Source of the DNA: Ischnura elegans
Taxonomy: Eukaryota; Arthropoda; Insecta; Odonata; Coenagrionidae
NCBI RefSeq assembly: GCF_921293095.1
Contig: NC_060257.1
Span: 68,766,472 to 68,830,471 of the forward strand
Direction of reading: 5' to 3'
Length of the DNA stretch: 64,000 nucleotides
Shown here: in pieces, positions 1 through 64,000 of the stretch
How positions within the stretch are numbered: the first letter of the stretch is position 1
Layout: each line of letters begins with the position of its first letter
Notes under the pieces: model-generated
The model's database searches: none
What the model was told of the DNA's origin: nothing
Seen by the model: only the letters and a program-made list of their open reading frames with translations
Program-made: the position numbers and the translations under genes

Positions 1-321
1 CCTCCAAACGGCCCAGTTCCCCTCGCCCGCCCCTATATCTCGAGCGATTCCACAATTTCCACCGTAGTGAGAGGTAGGAGAGGTTTAAGGCCTCTTCTCC
101 CTACCAATTCCCCCTTTCCCCCCGGTTCCCTTCTACTCCTTTTTATATATATATTTATACATATATATACATATCTTTTATATCAAACCCTCTTTTTCCC
201 CTACCCTGCCTGACAACCCCCTCAATCCCCCCCCTGGCCCCCCTAATCTACCCCTACCTTTCGCCTACCCCCGAAAAATCCGCTCCCTCTAACACATCCA
301 CGTTATGATTCCTTGCTACAG

Positions 322-335
322 ATGCCGGAAGAAAG
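322..335 (+). CDS. 14-nt microexon (CRKK) of the receptor-like gene
   Basis: A long pyrimidine-rich tract (about 180-300), a branch-point-like CTAAC at 287-291 and an AG at 320-321 precede this segment. A textbook GTGAGT donor follows at 336. Read in the phase needed by the next exon it gives C-R-K-K-G. The alternative is that the exon is first and starts at the ATG at 305 (M-I-P-C-Y-R-C-R-K-K), which is also in frame. The strong acceptor signals favour the microexon. Confidence 0.6.
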
Positions 336-3300
336 GTGAGTCTTTTAAAAAAGCTCTCGTCTTTAGCTTGCCATCAGTTTCTCTTCACTACGAAAAAAAA
401 GACGACAGGTTATAGTGCGTCGGGTGCTCGCAAACAACAAACACCACCGTGATTATTGTTTTGATTGTTGCTGCTTCTGTGTTTATATCCAACCCCCTGG
501 TGTGTGTGTGTGGAAGCATGCGTTTTTATTGTTGCATGAGCGCCGCCGCTGCTGTCGCCTCGCCGCCTTCACTTGTTTCCGTCGGTCGTGTTTTTCACCG
601 TCGCGTTAGAGGGATGCACGTTCCCTTACCTGCAGTGTTTTGTTTTTTGTTTTTTTTTTTTATTCTCTCCCCCTTTTTCGCACGTTTTCTCCGAGTGCTC
701 TCGGAAATATTTGTTCCGTGTGCGGAGTTCGCTTTTCAGTTCGTCCGAGCTCGGAGTGCCGGGAGAGTCTCGTCTCGTAAGCGGGCAATAACGGTGGCGG
801 CGACCGCCACCCTCTCGGCTGCACGTAGAAACTCACGTCACTGCACCATTTCTCCGAAATACCCTTTATTCACGCGCACCACTCGCTACATCGTCGGGAC
901 ACTTCACAGTTTTCTCAGTGGGCACTTCACTTCATGAGAACACCATTTTTTTAGCATATTTTCATTTCATAAACACGCTTCTTCATTCATTTACTTTGTT
1001 CCCCTTGCCTCTTGTCGTCAAGCCTTTGATGGTCTAGTTCTCCCGTTGGTATATATTTATACCTTTCAAGTTTTTCTGTTTACAACAGCTGATTTACTAC
1101 TCCATAATCCTCAGGATTAAATACCCTTCATTTACGCACAACGGTCGCTAAGGTGTCGGGCTAATTTCTCAGTGGGCACGTCACTTCATTAACACACCCT
1201 TTTTTAACATATATTCATTTCATAAACACTTTTCTTCTTTCATGGATAGCGTTTCTCTGTCGTCTCTTGTCGTAAAGCCTTTGATGGTCTAGTTTTTCAG
1301 TTTGTGTATATTTATGCCCGGCAAGCTTTTCTTACACCGATGTTCAATAATCCTCAGGATTTGTACCATCGCTGTGATTTCATCTTGTATTTGAGTGTAT
1401 GTAATCTCAGGGTCCCATCTTATTCTCTCGATTCTCTCACGTCTCTGCACCATTTTACCATAAAATATTTATTCACGTACACTGGTCTTTAAATGGGATA
1501 ATTTCACAGAGGACACTACTTTTCATGAAAAACACCGTTCTTCAATTTGTGTCCTTTTCACAACACACCGTTCTTCTTCCTTGATCAGTGTTCTTTTCTC
1601 TTAGTTTTCCAATAAGTATATATTCATTATGCTTTTCAAGTTTCGTCAAGCCCGGAGTTTACAACAGTTGAATCCCAACTCCGTCAGCGTTAGGATTCGA
1701 TTCGTCACTGTGATTTCCTCTTCCACAGTATTTGAGTAAATGTAAGCCCTGGTTTCTCTATATTTATATCACGGCAGCATCTCACTAACTACTATTCACA
1801 CACACACCCACACCATTTACTTCATATTCGGGCTAATTTCACTGAAAGGCACCTCAATTCATAAAACATCCTTCTTCAATTAATTTTGCTTTCATTCTAT
1901 ACCGTCCTACCTTAACCTTAAGTGTTTCTCTCACCTTCTGTCGCTAAGACTTTGGTGGTGTCGTTCTCCAATTGGTGTTGGTGGTTGTATTATTTCCTTG
2001 AGGATTTTTCATCGCCAGTGTAAACAGTCATTGGATACAATCTTCATATTCTTCAAGTTCAGGTCCAATTTCCAATTTGGGTGTATCTAATCGACAGGCT
2101 GACATTTATTTCGATTTCAGGTCACATTGGGTCAATGCTTTCTTATTTACCCAAATCTTCTGTTGCCATAACTGGTGTCCTTTCATCTACTTAATCAGTT
2201 GAATATTTCTTCTCGAGAAGAGTAGTTCATTCGGGTATAGTTCAATTCTTTCTTTGCAAGTTGTCTTGTGTCGCTGTCATCAATAATTGAATAATAGAAT
2301 CGAACTCCATGTCCTTAAGGTTCGGGCTCATCGCCGGAATTTCGCCAAATATTTGCGTGATTATATTCGTAATTTTTTGTCACATTTTTTCATCCACCCT
2401 CCATCTTTCCTGAGCCGTGACTTATTCATGTCACCTCCTGTTTAAACATTTGCATTTGTAGTTATTCGGTAAGCATTGAATCTATTGCAGATTTTTCATC
2501 TTTCTTCGTTCATAACAACTGACTTCTATTGTCAGAGTTGTCAGGTTTAGGTTCACTGCTGGGATTTTGCCTTTCATTTGCATACTTCTAATCGTTAAAT
2601 TCTCTCCTGCATACATTTTAACTTCTTTTACCTTTTAAACCTTCACTCCTACTTGAATAGTATTCCTATCACCCCCTGCCGCCGCAGTATTGCAGCCGCA
2701 TTTCTTGTTAGTTGGTGCACCAAAGTTTGTTTACCTCATGCAGATGTTTTGTCGACAGCTCTTAACAACAATGGAATACCATCAACGTAGTCTTCAAGTT
2801 AAGATTCAACGCTGTGATGTTCCCTTGCATTCACGTGTATCTATCCGTAAGTTTCTTTCCTATAACATACATTTATTCTCTATTAAGCGCCACCCTTACT
2901 TCTTTCTTGGATGACTATTCTTCCACCTTTTGCCCCTCACCCTTTCAGATACAATACTCCTCAGCGTGCGAAGTTTGATGTATTGAACCCTTGCAAATTT
3001 TTCATAGCCTGCCTAAGTAGCAATTGAATTTCGTTTAGCTTAAGTTCACCCTTGAGATGTTGCCTGTTCTCTGTCAAACATAAACGATAGGTAGCTCAAT
3101 TCCTACGCCGAAGTTATCAGAGTTATTTCCAATTGACATTATTTATTATCTTCTTTTTTTTTCTTTTACCTTTCCTTTTTTACACTGGTTTTTCTGACAC
3201 CTCCTGAGCACCACACTTTATCACTTAGATTACTCTTAAGCGCATGAATTTCGATGTATTAGATTTCAATATTAGATTTTTCAGCACGTGTTAGCAACAA

Positions 3301-6300
3301 TGGAATAACTTTTGTCTTAGGTTCACTATTGTGACGTTGCCTATCCTTCGTCGTCTATTTACAATAGTTGAATTCAGAGTCCGATGTTGCCAGGTATATA
3401 TATATTAACCACTCAAATGTTGCCCTATGTTTACGTGTTTTTATTATCGTCATTTTCTCTCCTGTACATTCATTTTACCTCCTCCCTCCCTGTCATCCGT
3501 CGACTGTCCCTTGATCGTATATATACAAAAGTTGAATTCACACGCAGATGTTGCCAGATATACGAGGATAAGTAAATTATTATCCGCAATTTAGCTATAA
3601 AATCTTATGTATGTAATATTTACTACAATACTGCTAACGAATTTTATATAAAATTCGTAGGCAGAACCGTGACTAATTTGCAGACGATGTGTCACTTCGT
3701 CAATGGTTACTCGTCTGTCTAAGAGTATCATTTCACGTGAACGCTCAATTTTTCCTTCATTTGTGGCGGTAAACGGTCGTCCGGCTACTTCATCGTGCGT
3801 AAAACTTGTTCGACGATTTTGGAATTTTTCTATCCATTTGTAGACACTCCGTTGTGGCAAAACATGGTTCCCGTACTGTACCGAAAGTCTTTCGTGAATT
3901 TTCCGACCACAAAAAACGGATCACTGATCCCTGCTCTTCTTTGATTCAAGTATAAGGCGGAGCAGCCATGATTAACATCACGGCAGCGATAACGAAACCA
4001 GCCTAGCAGCTTGAAGCTCGCAAAGACATAACAACAAATAAACATAGCATGCGTTATCAACGTAAAACGACAATACTACCAAAATAAACAAAAGTATAAC
4101 TAAATTGCGGCGGATAAAAATTGACTTGCCCTCGTATATTCCCCACACAGATGTTTCCCAGCATGCACGAGTTTGTATAATCGTCTTTTTTCCATCATCC
4201 ATATTCATTTTACCTCCTCCCTTTCCCGTCATTCCTCGGCTGTCCCTTCATATCCGATTCTGATGTTTCGTTCGATTGCTCCGGGATACTCCCTCTCGTT
4301 GACCTCACGGGTCAGGTCATGACCTAACACCCAGTTTCTCCTCTCTTCGGGAGAAGTGCCGCTCCCCCAACCTGCTGCCCCGGAGGACTCTGGGACGTGT
4401 AAAGCCTTTCGATCTTCCACATCGGACCTCGCTTTGAACCACGCTTCCATTTAGCGCTCGGCAAAAATCTTAAAAAAAAGAGCTTCATTCTCCGCCCGAA
4501 CGAGAGACTCAAATCCCTCGAGGCTGTTTGCTGTCCAGTGCTTCACGCAATATTTTCTCTTTTTTTCCCATCTATTTCCGTCGAAAACGCTACTTATCTT
4601 ATCTTTCCCCGGTACTATCAAGATGTTCCTCGATGAGGTATATAGCACAAATATATATCCGAGGTGGAGAACACACAGTACAGAGCACAATCAAAGATAC
4701 AAAATACTCGCATAACTAAATTTTCGGGACCTTTCTCGGAGTTAGGAAAATATATTTGGGATATTATTTTCCTTCGTATGGGATATTATTTTCCGTTCTG
4801 AAGTAGTAAAATAAATTTGGCGTAAAACAGGAATTTAATGAAATTGAAAACTTTAACTCGTAGGGAAATAGAGTGAACAGGTGCGTCAAAAAAATATACA
4901 CGGTTTGATATGACTATTGATTATGACGGTATATGACATTCGGTTCTGAATTACTTAAATACAACGTAAAACAGGAATTTTTTGAGTTTGAAAATATTAG
5001 CTCGAGGGAAAATAGAGTGAACAGGTGCGTAAAAATATCCACGGTTTGATATGACCATTGGTTATGACGGTATATGACATTCGGTTCTGAATTACTTAAA
5101 TACAACGTAAAACAGGAATATTATGGGTGCGAAAAAATAGCTCGTAAGAAAATAGAGTGAACAGGTGCGTAAAAAAAATATACACGGTTTGATATGACTA
5201 TTGATTATGACGGTATATGACATTCGGTTCTGAATTACTTAAATACAACGTAAAACAGGAATTTTTTGAGTTTGAAAATATTAGCTCGAGGGAAAATAGA
5301 GTGAACAGGTGCGTAAAAAATATCCACGGTTTGATATGACCATTGATTATGACGGTATATGATGTTCGGTTCTGAATTACTTAAATACAACGTAAAACAG
5401 GAATGTTATGGGTGCGAAAAAATAGCTCGTAAGAAAATAGAGTGAATGGGTGCATCAAAAATATCCACGGTTTGATGTGCTATCAATGATGACAGCTTTG
5501 AGTTTTTACCGATATATTCAGGTATAACTTTTTTATAACTCTTTCACACAATCCACATAATTATTTTTGCTCGATTTCACAGAGATTGTAATTTTTTGCT
5601 GATAATGAGATTAACAGCGTAATATATATTATCGATGAGCTCCTCTCTTTAGTGTTGGAAATGATTTGGTTCAGTTTTTTCATCGGAAATGGTAGCTTAA
5701 TTATATTCCCTTTTGAGGTTAAAAACCACATTATTTATACATCATTATTGACCAACTCGACCGTGCCAGCTCGTTAGCGTTTTACTTCTTTTTTTCGAAT
5801 TTTTCCACTCGTCCAGTTAGGACGAGTGGAAATATATCTCTCTAGCATTTTTATTAATCCTCTCTCTCGTACATATAAACGATTCCCACATTCGGTCTTC
5901 GTCCATTTTGACACAGCGGGGAAATGTGTTTTTTTTTCGTTGCTAGGACTACTGCTGCTATGGTGACCGGTCCGGGAGTTTTAACACACTTTCATGGCGT
6001 AAAACACTGACCGCGACACATGGACCCGATTCCGACACACGGCGTCCTGTGGCGAAAAAAAAATACAGAAGAAGAAATAAATGACTCTCGATCGAACATG
6101 TGACACACCGGTCCTCGTCCGCTGACGATGCCAATGTTATACAACTGTGCGAGCTTGATTCGGGGACTCAGTAAAAAAATCTCCGTTTCTCTTTTCCTCA
6201 AATCTTCCCCTCGCTACAGTATCTCATTCGTCATTTTAACCCAAGCTTCCACCTCCCGGGGTTCAAGCCATATAGATGGTTATTTGCCGAGGTAGGCGAC

Positions 6301-9300
6301 GACAGAGGCCATTGTAACCCTTGAAGATTTATGTACTATCGGTATTGCTAGGCGAAAGAAAGATAAGTTTGGGGATATTTGAAGACATGACTGCAAGAAT
6401 TAGGTAGTAAACAAAGGTATAGAATCCGGACGAATAGCAAAAAAAATGTTAGCACTCAAACAGTAGAACTCAAGACCTCAAAATTGTCTGCTTAACTTAT
6501 TTAAAATTTATTACTGAAAATAACAATGTCTGCTGGTGAAGGGGAAGAGGAGCTTTATGTGTTTGTGGAAACCTCTTTTTTTTTAATTGGTCATAATCTG
6601 AATCTTGCACTCTTAAGTCTTAATTTTTTTCTTTAATATTTATAATAGAAATAGTTTTTTTTTAATTCATGAAATTTTTTGTAGACGATGCATCACTTTC
6701 TCTGGATCAGTCGTCTTCTGTTTCGATGTATTAATAGTTTTATATTGACGTTACAGCTTGAAATTAATGGGGTGTAAAATTACATATTTTCAAAATTTCC
6801 CTGCATTCTCAATAATAGAATTTTACGTGTGATCGAATACTGAGGTAAAATTTTCACTTTATTAATGCCGGAAATTTTTTTAATGGCATGTTCTATATAT
6901 AATCTGAAAATTTTAAGATGACTACTTCATTATTAAGCTAGGTGTTCATCACAAAAATATCCCAGTCGAGCAGAAGTGATGCGTTCCCTTAAACTTTATT
7001 CTGATCCACAATTTTGAGGATTCAAACCAATTAATGTTATGTCATAAATATTCGAAAATTCCACGTACACAAGCCAGAGATGATAGCTTACATGCATGCG
7101 TCTCAGCTAGGCAACACGTTGAGCCATACTTAAGATCTTTTTCCCTATCCACGGTATAGGAAATCCCTAATCATTTTTGTAGCTGTAGTTAGCAACATGC
7201 AGCTGTGTTAATTAGCGCCGTGACGGAAGAAGGGTGTGAAACAAAGGTTGGATAGAAACCCGGCGTCAGAGTTGGCCGAATCTTAAGGATAATAAACTCC
7301 GAAGCATCGAGGCGATAACGTCAGCTTGGCCCTCCTCTGCCAAGAACAACCGAAGGGAAGAAGTAGTAATCACACGTTTGAGGATAGGGCATTGCCCTTT
7401 GACTCATGCCTTTCTTTTTACTGAAGAGAAGCGAGCCCCTCGGCGTGGTGAGTGCAGGTGCCCTTTAATTATCCGACATATCCTGACAGAGTGTAACAAA
7501 TACCGTGACGCGCGGATACGGTTCAATACAGGGGAAGACCTTGAACCATTCTAGGAGATCACCCTACTAATTTAAATAGTACAATTTTGTTTCTCAAGGA
7601 AATAGGTCTGTTTAAAAAAAACTTCAAAGTTCCTGTCTATCTTATGTAAATAAATAGTGCAGTGACGAGCCCTTTGTGATACGATTTGAATCAAATGATT
7701 GAGTAGTGGTGCAGAATGACCTAGCCGTCGACGCACCCTAACGCTCTATTATACTACTCTTAACGAAAGGTGCCTATTGGTTAATGAGTAAACGTCCCAT
7801 CCCGAGGGCGGAGTGCTGTGCATACAAGACTTGGGAGCTCTCCACGCGGCACCAAGGTAGGCTGTCTCTAATAAAAAATCTCCTTCTGTCATATGGAAGT
7901 TGAACTACGTTGAAAGACGTTGTAGGCTCTTCTTGAGATGATATAATTTTAATGAAAATATGTGAAAACTTAAGGTAGAGAAAGTGGAAAAAGTCCCAAA
8001 AAATGAACAAACATCGGTCTACTTGGACATTATATCTTTATTTATATTGTAACGAAAACTTAGTAAACTTTTTAGGCACGAGATCAATTTGAACTCAGAA
8101 CTTCGGGATGGGAAGCCGAAATTATTGCCTCCTAGGTAAATTTTTCATATGGGACTAACTTATCAGTGTAGATGAGAGTCTTTATATGTACCTTGAAATT
8201 TTTAAAGTGAAAGGGTTAGTTGTAAGTAAGCGGTCAAACAGTTTGATACTTTCTGTGAATATTATATCGAATAGAATTATCATAGTTACCAAAGTAGCTA
8301 TGGAGATTCGACTAAAATTCTCCCGCACTGCTGGGATTCCATCCCGTAAAATATTCTGCAGTATCTCATCACCCACGCTAAGTTCATCCCCCGTCCAACT
8401 CCAATGCATCTACTTTTCCTATTCCTGTGCGAGAGAGGTCTTCCACTTTAGCCAAAAGCCTTGCCGCTCATTATAACCTTCTTCTCGCTCGCAGGGGAGC
8501 AATTTGTGAGTAGCGCTTCTGAGCCCTCAACTTTTTTTCCTCGTTCTTTTAGCACCTTCCACCATTCTTCCACTCGCGAAGTCCCTCATCTCTTGACTCT
8601 ACGTTGAAAGACGTCGTAGGTTCTTCATGAGGTGATGTAATTTTAATGAAAAGATGAGAAAACATAAGGTAGGAGTGGAGAAAGGCCCTAAAAATGACTC
8701 AGCATTGGTCTTATCAAATATTTTATATTTATTTATATTGTAACACAAACTGAAAAAACTTATTAGATACAATATAAGGTTATTTTAAAATGGCTACAAT
8801 TTAATGACCTTGGAGACCCATTTTCAATCCCTGATGATGAATATTTTTGGATAATACTACTCCCTCGTGGATAGGCAATAGTAAATTTTGGTAATATTTT
8901 TTTAGATAGTTCATATCTCGGTAGAAATTTCGTGTGTCTCCGTACGCAGGATTTCTGTTAAATGCAATTCATGAAGCGTGAGATTACAAATTATTGATTT
9001 CAACGGGAGTAATTTTTGAATAACTTCTGACATATTACGTGATCATCAATGGAAGTTGGTGTTTTATTATTTTTTAGGTAGTCCGTATCTCTGTTTAAAT
9101 ATCGTGTGTTTACGTACGAGGGTTCTAGGTTTAGAACGTAATAGAGGTACAATGCCGGAGACAATATTTTTAGCATCCAGGAACCGAATATTTTCTAAAC
9201 CCCAAATTGACGACGAAATCCACTCCGCGTCAGAGAACAGCAAACCTTCTGATATGGGGGAGGACCTTTTCTTCGGTGCGGTTGGAAATGAGTTTTTAGC

Positions 9301-12300
9301 AGATCGAGGAAGGGAATTTGACTAGAATAGTGACTTTTATGAATGGTGCGCACAAAGGGAGGGTTACAAAGTATTCTGTAGCCGTTTTTTCCTCAGCAGA
9401 ATGCATTTTTGTGTGTATTGCTGGATGGGACGTGCCAGAATACAGTTGAAAAGTCATTTTGTTGCAGTCTTTAACGTACCTCAAACGATCTTTACGATTT
9501 TTTTCAACCTTTAAATATTTCGCATTAGATATTTGGAAATGCCCTCGATACCATGATTATGTGGGATGTCTTATTGCTATGCTTCGCCTTTCACAGATTT
9601 AAATTTTAGCCATGGCGACCCCTAGGCAAGGACTAACTATAAATCGACACGTGGGTCCAAGGTTCAGCTGAGGATTTTCAACTTTTAAACCAGAATTACA
9701 AACTTTTTCTGTGGCAAAATGTTTCATCATATCGTTCTTATTAACTTTTTAAAACCTGAATTGTGTAAATTTTCTATAATTAATGGTATATATGTATAAA
9801 TTATGTCACATTTTTGTGTCCGCGACAGTACAATATTTCTTTCGTTGTAATTTTTTATTTGAAAAAATAAGGATGATCTTGTGTCTCAAATTTTCTTGCT
9901 ACTCCTTTAAACCTTTCAAAATATCCTTATTAGCCGAAAATGACCCAATTTCTCTGTCGCTTCCTCAAATTCCTTGCTCTTTTCTGCTACTATGTGGAGA
10001 ATTCCTCCCCTGAATCGCCTGCGTGGATTCTTGTTGGCATTTGTGTGTGATCCCTTGCAGGAATTTCAGTGAACAAACATCAGTGCAGGTTCCAATCTCG
10101 TCTTATGTTGCAAATAGCGTTGGGTTTATTTAACTAACGGGCTTTGCTTATCTTGGTGGCACAGTCGTGTGCAAGAATTTGTGATTGACAATATATTCCA
10201 GTAATTTTTTGTGGTAACCGCTCAACAACCCGAACCTCGGTAGTGAACTAGTGAGCAGTTTTGTCCAGTAAGGAAACTCGAGAAATCTTCGACTATATTT
10301 GCTTAGCCGTCAAAGGAAATGGTGTAATGTCGTCCGTGCTTTTTGTTCGTAAAAACATCGAGTGATTTATTTTCCAATTACGGCAATAGCAATTGAGGAA
10401 CGCGACGAAAAAAATTAATTAGGAGTGCGTGATTTGCAGTCCTCTAAAAGGATTACCATCATGTCATGGTTGTACGTATGAGCGCATTGAGCCAATTAGT
10501 GGAGTGTTTGGCTACTGACTGAAGGCTTCCGGATTCATATTTCGGGTGAAACCTTACAATATCTCCGAAAAATTCCTTAAGTGTCCTAGAAAATGGAACT
10601 GACCCCCTAACCTGATTGAAAGGAATTCACATGCCTACAGCTGAGGCGACCTTTTTGCTCATCTATCCAAACCAAACTTCGAGTTGAATCCATATTTGAG
10701 TGAATAATTTTATGTATCAATGTGTTAATGGTAGGAAATGTGTGGTTTTGGTTCTCGGATAAAGTTCTATAATAATAAAGTTCTAATATTGTGCTCGAGT
10801 ACCCGTTGGAGTTGAGGCCCGGCTCCTATTCGGAGACTTTGTGGACTCTTTGAGTGCATTAGTCCATCCGTTGGATGGGCCATCAAACCTTGACACCTTT
10901 TGCCACTTCCAAAAACTTAAGGGTAAATTGCTGCTCCAGATTCACCTTATACCCTCGTAAACTACTAGATAATGCATCCCTAAATTGTCCGTCCACCTCC
11001 GCTTGATGACCTAGGATGTCTATTTTTCACCGAGAAAAACTAGTCATTTTTGTGCACACAGTCTAACATCCATTGAAACGGGCTTGGTTTGGACTCCTAT
11101 CTTCAGCCCTTATAGTGAAGTATTGTAAAATAATACACAAAAAAGTAATTGATAATAATGTCAGTAATGATCACAGTTTCACCCAATTACGACCATTTTA
11201 ATGTAATTGGACAACACATTTAGAGGCATAATTAATCGTTGCGGGCGTAACTTGGTGGAAATCCATAATCGTAGGAATAGGAGGATCAACAACTTTGCTA
11301 TTTCCACATCGTATTTTATTGACACCGATACTTGATAATGTCACCTTGATAATGTTACTCTGTAACGAAACCATGGTCGGTGTCAATAAAATACGACGTG
11401 GAAATAGCAAAGTTGTTGATCCTTATATTCCTACATTTAGAAGTATCAAAATTCCACAAAGCCATCGGTACTTTTTCGTGTTAAAAATATACTTTCGAAT
11501 AAAATTAATTTTATTCTGAAATGACCCCATGTTTGTAGTATTTTCCTCAATAGCCTGACCTTTCCCCCACCCCTCATAGTCTCCCGGGCTGAGTCACACA
11601 CAAACATTCGTACGCAGAGACACGTCGGAGGCTAGGGTGTGGATCTTGTGTGTGACGTGTGCCCCTCCCACATCCGCTGGGCCGCTCTTCTCCCGCGCCC
11701 GGCCGCTCCCTCCCTTCCCCTGTCGCCATGCCGCACCCCCGTGGACCGCGCCCACCAGGCGCAGGATCACCGCGCTCAGCGGTCCCTTTTATCGTAGGCA
11801 GGAGGCGTGTGTGTGTCTGTGTGAGAGAGACGGATAGTAGTGGCAGACCGGTGCGAACTGGAAATCGCCAGTTTTTGCCCGGGAGCAAAACCCCAAACTT
11901 GTGTCTTAGGGGCGATCCTTACCACAACTGGTGTCACTCCTGTGGCGAGAGTTGCAACGTGTACAGCCCAGCGTCCCTCTAGACGGACGGCGTTATGACC
12001 TCTCCCTTCGAGTGACTCGCCCTTCTTGGGAAAAACAATCCTCATCACAAAAATGAAATAATCATTTGGTTAAATCCAAGGCCGCACAATGTGACTGAAC
12101 CTGTTTCAACCACAACAAACGGTGAAAACTGTAATCCTTAAGTTTTTGCTCGAGAATAACGTCCCAACGTGTGTAGCCCAACGTCCCTCTTGGCGGACAG
12201 TGCTATGACCTCGTGCTTCAAGTGACTCGATTTTTTTTTTCTCACCGAGAAAAAAATCGCTTAACGGCACAGTTTGATTTCCCATGTGACAGACTTTGTT

Positions 12301-15300
12301 ATGACCCCCTTATTCATACCATCAAGTGATTGGAATTATGAAAATTTCATGGAAAAATATTCGCCATCAAAAATAGTGCTTGGTTACTCCACTATCTTCT
12401 TATGTGATTCGTCCGTTTTGAACCATTGCGAACTGGAAACCCCAGTTTCTGCTCCGGACCAACTCCCCGCTAGTGTCTGAGCAGCCCCTCCCTGTGTTAC
12501 CCCTCCCATTTGTACCCTGAAAAACCCCTCCCCTACATTCGCTCCACGGAAACTCCCTTCTATCATGTACCCTGAAGTCGGCGTAAAGTTTTTCTGAAGT
12601 TCCACCATTCCCACCCTAACATTTTGTGACAATAACTCACCTACAAGCTCAAGATAGTCTTCTACTTATGAGAGATAGTTATTTCTTTTACGAAAAGGGT
12701 GTGTTATTTAAGGAACAGTTTAATTTTCGCCGATAGGATGCGCGACGAGACGGATTTCTCTGGACCTGCGTCATCGTTTTCATCTTTGGGAGGAGTCGGC
12801 GTCAAGGGAGGGGTCGGATGGTCCATTCCATCTCGCATTCGGCACTACCCAGCTTCCCGATCTAGAAGTTTGCACACTTTTGAGCGGAGATGATGCAGAA
12901 CAGTTCGCGGAAGAGATTGGAAGAGTTGTGGTGTCTAAGACGACCTCGGAAAGGAGGCTGGGAAGCATGTCAGTCCTTCAAAAGTGCTCTAGTCAACGGG
13001 TGTGTCCGTGAGGAAGAAGATATACGCATCTTGAAGACATGTCACGGAGAGCAGTCATGTTAGATTCGTCGGAAAAGGAAAAGTCTTCGTTTCATCTCCT
13101 AATTCCTACTACACTTTCCTTCGGAGATAAGAAGAAAACCATGTGGTCAACTCCTGCCAATAGTTTCGCGTTTTTCCGCCGCCAACGCATTTATCTTTTC
13201 GGGTTTACATCATTGTCTTGGTTCTCATCGCTGGTTCAGGGAGACGTAGGCTGGTTAAGTACAGCTTGTCATCTCCCAGCCTCCGCCCATAGCTCCTCCA
13301 ATATCACGTCTTGTATATCATATCCACCCGTCACCGTGTCTCGTACGGCCAACTCAGTTTTTAAAAAGTGCTGAAGAAGTTTTGTTTCTCCAGTCCTCCG
13401 AGTGCGACCGTGCAGCCATCTAGATTCATCATCGTGAAAGAGTGGGGAGATATCATTGTTGTGAAGGGTTTGAGGAGATGTCCGTCCTTCCTTTTTGGTG
13501 ATGCTGTTTCTCACTACCGCAATTTGTGTCTGTGTGTTCTGTAGTGCGAGTTTTGCGTGCGTCAGGGGTCTTTCTTTCCATTACTTTCGTTTATTTTCCC
13601 TCCTTCCTCGTCTTTTTGGGAATTCTTCCCGTTGAAGTCCGTTCCAGCTCCCCAAGTGTTCTTCTACCATCTCTTCTGAGGCTTCTGATATCTGTTTCAT
13701 CAGTTATTTTCTGCTCATGTGCCGGTTTTTCTCAAAATCCTTTATCGGGCCAGAATAAAAAAATATTAATGACACTTTTGTAATAGGTGAAGTGACGTAG
13801 GGAATAGGGAGTAATTTCTCAGAAAATATTTGCGTCGATGTTTTAAAAATCACAGACAAAAAATTTCACTCTTAGCACAATATGTTTGTGTTCAGTTGCT
13901 CAATTCAAAGTCTTAGTGCGTGATTACATATGATAATCGTCTTCATTTTTCGGAATTTGGCCGCAGAATTCCGATTTTCCCTTTTGATAATGTCCATGGT
14001 TACGCCCGCGAAAATTCAATAAATGACTTTCTTAAGAATGCTCACATCACGACATTAACCTTGATTTTCTTCCAGTTTGAATCAACTCGAATTTTTTCCC
14101 TTAATTGAGCGCTATTATCTTCCGTCTACTCTAGGAAAAAACCCCAAATTTTTACAATTAATTCACACCATACCGCGGCTCTAAATACCTAATTTTTGTT
14201 GCCGTTAGAATGGAATTTGCAATTTTTTCAGGACCTCATCGCAAGTTTATCAAAAAGAGGCCTTAATATGAACTCTATCATATGAACTCTACCAGCGAGG
14301 AAGTAAGGACTAATTTTTTCGTCTCAAATTAACGTTTTTCATTGGCAAGAGATCATGCAGGTAAAATCGGAGACTGAAAAAAAAGATGAAACGAATATGT
14401 ATGTTTGAGGACGTAAATGAGAAGATATATTGAGGGTAGAGGAGGGAAACGTAGAAGGATAGGTAGCGTGCGTTGTGATTTATGGCAAGGGCTGAAGGGC
14501 TTCTGGAGGTTGGAGGGGAAGGAAGCCGTGAAGATTAATGTGGAAAACTAAAGGGTTGTAGGGTGGGGGAAAATGACCCAGGAGAAGACGAAGCTTAAGG
14601 GAGGAACGCTGAAGCTGTTTCATTTTCGCTCAGTCTGACGCCGAATCGAATACACCCTTTTATTAAGCTAACGATTCCAATAGTTCCAATATAATTTTTC
14701 GATTGTGATAATTCGAATTTATTAAAATAAAAACTTAAAGAGCTTATCACTAAAGGAAATTTGCGTGAAGTGAATAAATTCCTCACCAAATTTTCTGACT
14801 AAACTTTTTTTATGAATAATCCTCACTCATCCATCCATAATTTTGTACATATTGTCTATAGTACATGCAATAAAATCCAAAAGCGATAATCATTGTAAAT
14901 TTTTGTACATACACCTGAATTGAAGGGCTGTTTAGTTTTTGCTTCCATTACTTGTCAGTAGCTGAGTGTTGCGAAACATGCATAGGGCATTTAAAATGAA
15001 CCAGTGTATCGTGAAGCAATAGCTTAATGTTAGAATGCTCTGCATAGCCCTAATGCTGCGTAAATTAGGCAACTGCGAGTACATTTTAAACTTAGATCTG
15101 TCATTCATGTTCAGTGAACTTTAAAAGTTTAAAAACTCCATTTTCTCAAGTATTTTTTGTATCACCAAAAAATATCTAATTGTCTGCATGCACGCAAAAG
15201 TAGTTATTTTTGCCAGTAATTACTTAATGCACATTTATGTTAATAAGGTGAAAACTACATTTGTTCACTTGTGAATACATCTTTTTTTTCACTTTTTCTG

Positions 15301-18300
15301 TGTCATATCATTGCATATCTTCTTAGACTCTAGAATATCACTCGAGTGCTGTCTATGTTAGGGCTTGCTCTGCTTTCATTGTTAATTTTTAACAATTAGC
15401 ATAGGTAGCATAATTGGAGAGGAGAGTCATGTCGCAAAAGAAATACCTGAAGTATTGCTCAATAGTAACAAAGAATAGTTTGATAGATTGATGAAATATT
15501 TTACACAGTAAATGTTTTCTTAAGCTTAGTTATGTACAGCACAAAGACAGATAGAGCTATTCATGCACCCATAAAACAATATTTGAGAGCATAACGTTGT
15601 GTTGATACATACTATATTCTCTTATTTCTGTTTGTACATACAAAGGTGTTGCACATTTAAAATTTTATTCTTCGCACTCACGCTTGTTACTTCTCCTGAG
15701 AAACATAATTGTGGTGTGGGACTTCACTTTTGAATTTTGCCGTTAATATCAAGAGGTTTTTTTCTCTCCATGTTATTTTGCTCTGATCCGTTGTGAGATA
15801 GGAATATTTAATCCCAATCGTTTTTGGGAAACAATTTTACTGATCTTTTGGAAGCTCAAACTTTCTGTGTGTTCACTTTCAAAACCATTTCATAATGGAG
15901 TAAAGACTGTCACAGGATTAAACTGATATCAAGTTATCTTACTGGAAAGGTGAAGACATAAGAAGACCCATTACAAGATGATCAGGAGGTTGTGTAAGTA
16001 ATTATGTGGAATTTTAGTGGCAATCATTTCTTAATTGTGAGGGTTATGTGAATATAATTTAGCCGAAAAATAAATTATTTTGAACTTTAATCTTCCTCTC
16101 TGTTAGTGTGAAAGATATGCTTGCATGTCTGCGTACTCTCTTTGTTTAGTTATTTGTAGTGATGGATCCGTAGAAGGAGAGATTTCCCCTCCCCCAAATA
16201 TCAGGGAATAATGCTTTTATTTCTTGGAGAAAATTGTTCAATCATTCGTAACCAAGCCTCATCCATAGATGATGCACCAATTTCATCTTTGAAAATACAA
16301 AATTCGTCACTCAGAGGGCCAAAGGTCCCTCAGCTTTCTCCTATTGTATAGTTGGATCCAACTATGGTTGTGAGAGGCATACAAATTTGGGTGAATGATA
16401 AGGTGATATCCTAGACAAAATGTACATATCACAAGGTTAAAGAAGTCCAGTACCCTAGTAGCACCATAAGGATTATATCTAGATTTAATACGTATCATAG
16501 TATACACTGTAGACATATTATATCTGTATAAAATACATGCAAATGTCCTCTACCACGCAGATAATATCTAGATATTATACATATTATATCTGCTGCCATA
16601 ATATGGAATTTACATAGATTAAATACGTATAACTCGTAGTAAATCTGTATATTATACATATCTTATACATGTCAAATGATCCCTGGTTATGCCGTAAGGA
16701 TATTATTTGTATATTTGAAAGATTCTGGTATACATCAAGGACCATGGATCTTCAGACATGTATAAAATATGTATAATATACAGATTTGCAAATCTGTCTA
16801 ACGATGTATTTCGAAATCTTAAAATTATACAGATATAATCCTTTTGGTGCTACTAGGGTAATGAATACCTTCAAGGGTGCCTATCATTGTTTCGCTTTTT
16901 CCAAAAGTCATTGTTTCCGTGAATGATTTAATTTCATTCAGCTTAAGTCTGAACTCTTGAAATTGAACTATCAAACATACAGTGTTTTTCTGGCATGTCT
17001 TGATGGAGCCAATTGGGCTCCAGGGTTAAATCCTGCACTTCTGTTGACAGGCACACAGCCTGACATTTTCTTTGAGTCTATGATTGCCAGCTTTGTAGGG
17101 GTATATTTTGGAGAGAATGTTTTAAAGCTATTCCTTCAATTTTGAGTATGTACTTGGTATTAACCTATGAAGACAGTTCCAATTCCTGTCTCTTCTAGGT
17201 ACATTCACTGGTTATCTTGTAAAGAGGCCATAAATTTTCCATGCCTACCAGTAGATGTCTGTAAACACACATCAAATCAGGATGAAAAGAAAAATGATTT
17301 ATGAATTAAATGACAATGATCATATATTAAATTAGTCATCTCATTCAGGAAACATGAGAATTTGATTTATACTCAGGGAACTCTGAATAATGTTTCAATG
17401 AACAATTCCATTTTTCTGATTACTTTTGTTTTCCTACCCCATTACCAATTGGCTGAGAAAGTAATTCCCCGTAGGACCTCGAGAAAGGATGGGAAGTGTT
17501 TTCACAGAAATGGCAAGGCTGCATTTTTAAATTTTGTGCCTACAAGGGAAAGAATGCTTGTGGTTTAGACACTGATTTAGAGTTAATTACTCAGTAGTAA
17601 TTCTTTGTTGATGAAATGACAAATATCTAATAAATGCAATTTTGTTTTTTTTTTGCAGGTGTACGAATTGGAGAAGAAGAAGCTGCTAGACAGAATAGGC
17701 CTAGAGTAGCAGCAGTTGCAAGGTATGTAGCAGTTGAACTTAATAAATGCTCATTTCTGAAACCATCTATAGCTTAAAATTATTCTTATTTTTATTATTC
17801 TATTCTACATTACACTGTTAAAAGGGGCTCCTCAGAAAAATTAAGTAAATCATTTTATTAATAGTTGAACTGTCAATAGTTATAGAGTTACCTACTTATA
17901 TTATAATTATCACTAATTTCACAAAGTTTAGCCACATATATTTGAACCAGCTGATTAATATGGTCTTTTCTTTGATCAAATTCATGAATTAAGAATTTGA
18001 AATCATTGTTTGCCAACTTAAGGTCAAATATAAAATATCAGTCTTACCTTTTCTCCTTACTAGAGTTCAGGAATGTTATTTATTCCATTTTCTGGGTTGA
18101 ATGAGAATATATGGAATGATCTACAACAGCAGTCAAGGGGTGACCAAACTCAGTGATAAGGAAGTCGGAGTTAATATAAGGAAAAATTTCTCCAGAAAAG
18201 AGGGAATTACTTGTACCAATTTTTATATAAATTACATTTATGGCTTAAGTACAATATCTCTTAGTGGATTAAATTTTTCCATCAACTCAGTCTTCCCCTA

Positions 18301-21300
18301 GATATGTTCATAGAATCCCATACAATTAAAATTCTTGATATGTATTACGCTTTGCTAACTATGAATTTTCTCAGATTATCTAAAAATGGAAGAGGGTGAC
18401 CCAAATAAAAACCTGGAAAGTGTAATTATTTCTTATTATAAGAATTAGGAGCAACTTTTGCTCATCATTTTTCAAATTGTCTCCCTCAAGTTCAATGCAA
18501 ATTTTCCTATACTTTGGAAGTGCACCACATTGAAAGGCATATTTTTTCGTGTCTGCAGACAGTCATGCATTGGGGTTTTCATCCCTTAAAATTAGTCACT
18601 TCAGAAATTACTTGCATCCCATTGCCTCAGTGAGTGAAAACCACTATGAGCAAGGTCTTGTGATTCAGGTGGATGGATTTGGGTGGTGGATCAAATTTGA
18701 TTTCCTCGATAACCTGAACCTTCAAATGGGCTGTATGCAGCAGCAGTGGCGCAGCGAGGGGGGGGGGGGGTTTTGGGGGATAAACCCCCACCCCCCCAGA
18801 GCTCAGAAATTTTTAAAATTTTAATCTATTTTACTTAATTGGATTAATATTACTTACAAAATAGTGTAAATATTAATAAAATATCCCTCCGAAAGCTGTA
18901 AAACTCACCATTTTGAACCCTTTATCTTGAAAATTTTCTAAAGGAGTGCCCCCGCACCTACTGCTTACCCTGGCGGGTATTCCACACCCCCAGACACCCC
19001 AGTATTAGTTGTGCCTAAACCCCCCCCCCCCCCCAGCCTTAATTCCTAGCTGCGCCCCTGTTCAGCAGGGCTGTCATCTATGATGAAAATTTATTGGTTT
19101 CACTCATTCACTATTCTAAAAACACATTACAGACTGATGCTCTAATATGGTGCACTTTAGTTGTGGAGCAGCCAACTTGTGGTGAATACTGCTGCCTTCT
19201 CCAGCATTGCAGCATCTCTCTGCCTCCTGCAGATCACTTTATGATCAATCATTTGAATCCCCCTTGATGGACATGTCTGGGAAATCTAGGGCATCTGGTA
19301 GCCCCAACTGTAAAATGCCCTTTTCGGAAGACCTTACTTTCCTCATTTGCCGTGATCCTCTAATATCCCTCTGGGGTAGGTTACCCAATCTTCCATAGGG
19401 TTGCCTAAGTTATCGGGGTTCATGACATGGAAATGAGGATAGGAATTGGAACAAAGAGGCATGGACACTTTGTGGGGGATATTTGGAGGTGCGATTGCAC
19501 CGCCCTGGCTCATTAAACATTTTGAATAAAAATTGTACCAGTTGCTATTGTTTTATTGTTTAAACAGGCTAAGTGTTGTTAGCAGGGTACAACGTCATTT
19601 GTTAAGAAAATTTGCCATGGACTCCCATCACAGAGAGTGGTTTTTATAGTGATAGATTCAAAAGTAAACTTTGCATTTCCACACAGTATTTATTAAAATA
19701 ATCTACTGGTTTTGACCTATATAGGCAATTATCAAGACAATAAATACCGTAAATGTCTGAATATAGTCTACCCTTTTTTTCCAAAAATGCCCGTGATAAA
19801 ATTTAAGGGGGGGAACTATATTCAAACCCATTTTTTTAATTTTTTCCCAAAACTCAAGCCTCAAAATTAGGGGGGGGGACTATATTCAGAGGAATACGGT
19901 AGTGTGTGGAATATAACAAAGTTTATTCTTGAATCTAGCACGACACCATTTCACAAAATGAACTTGCAAATCATTGATTTCATCTAAAACACTGGTTTAC
20001 ATTAATTGCCTTAGCTGTTATCGTAGAAAGGGTTGAGTAATAATTGCCTTAATCTTTGCCTCTCTTTGCAGTCACGAGTCTGCAGTGTACTTGGATCCGA
20101 AGTCGAATCAATGGTCTCATAACAGTCGCCTTGTAGTGACCACTGCCACTGCCACATCGCCGACTGGCACAACCCAGTCAGTGCAATCGACCCAAACATG
20201 CCCCCCCATCGTGTCGAGGAGTGGGGAGATGCCAAAGGGCGGACAGGCGGTGATCGTCTCCCACCCGCAACCACAGTGTTCGACCGAGGAAGGGCAACCT
20301 GATCCCGTGAGGCCTGCCTCGCAACCCCCGCCTCTTCCTCCGCAGCGCGTGACCCCCTCCATGGGGAGCATGTCAATGACACCGCCACCTCACTGGTTTT
20401 ACGACAGCAGAGTCTTGAGCCAGTCAACATTGGAGAGATTGGATCCGGCTGCCTCAACTTCATCTCCTCGTGCACCCCAAAGAGTACCACATGAGAATGG
20501 AGTAAGCAACACTTTTAACCAGCGATTGATTGACCAAGGCAGAATTAGATTGTGTAATTATAATGTGTCCCTTCAAATTAGCTACTTTTGTCCGTATGAA
20601 TAATTCAGGGTATATATGTAGTAATAACTTTATTGCTTCTTATGATAAATATAAAAGTGTAATATTTGATAACAATCAATTGTAAAAAGTTGACCACCAT
20701 ATGCATTGTCACCCTCAATGCGTTTTAATGGGTGCACAGAACTTGCCACTTGTAATTCTGACGTTAGATTGTTCGAAATTTCAGGGGGATATAAGCTATT
20801 ATTAGGGCTTTTAACATAAATGTATTCTCGAGCTGATATAATCAATCAAATTTATTACTTTAAATGATATTCCTCCGGAATGCAGATACATAGTAAGAAT
20901 AATTGCATGTTGTGTACATTTATGAAAACTATTTCAAATTTTCCATGAGAGGTAGAATGATTCAAGCTTCAACAGACCAACTTGGGCCTCCTCCTTGTAG
21001 TCCCCTTGCTCGTAGGGAAGAAAGTGACACCATTTTGATTCAGCAATGAATGTGCTAAATTATGCACTAGAGAAGGGAGAGGTGCCCAGTCAGCAGTGGT
21101 GTGTGAGAGTTGGAATTTGAAGGAAAATTGAGGTCGCATACGGGATTTGGGAAAAAAACAAAATGCACTAGCTATGTGATTTAGTGGTAAACTTTTAAAA
21201 TCAAATGCCATTTATCTATGGCGAGCATAAAAAGAAGACCAATACTAGTTTCCTGGTTTGGTATGCAATAAGCAGTACAAATAAGTATGTTAATGTTGCC

Positions 21301-24300
21301 TAACGTTCTAGGATACATCAACTGTATACATATTGCTTCATTACAAATTATTGTATTTTTGTCCTAGATTTTCCCCATCGTTTCAGACAAATACCAATCA
21401 TGTTTAAATTTTTTGAGTGTTTTTATAAAAATGTCATAAAGTGTTATAAGTTAAAACTTTCGCGGGTGCTTGTCATTATGAATAAAAACTTTTGGGCTAT
21501 GTCGCCGCGTCAATTCTTGGGTGGCCCCAACGTTTCCCGACCGATGCTGGTCACTTTCTCAAGTGATTCTGCAGAGTTGGGAATTTAAATTCTTTTATAT
21601 AGGTATCTGTGTTAGGTAGTGGGGGGAGAGGAGCGGGAGGTTGGAGGAGTGTGTTGTTCATTGTCTTTTTTTCTCACTACGGGTTGCCAAGTACGGCTAA
21701 TTTTAATGCCGGTGTGCCTGTTGAAATTGTTCTTTTCTTTTTTGGATATTTCAATGGCTTCTCTGACGAGTCTCTGTTTAAAACTAAAACGTTGGGGCCA
21801 CCCAAGAATTGACGCGACAACGTAGCCCAAAATTTTTTATTCATAAAGAGATGAAGTAGCTTTAATAAATCCTTTCAAATCAGTGGATTTGAGAAATGAG
21901 ACCAAATCCATAGATGTTAGATTCATCCAGTTACAATAATGGAATTCAAATATCATGGGCATCCTGAACTTCATAGAGATTCTTTTCCTCTAGCACATTC
22001 TAAAGCTGTTTGAAAGTTTCAGTCTTCAATAGTTGGGGTACATTTGAGCATGGAAATGTGAGTTTGTCAAGTGTTACAAATTATGTACTTATAAGTTTAA
22101 TATTCCAGTCAGATGGAGAGGAATATGTACATATTGAGTGGCAAGGTGTAATATCTAAGAGTAACCCTGTTGATGATATGGCAGCATTTAAATTATTTCC
22201 AGATAATTCGAGGTTTGATAGAATTTGTGATTTACTAAAATATTGTATTATGTACATATTATTTCTCAGTTTCCCCTGAATTTACAAGCCCCGCAGATGA
22301 CAAATATGCAGGTCAAAATGCAGGAAAATAAATAAATACTTTTATTGATGAGAAAGGAAGTGGTGGAAGTGAAGGCATTGGGGGAAGTAGAAGCAGCGAC
22401 AAAGGGAGTAGAGATCGCATGAGTCACGGCCAAGTGCTTGCCTGAGTTGATAGTTTGCTGGTGTATGTGGAAAAGCTCTTAATAAGTCCTGGAAGCAATA
22501 AAAAATAACGGACTATTTTTATAAATAATACTGCATATATAGTTTGATTTTGGTGAATTATGAACATAATGAGAAATGTAAGTGAAAGTTTGAATTATAC
22601 GACTTTTCCAATTATTCAAACTGCCTCTCCCCATCATTAGTCTGGACAATTGGGAGTTCACTGTATGTGATATCTTCTGTATATATAAAAGAGGATATCT
22701 ATTTGTCTGTCCGCTATGCATTTCCATACAACTGCATTGATTGCACCCAAAGCTAGTACATAGGTGCATCTCATGCTCCCAAACACTGTAGTGCTCCTTT
22801 CGGTTACATATGACATCTCCTTTGCATTGCTTTTCATTACCATTTTCTATGTCACGTCATACATTTTCTGTAGTTGGACAACCTGCCTGGTAGGCACACC
22901 TCTTGACATACTCAAAGGGAAAACATTACTTAAAGGAATTGACACTTATTAATCCTATTGGTCCAATCCTCCTTGCTGGAGTATGCGTAAACAAAATTTT
23001 TGGTCTAAGACGCATATAGCGATCAATGTTGTGGAGTGGGATATAAGCTAATTCCTTGCGTAGTATACGGAATTCATTCTTTCCATTGTTTGCTGTTCAG
23101 CGCACCTAAAAATCCTGCTATATGACCATGAACTCCAAGTTCCAAGTTTCCCACTTCTCTGGGTACTATCCTTCCTGAGCAATGTCGGGTAGCCTGCTAG
23201 TATATAATATTTGAATCTATGATGCATTTCATTCATTGATCTATTTTGCTTTTTGTGACATGTCACATCTACTTTTCACGATCCTTGTATAAATATAAAC
23301 TATAAACATTACTATGCACTCATCATAGGACTTCTCTTGCAGGTCACAGTGTGGTCTGGCATGGGATGTGATCCTGCTGGCCGACGAAGGCCCCTCAGCC
23401 AACCCTCCTGCTACGGACCGTGTAACAGGCATCACAATGTTCAGGTTGTGCATGCACAGTCTCCCGTGCAATTCCAGCAGCCACAACAGCAGCAACAGCA
23501 TTACCACCCCAACATGCAGGGAGTGCACAACATGCAGCCTGGCAACCACCAGCAGCAAATGCAATACCCTCACCACCACATCGTCATGTCGATACCGCAA
23601 CATCCGCAAGACTCTTCTGGAGACCCAAACCAGCAAAATCTTCAGCAGAACCACCAACAGAATCATCAACAGAACCACCAGCAGAACCACCAACAGAATC
23701 ATCAACAGAACCACCAGCAGAACCACCAACAAAACCATCAGCAAAACCATCAGCAAAACCACCAACAGAACCATCAGCAAAGCCATCAACAGAACCATCA
23801 GCAAAACCATCAGCAGAACCACCAGTTAAATCATCAGCAACAAGTGCACTTGCCGGAAATTCCAGAGTTTTGCCACACAGGCAATCAATATGCTTCCAGT
23901 GGAGGTAGGTGCTAAATCTCTCCACTCCATATATTCCAGCTTTATTCTCCACTCTTTTATATTTCTTCCCTTGAGGTATGATTGCCATGCATCCTAACCT
24001 TTACAGATAAGTCCCCAAGGAGCTAAACTACCTATTTTATTTTATCCTTGATTTTGATTAAGTTTGGAAAATTGAGAGACACATATTTTTCCCTTTTTCA
24101 ATCGGTCGCCAGCTTTTCAAGATTTTCAGGATAAACATTTTAACGGCCTTTTCCTGATAAGTTGATGACATCACCAACTCTAGATGAGCATGTCACCACT
24201 TTTCTGCTGCTCTTTGGCCTTCTTCATGTCCATTTCATTTCTCATTACTCTCTACACTATGCCCTAACAGCTCTCCAGTTGGCCATTTTCAGCATATGCA

Positions 24301-27300
24301 CTAAGTTGGAGTGCTGACTGGAATGGGGTTAACAGCAACTGCAGCCCTGTTGCCATTTATTGGGAAATTTCCTGTTTTCTGGATATATTGTAATGGTACA
24401 ACATGAAACACATGTCTTTTAAACTGTTCACCGCCGCTTCGGTCATAATGACCGAAACATGTATGTACATACTTAGTCTTCACGCCATTTCGGTCATTAT
24501 GTCCGAAGAATGAGCCTTTCCTTTGCTGTTTCTTTTGGCTGCTCATAGCACGTTGTTGGTCAAAGCTACTTCGGTGCCACTTATATGGCTTGACCAACCG
24601 AATGCATACGAAAACTCAAATGGAAAGGATCCATTAGGTATAAAAACTAAATAAAAAAGAAAAACACGCTGGTGCAATGGGTGAATTCGTCTTAAAGTCC
24701 GCTGCAGGGAATTGTTTAATTTGGCGACCTATATAATACAGTTTTAACGGTTCGCACAACTACAGTAATACCTATTTACTGCATTCTGACTGTTCCAAAT
24801 AATGCACAAAATGCCCAGTCAGCACAGCTGAGCAGGGGCGCAGCTAGGAATTAAGGGTGGGAGGGGTTTACGTGCAACTAATACCGGGGTGTGTGGGTGT
24901 ATAGTATACACACTAGGATAAGTGGTAGGTGCGAGATTAATAAATTGTGGAATTTTAAAGATATATGGTTCCAAATAGTGAGTTTTACGGCTTTCTGAGC
25001 GATATTTTATTCATCCTTACACTATTCTATTAGTAATATCAATACAATTAGGTAAAATGGATTAAACTTTTAAAAAATTCTCTGAGCTCTGAGGGGGGTT
25101 TTAACCCCCAAAGCCCCCCCCCCCTCAGTGCACCACTGCAGCTGAGAATCTGCAAGACCCTCGGTGCATAATATGTTAAGCCTCTCAGATCCATCTCCCG
25201 ATTCTCAGCTCTTTTCTATAACTACTTGGGGCTAAGATTTCCATACAGCTTCACTCTCACAGTCCTCTCCCCAATTTCAGTTCTTAAGAGGCTATCTGTA
25301 AACTATTGCAAGTATACTATGCAGAATACAATAAAATATGTACTCTAATGCAAAGCCGAAGTACTCTGTTGAGGAAGAATATGGCTTTGAAGCTGAAGTT
25401 CTAGAGTATTTGGAGCAAATTCCAGGGATCTAGTTTTGAATCCCAGCCAAGGCAAATGATATTTCTTGGATGGAATTTTAGCACTACTGAGTGACTCCAT
25501 TAAGGAGGACTCGACCGACTTGTCAGCAGCTTTCCTTTGAATAGAACAGAAATTATACTTACCATCTACAGTCATGCCATTCCGGTCAAAATTTAAATCC
25601 AAGAAGTTCTTTTATGGAGGGAGAATTATAGAACAGTACAGAGGAGCTTTATTTATCTGATATTCAATTAACCATTTGTTGTTCAATTCATGAACTCCCA
25701 AAAAATTCACCCCCAACACTCCCTTCCTCTCTTTTTCCTACCCACCTTTATTCTCCTTTTCTTTCAATTCCCTACCGGTAAACATTTAGTTTTTTCAATG
25801 AACTGGGTGTTAAAGGTTAAGAGAAAGCATGGCAGAGAAAGCAAAGTAAAAATCAAAGATGTAAAATTTTCCCTGTGAATTTTAGTGCAAAAATTTTCCT
25901 TAGGCTTTGTACTGATTGAACTCATTTTTCCCCATTAGTGTAAGTTCTCTTTACTGCATCAGGAGTGTGAATGATGACAGTACACATAGGCAGATTTAGG
26001 GGGGGGGGGGCACATGCCTCCCCCAGACACTTAAAAAATAGACCAGGATTTTTAATAAAGTTGTCATTAAGTTTGTTTTATTTTGTGTACTAAGGAGCCT
26101 AAATCATTTAATTTAATATAAATAACTTTCACATCAAAATGAAGAAAAAATTTTCCACAGTAATGGCTGTAATTTGTTTTTAATCTCAAATATAGAAGAC
26201 CTGTAGGTCCCGTGTCCCCCCCCCAGAAAAAATCCTGGATCCACCCCTGACAGTACAGTTAGGTCATGCACTGAATATGAATAAGGAGTGGTTTTTCAAA
26301 GTGTGGGCAGTACACATTACAAAAAATCACCTGATTTAAAGCCTGTGAAATGATTTTTTAATGCAAAAATTGCTAAGTAAATGATAATGAATGATTTTTA
26401 TTCAAAAAACAATTTTTTATTCATCTTCAGGATATGTTGTCACTGCTCTCTTTCAATTACATTTCCATTCAGATTTTCCACTCCATTGGGCTGGTAATCA
26501 AAGTTCTACATTCCTAATTATGTGTTGCATTGTACTATTTATAATTCCACCCTCCAATATACATTTTAATCCATGTTGGCTGTTTCATGCTATAGTTTTG
26601 AAGATTTACCCCTTGAACAACCACAACAATTAAATAACATATGTATTGGAGTTGTTTTATTGGTTTGATTGAATGCAACTTATCTTGCATTTTCTTCCAT
26701 GTTTACAGTGCTGGATGAGGTCAGTGGTGGAAGAGAGTATGATGTTGTAGCAGGAGAAGGAGTTGGAGATGGTACTAATGGAGCTGTGACAGCAGCATTG
26801 AAAACAAGAAGTCTGCCAGCATGGGTGAGATCAAGATCTCGTCCCCTATCCACTGAAGATGACCTTGCAGAGCTTTATGCCAAGGTAAAATTCAACCATT
26901 TTTAATAATTAAAATAAATCCTAGATTTGTGTAATTTGAATATTTGATTTTAATATTACCATATAAATTAACGTATACTGTATATTCAAAAATTCATATT
27001 AGAGACAGGGCTAAATTGCAAGTTAAAAATATTGATCATTTAAACACACAATCATCTTTTTTAAGAACCCCTTCAAATGAAAGTGGAAATTAACACATTG
27101 ATGAAAAATTGAATTAAATTTAAAACAAGACCCTTGTTTCATGTCACATTATTTCAATCATCAACATACTCCATATAACAAAGGCATAGTAGATAATCTG
27201 GTTGTTGGTCAATATAACATCTGGTTTCTTTGTGACAGAATGCACTCAGTGAAACAACCTGATAGCCTATGAAACTCTTGGGTTTTTTTATTTTAACCAA

Positions 27301-28445
27301 TTGGTGAGGGGAAGTGTGAAACAGAGAAGGGAAGGAGGGTCCTGACATGGAGGGCTAGGGCAAGATGACTTCGGTTTGTGCGATAAGACACACTATGGCT
27401 ATGGAGTAGGAGGAGAAGAGGTGTAGTAATGTCTAGAGCTTTCCTTGCAAACAATATGAATGAAGAACTCTCACAATGGGGTAGATACTCCATGCCCCCT
27501 TCCCAGAGGTGACTGGTGGTAATATATCCAGGGTATGCAATAGAGATGATATATGATGAAAAAGTTCAAATGATGACTGCTAAATGGCGCTGAATGCATT
27601 GATGGACTAGGATCCTGAGTGCAGGTAGTGTAAATGGCAGCAACACTACCTGTGAGTTACTCACCAAATATGCGCGTGCGCACTCCCATCGTGTTGAGTC
27701 TGCTCCCAGCACCCATTTGAACATGGCAAGCCCCCCTGCTTACCTCGTCCCACCCGAGCACACCTAGAAGCAATTGTGTAAACCGAATATGTGTCTGGCG
27801 TGATGCCATGGGAACGCACATTTGTAAAGCGGTGAATTTGCCTAGAAAACAGCTGTAGCATTTGGAGAATCATATCCTATCTATATGTTCACAGAATGTT
27901 TATCTTTCTTGTTGTAAAGGGCTTTGCTTGTCGCTTAAAGTGGCTCTGCCTACTACCGAGACTGATAAAAAAAATCAGTGTTAGCTGATCAAAGTATCCA
28001 TTAGGACAACTTGATAAACTGAGAGGATATGAAACTTTTTCATCATTCTCATGGGTAATGGGAGCTATAAGCTAAAAGAGAAAAAAACTTTTGATGTGTC
28101 AACATGAAAAAAATACATGAACGTGCACCATACATTCAACTAGTGCAAAACTGCCTCTCCAATTTTTATAATTCTTTCATGTTTCTCTTTCAGGTTAATT
28201 TAAGCAAAAAAAGAAAGAATCGCATGAGAAGTGACGAGGCTGCAATCATAGCACTGAGTAAATCTAGAAGCCAGTTTCTTCCAATTCCACCTTGTCATTC
28301 TCATCATGCAAATGCACCTCCAGCATCAGCTATAGCAGTCCCGTTACCATCTTCATCGACAATCACCCACCGATGTCATCGGGACACAGATTCTTTAGTT
28401 GACCATGAGGCTGTGATTGTGTACGATGAACGCACAGCACTTTAA
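322..28445 (+). CDS. Receptor-like protein, cytoplasmic tail (5'-partial gene, six exons)
   Basis: A chain of six exons on the + strand keeps one reading frame: 322-335, 17659-17722, 20072-20501, 23343-23904, 26709-26884 and 28194-28445 (1498 nt, about 499 codons). Every internal boundary is GT-AG and all phases match. The upstream part lies before the window. The joined product starts with a basic CRKKGVRIGEEE stretch, like a juxtamembrane segment. A Ser/Thr/Pro-rich region, a Gln/His/Asn repeat and an acidic-Gly segment follow. It ends with a compact charged block (DDLAELYAK / SKKRKNRMRSDEAA) and the terminus DERTAL, which fits a class I PDZ ligand (T at -2, L at 0). No signal peptide, membrane segment or folded domain lies in the window. 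I infer the intracellular tail of an adhesion or signalling receptor. I do not recognise the gene, and a soluble scaffold is possible. Confidence 0.75.
800..3560. repeat. Decayed tandem array, units about 230-340 bp
   Basis: Landmark phrases recur at irregular but similar spacing inside intron 1. A 'TCTCAGTGGGCAC...TCACTTCAT' block recurs near 918, 1170, 1510 and 1840. 'CTTTGATGGTCTAGTT' occurs near 1024 and 1279. A 'CAACARTTGAATTC...GCTGTGATKTT' block recurs near 1085, 1345, 1665, 2000, 2283, 2514, 2762, 3014, 3296 and 3364. The copies are strongly diverged, so the array is old. A related unit continues at about 4140-4260, beyond a mariner insertion. Confidence 0.55.
3561..4136 (-). mobile_element. 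mariner-family relic with internal deletion
   Basis: The terminal inverted repeats TACGAGG...AATTATTATCCGCAATTTAG (left, 3561-3592) and their diverged complement (right, ending 4136) lie between TA dinucleotides, the target site used by Tc1/mariner elements. The minus strand encodes a recognisable transposase helix-turn-helix part: SVYKWIEKFQNRRTSFTHDE, then GRPFTATNEGKIERS and LLDRRVTIDEVTHRLQISHG. A frame change upstream separates it from EQGSVIRFLW. The DDD/DDE catalytic domain is absent, so at 576 bp this is a dead internally deleted copy. It splits a unit of the surrounding tandem array. Confidence 0.75.
4800..5475. repeat. Tandem array, about 142-bp monomer with alternating dimer structure
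   Basis: The phrase ACGGTTTGATATGAC/TGTGC starts at about 4900, 5041, 5184, 5326 and 5467, so the monomer is 141-143 bp. Each unit also contains GGTATATGACATTCGGTTCT, TACAACGTAAAACAGGAAT and ATAGAGTGAACAGGTGCG. Units 1 and 3 share GAGTTTGAAAATATTAGCTC, while units 2 and 4 share TATGGGTGCGAAAAAATAGC, giving a 284-bp higher-order dimer. The first partial unit (about 4800-4898) and the last are more diverged, as expected at array edges. Confidence 0.85.
5480..7270. other. Intronic sequence with nothing recognised
   Basis: AT-rich sequence with short poly-T tracts. I see no open frame with family features, no inverted repeat with target duplication and no RNA gene. Confidence 0.4.
7276..7554 (+). 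pseudogene. LINE relic, C-terminal end of a non-LTR reverse transcriptase ORF
   Basis: One open frame of 93 codons reads ...NKLRSIEAITSAWPSSAKNN, then EEVVITRLRIGHCPLTH and ECRCPLIIRHILTECNKYRD, ending at TAG. The LRIGH-x-x-L-T-H block followed by C-x-C-x8-H-x4-C is the hallmark C-terminus of I/Jockey/R1-superfamily LINEs. The reverse transcriptase proper is missing upstream. Downstream to about 7750 there is a plausible 3' UTR ending near GACGCACCCTAA. It is a 5'-truncated dead copy inside intron 1. Confidence 0.75.
7896..8070. repeat. Direct repeat, copy 1 of 2
   Basis: About 170 bp starting CTACGTTGAAAGACGTTGTA and ending at a TTTATATTGTAACGAAAACT-like segment. It is repeated at about 75-80 % identity at 8597-8763, about 700 bp downstream. 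It carries no protein signal. It could be the ends of a decayed element or a local duplication. Confidence 0.6.
8597..8763. repeat. Direct repeat, copy 2 of 2
   Basis: This matches 7896-8070 in the same orientation: CTACGTTGAAAGACGTCGTA, AATTTTAATGAAAAGATGAG and TTTATATTGTAACACAAACT. A further short direct repeat (TAGATAGTTCATATCTCGGT / TAGGTAGTCCGTATCTCTGT) follows at about 8894 and 9076. Confidence 0.6.
11272..11433. repeat. Inverted repeat (fold-back), 57-bp arms
   Basis: The left arm 11272-11328 and right arm 11377-11433 are near-perfect reverse complements around a 48-bp loop. Both contain GATCAACAACTTTGCTATTT and TATTTTATTGACACCGA. Because of the symmetry, similar short open frames appear on both strands; these are not genes. 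No clear target duplication was found. Confidence 0.85.
11640..11800. other. Short GC-rich, CpG-containing island in intron 1
   Basis: Base composition rises sharply against an AT-rich background, with runs such as CCGCGCCCGGCCGCTCC. No TATA box, exon or family-level protein signal could be tied to it. An internal promoter is possible but unsupported. Confidence 0.3.
11849..12480. repeat. Diverged tandem units, about 210-290 bp
   Basis: Blocks GCGAACTGGAAAYCSCCAGTT and CCAGCGTCCCTCTAGACGGA / CCAACGTCCCTCTTGGCGGA with TATGACCTC...AAGTGACTCG recur at about 11850-12020, 12120-12230 and 12270-12480. The repetition explains the overlapping short open frames. The copies are too diverged to call a family. 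Confidence 0.5.
12730..13515. other. Coding-like but unrecognised segment
   Basis: Several moderate open frames with balanced amino-acid composition occur here. On the + strand, 12851-13012 reads ...SFPD/LPDLEVCTLLSGDDAEQFA, then EEIGRVVVSKTTSERRLGSM. On the minus strand, 13269-13514 reads ...HDDESRWLHGRTRRTGETKL, then LQHFLKTELAVRDTVTGGYD. Neither has convincing splice partners or a family match I know. A decayed gene or transposon fragment is the likeliest explanation. Confidence 0.25.
13520..16440. other. Intronic sequence with nothing recognised
   Basis: AT-rich sequence with only short spurious open frames. No repeat structure, RNA gene or regulatory cluster could be supported here. Confidence 0.4.
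16453..16858. mobile_element. MITE with about 30-bp terminal inverted repeats and TA target site
   Basis: The left end CCCTAGTAGCACCATAAGGA and the complement of the right end CCCTAGTAGCACCAAAAGGA form inverted repeats that continue through ATTATATCT. TA flanks both ends (16451-16452, 16859-16860). The 406-bp interior is low-complexity (TATGTATAATATACAGATTT-like motifs) and has no transposase. TA targeting suggests Tc1/mariner or PIF/Harbinger-related mobilisation. Confidence 0.75.
17659..17722 (+). CDS. Exon 2 of the receptor-like gene
   Basis: A T-rich acceptor ending TTTTGCAG precedes this 64-nt exon and a GTATGT donor follows. Only one frame is open: it enters in phase 1 and leaves in phase 2, encoding VRIGEEEAARQNRPRVAAVA plus a split residue. 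The other two frames have stops, which fixes the frame of the gene. It is isolated by a 17.3-kb intron upstream and a 2.3-kb intron downstream. Confidence 0.75.
18744..19060 (+). mobile_element. hAT-like MITE family A, copy 1
   Basis: The left end CAGTGGCGCAGCGAGGGG and the complement of the right end CAGGGGCGCAGCTAGGAATT are inverted repeats. The element is 317 bp. The flanking 8-mers TGCAGCAG and TTCAGCAG differ by one base, fitting an 8-bp hAT target duplication. The interior carries G/C homopolymers near both ends and a shared core (AATATCCCTCCGAAAGCTGT). Related copies lie at 24833, 46698 and 63647. Confidence 0.8.
19745..19901. mobile_element. Short MITE with TACCGTA...CTGAATATAGTC termini
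   Basis: The left end ACCGTAAATGTCTGAATATA and the complement of the right end ACCGTATTCCTCTGAATATA form inverted repeats around about 155 bp with G-rich and T-rich tracts. Both ends abut TA. It has no coding capacity. Confidence 0.6.
20072..20501 (+). CDS. Exon 3 of the receptor-like gene, Ser/Thr/Pro-rich
   Basis: The acceptor is TCTTTGCAG and the donor is GGA|GTAAGC. The exon encodes 143 residues starting SHESAVYLDPKSNQWSHNSR, then a low-complexity T/S/P/Q-rich stretch with short proline runs (PPPLPPQR, TPPPHW) that could bind SH3 or WW domains. It is markedly more GC-rich than the flanking introns, as expected for coding sequence here. A 159-codon open frame on the opposite strand is an antisense shadow. 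Confidence 0.8.
21479..21845. mobile_element. Terminal-inverted-repeat element with CGTTGGGG motif
   Basis: The left arm (from ATGAATAAAAACTTTTGGGC to CCCCAACGTTT) and the right arm (AACGTTGGGGCCACCCAAGA to AAATTTTTTATTCAT) are about 55-bp inverted repeats, 367 bp overall. The left interior reads, on the minus strand, TTGAGAAAGTGACC-agcatc-GGTC-GGGAAACGTTGGGG. This resembles the arm of the palindrome at 42700-42900. No protein is encoded. Confidence 0.65.
22673..23200. mobile_element. Helitron-like non-autonomous element
   Basis: It begins TC(TTCTG)TATATATAAAAGAGG with TTTGTCTGTCCGC, typical of arthropod Helitron 5' ends. It ends GTCGGGTAGCCTGCTAG followed by T, so CTAG (CTRR) lies at 23197-23200. 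The 5' base before TC is A (22672) and the 3' base after CTAG is T (23201), as expected for A|T insertion without duplication. It is 528 bp with no Rep/helicase. The 3' hairpin is weak. Confidence 0.55.
23343..23904 (+). CDS. Exon 4 of the receptor-like gene, Gln/His/Asn-rich repeat
   Basis: The acceptor is CTCTTGCAG and the donor is GGAG|GTAGGT (phase 1 out). The exon encodes about 187 residues: a Cys-containing start (WSGMGCDPAGRRRPL), a Q-rich part, then about fifteen consecutive N-H-Q-Q/N-H-Q-L tetrapeptides (DNA 23647-23835) and a conventional ending (VHLPEIPEFCHTGNQYASSG). The repeat is a 12-bp minisatellite in frame, so its length is probably polymorphic. The composition is prion-like and disordered. 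The long Leu/Val open frame on the minus strand is only the mirror of this repeat. Confidence 0.8.
24833..25138 (-). mobile_element. hAT-like MITE family A, copy 2 (reverse orientation)
   Basis: It runs from CAGGGGCGCAGCTAGGAATT to TCAGTGCACCACTG. A perfect 8-bp target duplication, CAGCTGAG, lies at 24825-24832 and 25139-25146. The interior matches copy 1 in reverse complement. It is 306 bp and non-coding. Confidence 0.9.
25984..26248. mobile_element. hAT-like MITE family B, copy 1
   Basis: The element (265 bp) starts ACATAGGCAGATTTAGGGGG and ends AATCCTGGATCCACCCCT. It is bounded by the perfect 8-bp duplication GACAGTAC at 25976-25983 and 26249-26256. The terminal inverted repeats are weak (AGATTTAGG vs complement of CTGGATCC) but the target duplication is exact. 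Confidence 0.8.
26709..26884 (+). CDS. Exon 5 of the receptor-like gene
   Basis: The acceptor is TGTTTACAG and the donor is AAG|GTAAAA. It enters in phase 1 and leaves in phase 0. It encodes VLDEVSGGREYDVVAGEG, a Gly/Ala linker, and KTRSLPAWVRSRSRPLSTED followed by DLAELYAK. The Arg/Ser-rich part followed by a DDLAELYAK helix-like segment looks like the conserved core of the tail and probably continues into the next exon. Confidence 0.8.
26885..28193. other. Intron 5 of the receptor-like gene, nothing recognised
   Basis: AT-rich intron with no repeat ends, RNA gene or coding signal beyond short spurious frames. Confidence 0.4.
28194..28445 (+). CDS. Last exon of the receptor-like gene with PDZ-ligand-like C-terminus
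   Basis: The acceptor is CTCTTTCAG and the exon starts in phase 0. It encodes 83 residues: VNLSKKRKNRMRSDEAAIIA, a Ser/Pro/His-rich stretch, and the terminus DSLVDHEAVIVYDERTAL followed by TAA at 28443-28445. The final residues RTAL fit the class I PDZ ligand consensus (S/T-x-hydrophobic). KKRKNR could be a basic membrane-proximal or nuclear signal. The contrast between conserved-looking charged ends and a low-complexity middle is typical of receptor tails. Confidence 0.8.
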   Translation, partial: VNLSKKRKNRMRSDEAAIIALSKSRSQFLPIPPCHSHHANAPPASAIAVPLPSSSTITHRCHRDTDSLVDHEAVIVYDERTAL

Positions 28446-29660
28446 CTGACATTTCCAACAAAGTGCCGAAGGGGGAGTTTTCATGTAATGAAGATATCAG
28501 CACAATAACAGAGAAAAGTTTTGGTGCAACAATAGTATACAAAAGACGAGTGACTCATCATCAAATTTATAAAGGTAGTGTCTCCACACGATATGACTAG
28601 GAATTGTTTTATGGCATACAAAAATGTTTCATCATATCATATTGAAAATCAGTAAAATCAGTGAGTATGAATCTTTTAAAATTGGTGACAGGAGATATTT
28701 CAATTTGGAGAAATGCCTTTTGATAAAAGTTTCACAAATTAATTTCTTAATTGATATATATATATATTGAAGCTATTCATTAAATTTATATTTGATGTAC
28801 TAGGCTTTGCCATGATGTGAATTGGTAGAGAAAATTGCATTGTGACAGAAGTTTCCCTAATGTTGTTCAAATAAATCAACAAGTGTATCTAATGAGAATG
28901 TGTAAACCACTTACTTTTTTCCTTTAACTGCAGGAATGGTATCTATAACCCCACAAAAAGGGATATCTTTTTACAGCTGTATTCAGTGGAACCAGTCACT
29001 TTTGTTCCATTATTGCTGACAATAGAGAGGTGCATCTAGGAAAGGGTCTGTTGCAATGGTCAAAAATAAGTTATGCTCTGCAGAACTAATAGGTGAATAC
29101 TGGCCAATATGAAGGCCAATGCCTTGACAACAGACGTTCACATGAAAAATGGTGAACAGCTCTTCATCTTTGTGTGGTTAAGGATTGTACCAGACCAAAA
29201 CTAAAAATGGATTGATATTGATATTAGCATATTGTACCACCTTTAAAATGTCTCTCTTCCAGACTATTTTGCTGCTTGAATGTAAAGTAAAATGCTTAAT
29301 GACATTTTTCAGAGAAGGTAAATGGATATTTATGTTGTGTTGATATTATGAGTGAATACATAAGCATTTAAGTCTCAGTTTTCAGTTTATGAGAGGGATT
29401 CATACGTTTTCAGGAGGACTTTTTAATACAACATGATTGTATAAAGGAACCACTGGCATATGTGATTGAATATAGGGTCACATTTGATGTCAGATGGAAA
29501 ATAAGAAGTTGAAGCAAATTTAGTGCCATGAAAATATCCTTCTACATCATCTCACTTATTAAACACTAATGGCATTTTAATATTTGAATATCATTAAGTC
29601 AAACATATTATAAAACTGAATTCCTCTCAATAAAGTGAAGGGCATGTACTTTATACTGAA
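28446..29660 (+). other. Probable 3' UTR of the receptor-like gene
   Basis: AT-rich sequence without a substantial open frame follows the stop codon. AATAAA signals occur at 28870-28875 and 29629-29634, so at least two poly(A) sites are plausible. No repeat element was recognised before about 30.1 kb. Confidence 0.45.
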
Positions 29661-30168
29661 AGTTTGTTCACATGATATGATTAAAATCATGTGAAAAAAT
29701 AATTTCACTGTACTTGTATTACTTCTAGTCATTACATTCATATTACGACATTTTTAAGGAAACATAAACATTTTTACATTGCAATTGTCCCAATGAGTTT
29801 TTTCTGGGATTGTGTGAATGATGTCTTTCTTGATAAAGCTTTTTGTAAACAGTGAATTTTGTGATAGAAAAATTGTTAAACTTGAGAATGGCTTGTTAAA
29901 ATAGTGACTTCTGAATAGTGAAGCAGTCTGAATGTTGCAATTTTGTTATTCAAATTGACTGTGATGAACACTGCACAACAGAGATTTTGGAAGTCGGAAT
30001 TTGGTGTTTCAATTAATATAAGTTGTATTGCCCTGTGATAGAAGTTGGTATATAAAATTAAAAATTTTCTAAATGAACCAAGTTTTGATTCTTTAATTGT
30101 GTATCATATTGTTGTTTTCACGTGATGTAATATATATATCCCTATCAGATATAATATAATATATATAT

Positions 30169-30588
30169 GTCCCAGTCAGGCCGCATTTTTACCCTCTGAT
30201 TTCTGGCTTTTTTCCATCTACCACAGCACCGTTGTCCTCGTCCTTTTTCCATTATGTGTTCCTATCCCTTTCTTTCCTTACCTCTGAATTTATATGTATG
30301 TTTGCACTTAAGGTGCCATGTGAATGAATTACGTGCCACGTGCATATCATATTTTCCAAAACATTGTATATATATATATATATATACATACTCCATGTTC
30401 CTATCCCTTTCTTTCCTTATGAAATATACCTATGCGGCCTGACTGGGACTCAGTCCCAGTCAGGCCGCATTTTTACCCTCTCATTTCTGACTTTTTCCAT
30501 CTACCACAGCACCATTGTCCTCGTCCTTTTTCTATTCCATGTTCCTATCCCTTTCTTTCCTTACCTTTGAAATTATATATATGTATGT
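30169..30588. repeat. Two directly repeated MITE-like copies meeting in a 39-bp palindrome
   Basis: Copy 1 runs from GTCCCAGTCAGGCCGCATTT (30169) to the inverted end TATGCGGCCTGACTGGGAC (30431-30449). Copy 2 starts GTCCCAGTCAGGCCGCATTT at 30453 and repeats the interior (CCATCTACCACAGCACC, CCTATCCCTTTCTTTCCTTA) to about 30588 without its right end. The junction 30432-30470 is a perfect inverted repeat with 19-bp arms and a single central base. An AT microsatellite lies at about 30365-30386. Confidence 0.75.
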
Positions 30589-31319
30589 ATCTTCCCTAAC
30601 TCCTTAACATACTATATAACTGACTTTGCACATGGATACCTTGATGACTGGAATAAAACTGGAAATTAATGATAATTGAGGAAAAAGTCTCATTATTGTG
30701 CAACAAGAATTCAGGAGTTCATAATTTCTACTGTTACTAAAAGAACTACATTTATATTGGGTTGCTTGGCTTTATATATCTGTTGAACATATTTATTATT
30801 TATCTAACTGATTACTTGACCTGCTGGTCAGACTTTTTAAAAAATGACACCAAATGCATAGGCATTATAGAAATCTATGCATAGACAATTTCACAACACT
30901 AACACACAATATGAAGATGCATAATTTACTTGCAGATATTTTAATTCTTCACGCATCGTCTCAGTCAATAAAATATTTTAGTAGAATGCCTGCAGCAGAG
31001 AGCGGATGATGTTCTAAGCTTTAGGTAAATCCTATACAACACAGGAGAGCTATCCTATGGAGCCACTATAAAAAGTAAAACCATTGCCATAAGCTTACTA
31101 TCTACAGAAAATCATAGGATTTCCCTTCTTCATAGGGATGTCTTCCCTTTCTGTAGAAACATTAAATTATGGTTTCAGTGGTAGTGGCCCAAGCCCCATG
31201 ACAGCATTGGGATTTCTTTATCTTTTCCCTGGAGGCGTCTTTGGGCTCTCTTCACAGTGGCTCCTCCTATCCTAATTCCTTCCTCTGTCCTTCCCCTCCT
31301 GCGGTGTAAGGGTGAAAAG

Positions 31320-31742
31320 TAGGGATGGACGGATCCAGGATTTTTTTCGGATCCAGATTCAGATCGGATCCTTGATTTTCGGAGCTGAATCTTTCGGATC
31401 GGATATTTTCAGATCCAAATGCATTTTCAAATTCCTGACGCTGAGATTCCCCCGATGATTGTTCAATCTCTTGGGAAGAGTCACAATATGTGCCAGTCGT
31501 ATTTTGCCTTTTTTATTTTCCAAGGCTGAAATTCTGCTACGTAACCTCTGCGAGAGCTTTAAAACAAAACGGTTCATGAGTAGGACAAGAATCGCATGCG
31601 ACGGCACATTCGAAGAGAGAATCGGAACTCTTTCCACCCTTATGGGGCGTTGCTTTCACTGAAGCTATTATTTAAAATTTCGGATCCAGATCCGATGTCT
31701 TCCTCGATAATGGATCCGAGGTATCCGATCCAACCATCCCCA
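31320..31742. mobile_element. hAT-like MITE family C with clustered GGATCC motifs
   Basis: A perfect 8-bp duplication, GTGAAAAG, lies at 31312-31319 and 31743-31750. The ends are TAGGGATGGACGGATCC and the complement TGGGGATGGTTGGATCGGAT. GGATC/GGATCC motifs are clustered in both subterminal regions, as transposase-binding sites often are. The 423-bp interior has unrelated short open frames on both strands and no transposase. Confidence 0.8.
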
Positions 31743-31957
31743 GTGAAAAGTTTCAGACTTACAGACCCAGCCCTCGGGTTCTAACCTTGCGAGCCCGCCA
31801 TTGTCATAAGCTTAAGTCCCTTACATTCAATCATCAGAGAGTTACCTTTGCAAGAGTTCATTTTGCAATGAATAAAACATTAACTTTGTACTTTCCACGC
31901 TTGACCTCGACCAGTTTTGATACCTGTATGTCATTTTCAAGAGATAAAGTAGAAGCA

Positions 31958-32345
31958 TAGGCAGATTTAGGGGGAGGGCACGTACTCCCTCCAGACACTT
32001 AAAAAATAGATAAGATTTTTGATTTGGTCATCATAATGTTGGTTTTTTTGTATTACGACAGGGCCTCAATCATTTAAGCTTTGAGCCAAGTCAAGAAGAC
32101 ACATTTGTCGGTTATTGGCCATTCGCTAGTCAGCACTTGAAAAAAAAGCATTGTCAAAGTGGGAAAGGGGATCGAAAACTGTCCCCATTATAAATGCAAC
32201 TTATTAATATTTTCATATTACATTAAAGAGAATTTTTCGTACATTTCTTTTTGTATTTTGTATAAAGTCAAATAAGACAAGACCGTTAGCCTGTCAAACA
32301 CTTGTCCCCCCCATCCACAAACAAATCTAGGATCCTCCCTTGACC
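31958..32345. mobile_element. MITE family B, copy 2 (diverged)
   Basis: GCATAGGCAGATTTAGGGGG and CCAGACACTTAAAAAATAGA match the left half of the element at 25984, and AAATCTAGGATCCTCCCTTG resembles its right end. No clear target duplication is visible, so the ends are approximate. Confidence 0.55.
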
Positions 32346-33484
32346 ACAAGCCTTCTGTCAGTGTAGATATTGGATGGAAAATATTATGAAGGTGGAGGAA
32401 GTAGGATATAGGAATGGGTGATTATGCATTTGAGGATACAGTGGGACTAACATCATGTTTTGAGAAGAAGTAATAGGGCAGACGAAGGAACTGGCACCAA
32501 CTAAAGTGATGTGAGATTAAAAGGAACCACTTCATTTAACATATTATTAACATCAATTCTCTACCCATTTGTTAAATGTGAGAGAAAACACAATTAGATA
32601 TCGGTTTCATGTTGTAACTATACACCTTACTTTTAAGCCTTTCATCAACAACATCTTTTGAATTAAAAAAAACAACCAATTCTTGCCCGATTGTAAAAGG
32701 AAATTTAGGCATTTTCCAGGAGATAGTCTAGCCACTTGATTAGATAGGTGGCTGACCTACGGTACTTTGGACCACTTACATTTGGGAGATGAGAAACGCT
32801 ACCAAATAAAGCAGCACCATATCAAGGCGAATGGTGGGGAAACAAACACATCGTGACCTAGCAGTAAGACAAATGTGACGAACCAGGGAGCAAAGAAGGG
32901 TAGTACCAGCAGGGATGAGCATGCAGCAATAAAATACGCCAAGGAATAGAGAAGACTCTTATAAGGTGGGACAGCGCATTGTGCTAATAACGAGGAAGTC
33001 CATGAAGGTAAGTCAAAGTTTGACTATACAGTTTCCTTTGTCCATATTCAAGCCAAAAGCTTGACAGTGAAAAGTTACTGAAAGAAGAAGTGAAATTAGA
33101 TTCAATCTTGTTAACGATTTAAAAACATAAGAATGTGCTCGCATCAGTCTGAAACACATATGATCATAGTTTATTTAGAATATTCATTTCCTTCAGGTTG
33201 AAATTACTTGGATAAAACTCTCCAGGGAGTTGCCAAATGTTAAGATTTATTGGCAAAAAAAACTTACTAATACCACTTCTATTTGAAAGCAGACAACTTG
33301 GAAAAAAAATTCTCTTGATCTTGTGGACAGAATGAAAGACAAAATACTACTGTGGAAATCAAGACAATGAAGTCTCCTTTGACATCGTCAACCTTTTCAC
33401 TTGTGTACCACCAGAGGAAGCAACCTAGTAATCAATCTCCGAGGGGTAGTCAAAATCGCAGAGGAAATGAGGGACTAATTATTC

Positions 33485-36121
33485 CTACCTACCTACCTAC
33501 CTATGTGGCCACTCAAACCTCAGGAGGTTTTTGGCCTCACCAACAACATGTCGCCATCTATCTCTATCCGCCATCCATTCTGCATCTGCTCTCATCTTCC
33601 CTAAGTCCCTTTTCACTTGGTCCTGCCATCTTAGTCGGGGTCGCCCAAGCGGACGTTTTCCTCGGGGTTGATTTTCAGATACCATTCTTAGCATGGACTC
33701 ATCTTTTCTCCTCTTTACATGACCGGCCCATCTTAATCTCCTGCTTTTTATTTGCGCTATTATATCCGGATCTGTATATAATTCTCTGAGCTCTTTGTTG
33801 GTTCTGATCCTCCATACTTCATCTTCATTAATAGGACCATATATTGTTCTGAGGATCTTATTTTCAAAAACTATCAATTTCCTCTCCTGGTTTTTTGTTA
33901 AAGTCCATGTTTCGGATCCGTAGAGTATTACTGGTTGTATTATTGTCTTGTACAGTTTTGATTTAGTTTTTCTTGACAGAAGTTTACATTTTAGCAATGA
34001 TTTAAGAGCCCAATAACAGTTGTTCCCGAGAAGTAACCTTGCATTTATCTCTACCTCCTCTTTATTTTCCTGTTCTATGGTTGCTCCTAAGTATTTAAAA
34101 TTTGTTGTCCTTTCAAAGGTATAATTTTGGACTTTTAAAGCCTCTGCTTCTATATTTTCTGCGTGTCGACCAACAATTAAGTATTTTGTTTTTTCTTCGC
34201 TAATTTCTAATCCTACTTTTTTGGTTTCTTTTATCAGAGACTCTGCAAGAGTTTTTAACCCATTTGCATCCTCCGCCAATAAGGTCACGTCATCTGCAAA
34301 AGCTAGCAGATTTATCTTTTTGCCGACTTCTATCCCCGGTTGTTGCTCCTTTACGGCTTTAAGTGCATTTTCTAATGACAGGTTAAAAAGCAATGGTGAG
34401 AGTGCATCTCCTTGTCGTACCCCCGTGACTACATCAAAACCTTCTGAAAATTCATTATTTATCTGTACTTTGCAACTTGAGTTTTCTGTACATATCTGAG
34501 CCAGTTTGACTAGTTTGTTTGGGATTCCCATTCTCCTGAGATATTTCCACATTTGGCTTCTGTTGATACTGTCGTACGCCTTCTTAAAATCAATAAAGAG
34601 GAGGTGCGCATCTCTATTGAACTCCCAATACTTTGATAAGATTTGTTTAATGATAAAAAATTGATCAATCGTAGACATTTGTTTTCTAAAACCTGTCTGG
34701 TGCTCTCCTATAATTTCTTCCGAGTATTCCTGTATTCTGTTGTACAGTATTTTGGACAGTACTTTGTAAGCCGTGTTTATTAAAGATATTCCCCGATAAT
34801 TGCTGCATACTAACCTGTCTCCTTTTTTATGCAGCGGGACTATTATAGAGAGGTTCCATTCTTTTGGTATTTTTTCCTCGTTCCATATTTTCACTATTAG
34901 TGCATGCAGCTTTCTTAAGAGAGCATTTTCCCCGGCCTTGAGGAATTCTGCTGGTATACCATCCTCTCCAGGAGCTTTGTGGTTTTTTAGAGCTTTTATC
35001 ACGTTGCATACTTCCTCCTCAGATGGATCTTGGATCTGTATTTGAGGATATATATATAATTCATCTTCTTCTTCTGCTGGGATCCTGCCCGCATTAAGGA
35101 GGTTGCTAAAGTAATCCTTCCATATATTAAGGATATCTTTTTGGTTACAGGTAATTTTACCATCTTTACCTTTGACCCCAAATGTTCTAGGTTTAAAACC
35201 CTGTTTGAAATATCTCACCGAACGGAAAAATTCTCTAGAATTGTTATTTGTTCTGTCTTCTTCCGCTTTCTTTAACTGATCTTTCACAAAATTTCTTTTA
35301 GCGGTCCTAAGTGTCTTGTTTGTCTTTCTATTGATTCTTAAATATTCTTCCCTTTTTTCATGGTTGTCATCTGTAAGTAGTCCTGCCTTGGCTTTTTTTC
35401 TCTCCTCTATCATTTGCCGGCAGTCTTCATTGAACCAAGTTTTCTTGTTCTTTCTATTATTTTGGAACCCAACTACTTCCTTCCCTACTTCCTGAATTGA
35501 ATCTCGAATAACTTTCCATTTTCCTTCTATAGAATCCTCTTCTTCCTTTTCTAAGGCTTGGAACCTGTTAGAAAGTTTAATCATGAACTCTTTCCTAATA
35601 TTTGGGTTATCAAGTTTTTTGAGATCAAACTTTTGTTTTGTCTTTTGTATATCTCTTCTGTTTTTGCACACTTTTTGCCTTACTTTTATTATTATCAAGT
35701 AATGGTCCGTTCCACATTCTGCTCCCCTCTTGCTTCTAACGTCTGTGATGCAGCTTTTATGTCTATCCTCAGTCAAGACATGATCAATTTGGTTTTTTAC
35801 TTGTCCATTTGGAGAGACCCAGGTATACTTATGAATATCTTTTCTTGGGAAGGTGGTCGACATGATCTTGAGATTTTTTGCGCTTGCAAAGCTTATGAGC
35901 CTCATTCCATTTTCATTAGTTGTTTCATGCAAACTGTTTCCTCCTGTATATTGTTTCCAGCTTGGTTCATTTCCTACTTTTGCATTTGCATCACCAAGTA
36001 GAATTTTCATATCATAGTCTGGTATACTTGTCATCAGCTGATCCAGATTGTCATAGAAAAAGTCTTTTACATCATCCTCTGCATCCTCTGTAGGTGCATA
36101 AAAGCAAATCACAGATATGTT
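33485..36121 (-). mobile_element. RTE-like LINE, 5'-truncated, with exact target duplication
   Basis: The minus-strand element carries one long open frame and ends in a short tandem tail: (GTAG)n on the minus strand, at 33485-33503. The 10-bp duplication CTAATTATTC occurs at both flanks (33475-33484 and 36122-36131). The 5' end falls inside the endonuclease domain, the usual outcome of incomplete target-primed reverse transcription. The tandem-repeat tail and protein layout fit the RTE clade. An uninterrupted frame and an identical duplication point to a recent insertion. Having lost the N-terminal endonuclease and its promoter, it should be immobile by itself. Confidence 0.9.
33497..36112 (-). 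CDS. LINE ORF: partial AP endonuclease plus reverse transcriptase, RTE-like
   Basis: About 870 codons are open to a TAG at 33497-33499. Only a GTG, no ATG, sits at the 5' edge because the N-terminus is lost. In order: the C-terminal AP-endonuclease part with GDANAKVG (about residue 40), WVSPNGQVKNQIDHVL and GTDHYLI (about 130); the reverse transcriptase with HKAPGEDGIPAE (about 385), motif A FIDFKKAYDS (about 505), motif B GVRQGDALSPLL (about 570) and catalytic FADD (about 606); then ETWTLTKNQERKL and RLRWAGHVKRR...GRPRLRW, typical of RTE-type C-termini. It copies its RNA at a nicked target. All reverse transcriptase catalytic aspartates are present. Confidence 0.9.
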   Translation of the reverse strand: MICFYAPTEDAEDDVKDFFYDNLDQLMTSIPDYDMKILLGDANAKVGNEPSWKQYTGGNSLHETTNENGMRLISFASAKNLKIMSTTFPRKDIHKYTWVSPNGQVKNQIDHVLTEDRHKSCITDVRSKRGAECGTDHYLIIIKVRQKVCKNRRDIQKTKQKFDLKKLDNPNIRKEFMIKLSNRFQALEKEEEDSIEGKWKVIRDSIQEVGKEVVGFQNNRKNKKTWFNEDCRQMIEERKKAKAGLLTDDNHEKREEYLRINRKTNKTLRTAKRNFVKDQLKKAEEDRTNNNSREFFRSVRYFKQGFKPRTFGVKGKDGKITCNQKDILNIWKDYFSNLLNAGRIPAEEEDELYIYPQIQIQDPSEEEVCNVIKALKNHKAPGEDGIPAEFLKAGENALLRKLHALIVKIWNEEKIPKEWNLSIIVPLHKKGDRLVCSNYRGISLINTAYKVLSKILYNRIQEYSEEIIGEHQTGFRKQMSTIDQFFIIKQILSKYWEFNRDAHLLFIDFKKAYDSINRSQMWKYLRRMGIPNKLVKLAQICTENSSCKVQINNEFSEGFDVVTGVRQGDALSPLLFNLSLENALKAVKEQQPGIEVGKKINLLAFADDVTLLAEDANGLKTLAESLIKETKKVGLEISEEKTKYLIVGRHAENIEAEALKVQNYTFERTTNFKYLGATIEQENKEEVEINARLLLGNNCYWALKSLLKCKLLSRKTKSKLYKTIIQPVILYGSETWTLTKNQERKLIVFENKILRTIYGPINEDEVWRIRTNKELRELYTDPDIIAQIKSRRLRWAGHVKRRKDESMLRMVSENQPRGKRPLGRPRLRWQDQVKRDLGKMRADAEWMADRDRWRHVVGEAKNLLRFEWPHR

Positions 36122-36319
36122 CTAATTATTCACCCTTCTCAAAATGTGTGTGGCTCAAAACTGCATATTTCAACTTGAGGTAGTATCGTTTAACCCCTTT
36201 CCCTCTAATGGCAGATATTTTAGTAGATAATTTAGATGCATTTTTATTTCACAGTGTCATAAATAATGTAAGTATACTGGTGCAGGTAAATCAATGATTT
36301 TATTGTGCTTTAGAATAGA

Positions 36320-37260
36320 ACTGATCGGCAGATGGATATTTTTAAGAATTTTCTCGATGATATTCATCCAACAATCACATTCAACTCTGAAAGAGCGACT
36401 AACCACTCCTTAAATTATTTGGATCTTACAATTAAACTGGCTTAAGACCAGTACTCATCCATTTTTCAGAAACCCTGTTAAACTGATCATGTCATTCCAG
36501 CAAGTTCAAGACACTATTGCTCATGCACTCCAATGGCTTATCATTTCATGACTTTTGAGATGTACATCATACCACTATCAAGGTAAAACTTCAAGAATGA
36601 AATCAGTATGATCCAACAAACTGTGTCAGCCAAAGGGTATCCACCAAATTTTATAGACAAATTAGAATGTATTAAAAAAAGCATAAAATATGCCATATTT
36701 TTTCTGCATACAAGAGTAAAAAGAAATAGTGGTTCACAGTGACATACATATCTGGGTAGAGTAAATCATAAAATGCCTCCCCTTTAACCAAGAGACCAAT
36801 GCCACATTACTCTTAGACCTACCGCCAATCCTCAAAAGCTGCCAGTAAAATGTAAGGAACCGATACAGCTAGTCCACCTATATGGAGTGTATTCATTGAA
36901 ATACAGAAATGTCAATGATATCTACGTGAGAAAGATGGGAAGAAGCTTCATCGTGAGGATAAAAGAACATTTAGGTGCTTACAAGAACAAAAAAAGAGGA
37001 AAAAAGCAGTTTTGCCGGGCACTTATTATGTAGCAGCCACAGGAGTGATTTTAAAGTGATTAAATTAAAACTATGCAATGAGCACTGCAAGATAGATTCG
37101 AGAGAGCAGTTAGGAATTTTAAAAATCCAAGACAACACCCTCATTGACCATTTCCCTTATTCTGACCTCCGTATCAAATTTCATCTCCCCTTCTGTTGCA
37201 TAACTAGGGGCACAATAATGGGAATACAGATGGCTGATGACAGTGATTATTCACTGAAAC
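36320..37260 (+). pseudogene. Penelope-like element relic (RT end and GIY-YIG endonuclease)
   Basis: + strand fragments in several frames show Penelope-like hallmarks: LNYLDLTIKLA (36411-36443, cf. family INFLDLTI), then QKPC..TDHVIPASSRHYCS. After a gap come YVRKMGRSFIVRIKEHLGAY (about 36923-36982) and SSFAGHLLCSSHRSDFKVIK (about 37008-37067), matching the family's YIGQTGRSF..R..EH...F..HL...H pattern of the GIY-YIG nuclease. At least two frame changes and internal stops show it is dead and old. It lies just upstream of the LINE in genome coordinates, on the opposite strand. Confidence 0.7.
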
Positions 37261-37891
37261 CTGGGTCACCTACTTCAAAATAAAAATGGTATTAGTGAAC
37301 ATTTTTTGCCGAGAAACCTCATGATGGAATAACACCAAGGAAAAAAAAGAATAGTGAATTTTTGCTGATATTTTTCATAAGTTACCAGTAATCTCTTATT
37401 TATCATGTAAAAATTAATATTTCCCACACTTATCATATGTTACACACTAAATATAGAGTAGCATTCTTCATAACGAGGTACTGTACTGTATCTTCCAGGA
37501 AAAGGTATGAGTGGGAAAAGGCAGTGTGTCTTATTCTAAGGTGATATATGTCTACTTCTTCCATGCCAAACTCCTGAAAGGCCACACTGGTTCCTTACTC
37601 ATTAAGTGATATGAGACACGATTGAATATCATGATCAATCGGATGAGAAAAGGACTAGTATAGATTAAAGAACACTTAAAAATCCATGCACATTCTATAG
37701 GAACTATAAGTGGTGTAGATTCCTTTAACAGTCGACTTAATGGTATACAATTTGGTTGTGTACACTAGACAAATGATTGAGATTTACCTTCAAGACTCAA
37801 TGAATGGAAGAAACTACTGCACATGTGCATACATAGCTGACCCAGAGTTCTTAATCATATTCAACTTTACTGCTATCTCCTACCTTACCTC

Positions 37892-38729
37892 TTAATCCTT
37901 TTGCGCCGGACGTTGGGGGAGCCCACGGACATTTTCAAACGCATAACACCTGACGTCGGGTATAGCTGTCGCAGAGTTTTCAATGCTAATGAGCGGACAT
38001 CTGCTCTGGCCGATGCAAAGGAAGGGAAGTGACTGCTGAGGTAGCAATTGTCCGATGCGTTCAGGCCCGGCCTGAGACCCAGCTTAGCGCGAGTTCCCTA
38101 GAGTCACTTCTCGGCAATTACGCACGACCCCCCCACTCATTTACGACCATCCTTGCCGCAGGAATCCATTGCAAAGTTATCATTATTGCAATATATTTTC
38201 AATAGTTTTTTCAATGATATCTTTTATTGCAAACTGCAATATTTTTACACTTTGAAATTAATTATTTGATTTTTTCTGTGCGTAAGCAATTTTTAAATGA
38301 AATTTTAGTGTTAAATATAATGGACTTCCGGACATATAGCCTTAATACCTTGTATTTACTGACTTTGTTTTTATTAACTCTTTAAACCCGATTAAAATTC
38401 CACAATGCTTAAAAACGTTAGTAATTCTTTTAGAAGAGTACATTGAAGAAAATCGACTACAATGTTTGATTGAGAAAAACACTGGTAACTCATTAAGTTG
38501 ACCGTGGATTCATACTATGATAGAGTTAGAGGGTCTTGACCAGTGGCCGGGACAGGGACAGGGTAAGGGACAGGCACCCCATTGAGTTGGGTCCCAAATC
38601 TGAGGGACGAAAATACCCAGGCAACTCATCCCCAAAACAGAGCCCCATACAGAGAGGTTTAAAATATTCTTATGTTATTTGTAGCTCAAAAACATATTCC
38701 TACAGTAGGCGTCAGCAGGAAAGGGTTAA
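37892..38729. mobile_element. piggyBac-like non-autonomous element (TTAA-flanked)
   Basis: TTAA occurs at 37892-37895 and 38726-38729. The adjoining ends TCCTTTTGCGCCGGACG and (complement) CCCTTTCCTGCTGACG are imperfect inverted repeats. TTAA targeting is characteristic of piggyBac. A portion near the right end (GAGTTGGGTCCCA...) recurs in reverse at about 60140-60220. No transposase is present. The limits rest on imperfect ends. Confidence 0.45.
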
Positions 38730-39180
38730 AATTGAACCAATGTGTGGAAACAAGTCAAAGTACATAAAGTAAACAAGTCTGAAAAATAAGTTTGAGTAAC
38801 ATTCATTTGGTTTTTCACATCTCTACTCCATCAAGAAAACTCACCATTTTCTTCAAAGATAACGACTACCACCACAATCAAACCAGTTGGTTTAAAACTT
38901 TTATAGGTAAATCACTTTGTGTAGATTTCAGTTTGACAGAACTGAGGTGAATTTCTTGAAAAAGTGAATGAAGCTGCGATCTATCGATGAAAGAAATGAT
39001 TTAGCACCTGTACAAGCAATAAGTAGGACAGAGGGCATTCATATATATGAGGCATTCTTGGGATACGTGGAACATGTTAAAGAAAACCTGGAGCACATGG
39101 GAATGGGCCCTTTCACAAACTTTATTTGCTGTCCACGGCTACAGTGTACTTCCTTCTTGTAATATAGTATCTAAGTTGAG

Positions 39181-39266
39181 ATTTAATCATGATTTACATA
39201 GAATTCCTTAAGGAATTCTATGTAAATCATGATTAAATTTTCAAAATGAATTCATTTTGAAAATTT
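39181..39266. repeat. Two adjoining perfect palindromes, 58 bp and 32 bp
   Basis: 39181-39238 is a 58-bp perfect palindrome without spacer, centred on CCTTAAGG (arm ATTTAATCATGATTTACATA + GAATTCCTT). 39235-39266 is a second perfect 32-bp palindrome centred on GAATTC (arm AAATTTTCAAAATGAA), sharing four bases with the first. Together they could extrude as a double cruciform. No mobile-element ends or target duplication were seen. Confidence 0.95.
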
Positions 39267-39778
39267 TGGATGACAAACAGTGGACTCCCTATAAAAAAAA
39301 TCATTCAACCCATTTTAAAGGCAAGTATAGCAACAGGTTATCTTGGAGCACCCCCAAGGATCATGACAATTATCTTCCAGGGATTACCGATGAAGAATTT
39401 GCGACACAATGATGAACAATATTTTTACAAAAAATTATCATTTTCGTAATCAGGACACTGTTATGAATGTATTGGACGGAAAAAAATTGCAAAAAGACGG
39501 GTGCCCGGAAAGTACATAAATACCATATTTTTTTACTATTGAAAATGTAATGGTGTAAAAATATTCTTTGTAAAACTACATTAATTCTTTCTACAGACCT
39601 TTACAATACTACGTGTAAAGGCAATACTAAGTACGACATACTGAAATATGAAAAACATTACCTTTTAGTTCTGGTAATGTAAATCAATGAGTAACGGCAA
39701 AAGATGATGACATTCAGAGGAAATATAACCTGAAATAACCTATGACGTGACTCCCACCTACTAATGCGGACCCAAAAG

Positions 39779-40045
39779 AGAACCCTTCCCGATGGTTCCA
39801 GAATGTTACAACAGTCTATACAACTAATTTCACACGCTTGCGTTATACTTTCGATGGTCACCGAATATTCCAGATGATCCAGAATCCTCGAGAATCATCT
39901 AAAGTCTGAGACATCACCGTGATGACGGGAAAACCAATTTCCCCACCATTGACTCAACCAGCTGGCCGTGGAGGGGGATGAGGGATTTTCGGCAATCAGA
40001 GTCGCCTGGCGGGAAAAAGTAGCACCACTCGACCGTGTATAAATA
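39779..40045 (+). promoter_or_regulatory. Heat-shock promoter (HSE clusters and TATA box), probably of the sHSP gene
   Basis: 39779-39809 reads as alternating 5-bp heat-shock units: aGAAc, one extra base, then cTTCc cGATg gTTCc aGAAt gTTAc. A second cluster at 39863-39894 contains GAAtaTTCcaGATgaTCC and a shifted GAAtcCTCgaGAA. A TATAAATA box lies at 40038-40045, putting the start near 40070. HSF trimers bind such arrays. The next + strand chaperone coding exon is the sHSP at 48257, so I infer this drives it. Confidence 0.65.
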
Positions 40046-40069
40046 TGAATCTGTATGATGCATTATTTT

Positions 40070-40159
40070 AACTTCTTCCAAATTCGAGAGCTGAGAAGAC
40101 GTACAGTTCCAAGTGCCAGAACTTCAACAAGCAGCTGAGCAGCTTTCATCTCAACAAAG
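40070..40159 (+). other. Putative 5' untranslated exon of the sHSP gene
   Basis: The region 25-30 bp downstream of the TATA box contains no ATG and ends at AACAAAG|GTTGGA, a usable but weak donor. The sHSP coding exon starts at a splice acceptor with its ATG one codon inside, so a non-coding first exon must exist upstream. This is the best-placed candidate and would give an 8.1-kb first intron. Confidence 0.4.
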
Positions 40160-40774
40160 GTTGGAAAAAACTGACACTATCAGTGTTTTTAGGAATATGA
40201 CGATTTTATTGAGAAGAGGGGTAGAATTCATAGTTCAACCCTCTTCGGAGAAATATCGAGGGTTTTCATTCGTGTGTTGAAGAAATTATCGGATTTTGGC
40301 GGTGGTTTAATACACTCAAGCGGGTAAATTTTTACACATTTGAATAATATGCGCCATAGAGAATTCCTTATTCCATGACATACATAGACGTTGTGCGAAG
40401 TTAAAACTGAAATTTCTTCGGGCACATTGCTCTCTTTAGAATGCTAAAATCCCGTAAATAACTAATAATTTGTCTTCTAAACTCATAATAGTGAATTATT
40501 TCTATGATGGCGATTTTTCATGCCGTATCCCATGCAACAGAATATTTTAATTTGCAAACGAAGCAATTTAGGCAACAGAATCTTCCAGAGGACACGAATA
40601 TTAATTTAAACAAATCATATTGTTAAAATGATATTCGCTTATACGATAATCTTCAAGTGTGAAGATGGATGCTAGTTTTAGTAATGTAGGTACATGCGAA
40701 AAAGTAAATTCGTTTTAAATGTTCGCGCCTTTGGTACTGCGCATCTGCGGGCCATGAAAGCTGCGCAAGCTTCG

Positions 40775-41174
40775 ATCCATCATGGCGGATGTTTATTTAC
40801 TTCGTTTGCAGACTATCGGTCTTTGGTTACCTACCAAGGAATGTTTTCTATATTTACGATAGTATTGTAAACTTGAGGGAACGGTGATTGCCATTCCGCC
40901 CTCACTGCGTTGAGCTTCTCCACAAGAGTTTTTTTCATGACCCCGCGGACCTTTATTGCGGTCCACGGGGTTATTTTCGGAAGCTGTTCATCCGTTTTCG
41001 GAGATAAGTGCGGCTTCAATGCTGAATTATCGATGGTGGAGTTTAATTGTGCTAAGGTGATTTCTCGGGTACATTTGCCCGTTTTCGAAGATTGGTGAAG
41101 ACTTCCGGCCACGGCTGACTTTCCCTATCGCACTGGAGGAGAGATTTTTCAGCGGACTGCTGTCATCGATTGAG
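40775..41174 (+). promoter_or_regulatory. Housekeeping-type promoter and possible non-coding exon
   Basis: This is a locally CpG-richer stretch with a YY1-like CATGGCGG at 40781-40788 and an ETS-like CTTCCGG at about 41101, without a TATA box. It ends at GATTGAG|GTAATT, a good donor at 41174/41175. A 26-codon open frame (MADVYLLRLQTIGLWLPTKE...) starts at the ATG at 40782 and may be an upstream ORF. The BED-finger exon at 43512 needs a 5' exon, and this region would supply it. Confidence 0.35.
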
Positions 41175-41445
41175 GTAATTGTTTACATTTAAGTAACTAA
41201 ATATTTCATATGTCAATGGTTCAAAGAAGCTACTCGAGGAATAATTTTATGTTTTTATCAGTAGAAGCTTAGCAGTGGTATCATATTAACTCTATTTGTA
41301 ACTCATCTCAAGTGTTCAGGTCAGAGGGGATTGGTGAGACGAGGGCATATTTATTCATTGCCACATCACCATAAACATCGCTATTTGGTCATTACACCGG
41401 GGTTTCATAGCATATAAAAATTAAACGTACAATAACATGCATGTC

Positions 41446-41545
41446 CTATTTGGGGCAACCTACCCAAGCGGGACTCGAACCCGCGACCTGTGGTTTGGCA
41501 GGCAAAGACTTAACCTCGCGGCTTCCAAGACCGGCGTTTGCCTCA
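41446..41545 (-). repeat. tRNA-derived SINE, copy 1
   Basis: On the minus strand the sequence reads GGTTAAGTCTTTGCCTGCCA, GGTCGCGGGTTCGAGTCCCG and CTTGGGTAGGTTGCCCC. GGTTCGAGTCC (complement of 41471-41481) is a Pol III B box. It is the same family as the copy at 46051. It is tRNA-like, but the mismatched acceptor arms and the non-tRNA 3' part argue against a functional tRNA. Confidence 0.7.
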
Positions 41546-42699
41546 TTTAGCCGCTATGCGAACCTGCAAGTTTTTATTCAAATAATATTATTTACTGAGT
41601 ATTTGCAACCTGTCAGCTTTTCACCCTTCTAAAAAATAGTATTTTTGTAGAGGTTGATATTTTTCCGCTGATCCTGAATAGCATTTAGCATTACCAGAAA
41701 TGTCGGAAAAAGACACCCTCTTCAAGTCTAATTTTGGGATACCTTCTTATATCGCTTAGCTCGTCAACCGTCATTGTTATAGTTTATTTGTACTTCGTTT
41801 ATTTATTGGGTACAAGTTTCATATTGACTATTTAGATGGTATCTCATACAATTTAAGACCCCTGCCCTCTCCAGGATATTGTGAGATGATATCAATTTAA
41901 TTTATTTAATTAGAGATATCAATTTGAATTACTACATTCCAAGTGTCGGTTCTGATCAGTGCTTTCATTTAGTCAACCAAAGTTTTCATCTTTCAATAAA
42001 TACCTATACTGCCAAGGAAATTTCTTAATTGTGTCCAGCTGCCCTAGCTTCTTAATTCTCTCAATCTTACTATCTCGTGATGAACTGTTTCTGGCCTGTA
42101 CTCCAAGTAGGTGAATGTAATACTGCTGATGTATGGGGAATTGAATCTTTACCCATCCTCAAGACAATTGACATCCATTTTACCCTTTCTCTAGCTAGTT
42201 TTACCCTTGCATCGCCATGAAATTTCAAAAGTGTATGCATCAAAACAAAAATGATTTCAGTTACACCAATTTTTCTCTAAGGGGCATCTGTAAGGGATAG
42301 GGTCTTGGCAATAAGACTTCTTAAAAAAATGATTCTGCAGTGGAGAATATAAGAAGAAATTCTAGCCTAACTTATTGTTACCTCCACTGCACAAGCGCTC
42401 AACAATTGCTCACCGAATCATATCCGCTCATCTAGGAGCTGAACAACATGAATACGCTCAGCTGGCAATAGCCAGAGCATAAACGCTCACCTCCAATTCT
42501 CCAAGATTCAGAGGTGAGTGTATGCATGTGAGCGGATTTGATTTGGTGGGCGATTGTCAAGCACTTGTGGAGTGTAGGTATCGTTATACTTCGGTAATGG
42601 TGATACCAAGGGTTATAACTAGGTGCATGTAAATGAGGTCCAATAAGTATGTAAAAGAAATCTTGTATTGTGATGAAAATTGTAAAGTTAATGAGCATT

Positions 42700-42900
42700 G
42701 CAGAAAAGTTTCTCTGGTTTTCCATCGGTTGATTTCGTCCATGTCTCCCGACGTTTTGATCCGCGACTTGCTGATCATCCTCAGGGGATTTCCCGAAATT
42801 CATTCGGAAGATCCCCTGAGGATGATCAGCAAGTTGTGGATCGAAACGTCGGGAGACATGGACGACATCAACCGGTGGAAAACCCGAGAAACTTTTCTGC
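42700..42900. repeat. Long palindrome with 90-bp arms and a hammerhead-like motif
   Basis: Arms 42700-42789 and 42811-42900 are close reverse complements separated by a 21-bp loop. Both contain GTCTCCCGACGTTTTGATCC-like and ATCCCCTGAGGATGATCAGC-like sequence in opposite sense. In the right arm, + strand, 42812-42854 shows all conserved hammerhead ribozyme core bases. Palindromic doubled termini with such ribozymes are known from Penelope-like and related retroelements; assignment to that group is inference. Confidence 0.8.
42812..42854 (+). ncRNA. Candidate minimal hammerhead ribozyme
   Basis: Layout: stem I 5' TCCC (42812-42815); core CTGAGGA = CUGANGA (42816-42822); one unpaired T; stem II GATC (42824-42827) with an 11-nt loop and GATC (42839-42842); core GAAA (42843-42846); very short stem III CG (42847-42848); UC before the cleavage point (42849-42850); stem I 3' GGGA (42851-42854). 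All core nucleotides are present. The weak points are the bulged T at position 10.1 and the almost absent stem III, although Penelope-type hammerheads are known for minimal stem III. The mirror copy in the left arm has lost the first G of GAAA. Confidence 0.45.
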
Positions 42901-43511
42901 AACTGATACGCCGGGAAAACCTAAGATCTTAATGAGCATTCTTTAATTGTAGATTGAGAGGACAATTGCCCATTTGAAACTTCCTGTGAGAATAAGGGGC
43001 CTCATAAACTGACAGGATAATCAGGAATTGGATGGCTCAGTAGGCCGGCGCTTATTTTTCAAAAATGATCTGATTTAAGAATTTGTGGTCTCAAAATGAG
43101 CGAATCAGTGAGAAAAGAATAATAAAAAATTTCCAGGTTCGTGCGACGTCAGATAGCCGTGAGGCGCCTATAGGGCCTGCATGTAGTTATTTTTAATATT
43201 GAGTTTTTCAACCCGGATAAAACATTTCCTATGGTAAACATGACATTTTAGATCCCTCTGGACAAATATTTCAACCGTTATGATGTATCTGAATTCCTTC
43301 ATGCCAAAACGCTACCTCAAAGGTGCCCGCCTCCCTGACACCAGCCACGCCTTTAAGGCAGCGTTTCGGCAGGTGTTTTTCAGGCATGGTGCAAACATCA
43401 TGGCTGTTAACAATAATGTAAATGTGATTAATTCAGAGTACTTCCTTGATTACTTGAGCCAATTTTTGATTTTCATTCTTTCTTTTTCAGTTATACAAAT
43501 AGTTCAGCAAA

Positions 43512-43970
43512 ATGGTGAAGAAGAAGGGTCCTGCGTGGGATTTTTTTTATGAAAAAGATAAAGGCGTGCAATGCAAATTCTGCAGTAAAGAGTACAAACA
43601 TTCTAATGTCAATAAAATGACAAGGCATATTGTAAAGTGCTTCGAGTGCCCTTCCAATTTGAAGGACATTCTTAATGTAAAGCTGAATAATATGATCCTC
43701 AAAAAAGCCCAGTTTACCACTCCAAAGAGGAAAATGACAGCCCAAGAACAAAACGACGTAGAAGATGATGGGTCTTTTGTGTCGGATCCAGGCCCAAGTT
43801 CGAGTAATAGTCAAAGACCATCCAGTTCATTGTCCACCACATATAGCCCTGAAAGGTATGGCTCCCATGGAAATGAAGGCTCAGTTTTTATTCGACCTTC
43901 ATCCTCAACATCAACTAATGGTGGAGTAGATTTACTCCCTTACAATGACCAAATGGATTCTCACTCAAAT
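43512..43970 (+). CDS. BED-type zinc-finger exon (hAT-derived family)
   Basis: An acceptor TTTCTTTTTCAG ends at 43490. The ATG at 43512 starts 153 codons that end at a consensus donor (AAT|GTAAGT). The N-terminus has the BED aromatic W9-D-F-F and the zinc ligands C21-x2-C24...H39-x3-C43, as in MVKKKGPAWDFF / VQCKFCSKEYKH. A Ser/Thr-rich linker follows (residues 90-150). BED fingers bind DNA and occur in hAT transposases and their domesticated ZBED relatives. No transposase catalytic part was found downstream. The exon ends in phase 0, and the next plausible + strand exon is the sHSP exon at 48254, also phase 0. Confidence 0.7.
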
Positions 43971-45179
43971 GTAAGTAGACTTCTACGTAATTATTCAATA
44001 AATGATACAAGATTTTAATATGAGACTGGTTCATCATCATGAGTCAGCAGTCAGCATCTCTTTCCATAGCCTTAAATCCCATACACCTGTCCTTTGACAA
44101 TTGCCTTCATCAGGCTATCGTTGGAGGAAATTGAAGTAAAACCTTGAAGGGAAGCTACTTTGTGCCATTGTTCAAATTACAATGAAAAAAATTTTTGTCC
44201 TCACGCCTTTGTTATTTTTATTGAAATCCTATGGATTATAAATACATACATATAAACATGACCCATGCAGGCAGGACCTATGGTGTCATTGCATATTTTT
44301 GCTTTTTCGATATCGATGTGAAAAATATGATATTTAAATGGCGTGTATCACTTACAATATACAGCAAAAAAGTTTTACCCTGGGGTTGATTTCCTAAAGC
44401 TACAAATTTTTACTAATAACTCTCTCGTCGCCAAACTCTGACCCTTGCAAGTACTCCATAGTGATTAAAATGAATGATTTTTTTTGTGATTAGGGCTAAA
44501 TCTCCCATGTTAGATAATGGGACAGATAGTTGTCCAGTGCAGCAGAAGCAACAAGAATCATTGGATGCACTAGAAAGCAAGAACAATAGCTTCCCCTAGT
44601 ACCAAATGTTAAATCACAAATGGAATGAAATCTATAAGAACTTCATGGCAGTGAAACTTTGTGCTCAAATATCCTGGGGGATTTTTGAAATCATCATCAG
44701 TCAGCAATCCTAAGATTGGTTTTTAAGGATGCGTGAGTAGTACTGCGATTGGCCACCGCGGCTGACAAAATGGAATTCAGCACTCAAGTTGACTATTATA
44801 GTGTATATAGCAAGCAGAAAATCCCAGGCCAATGCATTAGAACGACTTATCGACTTTAAAAACGATATTATTACTTGAGTTTCATGGTATCCTCAGGGCC
44901 TACTGTTGGCAGATTTCTGAACTTACTGGCCCCGATAGCTCTGTAACTGAAACTACTCAAATCAACTCGACATTAGTTTTGCTACTGGAAGCTCTTGAGT
45001 CGAGTGCCAACTGTTCGACTCGACTCGAATTTTCAAATATGTACTCACACATCTCTATTGGTTTTACTAGGCTCTCCCCTCAGTTCTCCTATCAGCTTAT
45101 CTTCAGCACTTACATGATTCTTCTGCTTTACATCCTTCATCACCTACACTATTATTCAATACGAGACCCTCTCTAGTTC

Positions 45180-45480
45180 TCTCCATCCATCTATCCTTCA
45201 GTGAGTATTTTCATCAAGACTTCTCATACTTCTTCCATCTATCCTACAGTGATTATTTTCATCAAGATTTCTCTGACTGCTTTTCTTCCTCATCATTCCC
45301 ATCTATTTGATCTTCATCATACTTCAGTGGCTTCACACTTCGAAAGCTCTGTCTTTGATTTCTCTGCTACTGTCATTGTCCATGCATCACTACCATAAAG
45401 AAGCATCCTCTTGATGTATGTCGCAATCAGTCCCAATAAATTTCTTCCTTTCTTCAACTCTTATAATCCTAGCTTTCAAA
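45180..45480 (-). pseudogene. LINE relic, C-terminal fragment
   Basis: On the minus strand, IATYIKRMLLYGSDAWTMTV and AEKSKTELSK can be read (about 45345-45430). This matches the YGSEaWTm(t)...E...L family motif that follows the reverse transcriptase in RTE/BovB-like LINEs. The continuation decays into stops. It is a dead fragment between the BED exon and the sHSP exon. Confidence 0.5.
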
Positions 45481-46050
45481 GCTCAGAAAGTGAAAGTGAT
45501 ATCATTTTTTTTTTATATTTCCCACACTTACAGAATAAAATTTCTTCTATTAAGTGAAGCAATCATAATTTCAGCAACCCACACTATTTTTTCCTTGAAT
45601 TGCATTTGAAATTACATGTGATAAATGGCAAGAATTGCTATCATACACAAAAAAAATTTCAAAATTAACTGTTTTATGCCAATCTTGATAAAACTTATAT
45701 GTATGTGATATGCAATGTCACCAGAAATATATTACCTAATTTAAAAATTTCCTCTACCCATATTTTTTCTGATCTCACTTAGTAATGTTATTGTATTTTA
45801 AAATTATGAGTGAATGGTATTGATTTTTTTCATTCTAACGTAACTTTCCTTTCTATCTATCAAATTCTTTCAATGAATTGCAATTTCAGACGTGAGGGTA
45901 AGACTGTAAAGTCAAGGCATGGGTCTGTCTGTTTTCTGTTGCTCATTGATGTTCTTGAGGGTATGTTTTTAGTGCTTTTTGACATTTCTCTGACATGTCT
46001 GGCTATTCTGAGTATGAATGTCAAGATTTAAATTACTTGTGAGGAGTAAT

Positions 46051-46236
46051 CCGGCCTCTGTGGTGCCGGGGTTAAGTCCTTGCCTGCCAAACTGAAGGTC
46101 GTGGGTTCAAGTCCCATCTGGGTAGGTTGCCCCTACCCAGGGAATGGTTGTGTGTCATTGATTTATGTTATTTCCTCCTATGTAAAAGGCCTTAAATGAG
46201 CTGTTTTTGGGGTGATGAAAATAAATAAATAAAATT
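46051..46236 (+). repeat. tRNA-derived SINE, copy 2
   Basis: The 5' tRNA-like part CCGGCCTCTGTGGTGCCGGG contains an A-box-like segment. GTCGTGGGTTCAAGTCCC carries the B box GGTTCAAGTCC (46104-46114). After GGGTAGGTTGCCCC a unique 3' body ends in a tail AAATAAATAAATAAAA. It is in the same family as the minus-strand copy near 41446. Confidence 0.8.
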
Positions 46237-46697
46237 AGGGTAGCAATTGAGATTCTTAAGAACCTTGAAAATAAAGTGGGGCAGATATTTACTCCCCATT
46301 GTGCAAATGCATCATTCAAAATGAATAAAAAAATATTCACCATTTGCATTGTGTATCTGGAACTGATCTGGATGTCAAGACCTGAAGGAGAAAACCTGAG
46401 TCTACGGTGACAAACCTAAGCCGGAGGAAACCAGAAATACCGGCTTCTTCCATATTTTACCTGTATATTTTGCGAGACATAATTATGCACTCAAAATATT
46501 TTAAAAAGGTTGAATAATAAAGTTTGTTGTATAGAAAATTGCTAGTTTGTTTCTCTTATTTGCTTGTTACAGGCCCTAATATTTAGTGTGAAAACCGCCT
46601 TAAAACAATGTCGTCATGGGTTTGTGTGGAACTGCCAGTGATAGTTGTGAAAATCATATACACCTTGGTATTTATGAATTTTGGGTATATACTAGGG

Positions 46698-46995
46698 CAG
46701 TGGCACAGCTAGGGGGGGTTCAGGGGACAAAATGCCCCCAGAGCTCAGAATTTTGTTTAAGTTTAATCCATTTTACTTAATTTAATTAATATTACTTACA
46801 GAATAGTGTAAATATTAATAAAATATCCCTCCGACAGCTGTAAAACTCACCATTTTGAACCGTTTATCTTGAAATTTTTCTGAAGGAGTGCCCTTGCACC
46901 TCCCGCTTACCCTAGTGGGTATTCCAAAACCCCCAAACACCCTAGTATTAGTTGTGCCTAAAACCCTCCCTAGCCTCAATTCCTAGCTGCCCCTA
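46698..46995 (+). mobile_element. hAT-like MITE family A, copy 3
   Basis: It starts CAGTGGCACAGCTAGGGGGG and ends AATTCCTAGCTGCCCCTA. The interior (AATATCCCTCCGACAGCTGT) is nearly identical to copy 1 in the same orientation. The flanks TACTAGGG and TTCTAGGT are imperfect 8-bp repeats, so this copy is older or its ends have mutated. Confidence 0.75.
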
Positions 46996-48256
46996 TTCTA
47001 GGTTATCTAACTAAAAAGCATGTTGACAATACATTTGAAAAACACTCAAAATGTATGAATTACCTCTAGAAAAAAATCCCAATAAATATACTTGGATTAC
47101 ATGTATGAATTATTATTAGTAAAAATTTACAAATGCACACACATTTAATTTTTGGGATCACTGCTTGGAACCATTCAACTTCACTAAGTTTTTTAGAAAC
47201 ATCAACTGATAATGCTTCCTTGATGATTTCCAATTTTACCGACCTTTGATAATAGTCTATCACTCAGGACAGATGGCATTATCATTGGCAATGACACAAT
47301 TGAGATCAAACGAAATGGTCAAGATCGGAGTCGAAAAATCGAGTTTTAATCAAAACTCGAGGATCGATCTCAATTCCCTCGATCTTTGGAATTTAAAACT
47401 TGATTTTCGATCAGAATCAAAATCGATTTTTCCAGCACTAATTATTATTGACATTTCATTTTGCAATTCAAGTCACATTGACCCTAGAAGTTTCTGAGTT
47501 GCAGAGACAGTTTCGTCATGTATGATCTTATCCAGTCCTGGCGAAAATATTTTATCTAATAGCTTGATGAATATTTTAGGGCAAAATGTGATAATTGCCT
47601 ATCATTTATATGGTATGCACTTCAATGGGCAGCTTGCGTAATGTGAGTAGTATGTTGCCAGTACAAAATTATCAGCTAACAAGATATTCTATAGTTATTT
47701 TTGTTTTTAATGCGATATTCAAGTTGTAAATGGCCTCTTTTGACAACTGTGATAGCCACCGTGGACAACACGGTGCTGTTAAAAGGCATGTGTAGTTTTC
47801 TCTGCCTATTTCTGTTCACCCCCAAAAGTATGTTTAGGACCTATTTGAAGTATATTACATATTTTATGTGTATTATGCAGTATTTATCCACATAAAATTT
47901 AAATTAAAACATTGCTGGTATTTGAATGCTAATAATATCATAGATCATCAAGTTCCCCTGATGTCTTTCATTCTGATCAGGCTAATGGTGATACTGGATT
48001 TCCATCCCTTTCTTGTGGTGCACATTAGCTAAATTATCAGCCTCCTCCAAAAAACCAATATCAGTATGAAAATCAATTAGGTCATAGTAAAGTTCTCTCT
48101 AGAATATTTATAATTTGTTCAAGAAGATTTAGTAATAATTTAAAATGTTTGAATTTTATTCTTATTTAATGGTTCTGATTCTATCAGGACATTTGCATAT
48201 TAAATCCTCATTTGCATTGATTTTTAATGTGATCATATCTTTTCTTTCATCAGCAG

Positions 48257-51115
48257 ATGGCTTTCTACCCTTTTGCAATGCCTCCGAATGAGTCAATGGA
48301 AGCAATGCACAATTTTTTTCGGGAAGCTCAGCAATTTGTCCAACCATTTATGGCCATGGGCATGGCACAAGCTCAAGGCCAGCCGCAATGCGGTCGCTTT
48401 GGACAGCGCCCCAACTTTCACCACCAGACTCAGAGCAGAGCATCGTCCAATAGCCATCATGAGGACGATGATTTCCACATTGAAATAGACGTGCATGACT
48501 TTGCTGCGGGAGAGATCTCAGTGAAGAAAGTGGACAACAAAATTGTCGTTGAGGGGAATCACGATGCTAGGGAATCTGGTGGTATAACTGCCGCTCGTCA
48601 TTTTTTGCACCGCTACACATTACCGGATGGTGTGAAGCATGATGAAATCAAATCATCCCTATCGTCTGATGGGATCCTCACTGTTAGTGCCCCAAAGGTA
48701 AGGCTAAACCTCAACTCACGGTAGCCAATTGTACTTTTGGCATTTTCAGCCTCATTTTGAGTGGGATCTTGGAGTCTTTCCATTAATTTCCCTTAAAATT
48801 TGGTCTGAATAATGCTAACAATGGTTAGTGAAGGAGGATATTCCTTGTGGAAAATGCATTCATCTAGGGAGAACTACGTGTTCTTTCGGAACATTCATCT
48901 AGTTAATTTGTTACTTAATCTCTTGGAACTAGCTTTAAAGCATAATGGAGACATAAAGGTCATTAGCTACCACTGAAGAGACTACCGTTAGCAATTCTAA
49001 ACATTACTTAGGCCACAATGCAGAACTTAAACAAGGGGTGATTATGGCTCTCAGAGTACCTCTGGAATATTCATTAACCCTATCGGTTTAACTCTCCCTC
49101 TTTTCTTCTTTTTTTTTCTTTTCATTCTTTTTAACTCTCTTACGCACCAACTTAGCAGTAACTAAAAATGCGGATTGAAAGGAGGAAGAGAAATTCATTG
49201 TAAGGAGAGGAGAACTCATTCTAAACATCGGCACCCTATGAAGTCTCTTTTTAATGTATACAAATTGTAATATGTATAATGGAATATTACAGCATCGTAC
49301 TGCCGTGCCCTCAATTTATGAATTATTTAAACTCCAGGGGGCATTCAAAATTTACTCTCTGGAGTGGGCTTGTCATGGCAATTTTACTGTACATATAAAA
49401 ATTGCATTCCCATTATTCATGTGCAGGTATTTCCTGATGTAAAAAAGGGCTGATTAAAGAATTATAGTTGCATACTTTTATGCTTGATAATGAAAGTATG
49501 TCGTACTTATTTATATCTAATTCATTTTTATTTTTACATCTGATTTGTCTCTTGTCAGCAGTGGACAGGAACAAATACTGAGAGGTTCAAGTTTAGGGCC
49601 TCTACAACGCTCATGTCTAGTGTGAAGCGTACATATATGAAAGGGGTAATAAAAAAATTCAGATTACTAGAAACGAAGTTATTTTGCAATCATAAAATTC
49701 TATGTTTCATTAATTTGCTTCAGTGTAAAAAGATCATATGAAAAATAATTAAAATAAATATATCGTGTATGATGTTGGGTTAGATGTGATGGAAGTTCTT
49801 AATATAAGTAAAATTGGGCATTGCAATATTTCCACTGAATTTTATTTTGACAATACGCGTTTTGTTGCTACAAACAATATTATACACAACAAACACTTGA
49901 TATGTAATGTTGTTTGTAGCTACAAAACGCGTAGTGTCAAAGTAAAACTCAGTGGAAATATTGCAATGTCCAATTTTACTTATAAAATAAAGATGTCTGA
50001 ATAACAGCGATAACCTGATGCTTTTATGAAAAGGTTATTTTAGAATTCTTTTAGATTTCCTTGCAGTTTCAAGGAACAAATTCACTAAATAGAACCTGAA
50101 TGTGTGTGTGTGTGAATGAGACCTTTGCGGAAATTTGTTCCTTAGAGCAAACCCTTGAGGTGCGTGAGTGTGAGCATTTTTCTTTATTTTAATATTTTTG
50201 TCTATTTCTTGTGTGTGAATGGGTCACTGGCATGAGCGGAGTCTTCGCAAACCTGAATGTGTGTGTGAATGAGACCTTCGTGGAAACTAGTTCCTTAGAG
50301 CAAATCCACGAGGTGCATGAATGTGAGTGCGCAAATCTGCAAGGTGAGTGTGTGAGCTGCGCAATTGTTTGGTTTCATAGTGTTTTAGCTTGATTTCTGT
50401 ATTTTACATCAAATAAAGACATACTTCAGCCTTTTAACTCCCCCCCCCCACTTTGCCCACCGAAGAGTTCGGCCTTGGGGAATTTGTTCTCTTTCAACTG
50501 TTCAACGGCTGTAGATCGTTCAATCACTTATATCACTATATAGATATTAGAACCAAGCTGTAAAATTCTTACTTTTCAGAGTATTTTTCTTATGAAATTG
50601 CTAGTTTTAATTAACTTTTATCTGGATTTTAAGAGCCAGAATAGTGTCTAAATTCATTTCCGAGCACCCAATTTTCTAAAAATTTTCCTGGGGAGGACCC
50701 TAGGAATTACCCGATAAGAAGGGCCCCAGCTGGACGCAGGGCTCCCAATTGCCCCTGAAAATGGATCTCATATAAGTTGTATTTGTACTAGTATCAGCCT
50801 CACTTATTATTCGAACCTCTTTTTATGTTGTGATTATAACTGTCAGTTTTATTTAAGGTGTCACCTATCGTGGCATCAGCTCTAAACTAGTTAAATGAGT
50901 CTTCCTTTCTATGACTCATCCAACTCTCTTTGACGTCACACATGTATTTTGTGTTCTTAAGCCTTCTGTGTCTGTTTACTTTCCAGAATCACACACAGAA
51001 GCCAGCTGAGGAACTTATCATCCCTATCACCCCCACTGGAATGCCGGCAAAGAAGCAAGATTGTGGTGAACCTTCTACTTCAAAAAATGATAATGAGCCA
51101 AAAGAAAATATGTAA
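48257..51115 (+). CDS. Small heat shock protein (alpha-crystallin domain), two coding exons
   Basis: Exon A 48257-48697 and exon B 50987-51115 join in phase 0 to give 189 residues. Small heat shock proteins are ATP-independent chaperones that hold unfolding proteins in oligomers, mostly in the cytosol. An N-terminal Met/Gln/Phe-rich arm (1-68) precedes the alpha-crystallin domain (71-147, DDFHIEIDVHDF...), with the dimer-interface strand RHFLHRYTLP (114-123) and the signature DGILTVSAP (138-146). The C-terminal tail carries the I-x-I anchor (IPI, 159-161). It resembles the l(2)efl/Hsp20 group of insects. The ATG lies directly behind a tandem CAG-CAG acceptor, so the 5' UTR is spliced. AATAAA at 51322-51327. 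The distant HSE/TATA promoter near 39.8-40.0 kb is the likely driver. Confidence 0.9.
49806..49988. mobile_element. Fold-back MITE in the sHSP intron
   Basis: The left half (ATAAGTAAAATTGGGCATTG, then CAATATTTCCACTGA and ACGCGTTTTGTTGCTACAAA) is repeated in reverse complement by the right half, ending CAATTTTACTTAT. Arms are about 75 bp with a short central spacer. It is about 180 bp and non-coding. The target duplication is unclear. Confidence 0.8.
50096..50335. repeat. Two direct repeats, about 160 bp apart
   Basis: CCTGAATGTGTGTGTG...GAATGAGACCTT and GTTCCTTAGAGCAAA...GAGGTGC occur at about 50096-50165 and 50253-50325. The (GT)n runs vary. It is a small local duplication in the sHSP intron. 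Confidence 0.55.
50987..51115 (+). CDS. sHSP exon B (C-terminal extension with I-x-I motif)
   Basis: The acceptor is TACTTTCCAG. It encodes NHTQKPAEELIIPITPTGMP and a polar tail (QDCGEPSTSKNDNEPKENM) to TAA at 51113-51115. IPIT is the inter-dimer anchoring motif. If intron A were retained, exon A would read on to a stop at 48722-48724, giving a product without this motif. Confidence 0.85.
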   Translation, partial: NHTQKPAEELIIPITPTGMPAKKQDCGEPSTSKNDNEPKENM

Positions 51116-51445
51116 ATTTTGAATCAAAAATCGATAAAATCTCTATTGTTTGTTATCTTGTGCAGAGTCTTTGAGGATGTGAAAGAAAGTCTATGTAGGT
51201 ACTCCATCTCCTTTTTCTTAAAAAATCCTATTCATGTTCTTCAATCTGTGTCCTCTTTTTTTGTCTTTGTGTGTTAGAATGTGTAAGATATGATAATTTT
51301 TTTATGATTTTTTTTCTTAAAAATAAATATCTATATATTTTTATGATATTTATTACCTTTTGTGTACCTTATTCAAAGTCCCCTAGGGAAAATGCAGTCT
51401 TATTTGGTTCATAGAGTCAGTTCATCAGCTAGGATAAAGCATCTA

Positions 51446-51710
51446 AACCCTTTCGCTCTCATGACAATTTCCGTTTTTACTCCCAGAAATCTCAAACCCG
51501 ATTCATAAATATCCATTTTTAAAAAAATGTAGTTATTGCAGAGATAATTCTTGAAATGTGATGCTGAAATTTTGACTTGCTTTTTAGAATGTATTTACGT
51601 TTAAATGAAATTTGAAGTTATATATTTTTTAATAGTAAATAATTGAACAAATATTTTCAAAAAGACAAAGCCGAAATATCAGTACCTTGAGCAACTAAGG
51701 GCTAAAATTT
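51446..51710. repeat. Possible decayed short inverted-repeat element
   Basis: CTAAACCCTTTCGCTCTCATGA at the left and the complement of the right end TTTAGCCCTTAGTTGCTC resemble the ends of the TTAA-type element at 37892. It is AT-rich inside and has no coding potential. Boundaries are uncertain. Confidence 0.3.
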
Positions 51711-52199
51711 CATGTAATACCCTCTATAGATGTGTTATTTGGAGGTAGACTAGAACATCCTACCACTGACTGACCTTGCACATCTCTTTTTAGCATTTGC
51801 AATATCTGTAGCATTATTGGCAACTTACAATCCTGACTTGATTCACTCTACCCATTTATCCTTGTTAGTTGGATGGTATTATTGAAGGAAGATCAATTGG
51901 ATAGGTCGTGTGAGTAATGTGGAAGTTGAGTCATTCCATTTCAGCTGAACCATGGCATGCAACCCACCAGCTCGGATTTTCATGAAATTTGGTGCACATG
52001 GTTGGTTTACGCAAAATAAATACTGCTTATTCATTTCAGGCCTCTGTCTAAAGTCATTCCAGAACTAAAGCAACCTAATTTTCAGCCTAAGGTATAAAAG
52101 AAATGCATCCTCAGTTTTAGCAAAGTCAGTTAGTATTTAAAAATCTACTTATCCTAAAATTGAAGCAGAAAAGGTGTGAAAATTTTCTCTCACAAATTT

Positions 52200-54000
52200 T
52201 TTAATGTAATTCGAATATTATATCAGATTCATCTTATTTTGAAGTGTCATTTAAGCAATGCAAATATAAATATTACTTCCTTTTAAATGTCCAGAGTCAT
52301 TAGATGCATGCCCTTACCCCCAGAGTTATTAGGGCAACTGGATCCTTTGCTTTCACTAGTTATTCTAGAAAATATCAAATAGAAGTCGACTGCTTTAAAT
52401 TTTATTGCCTGGTGGTGAGCCAAAAAGTAGTCCATGTATTCAAGAGACTAACCTCCCAAGAACTGTGTTGCAACCAATCGAATGCATTCATTGGAAATTT
52501 TAGTGAAATGTTATGCTCATCCACTTTCTTGGAAACAAATTTAGCAATGTATCATGGGTAAAAAAATGGTAAGTTGAATAAAATCCTTTGGTATTATCTG
52601 TCTCTCAGACTACCAAATAAGCTTAGTCACATATTTGCAGAGCTGGCCCTGACTGCAATGCATGAGGAATTCAGTTTTATGGACACTTAGTCTGGTAGGA
52701 AATTGCATTAGAGGCTATTATGTGATCCACAGAGCCACCTATATAATAAGAACGAGCATGCTGCGCCCGCTCCCAGCGGGCTTCCCCCGCTCTTTTCAAT
52801 GCAGGTCTGCAGAGGGATAGGCGCGTTTCTAATTTTAAAATGTAGAAAAAAAAGGCAGGGTCTTATGTACAAATTTAATTGGAATGTTCATGTACAAATT
52901 GAGGTCAGAGGACCTCTTTAAACACAACATTGGAAGTAATTACACTATCCTCTGTTAAACGCACATGATAACTCATACTTATGTATTAACAGGAGACTTG
53001 AATGTGGAATCAGCCGCATTTTGATAAAAGTTATTTAAAGAATGTGAGATATTGTTGCAAATGAACAAATGTATCAGTTTGTGCGCCTTAACGTCAGTAA
53101 TATTTACCGGTTTTTGTTTTTTTTAATTATTTAAAAACCAATTTTAGGAAACAATAACAATATTTAAGAAGTAAAATATGCCGTCGCATGTTCTCTGATA
53201 AACTCTTTGCATTTTGGTACCTCATTTGTAGAGTTTGGTTGTGTATAAGTTGAGAAAAAGGTATCTATACAGTAGAAATAATATAGAAGATGGGAAAAAT
53301 ATCAGGCTTAGGGGCAGGCTCCAAGCATAATTATGATTACTAGATGCACAGATTACTTTAATTCTGTTTAACCTTGTGGCCTAGCTCAGCTCTTATTATC
53401 TCAGAAGACAGATGCTAATTAGGCAACAAAGTTTTAACAAGTGCACTGCATGTTGATTATTTGTTAGCTCTGAAGAAATGAGTTCATGGGGGAGACCTAT
53501 AATAAGAATATACAAACTGAATGAAAAGCTTCATGGTGTATGGTGCCTTATGCACTCCAAAATTTCCTTCAGCTTTGTCTCAAAATCATTAAAAACTATG
53601 ATTACTTCCCTAATGTTTTTGGCATTGTGGGCATTCGAGAACAACAAGGGCCTATAAAGACTTAGGATAAGGAAGAGTGATTTTTGATTCCTGTGAAAGC
53701 GGCCAGCAGAAGTACCTAGTCAAGGTCCTACCACTTCAGTTAATGACGCTGAAAATACTAACTGGAGTCCGTTCATTCACTTTGAATAATAATTTAATTT
53801 CCATTAAATCTAAGACTCATATTGAAGGAGTTTCGGGCTTGGAATAGAAACTGAATAAATAGCGTTTAGTCCCTAAGTTTTTCTGATGTGCATGAAATAT
53901 CGAAACTATGCCACACTAACCTAATTTCTTCGTTGGCCTCATCTCTCAGGGAATATTTTCACTCCTGCACTTCAAGGAAGGTAGCCTTCAGTTGAAAGAA
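52200..54000. other. Intergenic sequence, little recognised
   Basis: No gene-like frames. A small GC hairpin (GCCCGCT-ccc-AGCGGGC) near 52767 follows CTATATAATAAGAACGAGC. It resembles Helitron-type debris but lacks the CTRR end, so it is not called. The stretch at about 51930-52010 shares phrases (GTCATTCCAT, ATGAAATTTGGTRCA) with 63553-63632, implying a dispersed repeat. Confidence 0.3.
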
Positions 54001-54039
54001 TATTAATATCGAGGAAACAAAACTTTATTAATATAATAA

Positions 54040-54168
54040 TTATGAGAAATTAGATTTGATTCTCCAAGAAATTAACACAGAAAAACCATATGTTCCAATT
54101 AAAAGGCTAAATATTACTTCTTCCTGACAATTGACTCTTGGGAACGTAAGTAAGATCGGTTTAAACAT
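54040..54168 (-). CDS. Micro-ORF 2, 42-aa putative single-pass membrane peptide
   Basis: It starts at an ATG 7 bp after the stop of micro-ORF 1 and ends at TAA (54040-54042). An AATAAA poly(A) signal (complement of 54024-54029) follows 10 bp later, so ORF 2 is terminal in a transcript of only about 300 nt. The peptide has a short N-terminal part ([17 protein letters not shown]), one hydrophobic segment ([18 protein letters not shown]) and a basic end (RIKSNFS), as in small mitochondrial or ER membrane proteins. The frame upstream is closed by TGA at about codon -36 and lacks another ATG. The family is unrecognised. Confidence 0.45.
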
Positions 54169-54175
54169 CGCGGCA

Positions 54176-54292
54176 TTACTCCTCGATGTAGGGATGCGGG
54201 CAATCACAGTCAAATTTTTCCTGATAAGGCGGAGGTGGGGGAATTTGTGAAGTGTCGCACTCGTACACGTCACTCAAGATTGTTGTACTCAT
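54176..54292 (-). CDS. Micro-ORF 1 of a putative bicistronic transcript, 38 aa
   Basis: The ATG at 54292 opens a 38-codon frame ending TAA at 54176: an acidic, proline-rich peptide with [20 protein letters not shown] and the acidic end IEE. It lies head-to-head with OSTC, 57 bp from that start codon. The composition (five prolines, a C-x-C pair, PY motifs) is unlike random AT-rich sequence here. I know no family for it. It overlaps the upstream region of OSTC, so a shared bidirectional promoter is implied. Confidence 0.4.
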
Positions 54293-54349
54293 GCGTCTCA
54301 CCAACAAATTTACTTTTTAGTGTAGGATCTAAGTGCATTGAGGAAAGTA

Positions 54350-55036
54350 ATGGAGAGCTTGTACAGGATACCATTTTATGTGCTAGAAGTGCCACATTTG
54401 AAGATAAAAAGGCCATCATGGCTTCAACAACCATCGGCAATGGTTATGTTTTCCTTCGTACTGCTCTCGTACTTCTTGGTCACTGGAGGTTTGTAGGGTG
54501 GTTTATTTGTCATATCGGTATTAATTGGGATTATGTTAACTCATGCCTTTGTATTTCGTTAGGTATAATTTATGATGTTATCGTGGAACCACCCAGCGTC
54601 GGCTCAACAACTGATGAACATGGTCATTCAAGACCGGTAGGGAAGCATTTTGTACGATGATTCTCCATGTTCTCAAATGCGTTATACTCAAAGTATTTCT
54701 TCAATTTCAGGTGGCTTTTATGCCATATAGAGTTAATGGGCAGTATATAATGGAAGGCCTCGCGTCCAGTTTCCTCTTTACCCTGGGGGGACTTGGATTT
54801 GTTGTTTTGGACCAAACGCACAGTCCATCAACGCCAAAGCTAAACAGACTGCTTTTAATATTTGTTGGATTCCTTTGCATACTTGTGTCATTCTTCACTT
54901 GTTGGATATTCATGAGAATGAAGTTACCGTAAGCACATGAAGTGTGGTCCTTACTATTTTCAATTTTATGTTCCTAAATTCGGGCTAATTTACTTATGAC
55001 ATATTTTCTTTTTACAGTGGCTATCTCCAGTCGTGA
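54350..55036 (+). CDS. OSTC: Oligosaccharyltransferase complex subunit OSTC
   Basis: Four exons (54350-54488, 54563-54636, 54711-54928, 55018-55036) join in frame to 149 residues, the same length as human OSTC. The product begins [15 protein letters not shown] and contains [18 protein letters not shown] (44-61), [24 protein letters not shown] (77-91) and FMRMKLPGYL at the end. All match the family from memory. It spans the ER membrane three times (about 31-48, 88-104, 117-137) and serves the STT3A-type oligosaccharyltransferase, linking it to the translocon for co-translational N-glycosylation. A T-rich AG (54319-54320) before the ATG may mark a 5' UTR intron. AATAAA at 55132-55137. Confidence 0.95.
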
Positions 55037-55497
55037 GGGAGAAAAATGAGTACAGTTTTGAAGATTTTTAATACATAAATATGACATCATGACACAAAGC
55101 GCCCTGAATTTTCGGAGTTGTAACTTTTTGTAATAAAGTAATTCCTTTTCGAAAGTTTTAAGCGCTTGTTTTATTTCTTTCATATTTACCCATAATTTTT
55201 GTGCCCAAATGTAACCGGTAAATATTGATTTTAAGGGAGCCATTTTTGGATGAGAAATGGGAAAACTTAAATTGCTGTTCACGAAGATATTCTGCGTTGG
55301 AATTTGGAATATCAATGAGACTGAATAACATAGATGAACCTTACCCGTAGATTTCCTTCAATTAATCGGATGCATTTCACCTCTAACCTTGGAAATATCT
55401 CGTAAATCTTTTTTAAAAGTTCAATAACTCAATTCCGACCGGAAATTGTTCTTGCGCACTCTGCCGATTTGCTTTGTGGGATAGTGCAGCATCAAAC

Positions 55498-58400
55498 ATG
55501 GCAGTTTCAGGTGGTGAGAAAAACATCCCCTCGTCTAATATACCTACTGATGACAGAATGGAGTGGGTGCCTTTGGCATTGACTCTTGTAGAATATCCAC
55601 AAGGTTTGTATTCCAATTTGTGCTTAAACATTCGTAACGGAAGCGATAATATGCATAAAATGAGGGGAGTATGAACTGCCACCTCAAGTGGAACATTGAT
55701 AATTGATATAGTCTGTCTTGGCTCCATAAATTTTACCTGATATAGAGATTTTGTCCATTTTAATGACGATTTATTATTAATGTAAGGTTTTCTCACTTGT
55801 ATTTTATCAGGTGATTGGCTTGGGAAAATGTTTGCCTTGGCCAGTCTCATGCCTTTCGGAATAATCGCAGGATTCGTAGCGCTTGTCTTATTTAGGAGAG
55901 ATTTACACACGGTAAGATATCTCCGTGAACTTAGCTGCTAAACAAGAGTGATTTACAATGTTTACAAGACAATGTCTCTGTGTGCATGACTTTAATTTGT
56001 GGGCGCAATTGCTACCTACGTAGCATTTGTATCGTAACTAATTTTCAATGAGGAGCTGCTGATGTTATGTTTCTGTGCTCCCACTATTATGTGTTAATAT
56101 AGGCCATGTAATAATATTCCATTTAGCAATTAAATGGCCCTGATTCTCCCGGTGTCATCTTATCTTTTAAGTGAAAAGGTGTCTTCGTTTAGGTCATTTT
56201 CCTTATAAGCTGCGGGTGGCTGTCTCAAAACCGTAAAATCAACGCGTAAATTTAAAGAATCCGTAACTAAATTCATACATGCCTCTTTTAATTTTTCTGA
56301 GAGCGATGCACCCATTATCACCTCATGTGTAGCGTGTATATGTCATGGTGAATATAATTCAGTCATCCGACTAAGTATGGTCTTCAGTAATTGGTTTTTG
56401 TTGATTCCCAGATTGCCTTCTTCATTGGAACCATGGTGAATGAATTAATAAACCTCATATTAAAGCACACTATTTGTGAAGCAAGACCTATGCACCGAAA
56501 TGGATTGTATACTGAATACGGCATGCCCTCTTCGCATTCCCAGTTTATGTGGTTTTTTGCTGTGTATGTGGTGTTTTTCGTCTTCATCAGGTAAGCATTA
56601 GGGTGTATTGTAGATGACTGCAGACATGCGTTTCTACACAAATTGCTCTGTTGTCATTTTTCTGTAATGGATTAAATGGTATATGTATTTTTTTTTCTTG
56701 GTGTATGTTAGTGATTTAACTTGCTTCGCTTTGAGGATTATATTTTGGGATTTGAGGAGGATTTCCATTATTTTTAGGAAACAGAATTTTAGATTGTGAA
56801 TTGTGATTGACTGAAACTTACTGTCTTCCCATTTAGTTAAGTGTTTCTTGAGCCACATTCATTCATGCTCATCTCAGTTTGCATCTAGACATACTTTACA
56901 CCTGTAAAGGTCATTGTAACTCATGAAGAGAATTTTAAAGATATTCCGAGGATGACTAGAAAACCATTACATCTCAACTGTTGAGATTTATGCCATATGA
57001 ATCAAATTGATGCCATATTATTCTGAGGAACTAATTAAGGGTTTATGTAATGTCTTTATTGGAAAATTTTCATTGAAAGATCTCAATTTCCATGTTCGTT
57101 TATTGAAGATTGTTACAATGGGACACGTAATTACATAATTCAGAAGTGCATTTTTTCTCAATCTTGCATGCAATTGCTCAAATTTAAGGATAATATTATA
57201 ACAGGCTATTTTCCATCCTATGTTCTTACATTCTTGCATCAGCTTTAGCAGTTCACTGCTCTACACTTAATAATTTTCTACAATTTAAAATGTGCTCTCA
57301 CATATGGGTCAGGTTGTGCAAGTACTTGCCTGTGCAAAACAGGTTCAAAGAAATGGTGTGTTTTTTTGGCGTAATGGGTTAGCCCCTATAGTGTTGAGCC
57401 CCTGAAGAATGAGTCCTGTTCTCATTTCTTGGTAAAGCCAATGGACTACCACCAGCAGAAATTCTCAGTGTCCAATATTTTGACATTCTGCAACCTTTGT
57501 CTTCGACTTTACAGTCCAGAAAATAATCTCAGGTTAAGGGAAGAAGCTGGTCCCCTTTTTTCATAATTTATTCACTCACCCAAAGGTTACTCTCAGGCGA
57601 GCATTGTCTCACCTATCCAAACTAGCCATCGGTTTGATATACTGAGAGAGTTAGTTTCAAAAATAAAATTCATGGTGCGTTACTTTCCTATAGTAATGGA
57701 GCTCTAGGTTGAACTTAGAGAAGAATTTTTCTGCCTAAGTTAAAATGACCAACAGGCCTACATCTTTTCACATTCTTGTCTGAATTTGACTAAGAAGGTC
57801 AATCTATCATTGATGATATCTCAAAAAATAGGTTTCTGGTAGACTTTTTGGCAACGGTATAATTTTATCGAATTGCCGATTTTCGTCGGATCTTCACCAA
57901 AATTAGTATGTATACACAACTTATTTCACATTCTAAACAATCCTAGGGGTGGGTAAAAGTGCTTGGAGTACAAATTAAAATTTACTGATTCATTACTTAT
58001 CTTGGTGTCGGATAGGTAACTTATACGTTGCAGGAGCCATCACAGATGAGAAAAGACAATCGAAAACAAACTGCTGCTAAGGTTTGGGTATAGATGGGGC
58101 ATGATGTATCTTGTAAAGGATGCACATTTTCCTCTCTACATTTTGTAAAATCCGAGCGAATGAATGGCTTATTCCTAGTGTACGGTCGTAGGACCGGAGG
58201 GGTGGGTTGGGTAGCGCACGGCGGAAGCCCTGCCGAAGGCACGGCCTCCTCCTTATTTATGTGTCGACTGACTCCGACAGAAAGGCTTATGACGGCATTA
58301 GCAAAATTATGTGGACGAGTCGGATTATGCCAGGGTGGGTCGGGGCATGGTTTTTGTATTAAAAGCATTAATTCGTCCCTCGAAATTATATCAAAACCCT

Positions 58401-61400
58401 CTGATACAAACTAATTTGTTCACCTTAGCAACAGTTTAGTTTTCACCGTCACCGACTTTTTTACTTAGAGGCTTTATGGAACTTAAAGAGTAAGTACCAT
58501 ATGCTTGTCAGGGCCACATTGGTTATCAAAGAGCCCCTGCTTTGATGTGTTTTAAAAGGAAATGGTAGCCTTGAAAGATCCCAGGTTTCCCTGCACTGAC
58601 CACTATGCCCCAGATGCTCAGCTATAGACTCCCCATGTTTTCTCAAAAACTCTTTTGGAGGCCTTCTTTACCGAGAATGTTATGACTGATACCATGTGGT
58701 CAATATTCAAAATAATCAGAATCCTCAATCATATCAGTCATATAGAACTAAACAGATATTTATGGTGGAGTTGGTCAGAGTTGTCTAGTAATAGAAGGAA
58801 GGAGCATAGAATCTTTGCGACTGCACATGTCGCTTGGCTGTTAGAGATCCTTTAGTTACAAGTCAGGGTGTACTAAACTCCTTTGCAGAGGCTTTTCATT
58901 TATCTCTGTTCCTGGAAGTGTTTCCTTCACACCTGTACCCCTATTTGTAACTTCAGAAATCCTCTTTAGCAGTGGCATAACTGGGCCAGGGATGTGATCC
59001 GATATGAAAAAGCACTTTAAAGCAAGAAATTTCAATAGTTTCAGACCGCTGTCACTTTAAGGCACTAAACCAAAAAGGCATGAAACCGAAAAGGCACTGA
59101 ATGGGATGGCACGAAACCTCCTCAAATCCGAAATGACACTTCAAGGAAAAAACTGCCGATCCGAAAAGGCATGATAGTTTCGTACCATATAGTGGAATAT
59201 AGTTTTGGATCTTACATCTCACTCACTCAGAGGCGAAGAGGGGCCTGAAGAGGAAGAACTTAAGAATCTGTGAAAGATGGAATGGAAGGAAAGAGAAGGA
59301 AAGGTTATTGGCCACTCAAATGAGGTAGCAAGCTGGGGAATTCCATGCGGGAAGGGGTGGGAGAACATCTGTTTTTGGGACTCTATTGAGGGATTATACG
59401 GCAAATGCTGGGGTTGTCCACTCTTAAAGAAAGCGCCAAGGAGTTGTTTGAGAAGGTTTGGGCATCAGGTGAAGACATAGTTAAGGAGATAATGTGAAGT
59501 GGTCAAGAGTCTGGGGCATCTGGGGATAATGAGAGAGGGAATATCCAAGGGGCTAAGGAGAGACGAAAAGGGAAGAGGAAGGAGTAAAGAAGGTGGGAAG
59601 GGGTTGGGGTTTCTAACACGAGAAGTGAGCGCCTACGGATAAATAAACCAAAAATGGGAATTGAGATTGGACAATATTTCGGAAGGGAAGGGTCCGGGGA
59701 AGTAGTATGTTTATTTGAGAATAGAATGTTGAGGAGACGTGCATCTTTTGCAAAAAGTTGACCATTAAATAAATTAAGTTAATTAGACTGTACAATATAA
59801 TGTTCAATCTTTTTTCCTAGCTCTCCAGATGAATTAACTCTTAATGCATAGAATTTTAGCATCCATGTGACTTTGCAGTAGAGTAAGATTTTATCAGGTG
59901 TTTTGCAGGGAGAAATGAATCCTTTTGTGATTGCCATATGGATAAAAATGACATGTATATTATTAAATAAGATTAAAGAATATTAATGTATATTATAATA
60001 ATATTTTTAGAACAAATCAAATATGGGACTATGTATTTGTGTACACTATCGCGCCGGAAACTCTTTCACATTAGAAGTCCCTTGAAAAGTTTTTGCACCC
60101 CGTGTACGAAGCTCTCTCGTGTGGAGAGAAAGCACAAGTTCGCACCCGTCCTAAGGCTGGGACCCAACTCAGGGGGACGCTGATCCTATTCCTTGGCCGC
60201 TGTCCTAGACCCTAGAAGGATTAAAAGACTCCTTCACAGTGCCAGTCCACGGTGAATTGACTGAAATAGCCGTGTTATATATAATCAGATATTTGTTGTT
60301 CCCATCGATTATTTAATATACAAAATGAATTCCTTTTGTTTGTCTGAGCGTGAGGAAATTTTAAGCGAAGTTCTAAAGATCATATTGGCGGATTTTGACT
60401 ATTTCTATTCCATATCGGCTGATTTGGAACTGAACTGAACTCCGTTTATATTAATGCTAGAACTCCGATTAAAATTTCCATGTGATAAGCGAAAAATGAA
60501 GAATTCATGTCTAACTTCAGATATATAAGGTAAGCTACGAATATTTTTTTGGAAAAAACCCCACAAATAGCAGTGGATGACCGTACGGAGGGGATAGAAA
60601 AGGGTCGTTCAGTTCGAGGAAGGGCCTGTGCATGAGGGACATCCACTAAGCTGGTCTTTTGTGTCCATGGCGGTCCCTTTCCTAAACCCCCGCATGGCAC
60701 ATACACACGGTCAGGCATTTTAACCACTTTTTCGGATAATTTCATGCCACCCGGAATGAAACAATACGACGTGGACAATAAAGTGTATGGGATCCTAAAC
60801 TTTTAAAAGTGAAAAGTTTCGTGCCGGCCTGGTCCAAAATGAATAGGATCATTTTGTGCCTTTTCGGATTGGTCACGAAACGTTTGAAGAACGGAAAGTT
60901 TCGTATCGGATCACATCCCTGAACTGGGCATATGCTTTAGAAGGGGGATGGGATGGCCTGGGGTGGTATTCCCACTCTTATCAGCAAAAGTTTCATTTTT
61001 TAAATGCTCCTCCAAGGTACTTAACTCAGCCTCTGTGAATATATTTAAGAATACTCAATAAGTTATAATTTTAATGTGGATTAATATTCTTTCGGTATTC
61101 CCACCAGGTTTGAAACTCCATTTCTGCCGACTTTAAAAGCTCTGACTCGGGGCACGGAATGTTGCAACGCTGACAGGTCGGTGGAAATGAAACTTATAAC
61201 CCAGTGGGAATCCTGAGAGAAGTTAACCCATATTATTTGCCAAGAAAGCATCAAATCTTTCTAAAAAATATACTCACCTTCTAAGAACAGCAGGTGCTGG
61301 GCTTCGTGGTGCGATTGTTGCTTTTTACATTTTGAGTCTTGACAACGCAGCGATTTGAAAATTTTGTGTCCGTGGAAAAATTTAAAAAAAGGGTAAATTA

Positions 61401-63265
61401 GCAATAGAGTAGTTTCCTTCATCAAAGAAAACGAAAGGCATTGATTGCGATTCGTTACCCACCATAAGTGTATTCATAATATACAAATTATTTCGTTTTA
61501 GAAATACCGGTTTAGACGAAAGGCAATGGTCCATTTTTATCCTTATTTGAAAAGGGCCAGATTGGCGCCCATGCGATGCCACTCCACGTGACGTCACAGG
61601 GATCTAGTTTCTATATGAGAAGATAGGAGTTATACATCGTCTGAGGTTACCAATGCATGCATGAGGCGCAGAGCACAGGGAAACATGTCTTAATAATCAC
61701 TTATTAAAAATGGCTGAGGTCGGAAAGTTTTCTTCATTTGATAAGGTATTAATAATCCTTATTTAAGCCAAGCGCTACCAGCCAGCAGGGTACTCAGCTA
61801 CCCGCTAGCAGCCTGCGTCGTATCAGCGCTAAGCCTCACCTCAAGGTCACCTCACAGGGCGGCAGCGGGAACCAGAAATACGTCACACAGAGAGATTTCC
61901 CAGCATTCATACTTACGCGTCGCGTTTTCGCGCGCTTGAAAATTTTCACTTTTCATTTAATCGCGAAAAATTGATATCGTCATTTAAAAATCTAAAATTG
62001 TGAAATACATACTCCAGGAGTAATAATCTTTCGATTTAGGCAGTAAAAAAATAATAGGAAACCACCCTATTGTATTAGGATTACTCAATTTTCATTCTTT
62101 TGCATCTAAGTGTGTGACCATGAGAAAATTTTTCAAAGAAACTGTCCACATTAATTTTGGTCCCGTAGGACTTCACAAGTGTGGTCAAAACTTTCGTACA
62201 GATGGGACACTGATTGGACTTCCGCTTGGCGTCTGCATGGATGGCAAGGACGGCAGCCGGTCGTCCTCTGGTTGTCCTGAAAATATGGGGACAGTGAGAG
62301 GACGTGTAGCGGACGTCCTTTGGCAACAATGTACTGTGTGGGCCCCTCAAATTCCCCTCACCCCATTTCCATGTATCCCCTCCTTCTACCTTGGCTGTGG
62401 GTCTTAATACAAGAGAGAGTGCTCGATCACATTCAAAATGATATAGAATGTCAAAGCCATGGTCTGTAGTGGAGTTTTATATTAATGTGTGGAAAATACG
62501 ATTTGTAGTTTATATTTTAGCATGGATATATTGTATTTGCTCCAAGTCAAGCCTGAAACAATGTCATTCATATTAATTTGGATGTTGAGTAATTTTTTTT
62601 TTCCACTGGTATTCCATGAAGCGTAGGGTATTCTTTTAAGTATTTATGCTCAAAGAACAGCTTGTTGTGTATCATTTCTAAAAATGATGAAGTCTCTTGC
62701 ACTAATTCCTCAGGAATAAATGTGGGTATTCCCTTTCAGAATTGGGGAATTGTTACTTTTAATTGACAGCAGTTGTTTAGTTTCTCCATCCATTTATTAC
62801 GGTATTATTTCATCATTTCTTCAATGAATGAAGTTCATAAATGGGTGTGCAGAATTGTGTTCACAGTATACATTTTCAAATTGGGAATTTAATGTGTTAG
62901 CTTTGTCAATTTGTTAATAATTAGCTTTGTAAATACATAACATGATAGCCTTTGCAGTAAGCAAATCATTCGCTGTATTTTTGCTATTGATGGGGAAATT
63001 TGGAACTGAATATTCTGAATGACTTTATGACACTTGTGAAATCCACATTTTATTGTTCTTCTACTGCTAATTTAAAAGAAATGTTTTAAAATTTACTTGA
63101 TTTTATTTTATGGCACATCAGGCTTCTGTTAATTTTTTAAATTAAAGAGCTCTTTCTTTTTTTCAGGCTTCATCATATGAACAATAGTACAGTTTTAGAA
63201 AATGTTTGGAAGACAGCTATTATACTTTCTTGTATATCAATGGCTACAATGGTTACTGTGAGTCG
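55498..63265 (+). CDS. DOLPP1: Dolichyldiphosphatase 1, exons 1-4 (gene continues beyond the window)
   Basis: Exons 55498-55603, 55811-55911, 56412-56590 and 63167-63265 join in frame to 161 complete codons, ending in phase 2. Human DOLPP1 is about 238 residues, so the last third lies outside. The enzyme hydrolyses dolichyl diphosphate on the ER lumenal side so the lipid carrier can be reused for N-glycosylation. The PAP2-phosphatase signature is visible: K87-x6-R94-P95 (KHTICEARP) and P108-S-S-H111 (YGMPSSHSQF). The third motif (SR-x5-H-x3-D) starts with SR at the window edge of exon 4. N-terminal WVPLALTLVEYPQGDW matches the family. Several hydrophobic helices are present. Intron 3 is enlarged to 6576 bp by repeats. 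Confidence 0.95.
58987..60921. mobile_element. 1.9-kb non-autonomous hAT-like element in DOLPP1 intron 3
   Basis: The ends CAGGGATGTGATCCGATATG and (complement) CAGGGATGTGATCCGATACG form about 23-bp inverted repeats. A perfect 8-bp duplication, AACTGGGC, lies at 58979-58986 and 60922-60929. Subterminal motifs CCGAAAAGGCA occur at 59086 and 59161 on + and at 60857-60867 on -, like transposase-binding sites. No transposase frame is seen in 1935 bp. The interior includes a part (60090-60225) shared in reverse with the TTAA element at 37892, indicating nested or captured sequence. The exact duplication argues for a fairly recent insertion. Confidence 0.9.
60930..63166. other. Rest of DOLPP1 intron 3
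   Basis: There is a GC-richer patch at 61560-61960 with CCACGTGACGTCAC (E-box plus CRE-like, about 61583) and CGCGTCGCGTTTTCGCGCGC (about 61917). It could be repeat debris or an enhancer. A minus-strand open frame at 62081-62350 (with CPICTKVL) is unrecognised. The remainder is AT-rich with no support for a gene. Confidence 0.3.
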
Positions 63266-63646
63266 GTAAGTTCAATTCTAAGTTTTCCTTATAGAATCAT
63301 TAAGATCCTGGTGTTTCTGTCTGAGGAAAAGTATCTCTGATACTATTGGCACCAGCTCATTTTACGCAATGAATATTGTGCCTTTATTGAGATCCCCTTC
63401 CTTTTTGTGTGTCTTTCCATGCCATTTTGACTAGGTGATACGGCAAAGGAATTAAACCAAATTTTCTGAATTGTTCACATTTGGTAAATAAAATCTCACA
63501 GTTTTTTTTCATGCATACGTTAAGTAGTTTACGAGTTGCATGATACGAGTTATGGGGTCATTCCATGTTAAATGAACCAGAAAAATTGTAAAATGGATCA
63601 CCATCGTGGATTTTTATGAAATTTGGTACAGATTGTTAGTTCACAT

Positions 63647-63950
63647 CAGGGGTGCAGCTAGGAATTAGGGCTGGGGGGGGGGGGGTTTAGGTGCAACTAA
63701 TACCTGGATATGTGGGGGTATGATATACCCACCAGGATAAGCGGTAGGTGCGAGATAAATTGAGTAATTTTAAGATAAATGGTTGAAAATGGTGAGTTTT
63801 ACGACCTTATGAGAGATATTTTTCTTAATACTTACACTATTCTATTAGTATTATCAACCCAATTAAGTAAAATGGATTAAACTAAAAAATTTCTCTTAAC
63901 TCTGGGGGGGGGGGTTTATCCCCCAAAAAACCCCCCTCGCTGCACCACTG
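63647..63950 (-). mobile_element. hAT-like MITE family A, copy 4
   Basis: It starts CAGGGGTGCAGCTAGGAATT and ends CCCCTCGCTGCACCACTG (304 bp), in the same orientation as copy 2. The flanks GTTCACAT (63639-63646) and ATTCACAT (63951-63958) are 8-bp repeats with one mismatch. Long G runs lie next to both ends. Confidence 0.85.
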
Positions 63951-63960
63951 ATTCACATAT

Positions 63961-64000
63961 ACGAGGGGCATCGGGAAAGTAGTACCGATTTTGAAATAAA
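63961..64000 (+). mobile_element. Left end of a mariner-type element, cut by the window edge
   Basis: ACGAGGGGCATCGGGAAAGT followed by AGTACCGATTTTGAAATAAA looks like a mariner terminal repeat (compare TACGAGG at 3561). It starts at a TA right behind the target duplication of the adjacent MITE. The element continues outside the window. Confidence 0.5.

Follow-up and report, generated by a model that had tools for sequence, protein, structure and literature searches.

A BED-finger exon upstream of the coding exons of a small heat-shock protein gene in Ischnura elegans and its possible in-frame fusion to an alpha-crystallin domain

Host-transposase fusion genes, treated by Cosby et al. in 2021, are reportedly made by transposase capture. 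KRABINER, SETMAR and CSB-PGBD3 are named in a published account (PMC12062965). The locus described here would likewise hold a transposon-derived exon for a DNA-binding domain that can be spliced to host exons. It differs in that the host domain is a chaperone, that the DNA-binding exon stands upstream, probably in a leader intron, and that the arrangement is known from DNA alone. The BED finger is also a feature of the ZBED family of domesticated hAT genes, for which truncated genes without an intact transposase and dimerisation domain have been described in Octopus (PMC10027918). By comparison with these genes, the finger is a shared feature, whereas the exon studied here would lie inside a small heat-shock protein (sHSP) gene. 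The sHSP, which we take to be of the insect l(2)efl type, has the alpha-crystallin domain and the gene layout common to its paralogues in the Ischnura elegans genome; unlike others of that type, it would have a leader intron of ~8 kb with a coding exon inside.

All positions refer to the window, a stretch of 64,000 nucleotides of the Ischnura elegans genome. We found a genuine BED-finger exon at 43491..43970 on the + strand (coding 43512-43970, 153 codons), which encodes the finger in residues 7-43 (43530-43640) together with a Ser-rich linker. Its translation matches Pfam zf-BED (PF02892) with E=1.9e-6 and 28.2 bits, against a curated cut-off of 20.6, and retains the zinc ligands of the family (C2..H/C; CKFC...HIVKC). 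The acceptor, TTTCATTCTTTCTTTTTCAG followed by TTATAC at 43491, is among the strongest in the window (top 0.06% of 3486 AGs). Between it and the ATG at 43512 stands an in-frame TAG, and we therefore reject the reading in which an upstream gene uses this exon internally as coding sequence in the exon's own frame. The donor GTAAGT (43971..43976, + strand, preceded by AAT) is in phase 0 and scored 4.11 (top 1.35% of 3475 GTs); splice scores were computed from donor and acceptor frequency tables not trained on this genome. The exon described by the sequence-only reading as clean was thus confirmed in its acceptor, start, length and phase, while its donor matches the consensus on the intron side only, with a T at -1. 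If the donor is not used, the frame runs to a stop at 44018 (171 codons from stop to stop).

The sHSP gene follows on the same strand. Exon 2 (48254..48697) begins at a tandem CAGCAG acceptor (48254/48257; scores 7.13 and 6.69), with the ATG at 48257 and 147 codons, and matches HSP20 with E=2.5e-18; the alpha-crystallin domain starts at ~48455. Exon 3 (50987..51115; acceptor score 6.49) adds 42 codons and the stop, giving a plain coding length of 189 codons. The domain places the product among the small heat-shock proteins; HSPB1 and alpha-B crystallin are among its relatives with solved structures. The genome holds 16 other sHSP matches, 14 loci of which were read; the best-scoring paralogue is 41% identical and others reach up to 51% over shorter stretches. 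At 11 of the 14, CAG stands directly before the ATG. An acceptor abutting the ATG is therefore a trait of the family in this genome, whose usual layout is a leader intron ending exactly at the ATG and a second intron within the alpha-crystallin domain. No retrocopies of a fusion mRNA were seen in the genome, since the BED exon has a single match and the best-scoring sHSP paralogue is so divergent.

Two promoter-like stretches lie upstream of both the BED and the sHSP exons. The heat-shock stretch (39.79-40.05 kb) comprises a cluster of heat-shock elements (HSEs) at 39786..39899 (+ strand; 5 four-unit matches with at most 2/12 mismatches each) and a TATA box, TATAAATA, at 40038..40045 (+ strand), the layout of a heat-inducible gene as judged from sequence. 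The cluster is the densest 150 bp of the window, with 5 matches against a maximum of 3 in 40 Markov-simulated windows; single HSE matches often arise by chance (12.2 per 64 kb in simulations). A candidate leader exon would run from ~40068 to 40323 (+ strand), with both ends tentative and a weak donor at 40324 (score 3.07); the strongest donor in 39.9-43.5 kb is at 42514 (7.88). The second stretch, at ~40.0-41.5 kb, is CpG-rich, with CpG o/e of 0.89-1.51 in 500-bp windows starting at 40001-41001, a range that a few other such windows also enter (0.97-1.02, e.g. at 38001, 42751 and 55001). It may act as a promoter, and 40780..41174 (+ strand) could be a constitutive first exon with candidate donors at 41057 and 41175 (scores 3.83 and 3.73).

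The heat-shock promoter may serve the sHSP gene. A nearer one was not apparent, as the 7 kb upstream of the sHSP ATG hold only one weak HSE match (at -139). Among paralogue gene regions, 12 of 13 have HSE-like matches within 0.3-3.9 kb upstream, and one has none in 2.8 kb. With the heat-shock promoter upstream of it, the BED exon is probably contained in the leader intron of the sHSP gene; its reported position between this promoter and the sHSP exons was borne out. The heat-shock and 41-kb promoters of the sequence-only reading both have a counterpart, in two distinct stretches. That the 41-kb stretch yields the fusion and heat shock the plain form only is an assumption, and the BED exon could be retained in, or spliced out of, a transcript from either.

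Downstream of the BED exon, the next recognised coding exon on the + strand is sHSP exon 2. A phase-0 junction of 43970 to 48254 or 48257 is in frame at both tandem acceptors, as had been claimed, and at the sequence level this gives the open in-frame junction of a host-transposase fusion. Of the 18 acceptors scoring at least 4 in 43991-54400, none opens a longer phase-0 frame than the sHSP pair, with 156 and 155 codons (the next has 60); with the bar lowered to 3, the acceptor at 45071 (3.45) opens 79 codons. The anatomy required for the proposed fusion is thus present. What weakened is the argument from the acceptor: because CAG at the ATG is a family trait, the in-frame match amounts to a one-in-three event and is no sign of a purpose-built junction. 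Rival splice sites also exist. The donor at 43856 scores 4.56, above the BED donor, and is out of frame, and an acceptor scoring 7.87 opens a possible terminal exon for a BED transcript at 46573..46641 (+ strand; 22 codons, then a stop). Together these leave room for a separate BED gene.

A transposase body behind the BED exon was not found by any of the searches made. Profile searches of the genome with DUF659 and hAT-dimer gave no match near the locus (one of them scored 150 of 1723 candidates, and a decayed copy could escape); among the matches listed on the same contig, the nearest are hAT-dimer at 65.8 and 71.9 Mb and DUF659 at 59.1 Mb, against 68.81 Mb for the locus. Of the 42 frames of at least 45 aa on the + strand in 44019-54153, 20 were compared with Pfam; the best E was 0.023, with all matches under the cut-off. 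For a tblastn search, 28 hAT loci (L020-L047) supplied their longest frames, which had no match between 43.5 and 58 kb; E values of 0.052 (18917-18976), 0.46 (41923-42111) and 0.94 (58833-58925) were obtained elsewhere. We read these weak Pfam and tblastn matches as nothing. Within the families and frames searched, the locus thus shows neither the transposase body nor the hAT dimerisation domain of a hAT transposase or full ZBED gene. The sequence-only reading had found neither a transposase nor another BED-gene exon after the finger, and in both respects the searches agree with it.

The BED exon is its own sole match in the 1.72-Gb assembly. With its N-terminal 63 residues as query, no other genome match was better than E=3.9; it therefore belongs to no recent transposon family, yet its frame is intact. 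A scan of viral contigs confirmed no relatives. Nor is the exon part of a repeat: 43001-44500 matches elsewhere only at ~43029-43369, upstream of it (40 of 535 candidates scored). Outside the three exon regions, none of 24,643 start positions in 36001-63540 is stop-free for 153 codons. In simulated neutral decay to 10% divergence, under assumed rates with indels as 10% of changes, 0.45% of 2000 copies retained the frame. Among eight hand-picked BED loci, four have a donor scoring >5 after the finger (L060, L061, L063 and L066; phase 0 in L061 and L063, which encode a nearly identical peptide, and phase 2 in L066), and separate BED exons therefore occur in this genome.

Three explanations were weighed. 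The best, to which we give a probability of about 0.40, is that the sHSP gene captured a hAT-type BED exon as an alternative exon, as in host-transposase fusions. It draws on the real BED domain, the strong acceptor, the intact single-copy frame, the lack of a transposase domain found nearby and the HSE cluster upstream; against it stand the family-trait acceptor, the better-scoring 43856 and 46573, and the T at -1 of the BED donor. It is only a little less probable that the exon instead belongs to a small BED-finger gene of its own, nested within the leader intron of the sHSP gene and lacking sHSP exons. Such a gene would start in the CpG-rich stretch, which is distinct from the heat-shock one, and would end either past an unused donor, with 168 residues counted from the ATG, or in a short terminal exon such as that at 46573. 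The acceptor there outscores that of the sHSP exon, and in 4.28 kb the minus-strand rate predicts just 0.2 acceptors as good and the plus-strand rate, which counts true sites, 0.7, a result that favours a nested gene a little; domain searches would also miss short terminal exons. On the other hand, the 22-codon translation has no feature recognisable by eye. AATAAA occurs at 43997 and 46817, among others, yet the former precedes the stop codon and the latter falls within an abundant repeat (46698-46993), before which the terminal exon ends.

We consider it unlikely that the exon is a relic that fell into the intron from the 5′ part of a dead hAT-type gene, with a frame that is open by chance or because it arrived recently, and that it is included at most as low-level splicing noise. 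Repeats do crowd the leader intron (43038-43331 and the inverted repeat 42698-42902, besides the abundant one), and the genome is rich in hAT genes. The window has 9 stop-to-stop frames of at least 153 codons on the + strand, and an open frame is thus little proof by itself; its length being unremarkable taken singly, the case for the BED exon is carried by the domain match and the splice sites. Yet no sister copy was found, and under the assumed-rate model long neutral decay would be unlikely to leave 153 codons intact behind a strong acceptor. A single recent arrival, for instance by horizontal transfer, would escape this last argument.

Under exon capture, the leader intron, which would begin near the heat-shock promoter (40.0 kb) and end at 48.25 kb, would hold what was once the 5′ coding exon, with BED finger and Ser-rich linker, of a hAT-type gene whose transposase body was lost while the BED frame was retained, possibly under selection. 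When the exon is included, 43970 would join 48254 or 48257, and translation from the ATG at 43512 would yield a BED-finger plus alpha-crystallin protein of 343 or 342 residues that may bind DNA; when it is skipped, the plain 189-residue sHSP would result. It is distinctly unlikely, in our estimate, that the damselfly makes a stable isoform in which a transposon-derived finger ties the chaperone constitutively to chromatin or specific DNA sites, with heat shock giving the plain chaperone. If the junction is used, the list of host domains that DNA-binding exons from transposons have captured would extend to a protein-folding domain, here by way of a leader intron. Since the acceptor ends at the ATG in most sHSP genes read, any phase-0 coding exon in such an intron would become an in-frame N-terminal fusion. 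If so, the sHSP family would be a natural trap for exons, an idea that is simple and testable.

The candidate BED exon (43491-43970, + strand), which lies in the presumed leader intron of the small heat-shock protein (sHSP) gene, has the features that the sequence-only reading assigned to it. At 9.94, its acceptor ranks among the best 0.06% of the window's 3486 AGs, and its donor, at 4.11, among the best 1.35% of the 3475 GTs; both scores were computed with frequency tables not trained on this genome. The frame opens at ATG 43512, preceded by an in-frame TAG, and runs for 153 codons to the donor, past which 15 more codons lead to a stop that ends at 44018. Since nine + strand frames of at least 153 codons were found in the window, frame length by itself is weak evidence. 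The first part of the frame encodes a zf-BED domain (Pfam, E=1.9e-6) and the remainder a Ser-rich linker, as is usual after BED in hAT genes. A comparison with solved structures gave no good match (best E 0.26). The description of the sHSP gene was equally accurate: exon 48257-48697 carries an HSP20 domain (E=2.5e-18), and exon 50987-51115 completes a 189-residue protein. OSTC is located downstream.

Upstream of both, five four-unit matches to the heat-shock element (HSE) were clustered within 39786-39899, while in 40 simulated windows there were at most three per 150 bp. The TATA box TATAAATA at 40038 lies downstream of this cluster. HSE-like matches were detected 0.3-3.9 kb from the ATG in 12 of 13 regions of sHSP paralogues; here the distance is 8.4 kb, and we infer that the cluster serves the sHSP gene. 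In windows from 40001 to 41500 the CpG o/e is 0.89-1.51, and this CpG-rich segment may represent a second, constitutive start; values of ~1.0 also occur in a few other windows. The sHSP leader exon is tentative: its candidate donor at 40324 scores 3.07, against 7.88 for the donor at 42514. Between these elements and the sHSP exon, the BED exon was the only coding exon recognised on the + strand.

Several repeats surround the exons. One of ~300 bp (43038-43331), whose end is about 120-160 bp upstream of the BED acceptor, is mostly 76-84% alike when compared with longer copies and forms inverted pairs in several places. Another of ~300 bp (46698-46993), in the sHSP leader intron, is very abundant (6931 first-look candidates), with full-length matches 85-91% alike among the 40 candidates scored. 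Inverted repeats were found upstream of the BED exon (42698-42902; arms of 100 nt, 5 nt apart) and downstream of the second sHSP exon (49803-49984; arms of 80 nt, 22 nt apart), their arms being 92-93% complementary. On the - strand, a long open retrotransposon frame (33497-36121) encodes both an endonuclease and a reverse transcriptase domain within its 874 aa.

The whole genome (1,722,721,009 bases, 110 contigs) carries the window at C12:68766472-68830471. When the 153 residues of the BED exon were searched against it (E<=0.001), the only match was the exon itself; with just the N-terminal 63 residues as query, the best match elsewhere had E=3.9 (38% over 32 residues). The zf-BED profile matched at least 128 places (150 of 607 candidates scored), so BED fingers are common in this genome, none of them a close relative of the exon. 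In several places a DUF659 match lies roughly 0.5-5 kb from a BED match and in a frame of its own, as with the pair C2:110983071 and C2:110985084. Among eight hand-picked BED loci, a donor scoring >5 follows the finger in four: in phase 0 in L061 and L063, which have nearly identical peptides and are likely copies, in phase 2 in L066, and within a longer frame in L060. No such donor was found in L062, L065 and L067, and the scan found no finger in L064. It is thus not unusual in this genome for a BED exon to be separate from its transposase body, and this locus is the only case seen in which an sHSP exon is the next recognised exon. Because no sister copy was found, the simplest reading of this one genome's sequence is that the exon would have arrived long ago and been kept by constraint, although it may instead have arrived once and recently. 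In a simulation of neutral decay (2000 copies, assumed rates, scored for absence of stops and frameshifts), the BED frame stayed intact in 7% of copies at 5% divergence, in 0.45% at 10% and in none at 20%.

The sequence-only reading had reported no transposase after the BED exon, and our searches agree. Genome searches with DUF659 and hAT-dimer placed no body near it among the matches listed (for one of them, 150 of 1723 candidates scored), and nothing trusted came from 20 of 42 + strand frames checked or from the frames of 28 hAT loci searched against the locus. Between 43991 and 54400, 18 acceptors score at least 4, and a phase-0 frame of at least 25 codons follows five of them: 48254 (156 codons), 48257 (155), 49559 (60), 50987 (42) and 52805 (38). 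Lowering the bar to 3 adds 45071 (score 3.45, 79 codons) and 45096 (26 codons). Two sites count against a join to the sHSP exon: acceptor 46573, which scores 7.87 vs. 7.13 for the sHSP acceptor and leads through 22 codons to a stop, and donor 43856 within the BED exon (4.56), which is out of frame. In 4.28 kb, the minus-strand rate predicts 0.2 acceptors as strong as 46573, and the plus-strand rate 0.7.

A fusion of the BED finger with the alpha-crystallin protein through alternative promoter use and splicing, as originally proposed, is possible and economical, but its case depends on a frame match that has one-in-three odds, and on there being no better recognised partner. We tentatively keep it as the main reading of the sequence, with a probability of about 0.40. 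A separate BED gene nested at the locus is a credible, if somewhat doubtful, alternative, and a reading of the exon as a relic is less likely. Among the titles and opening lines of abstracts listed, our literature search found no protein combining a BED zinc finger with alpha-crystallin, although such a fusion may already have been published, and, judging by titles, no damselfly study on small heat shock and the transcriptome. Host-transposase fusions (PMC12062965) and ZBED truncations (PMC10027918) are described, and neither paper mentions HSP20.

The genome contains 16 other sHSP matches (E<=0.01), of which 14 (L006-L019; C9:106.64-106.79 Mb, C9:111.9 Mb and C12:63.7 Mb) were read. Within the tandem sHSP cluster, a hAT-type DUF659 frame (C9:106723542-106724003) lies ~4.4 kb upstream of one sHSP match, L011. 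CAG abuts the ATG in 11 of the 14 loci; L010 reads CAG-GAG-ATG, L017 has ACG where ATG is expected, and L009 lacks the N-terminus. In 12 of the 14, the alpha-crystallin frame runs to a Val (GTN) after APK; in L018 the Val follows APR, and in L010 it comes one codon further on. The Val codon is consistent with a donor at this point. As most of the paralogues share both patterns, two features, as read from genomic sequence, look like traits of the sHSP family: a leader intron whose end abuts the start codon, and a further intron within the alpha-crystallin domain. The tandem CAG-CAG acceptor (48254/48257) does continue the BED frame, as had been claimed, but its position next to the ATG lends the fusion no support, since CAG-ATG recurs in those 11 paralogues; on this comparison, the sHSP acceptor at the ATG is not made for fusion. 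An in-frame fusion will result from any phase-0 exon that lands in a leader intron with an acceptor of this type.
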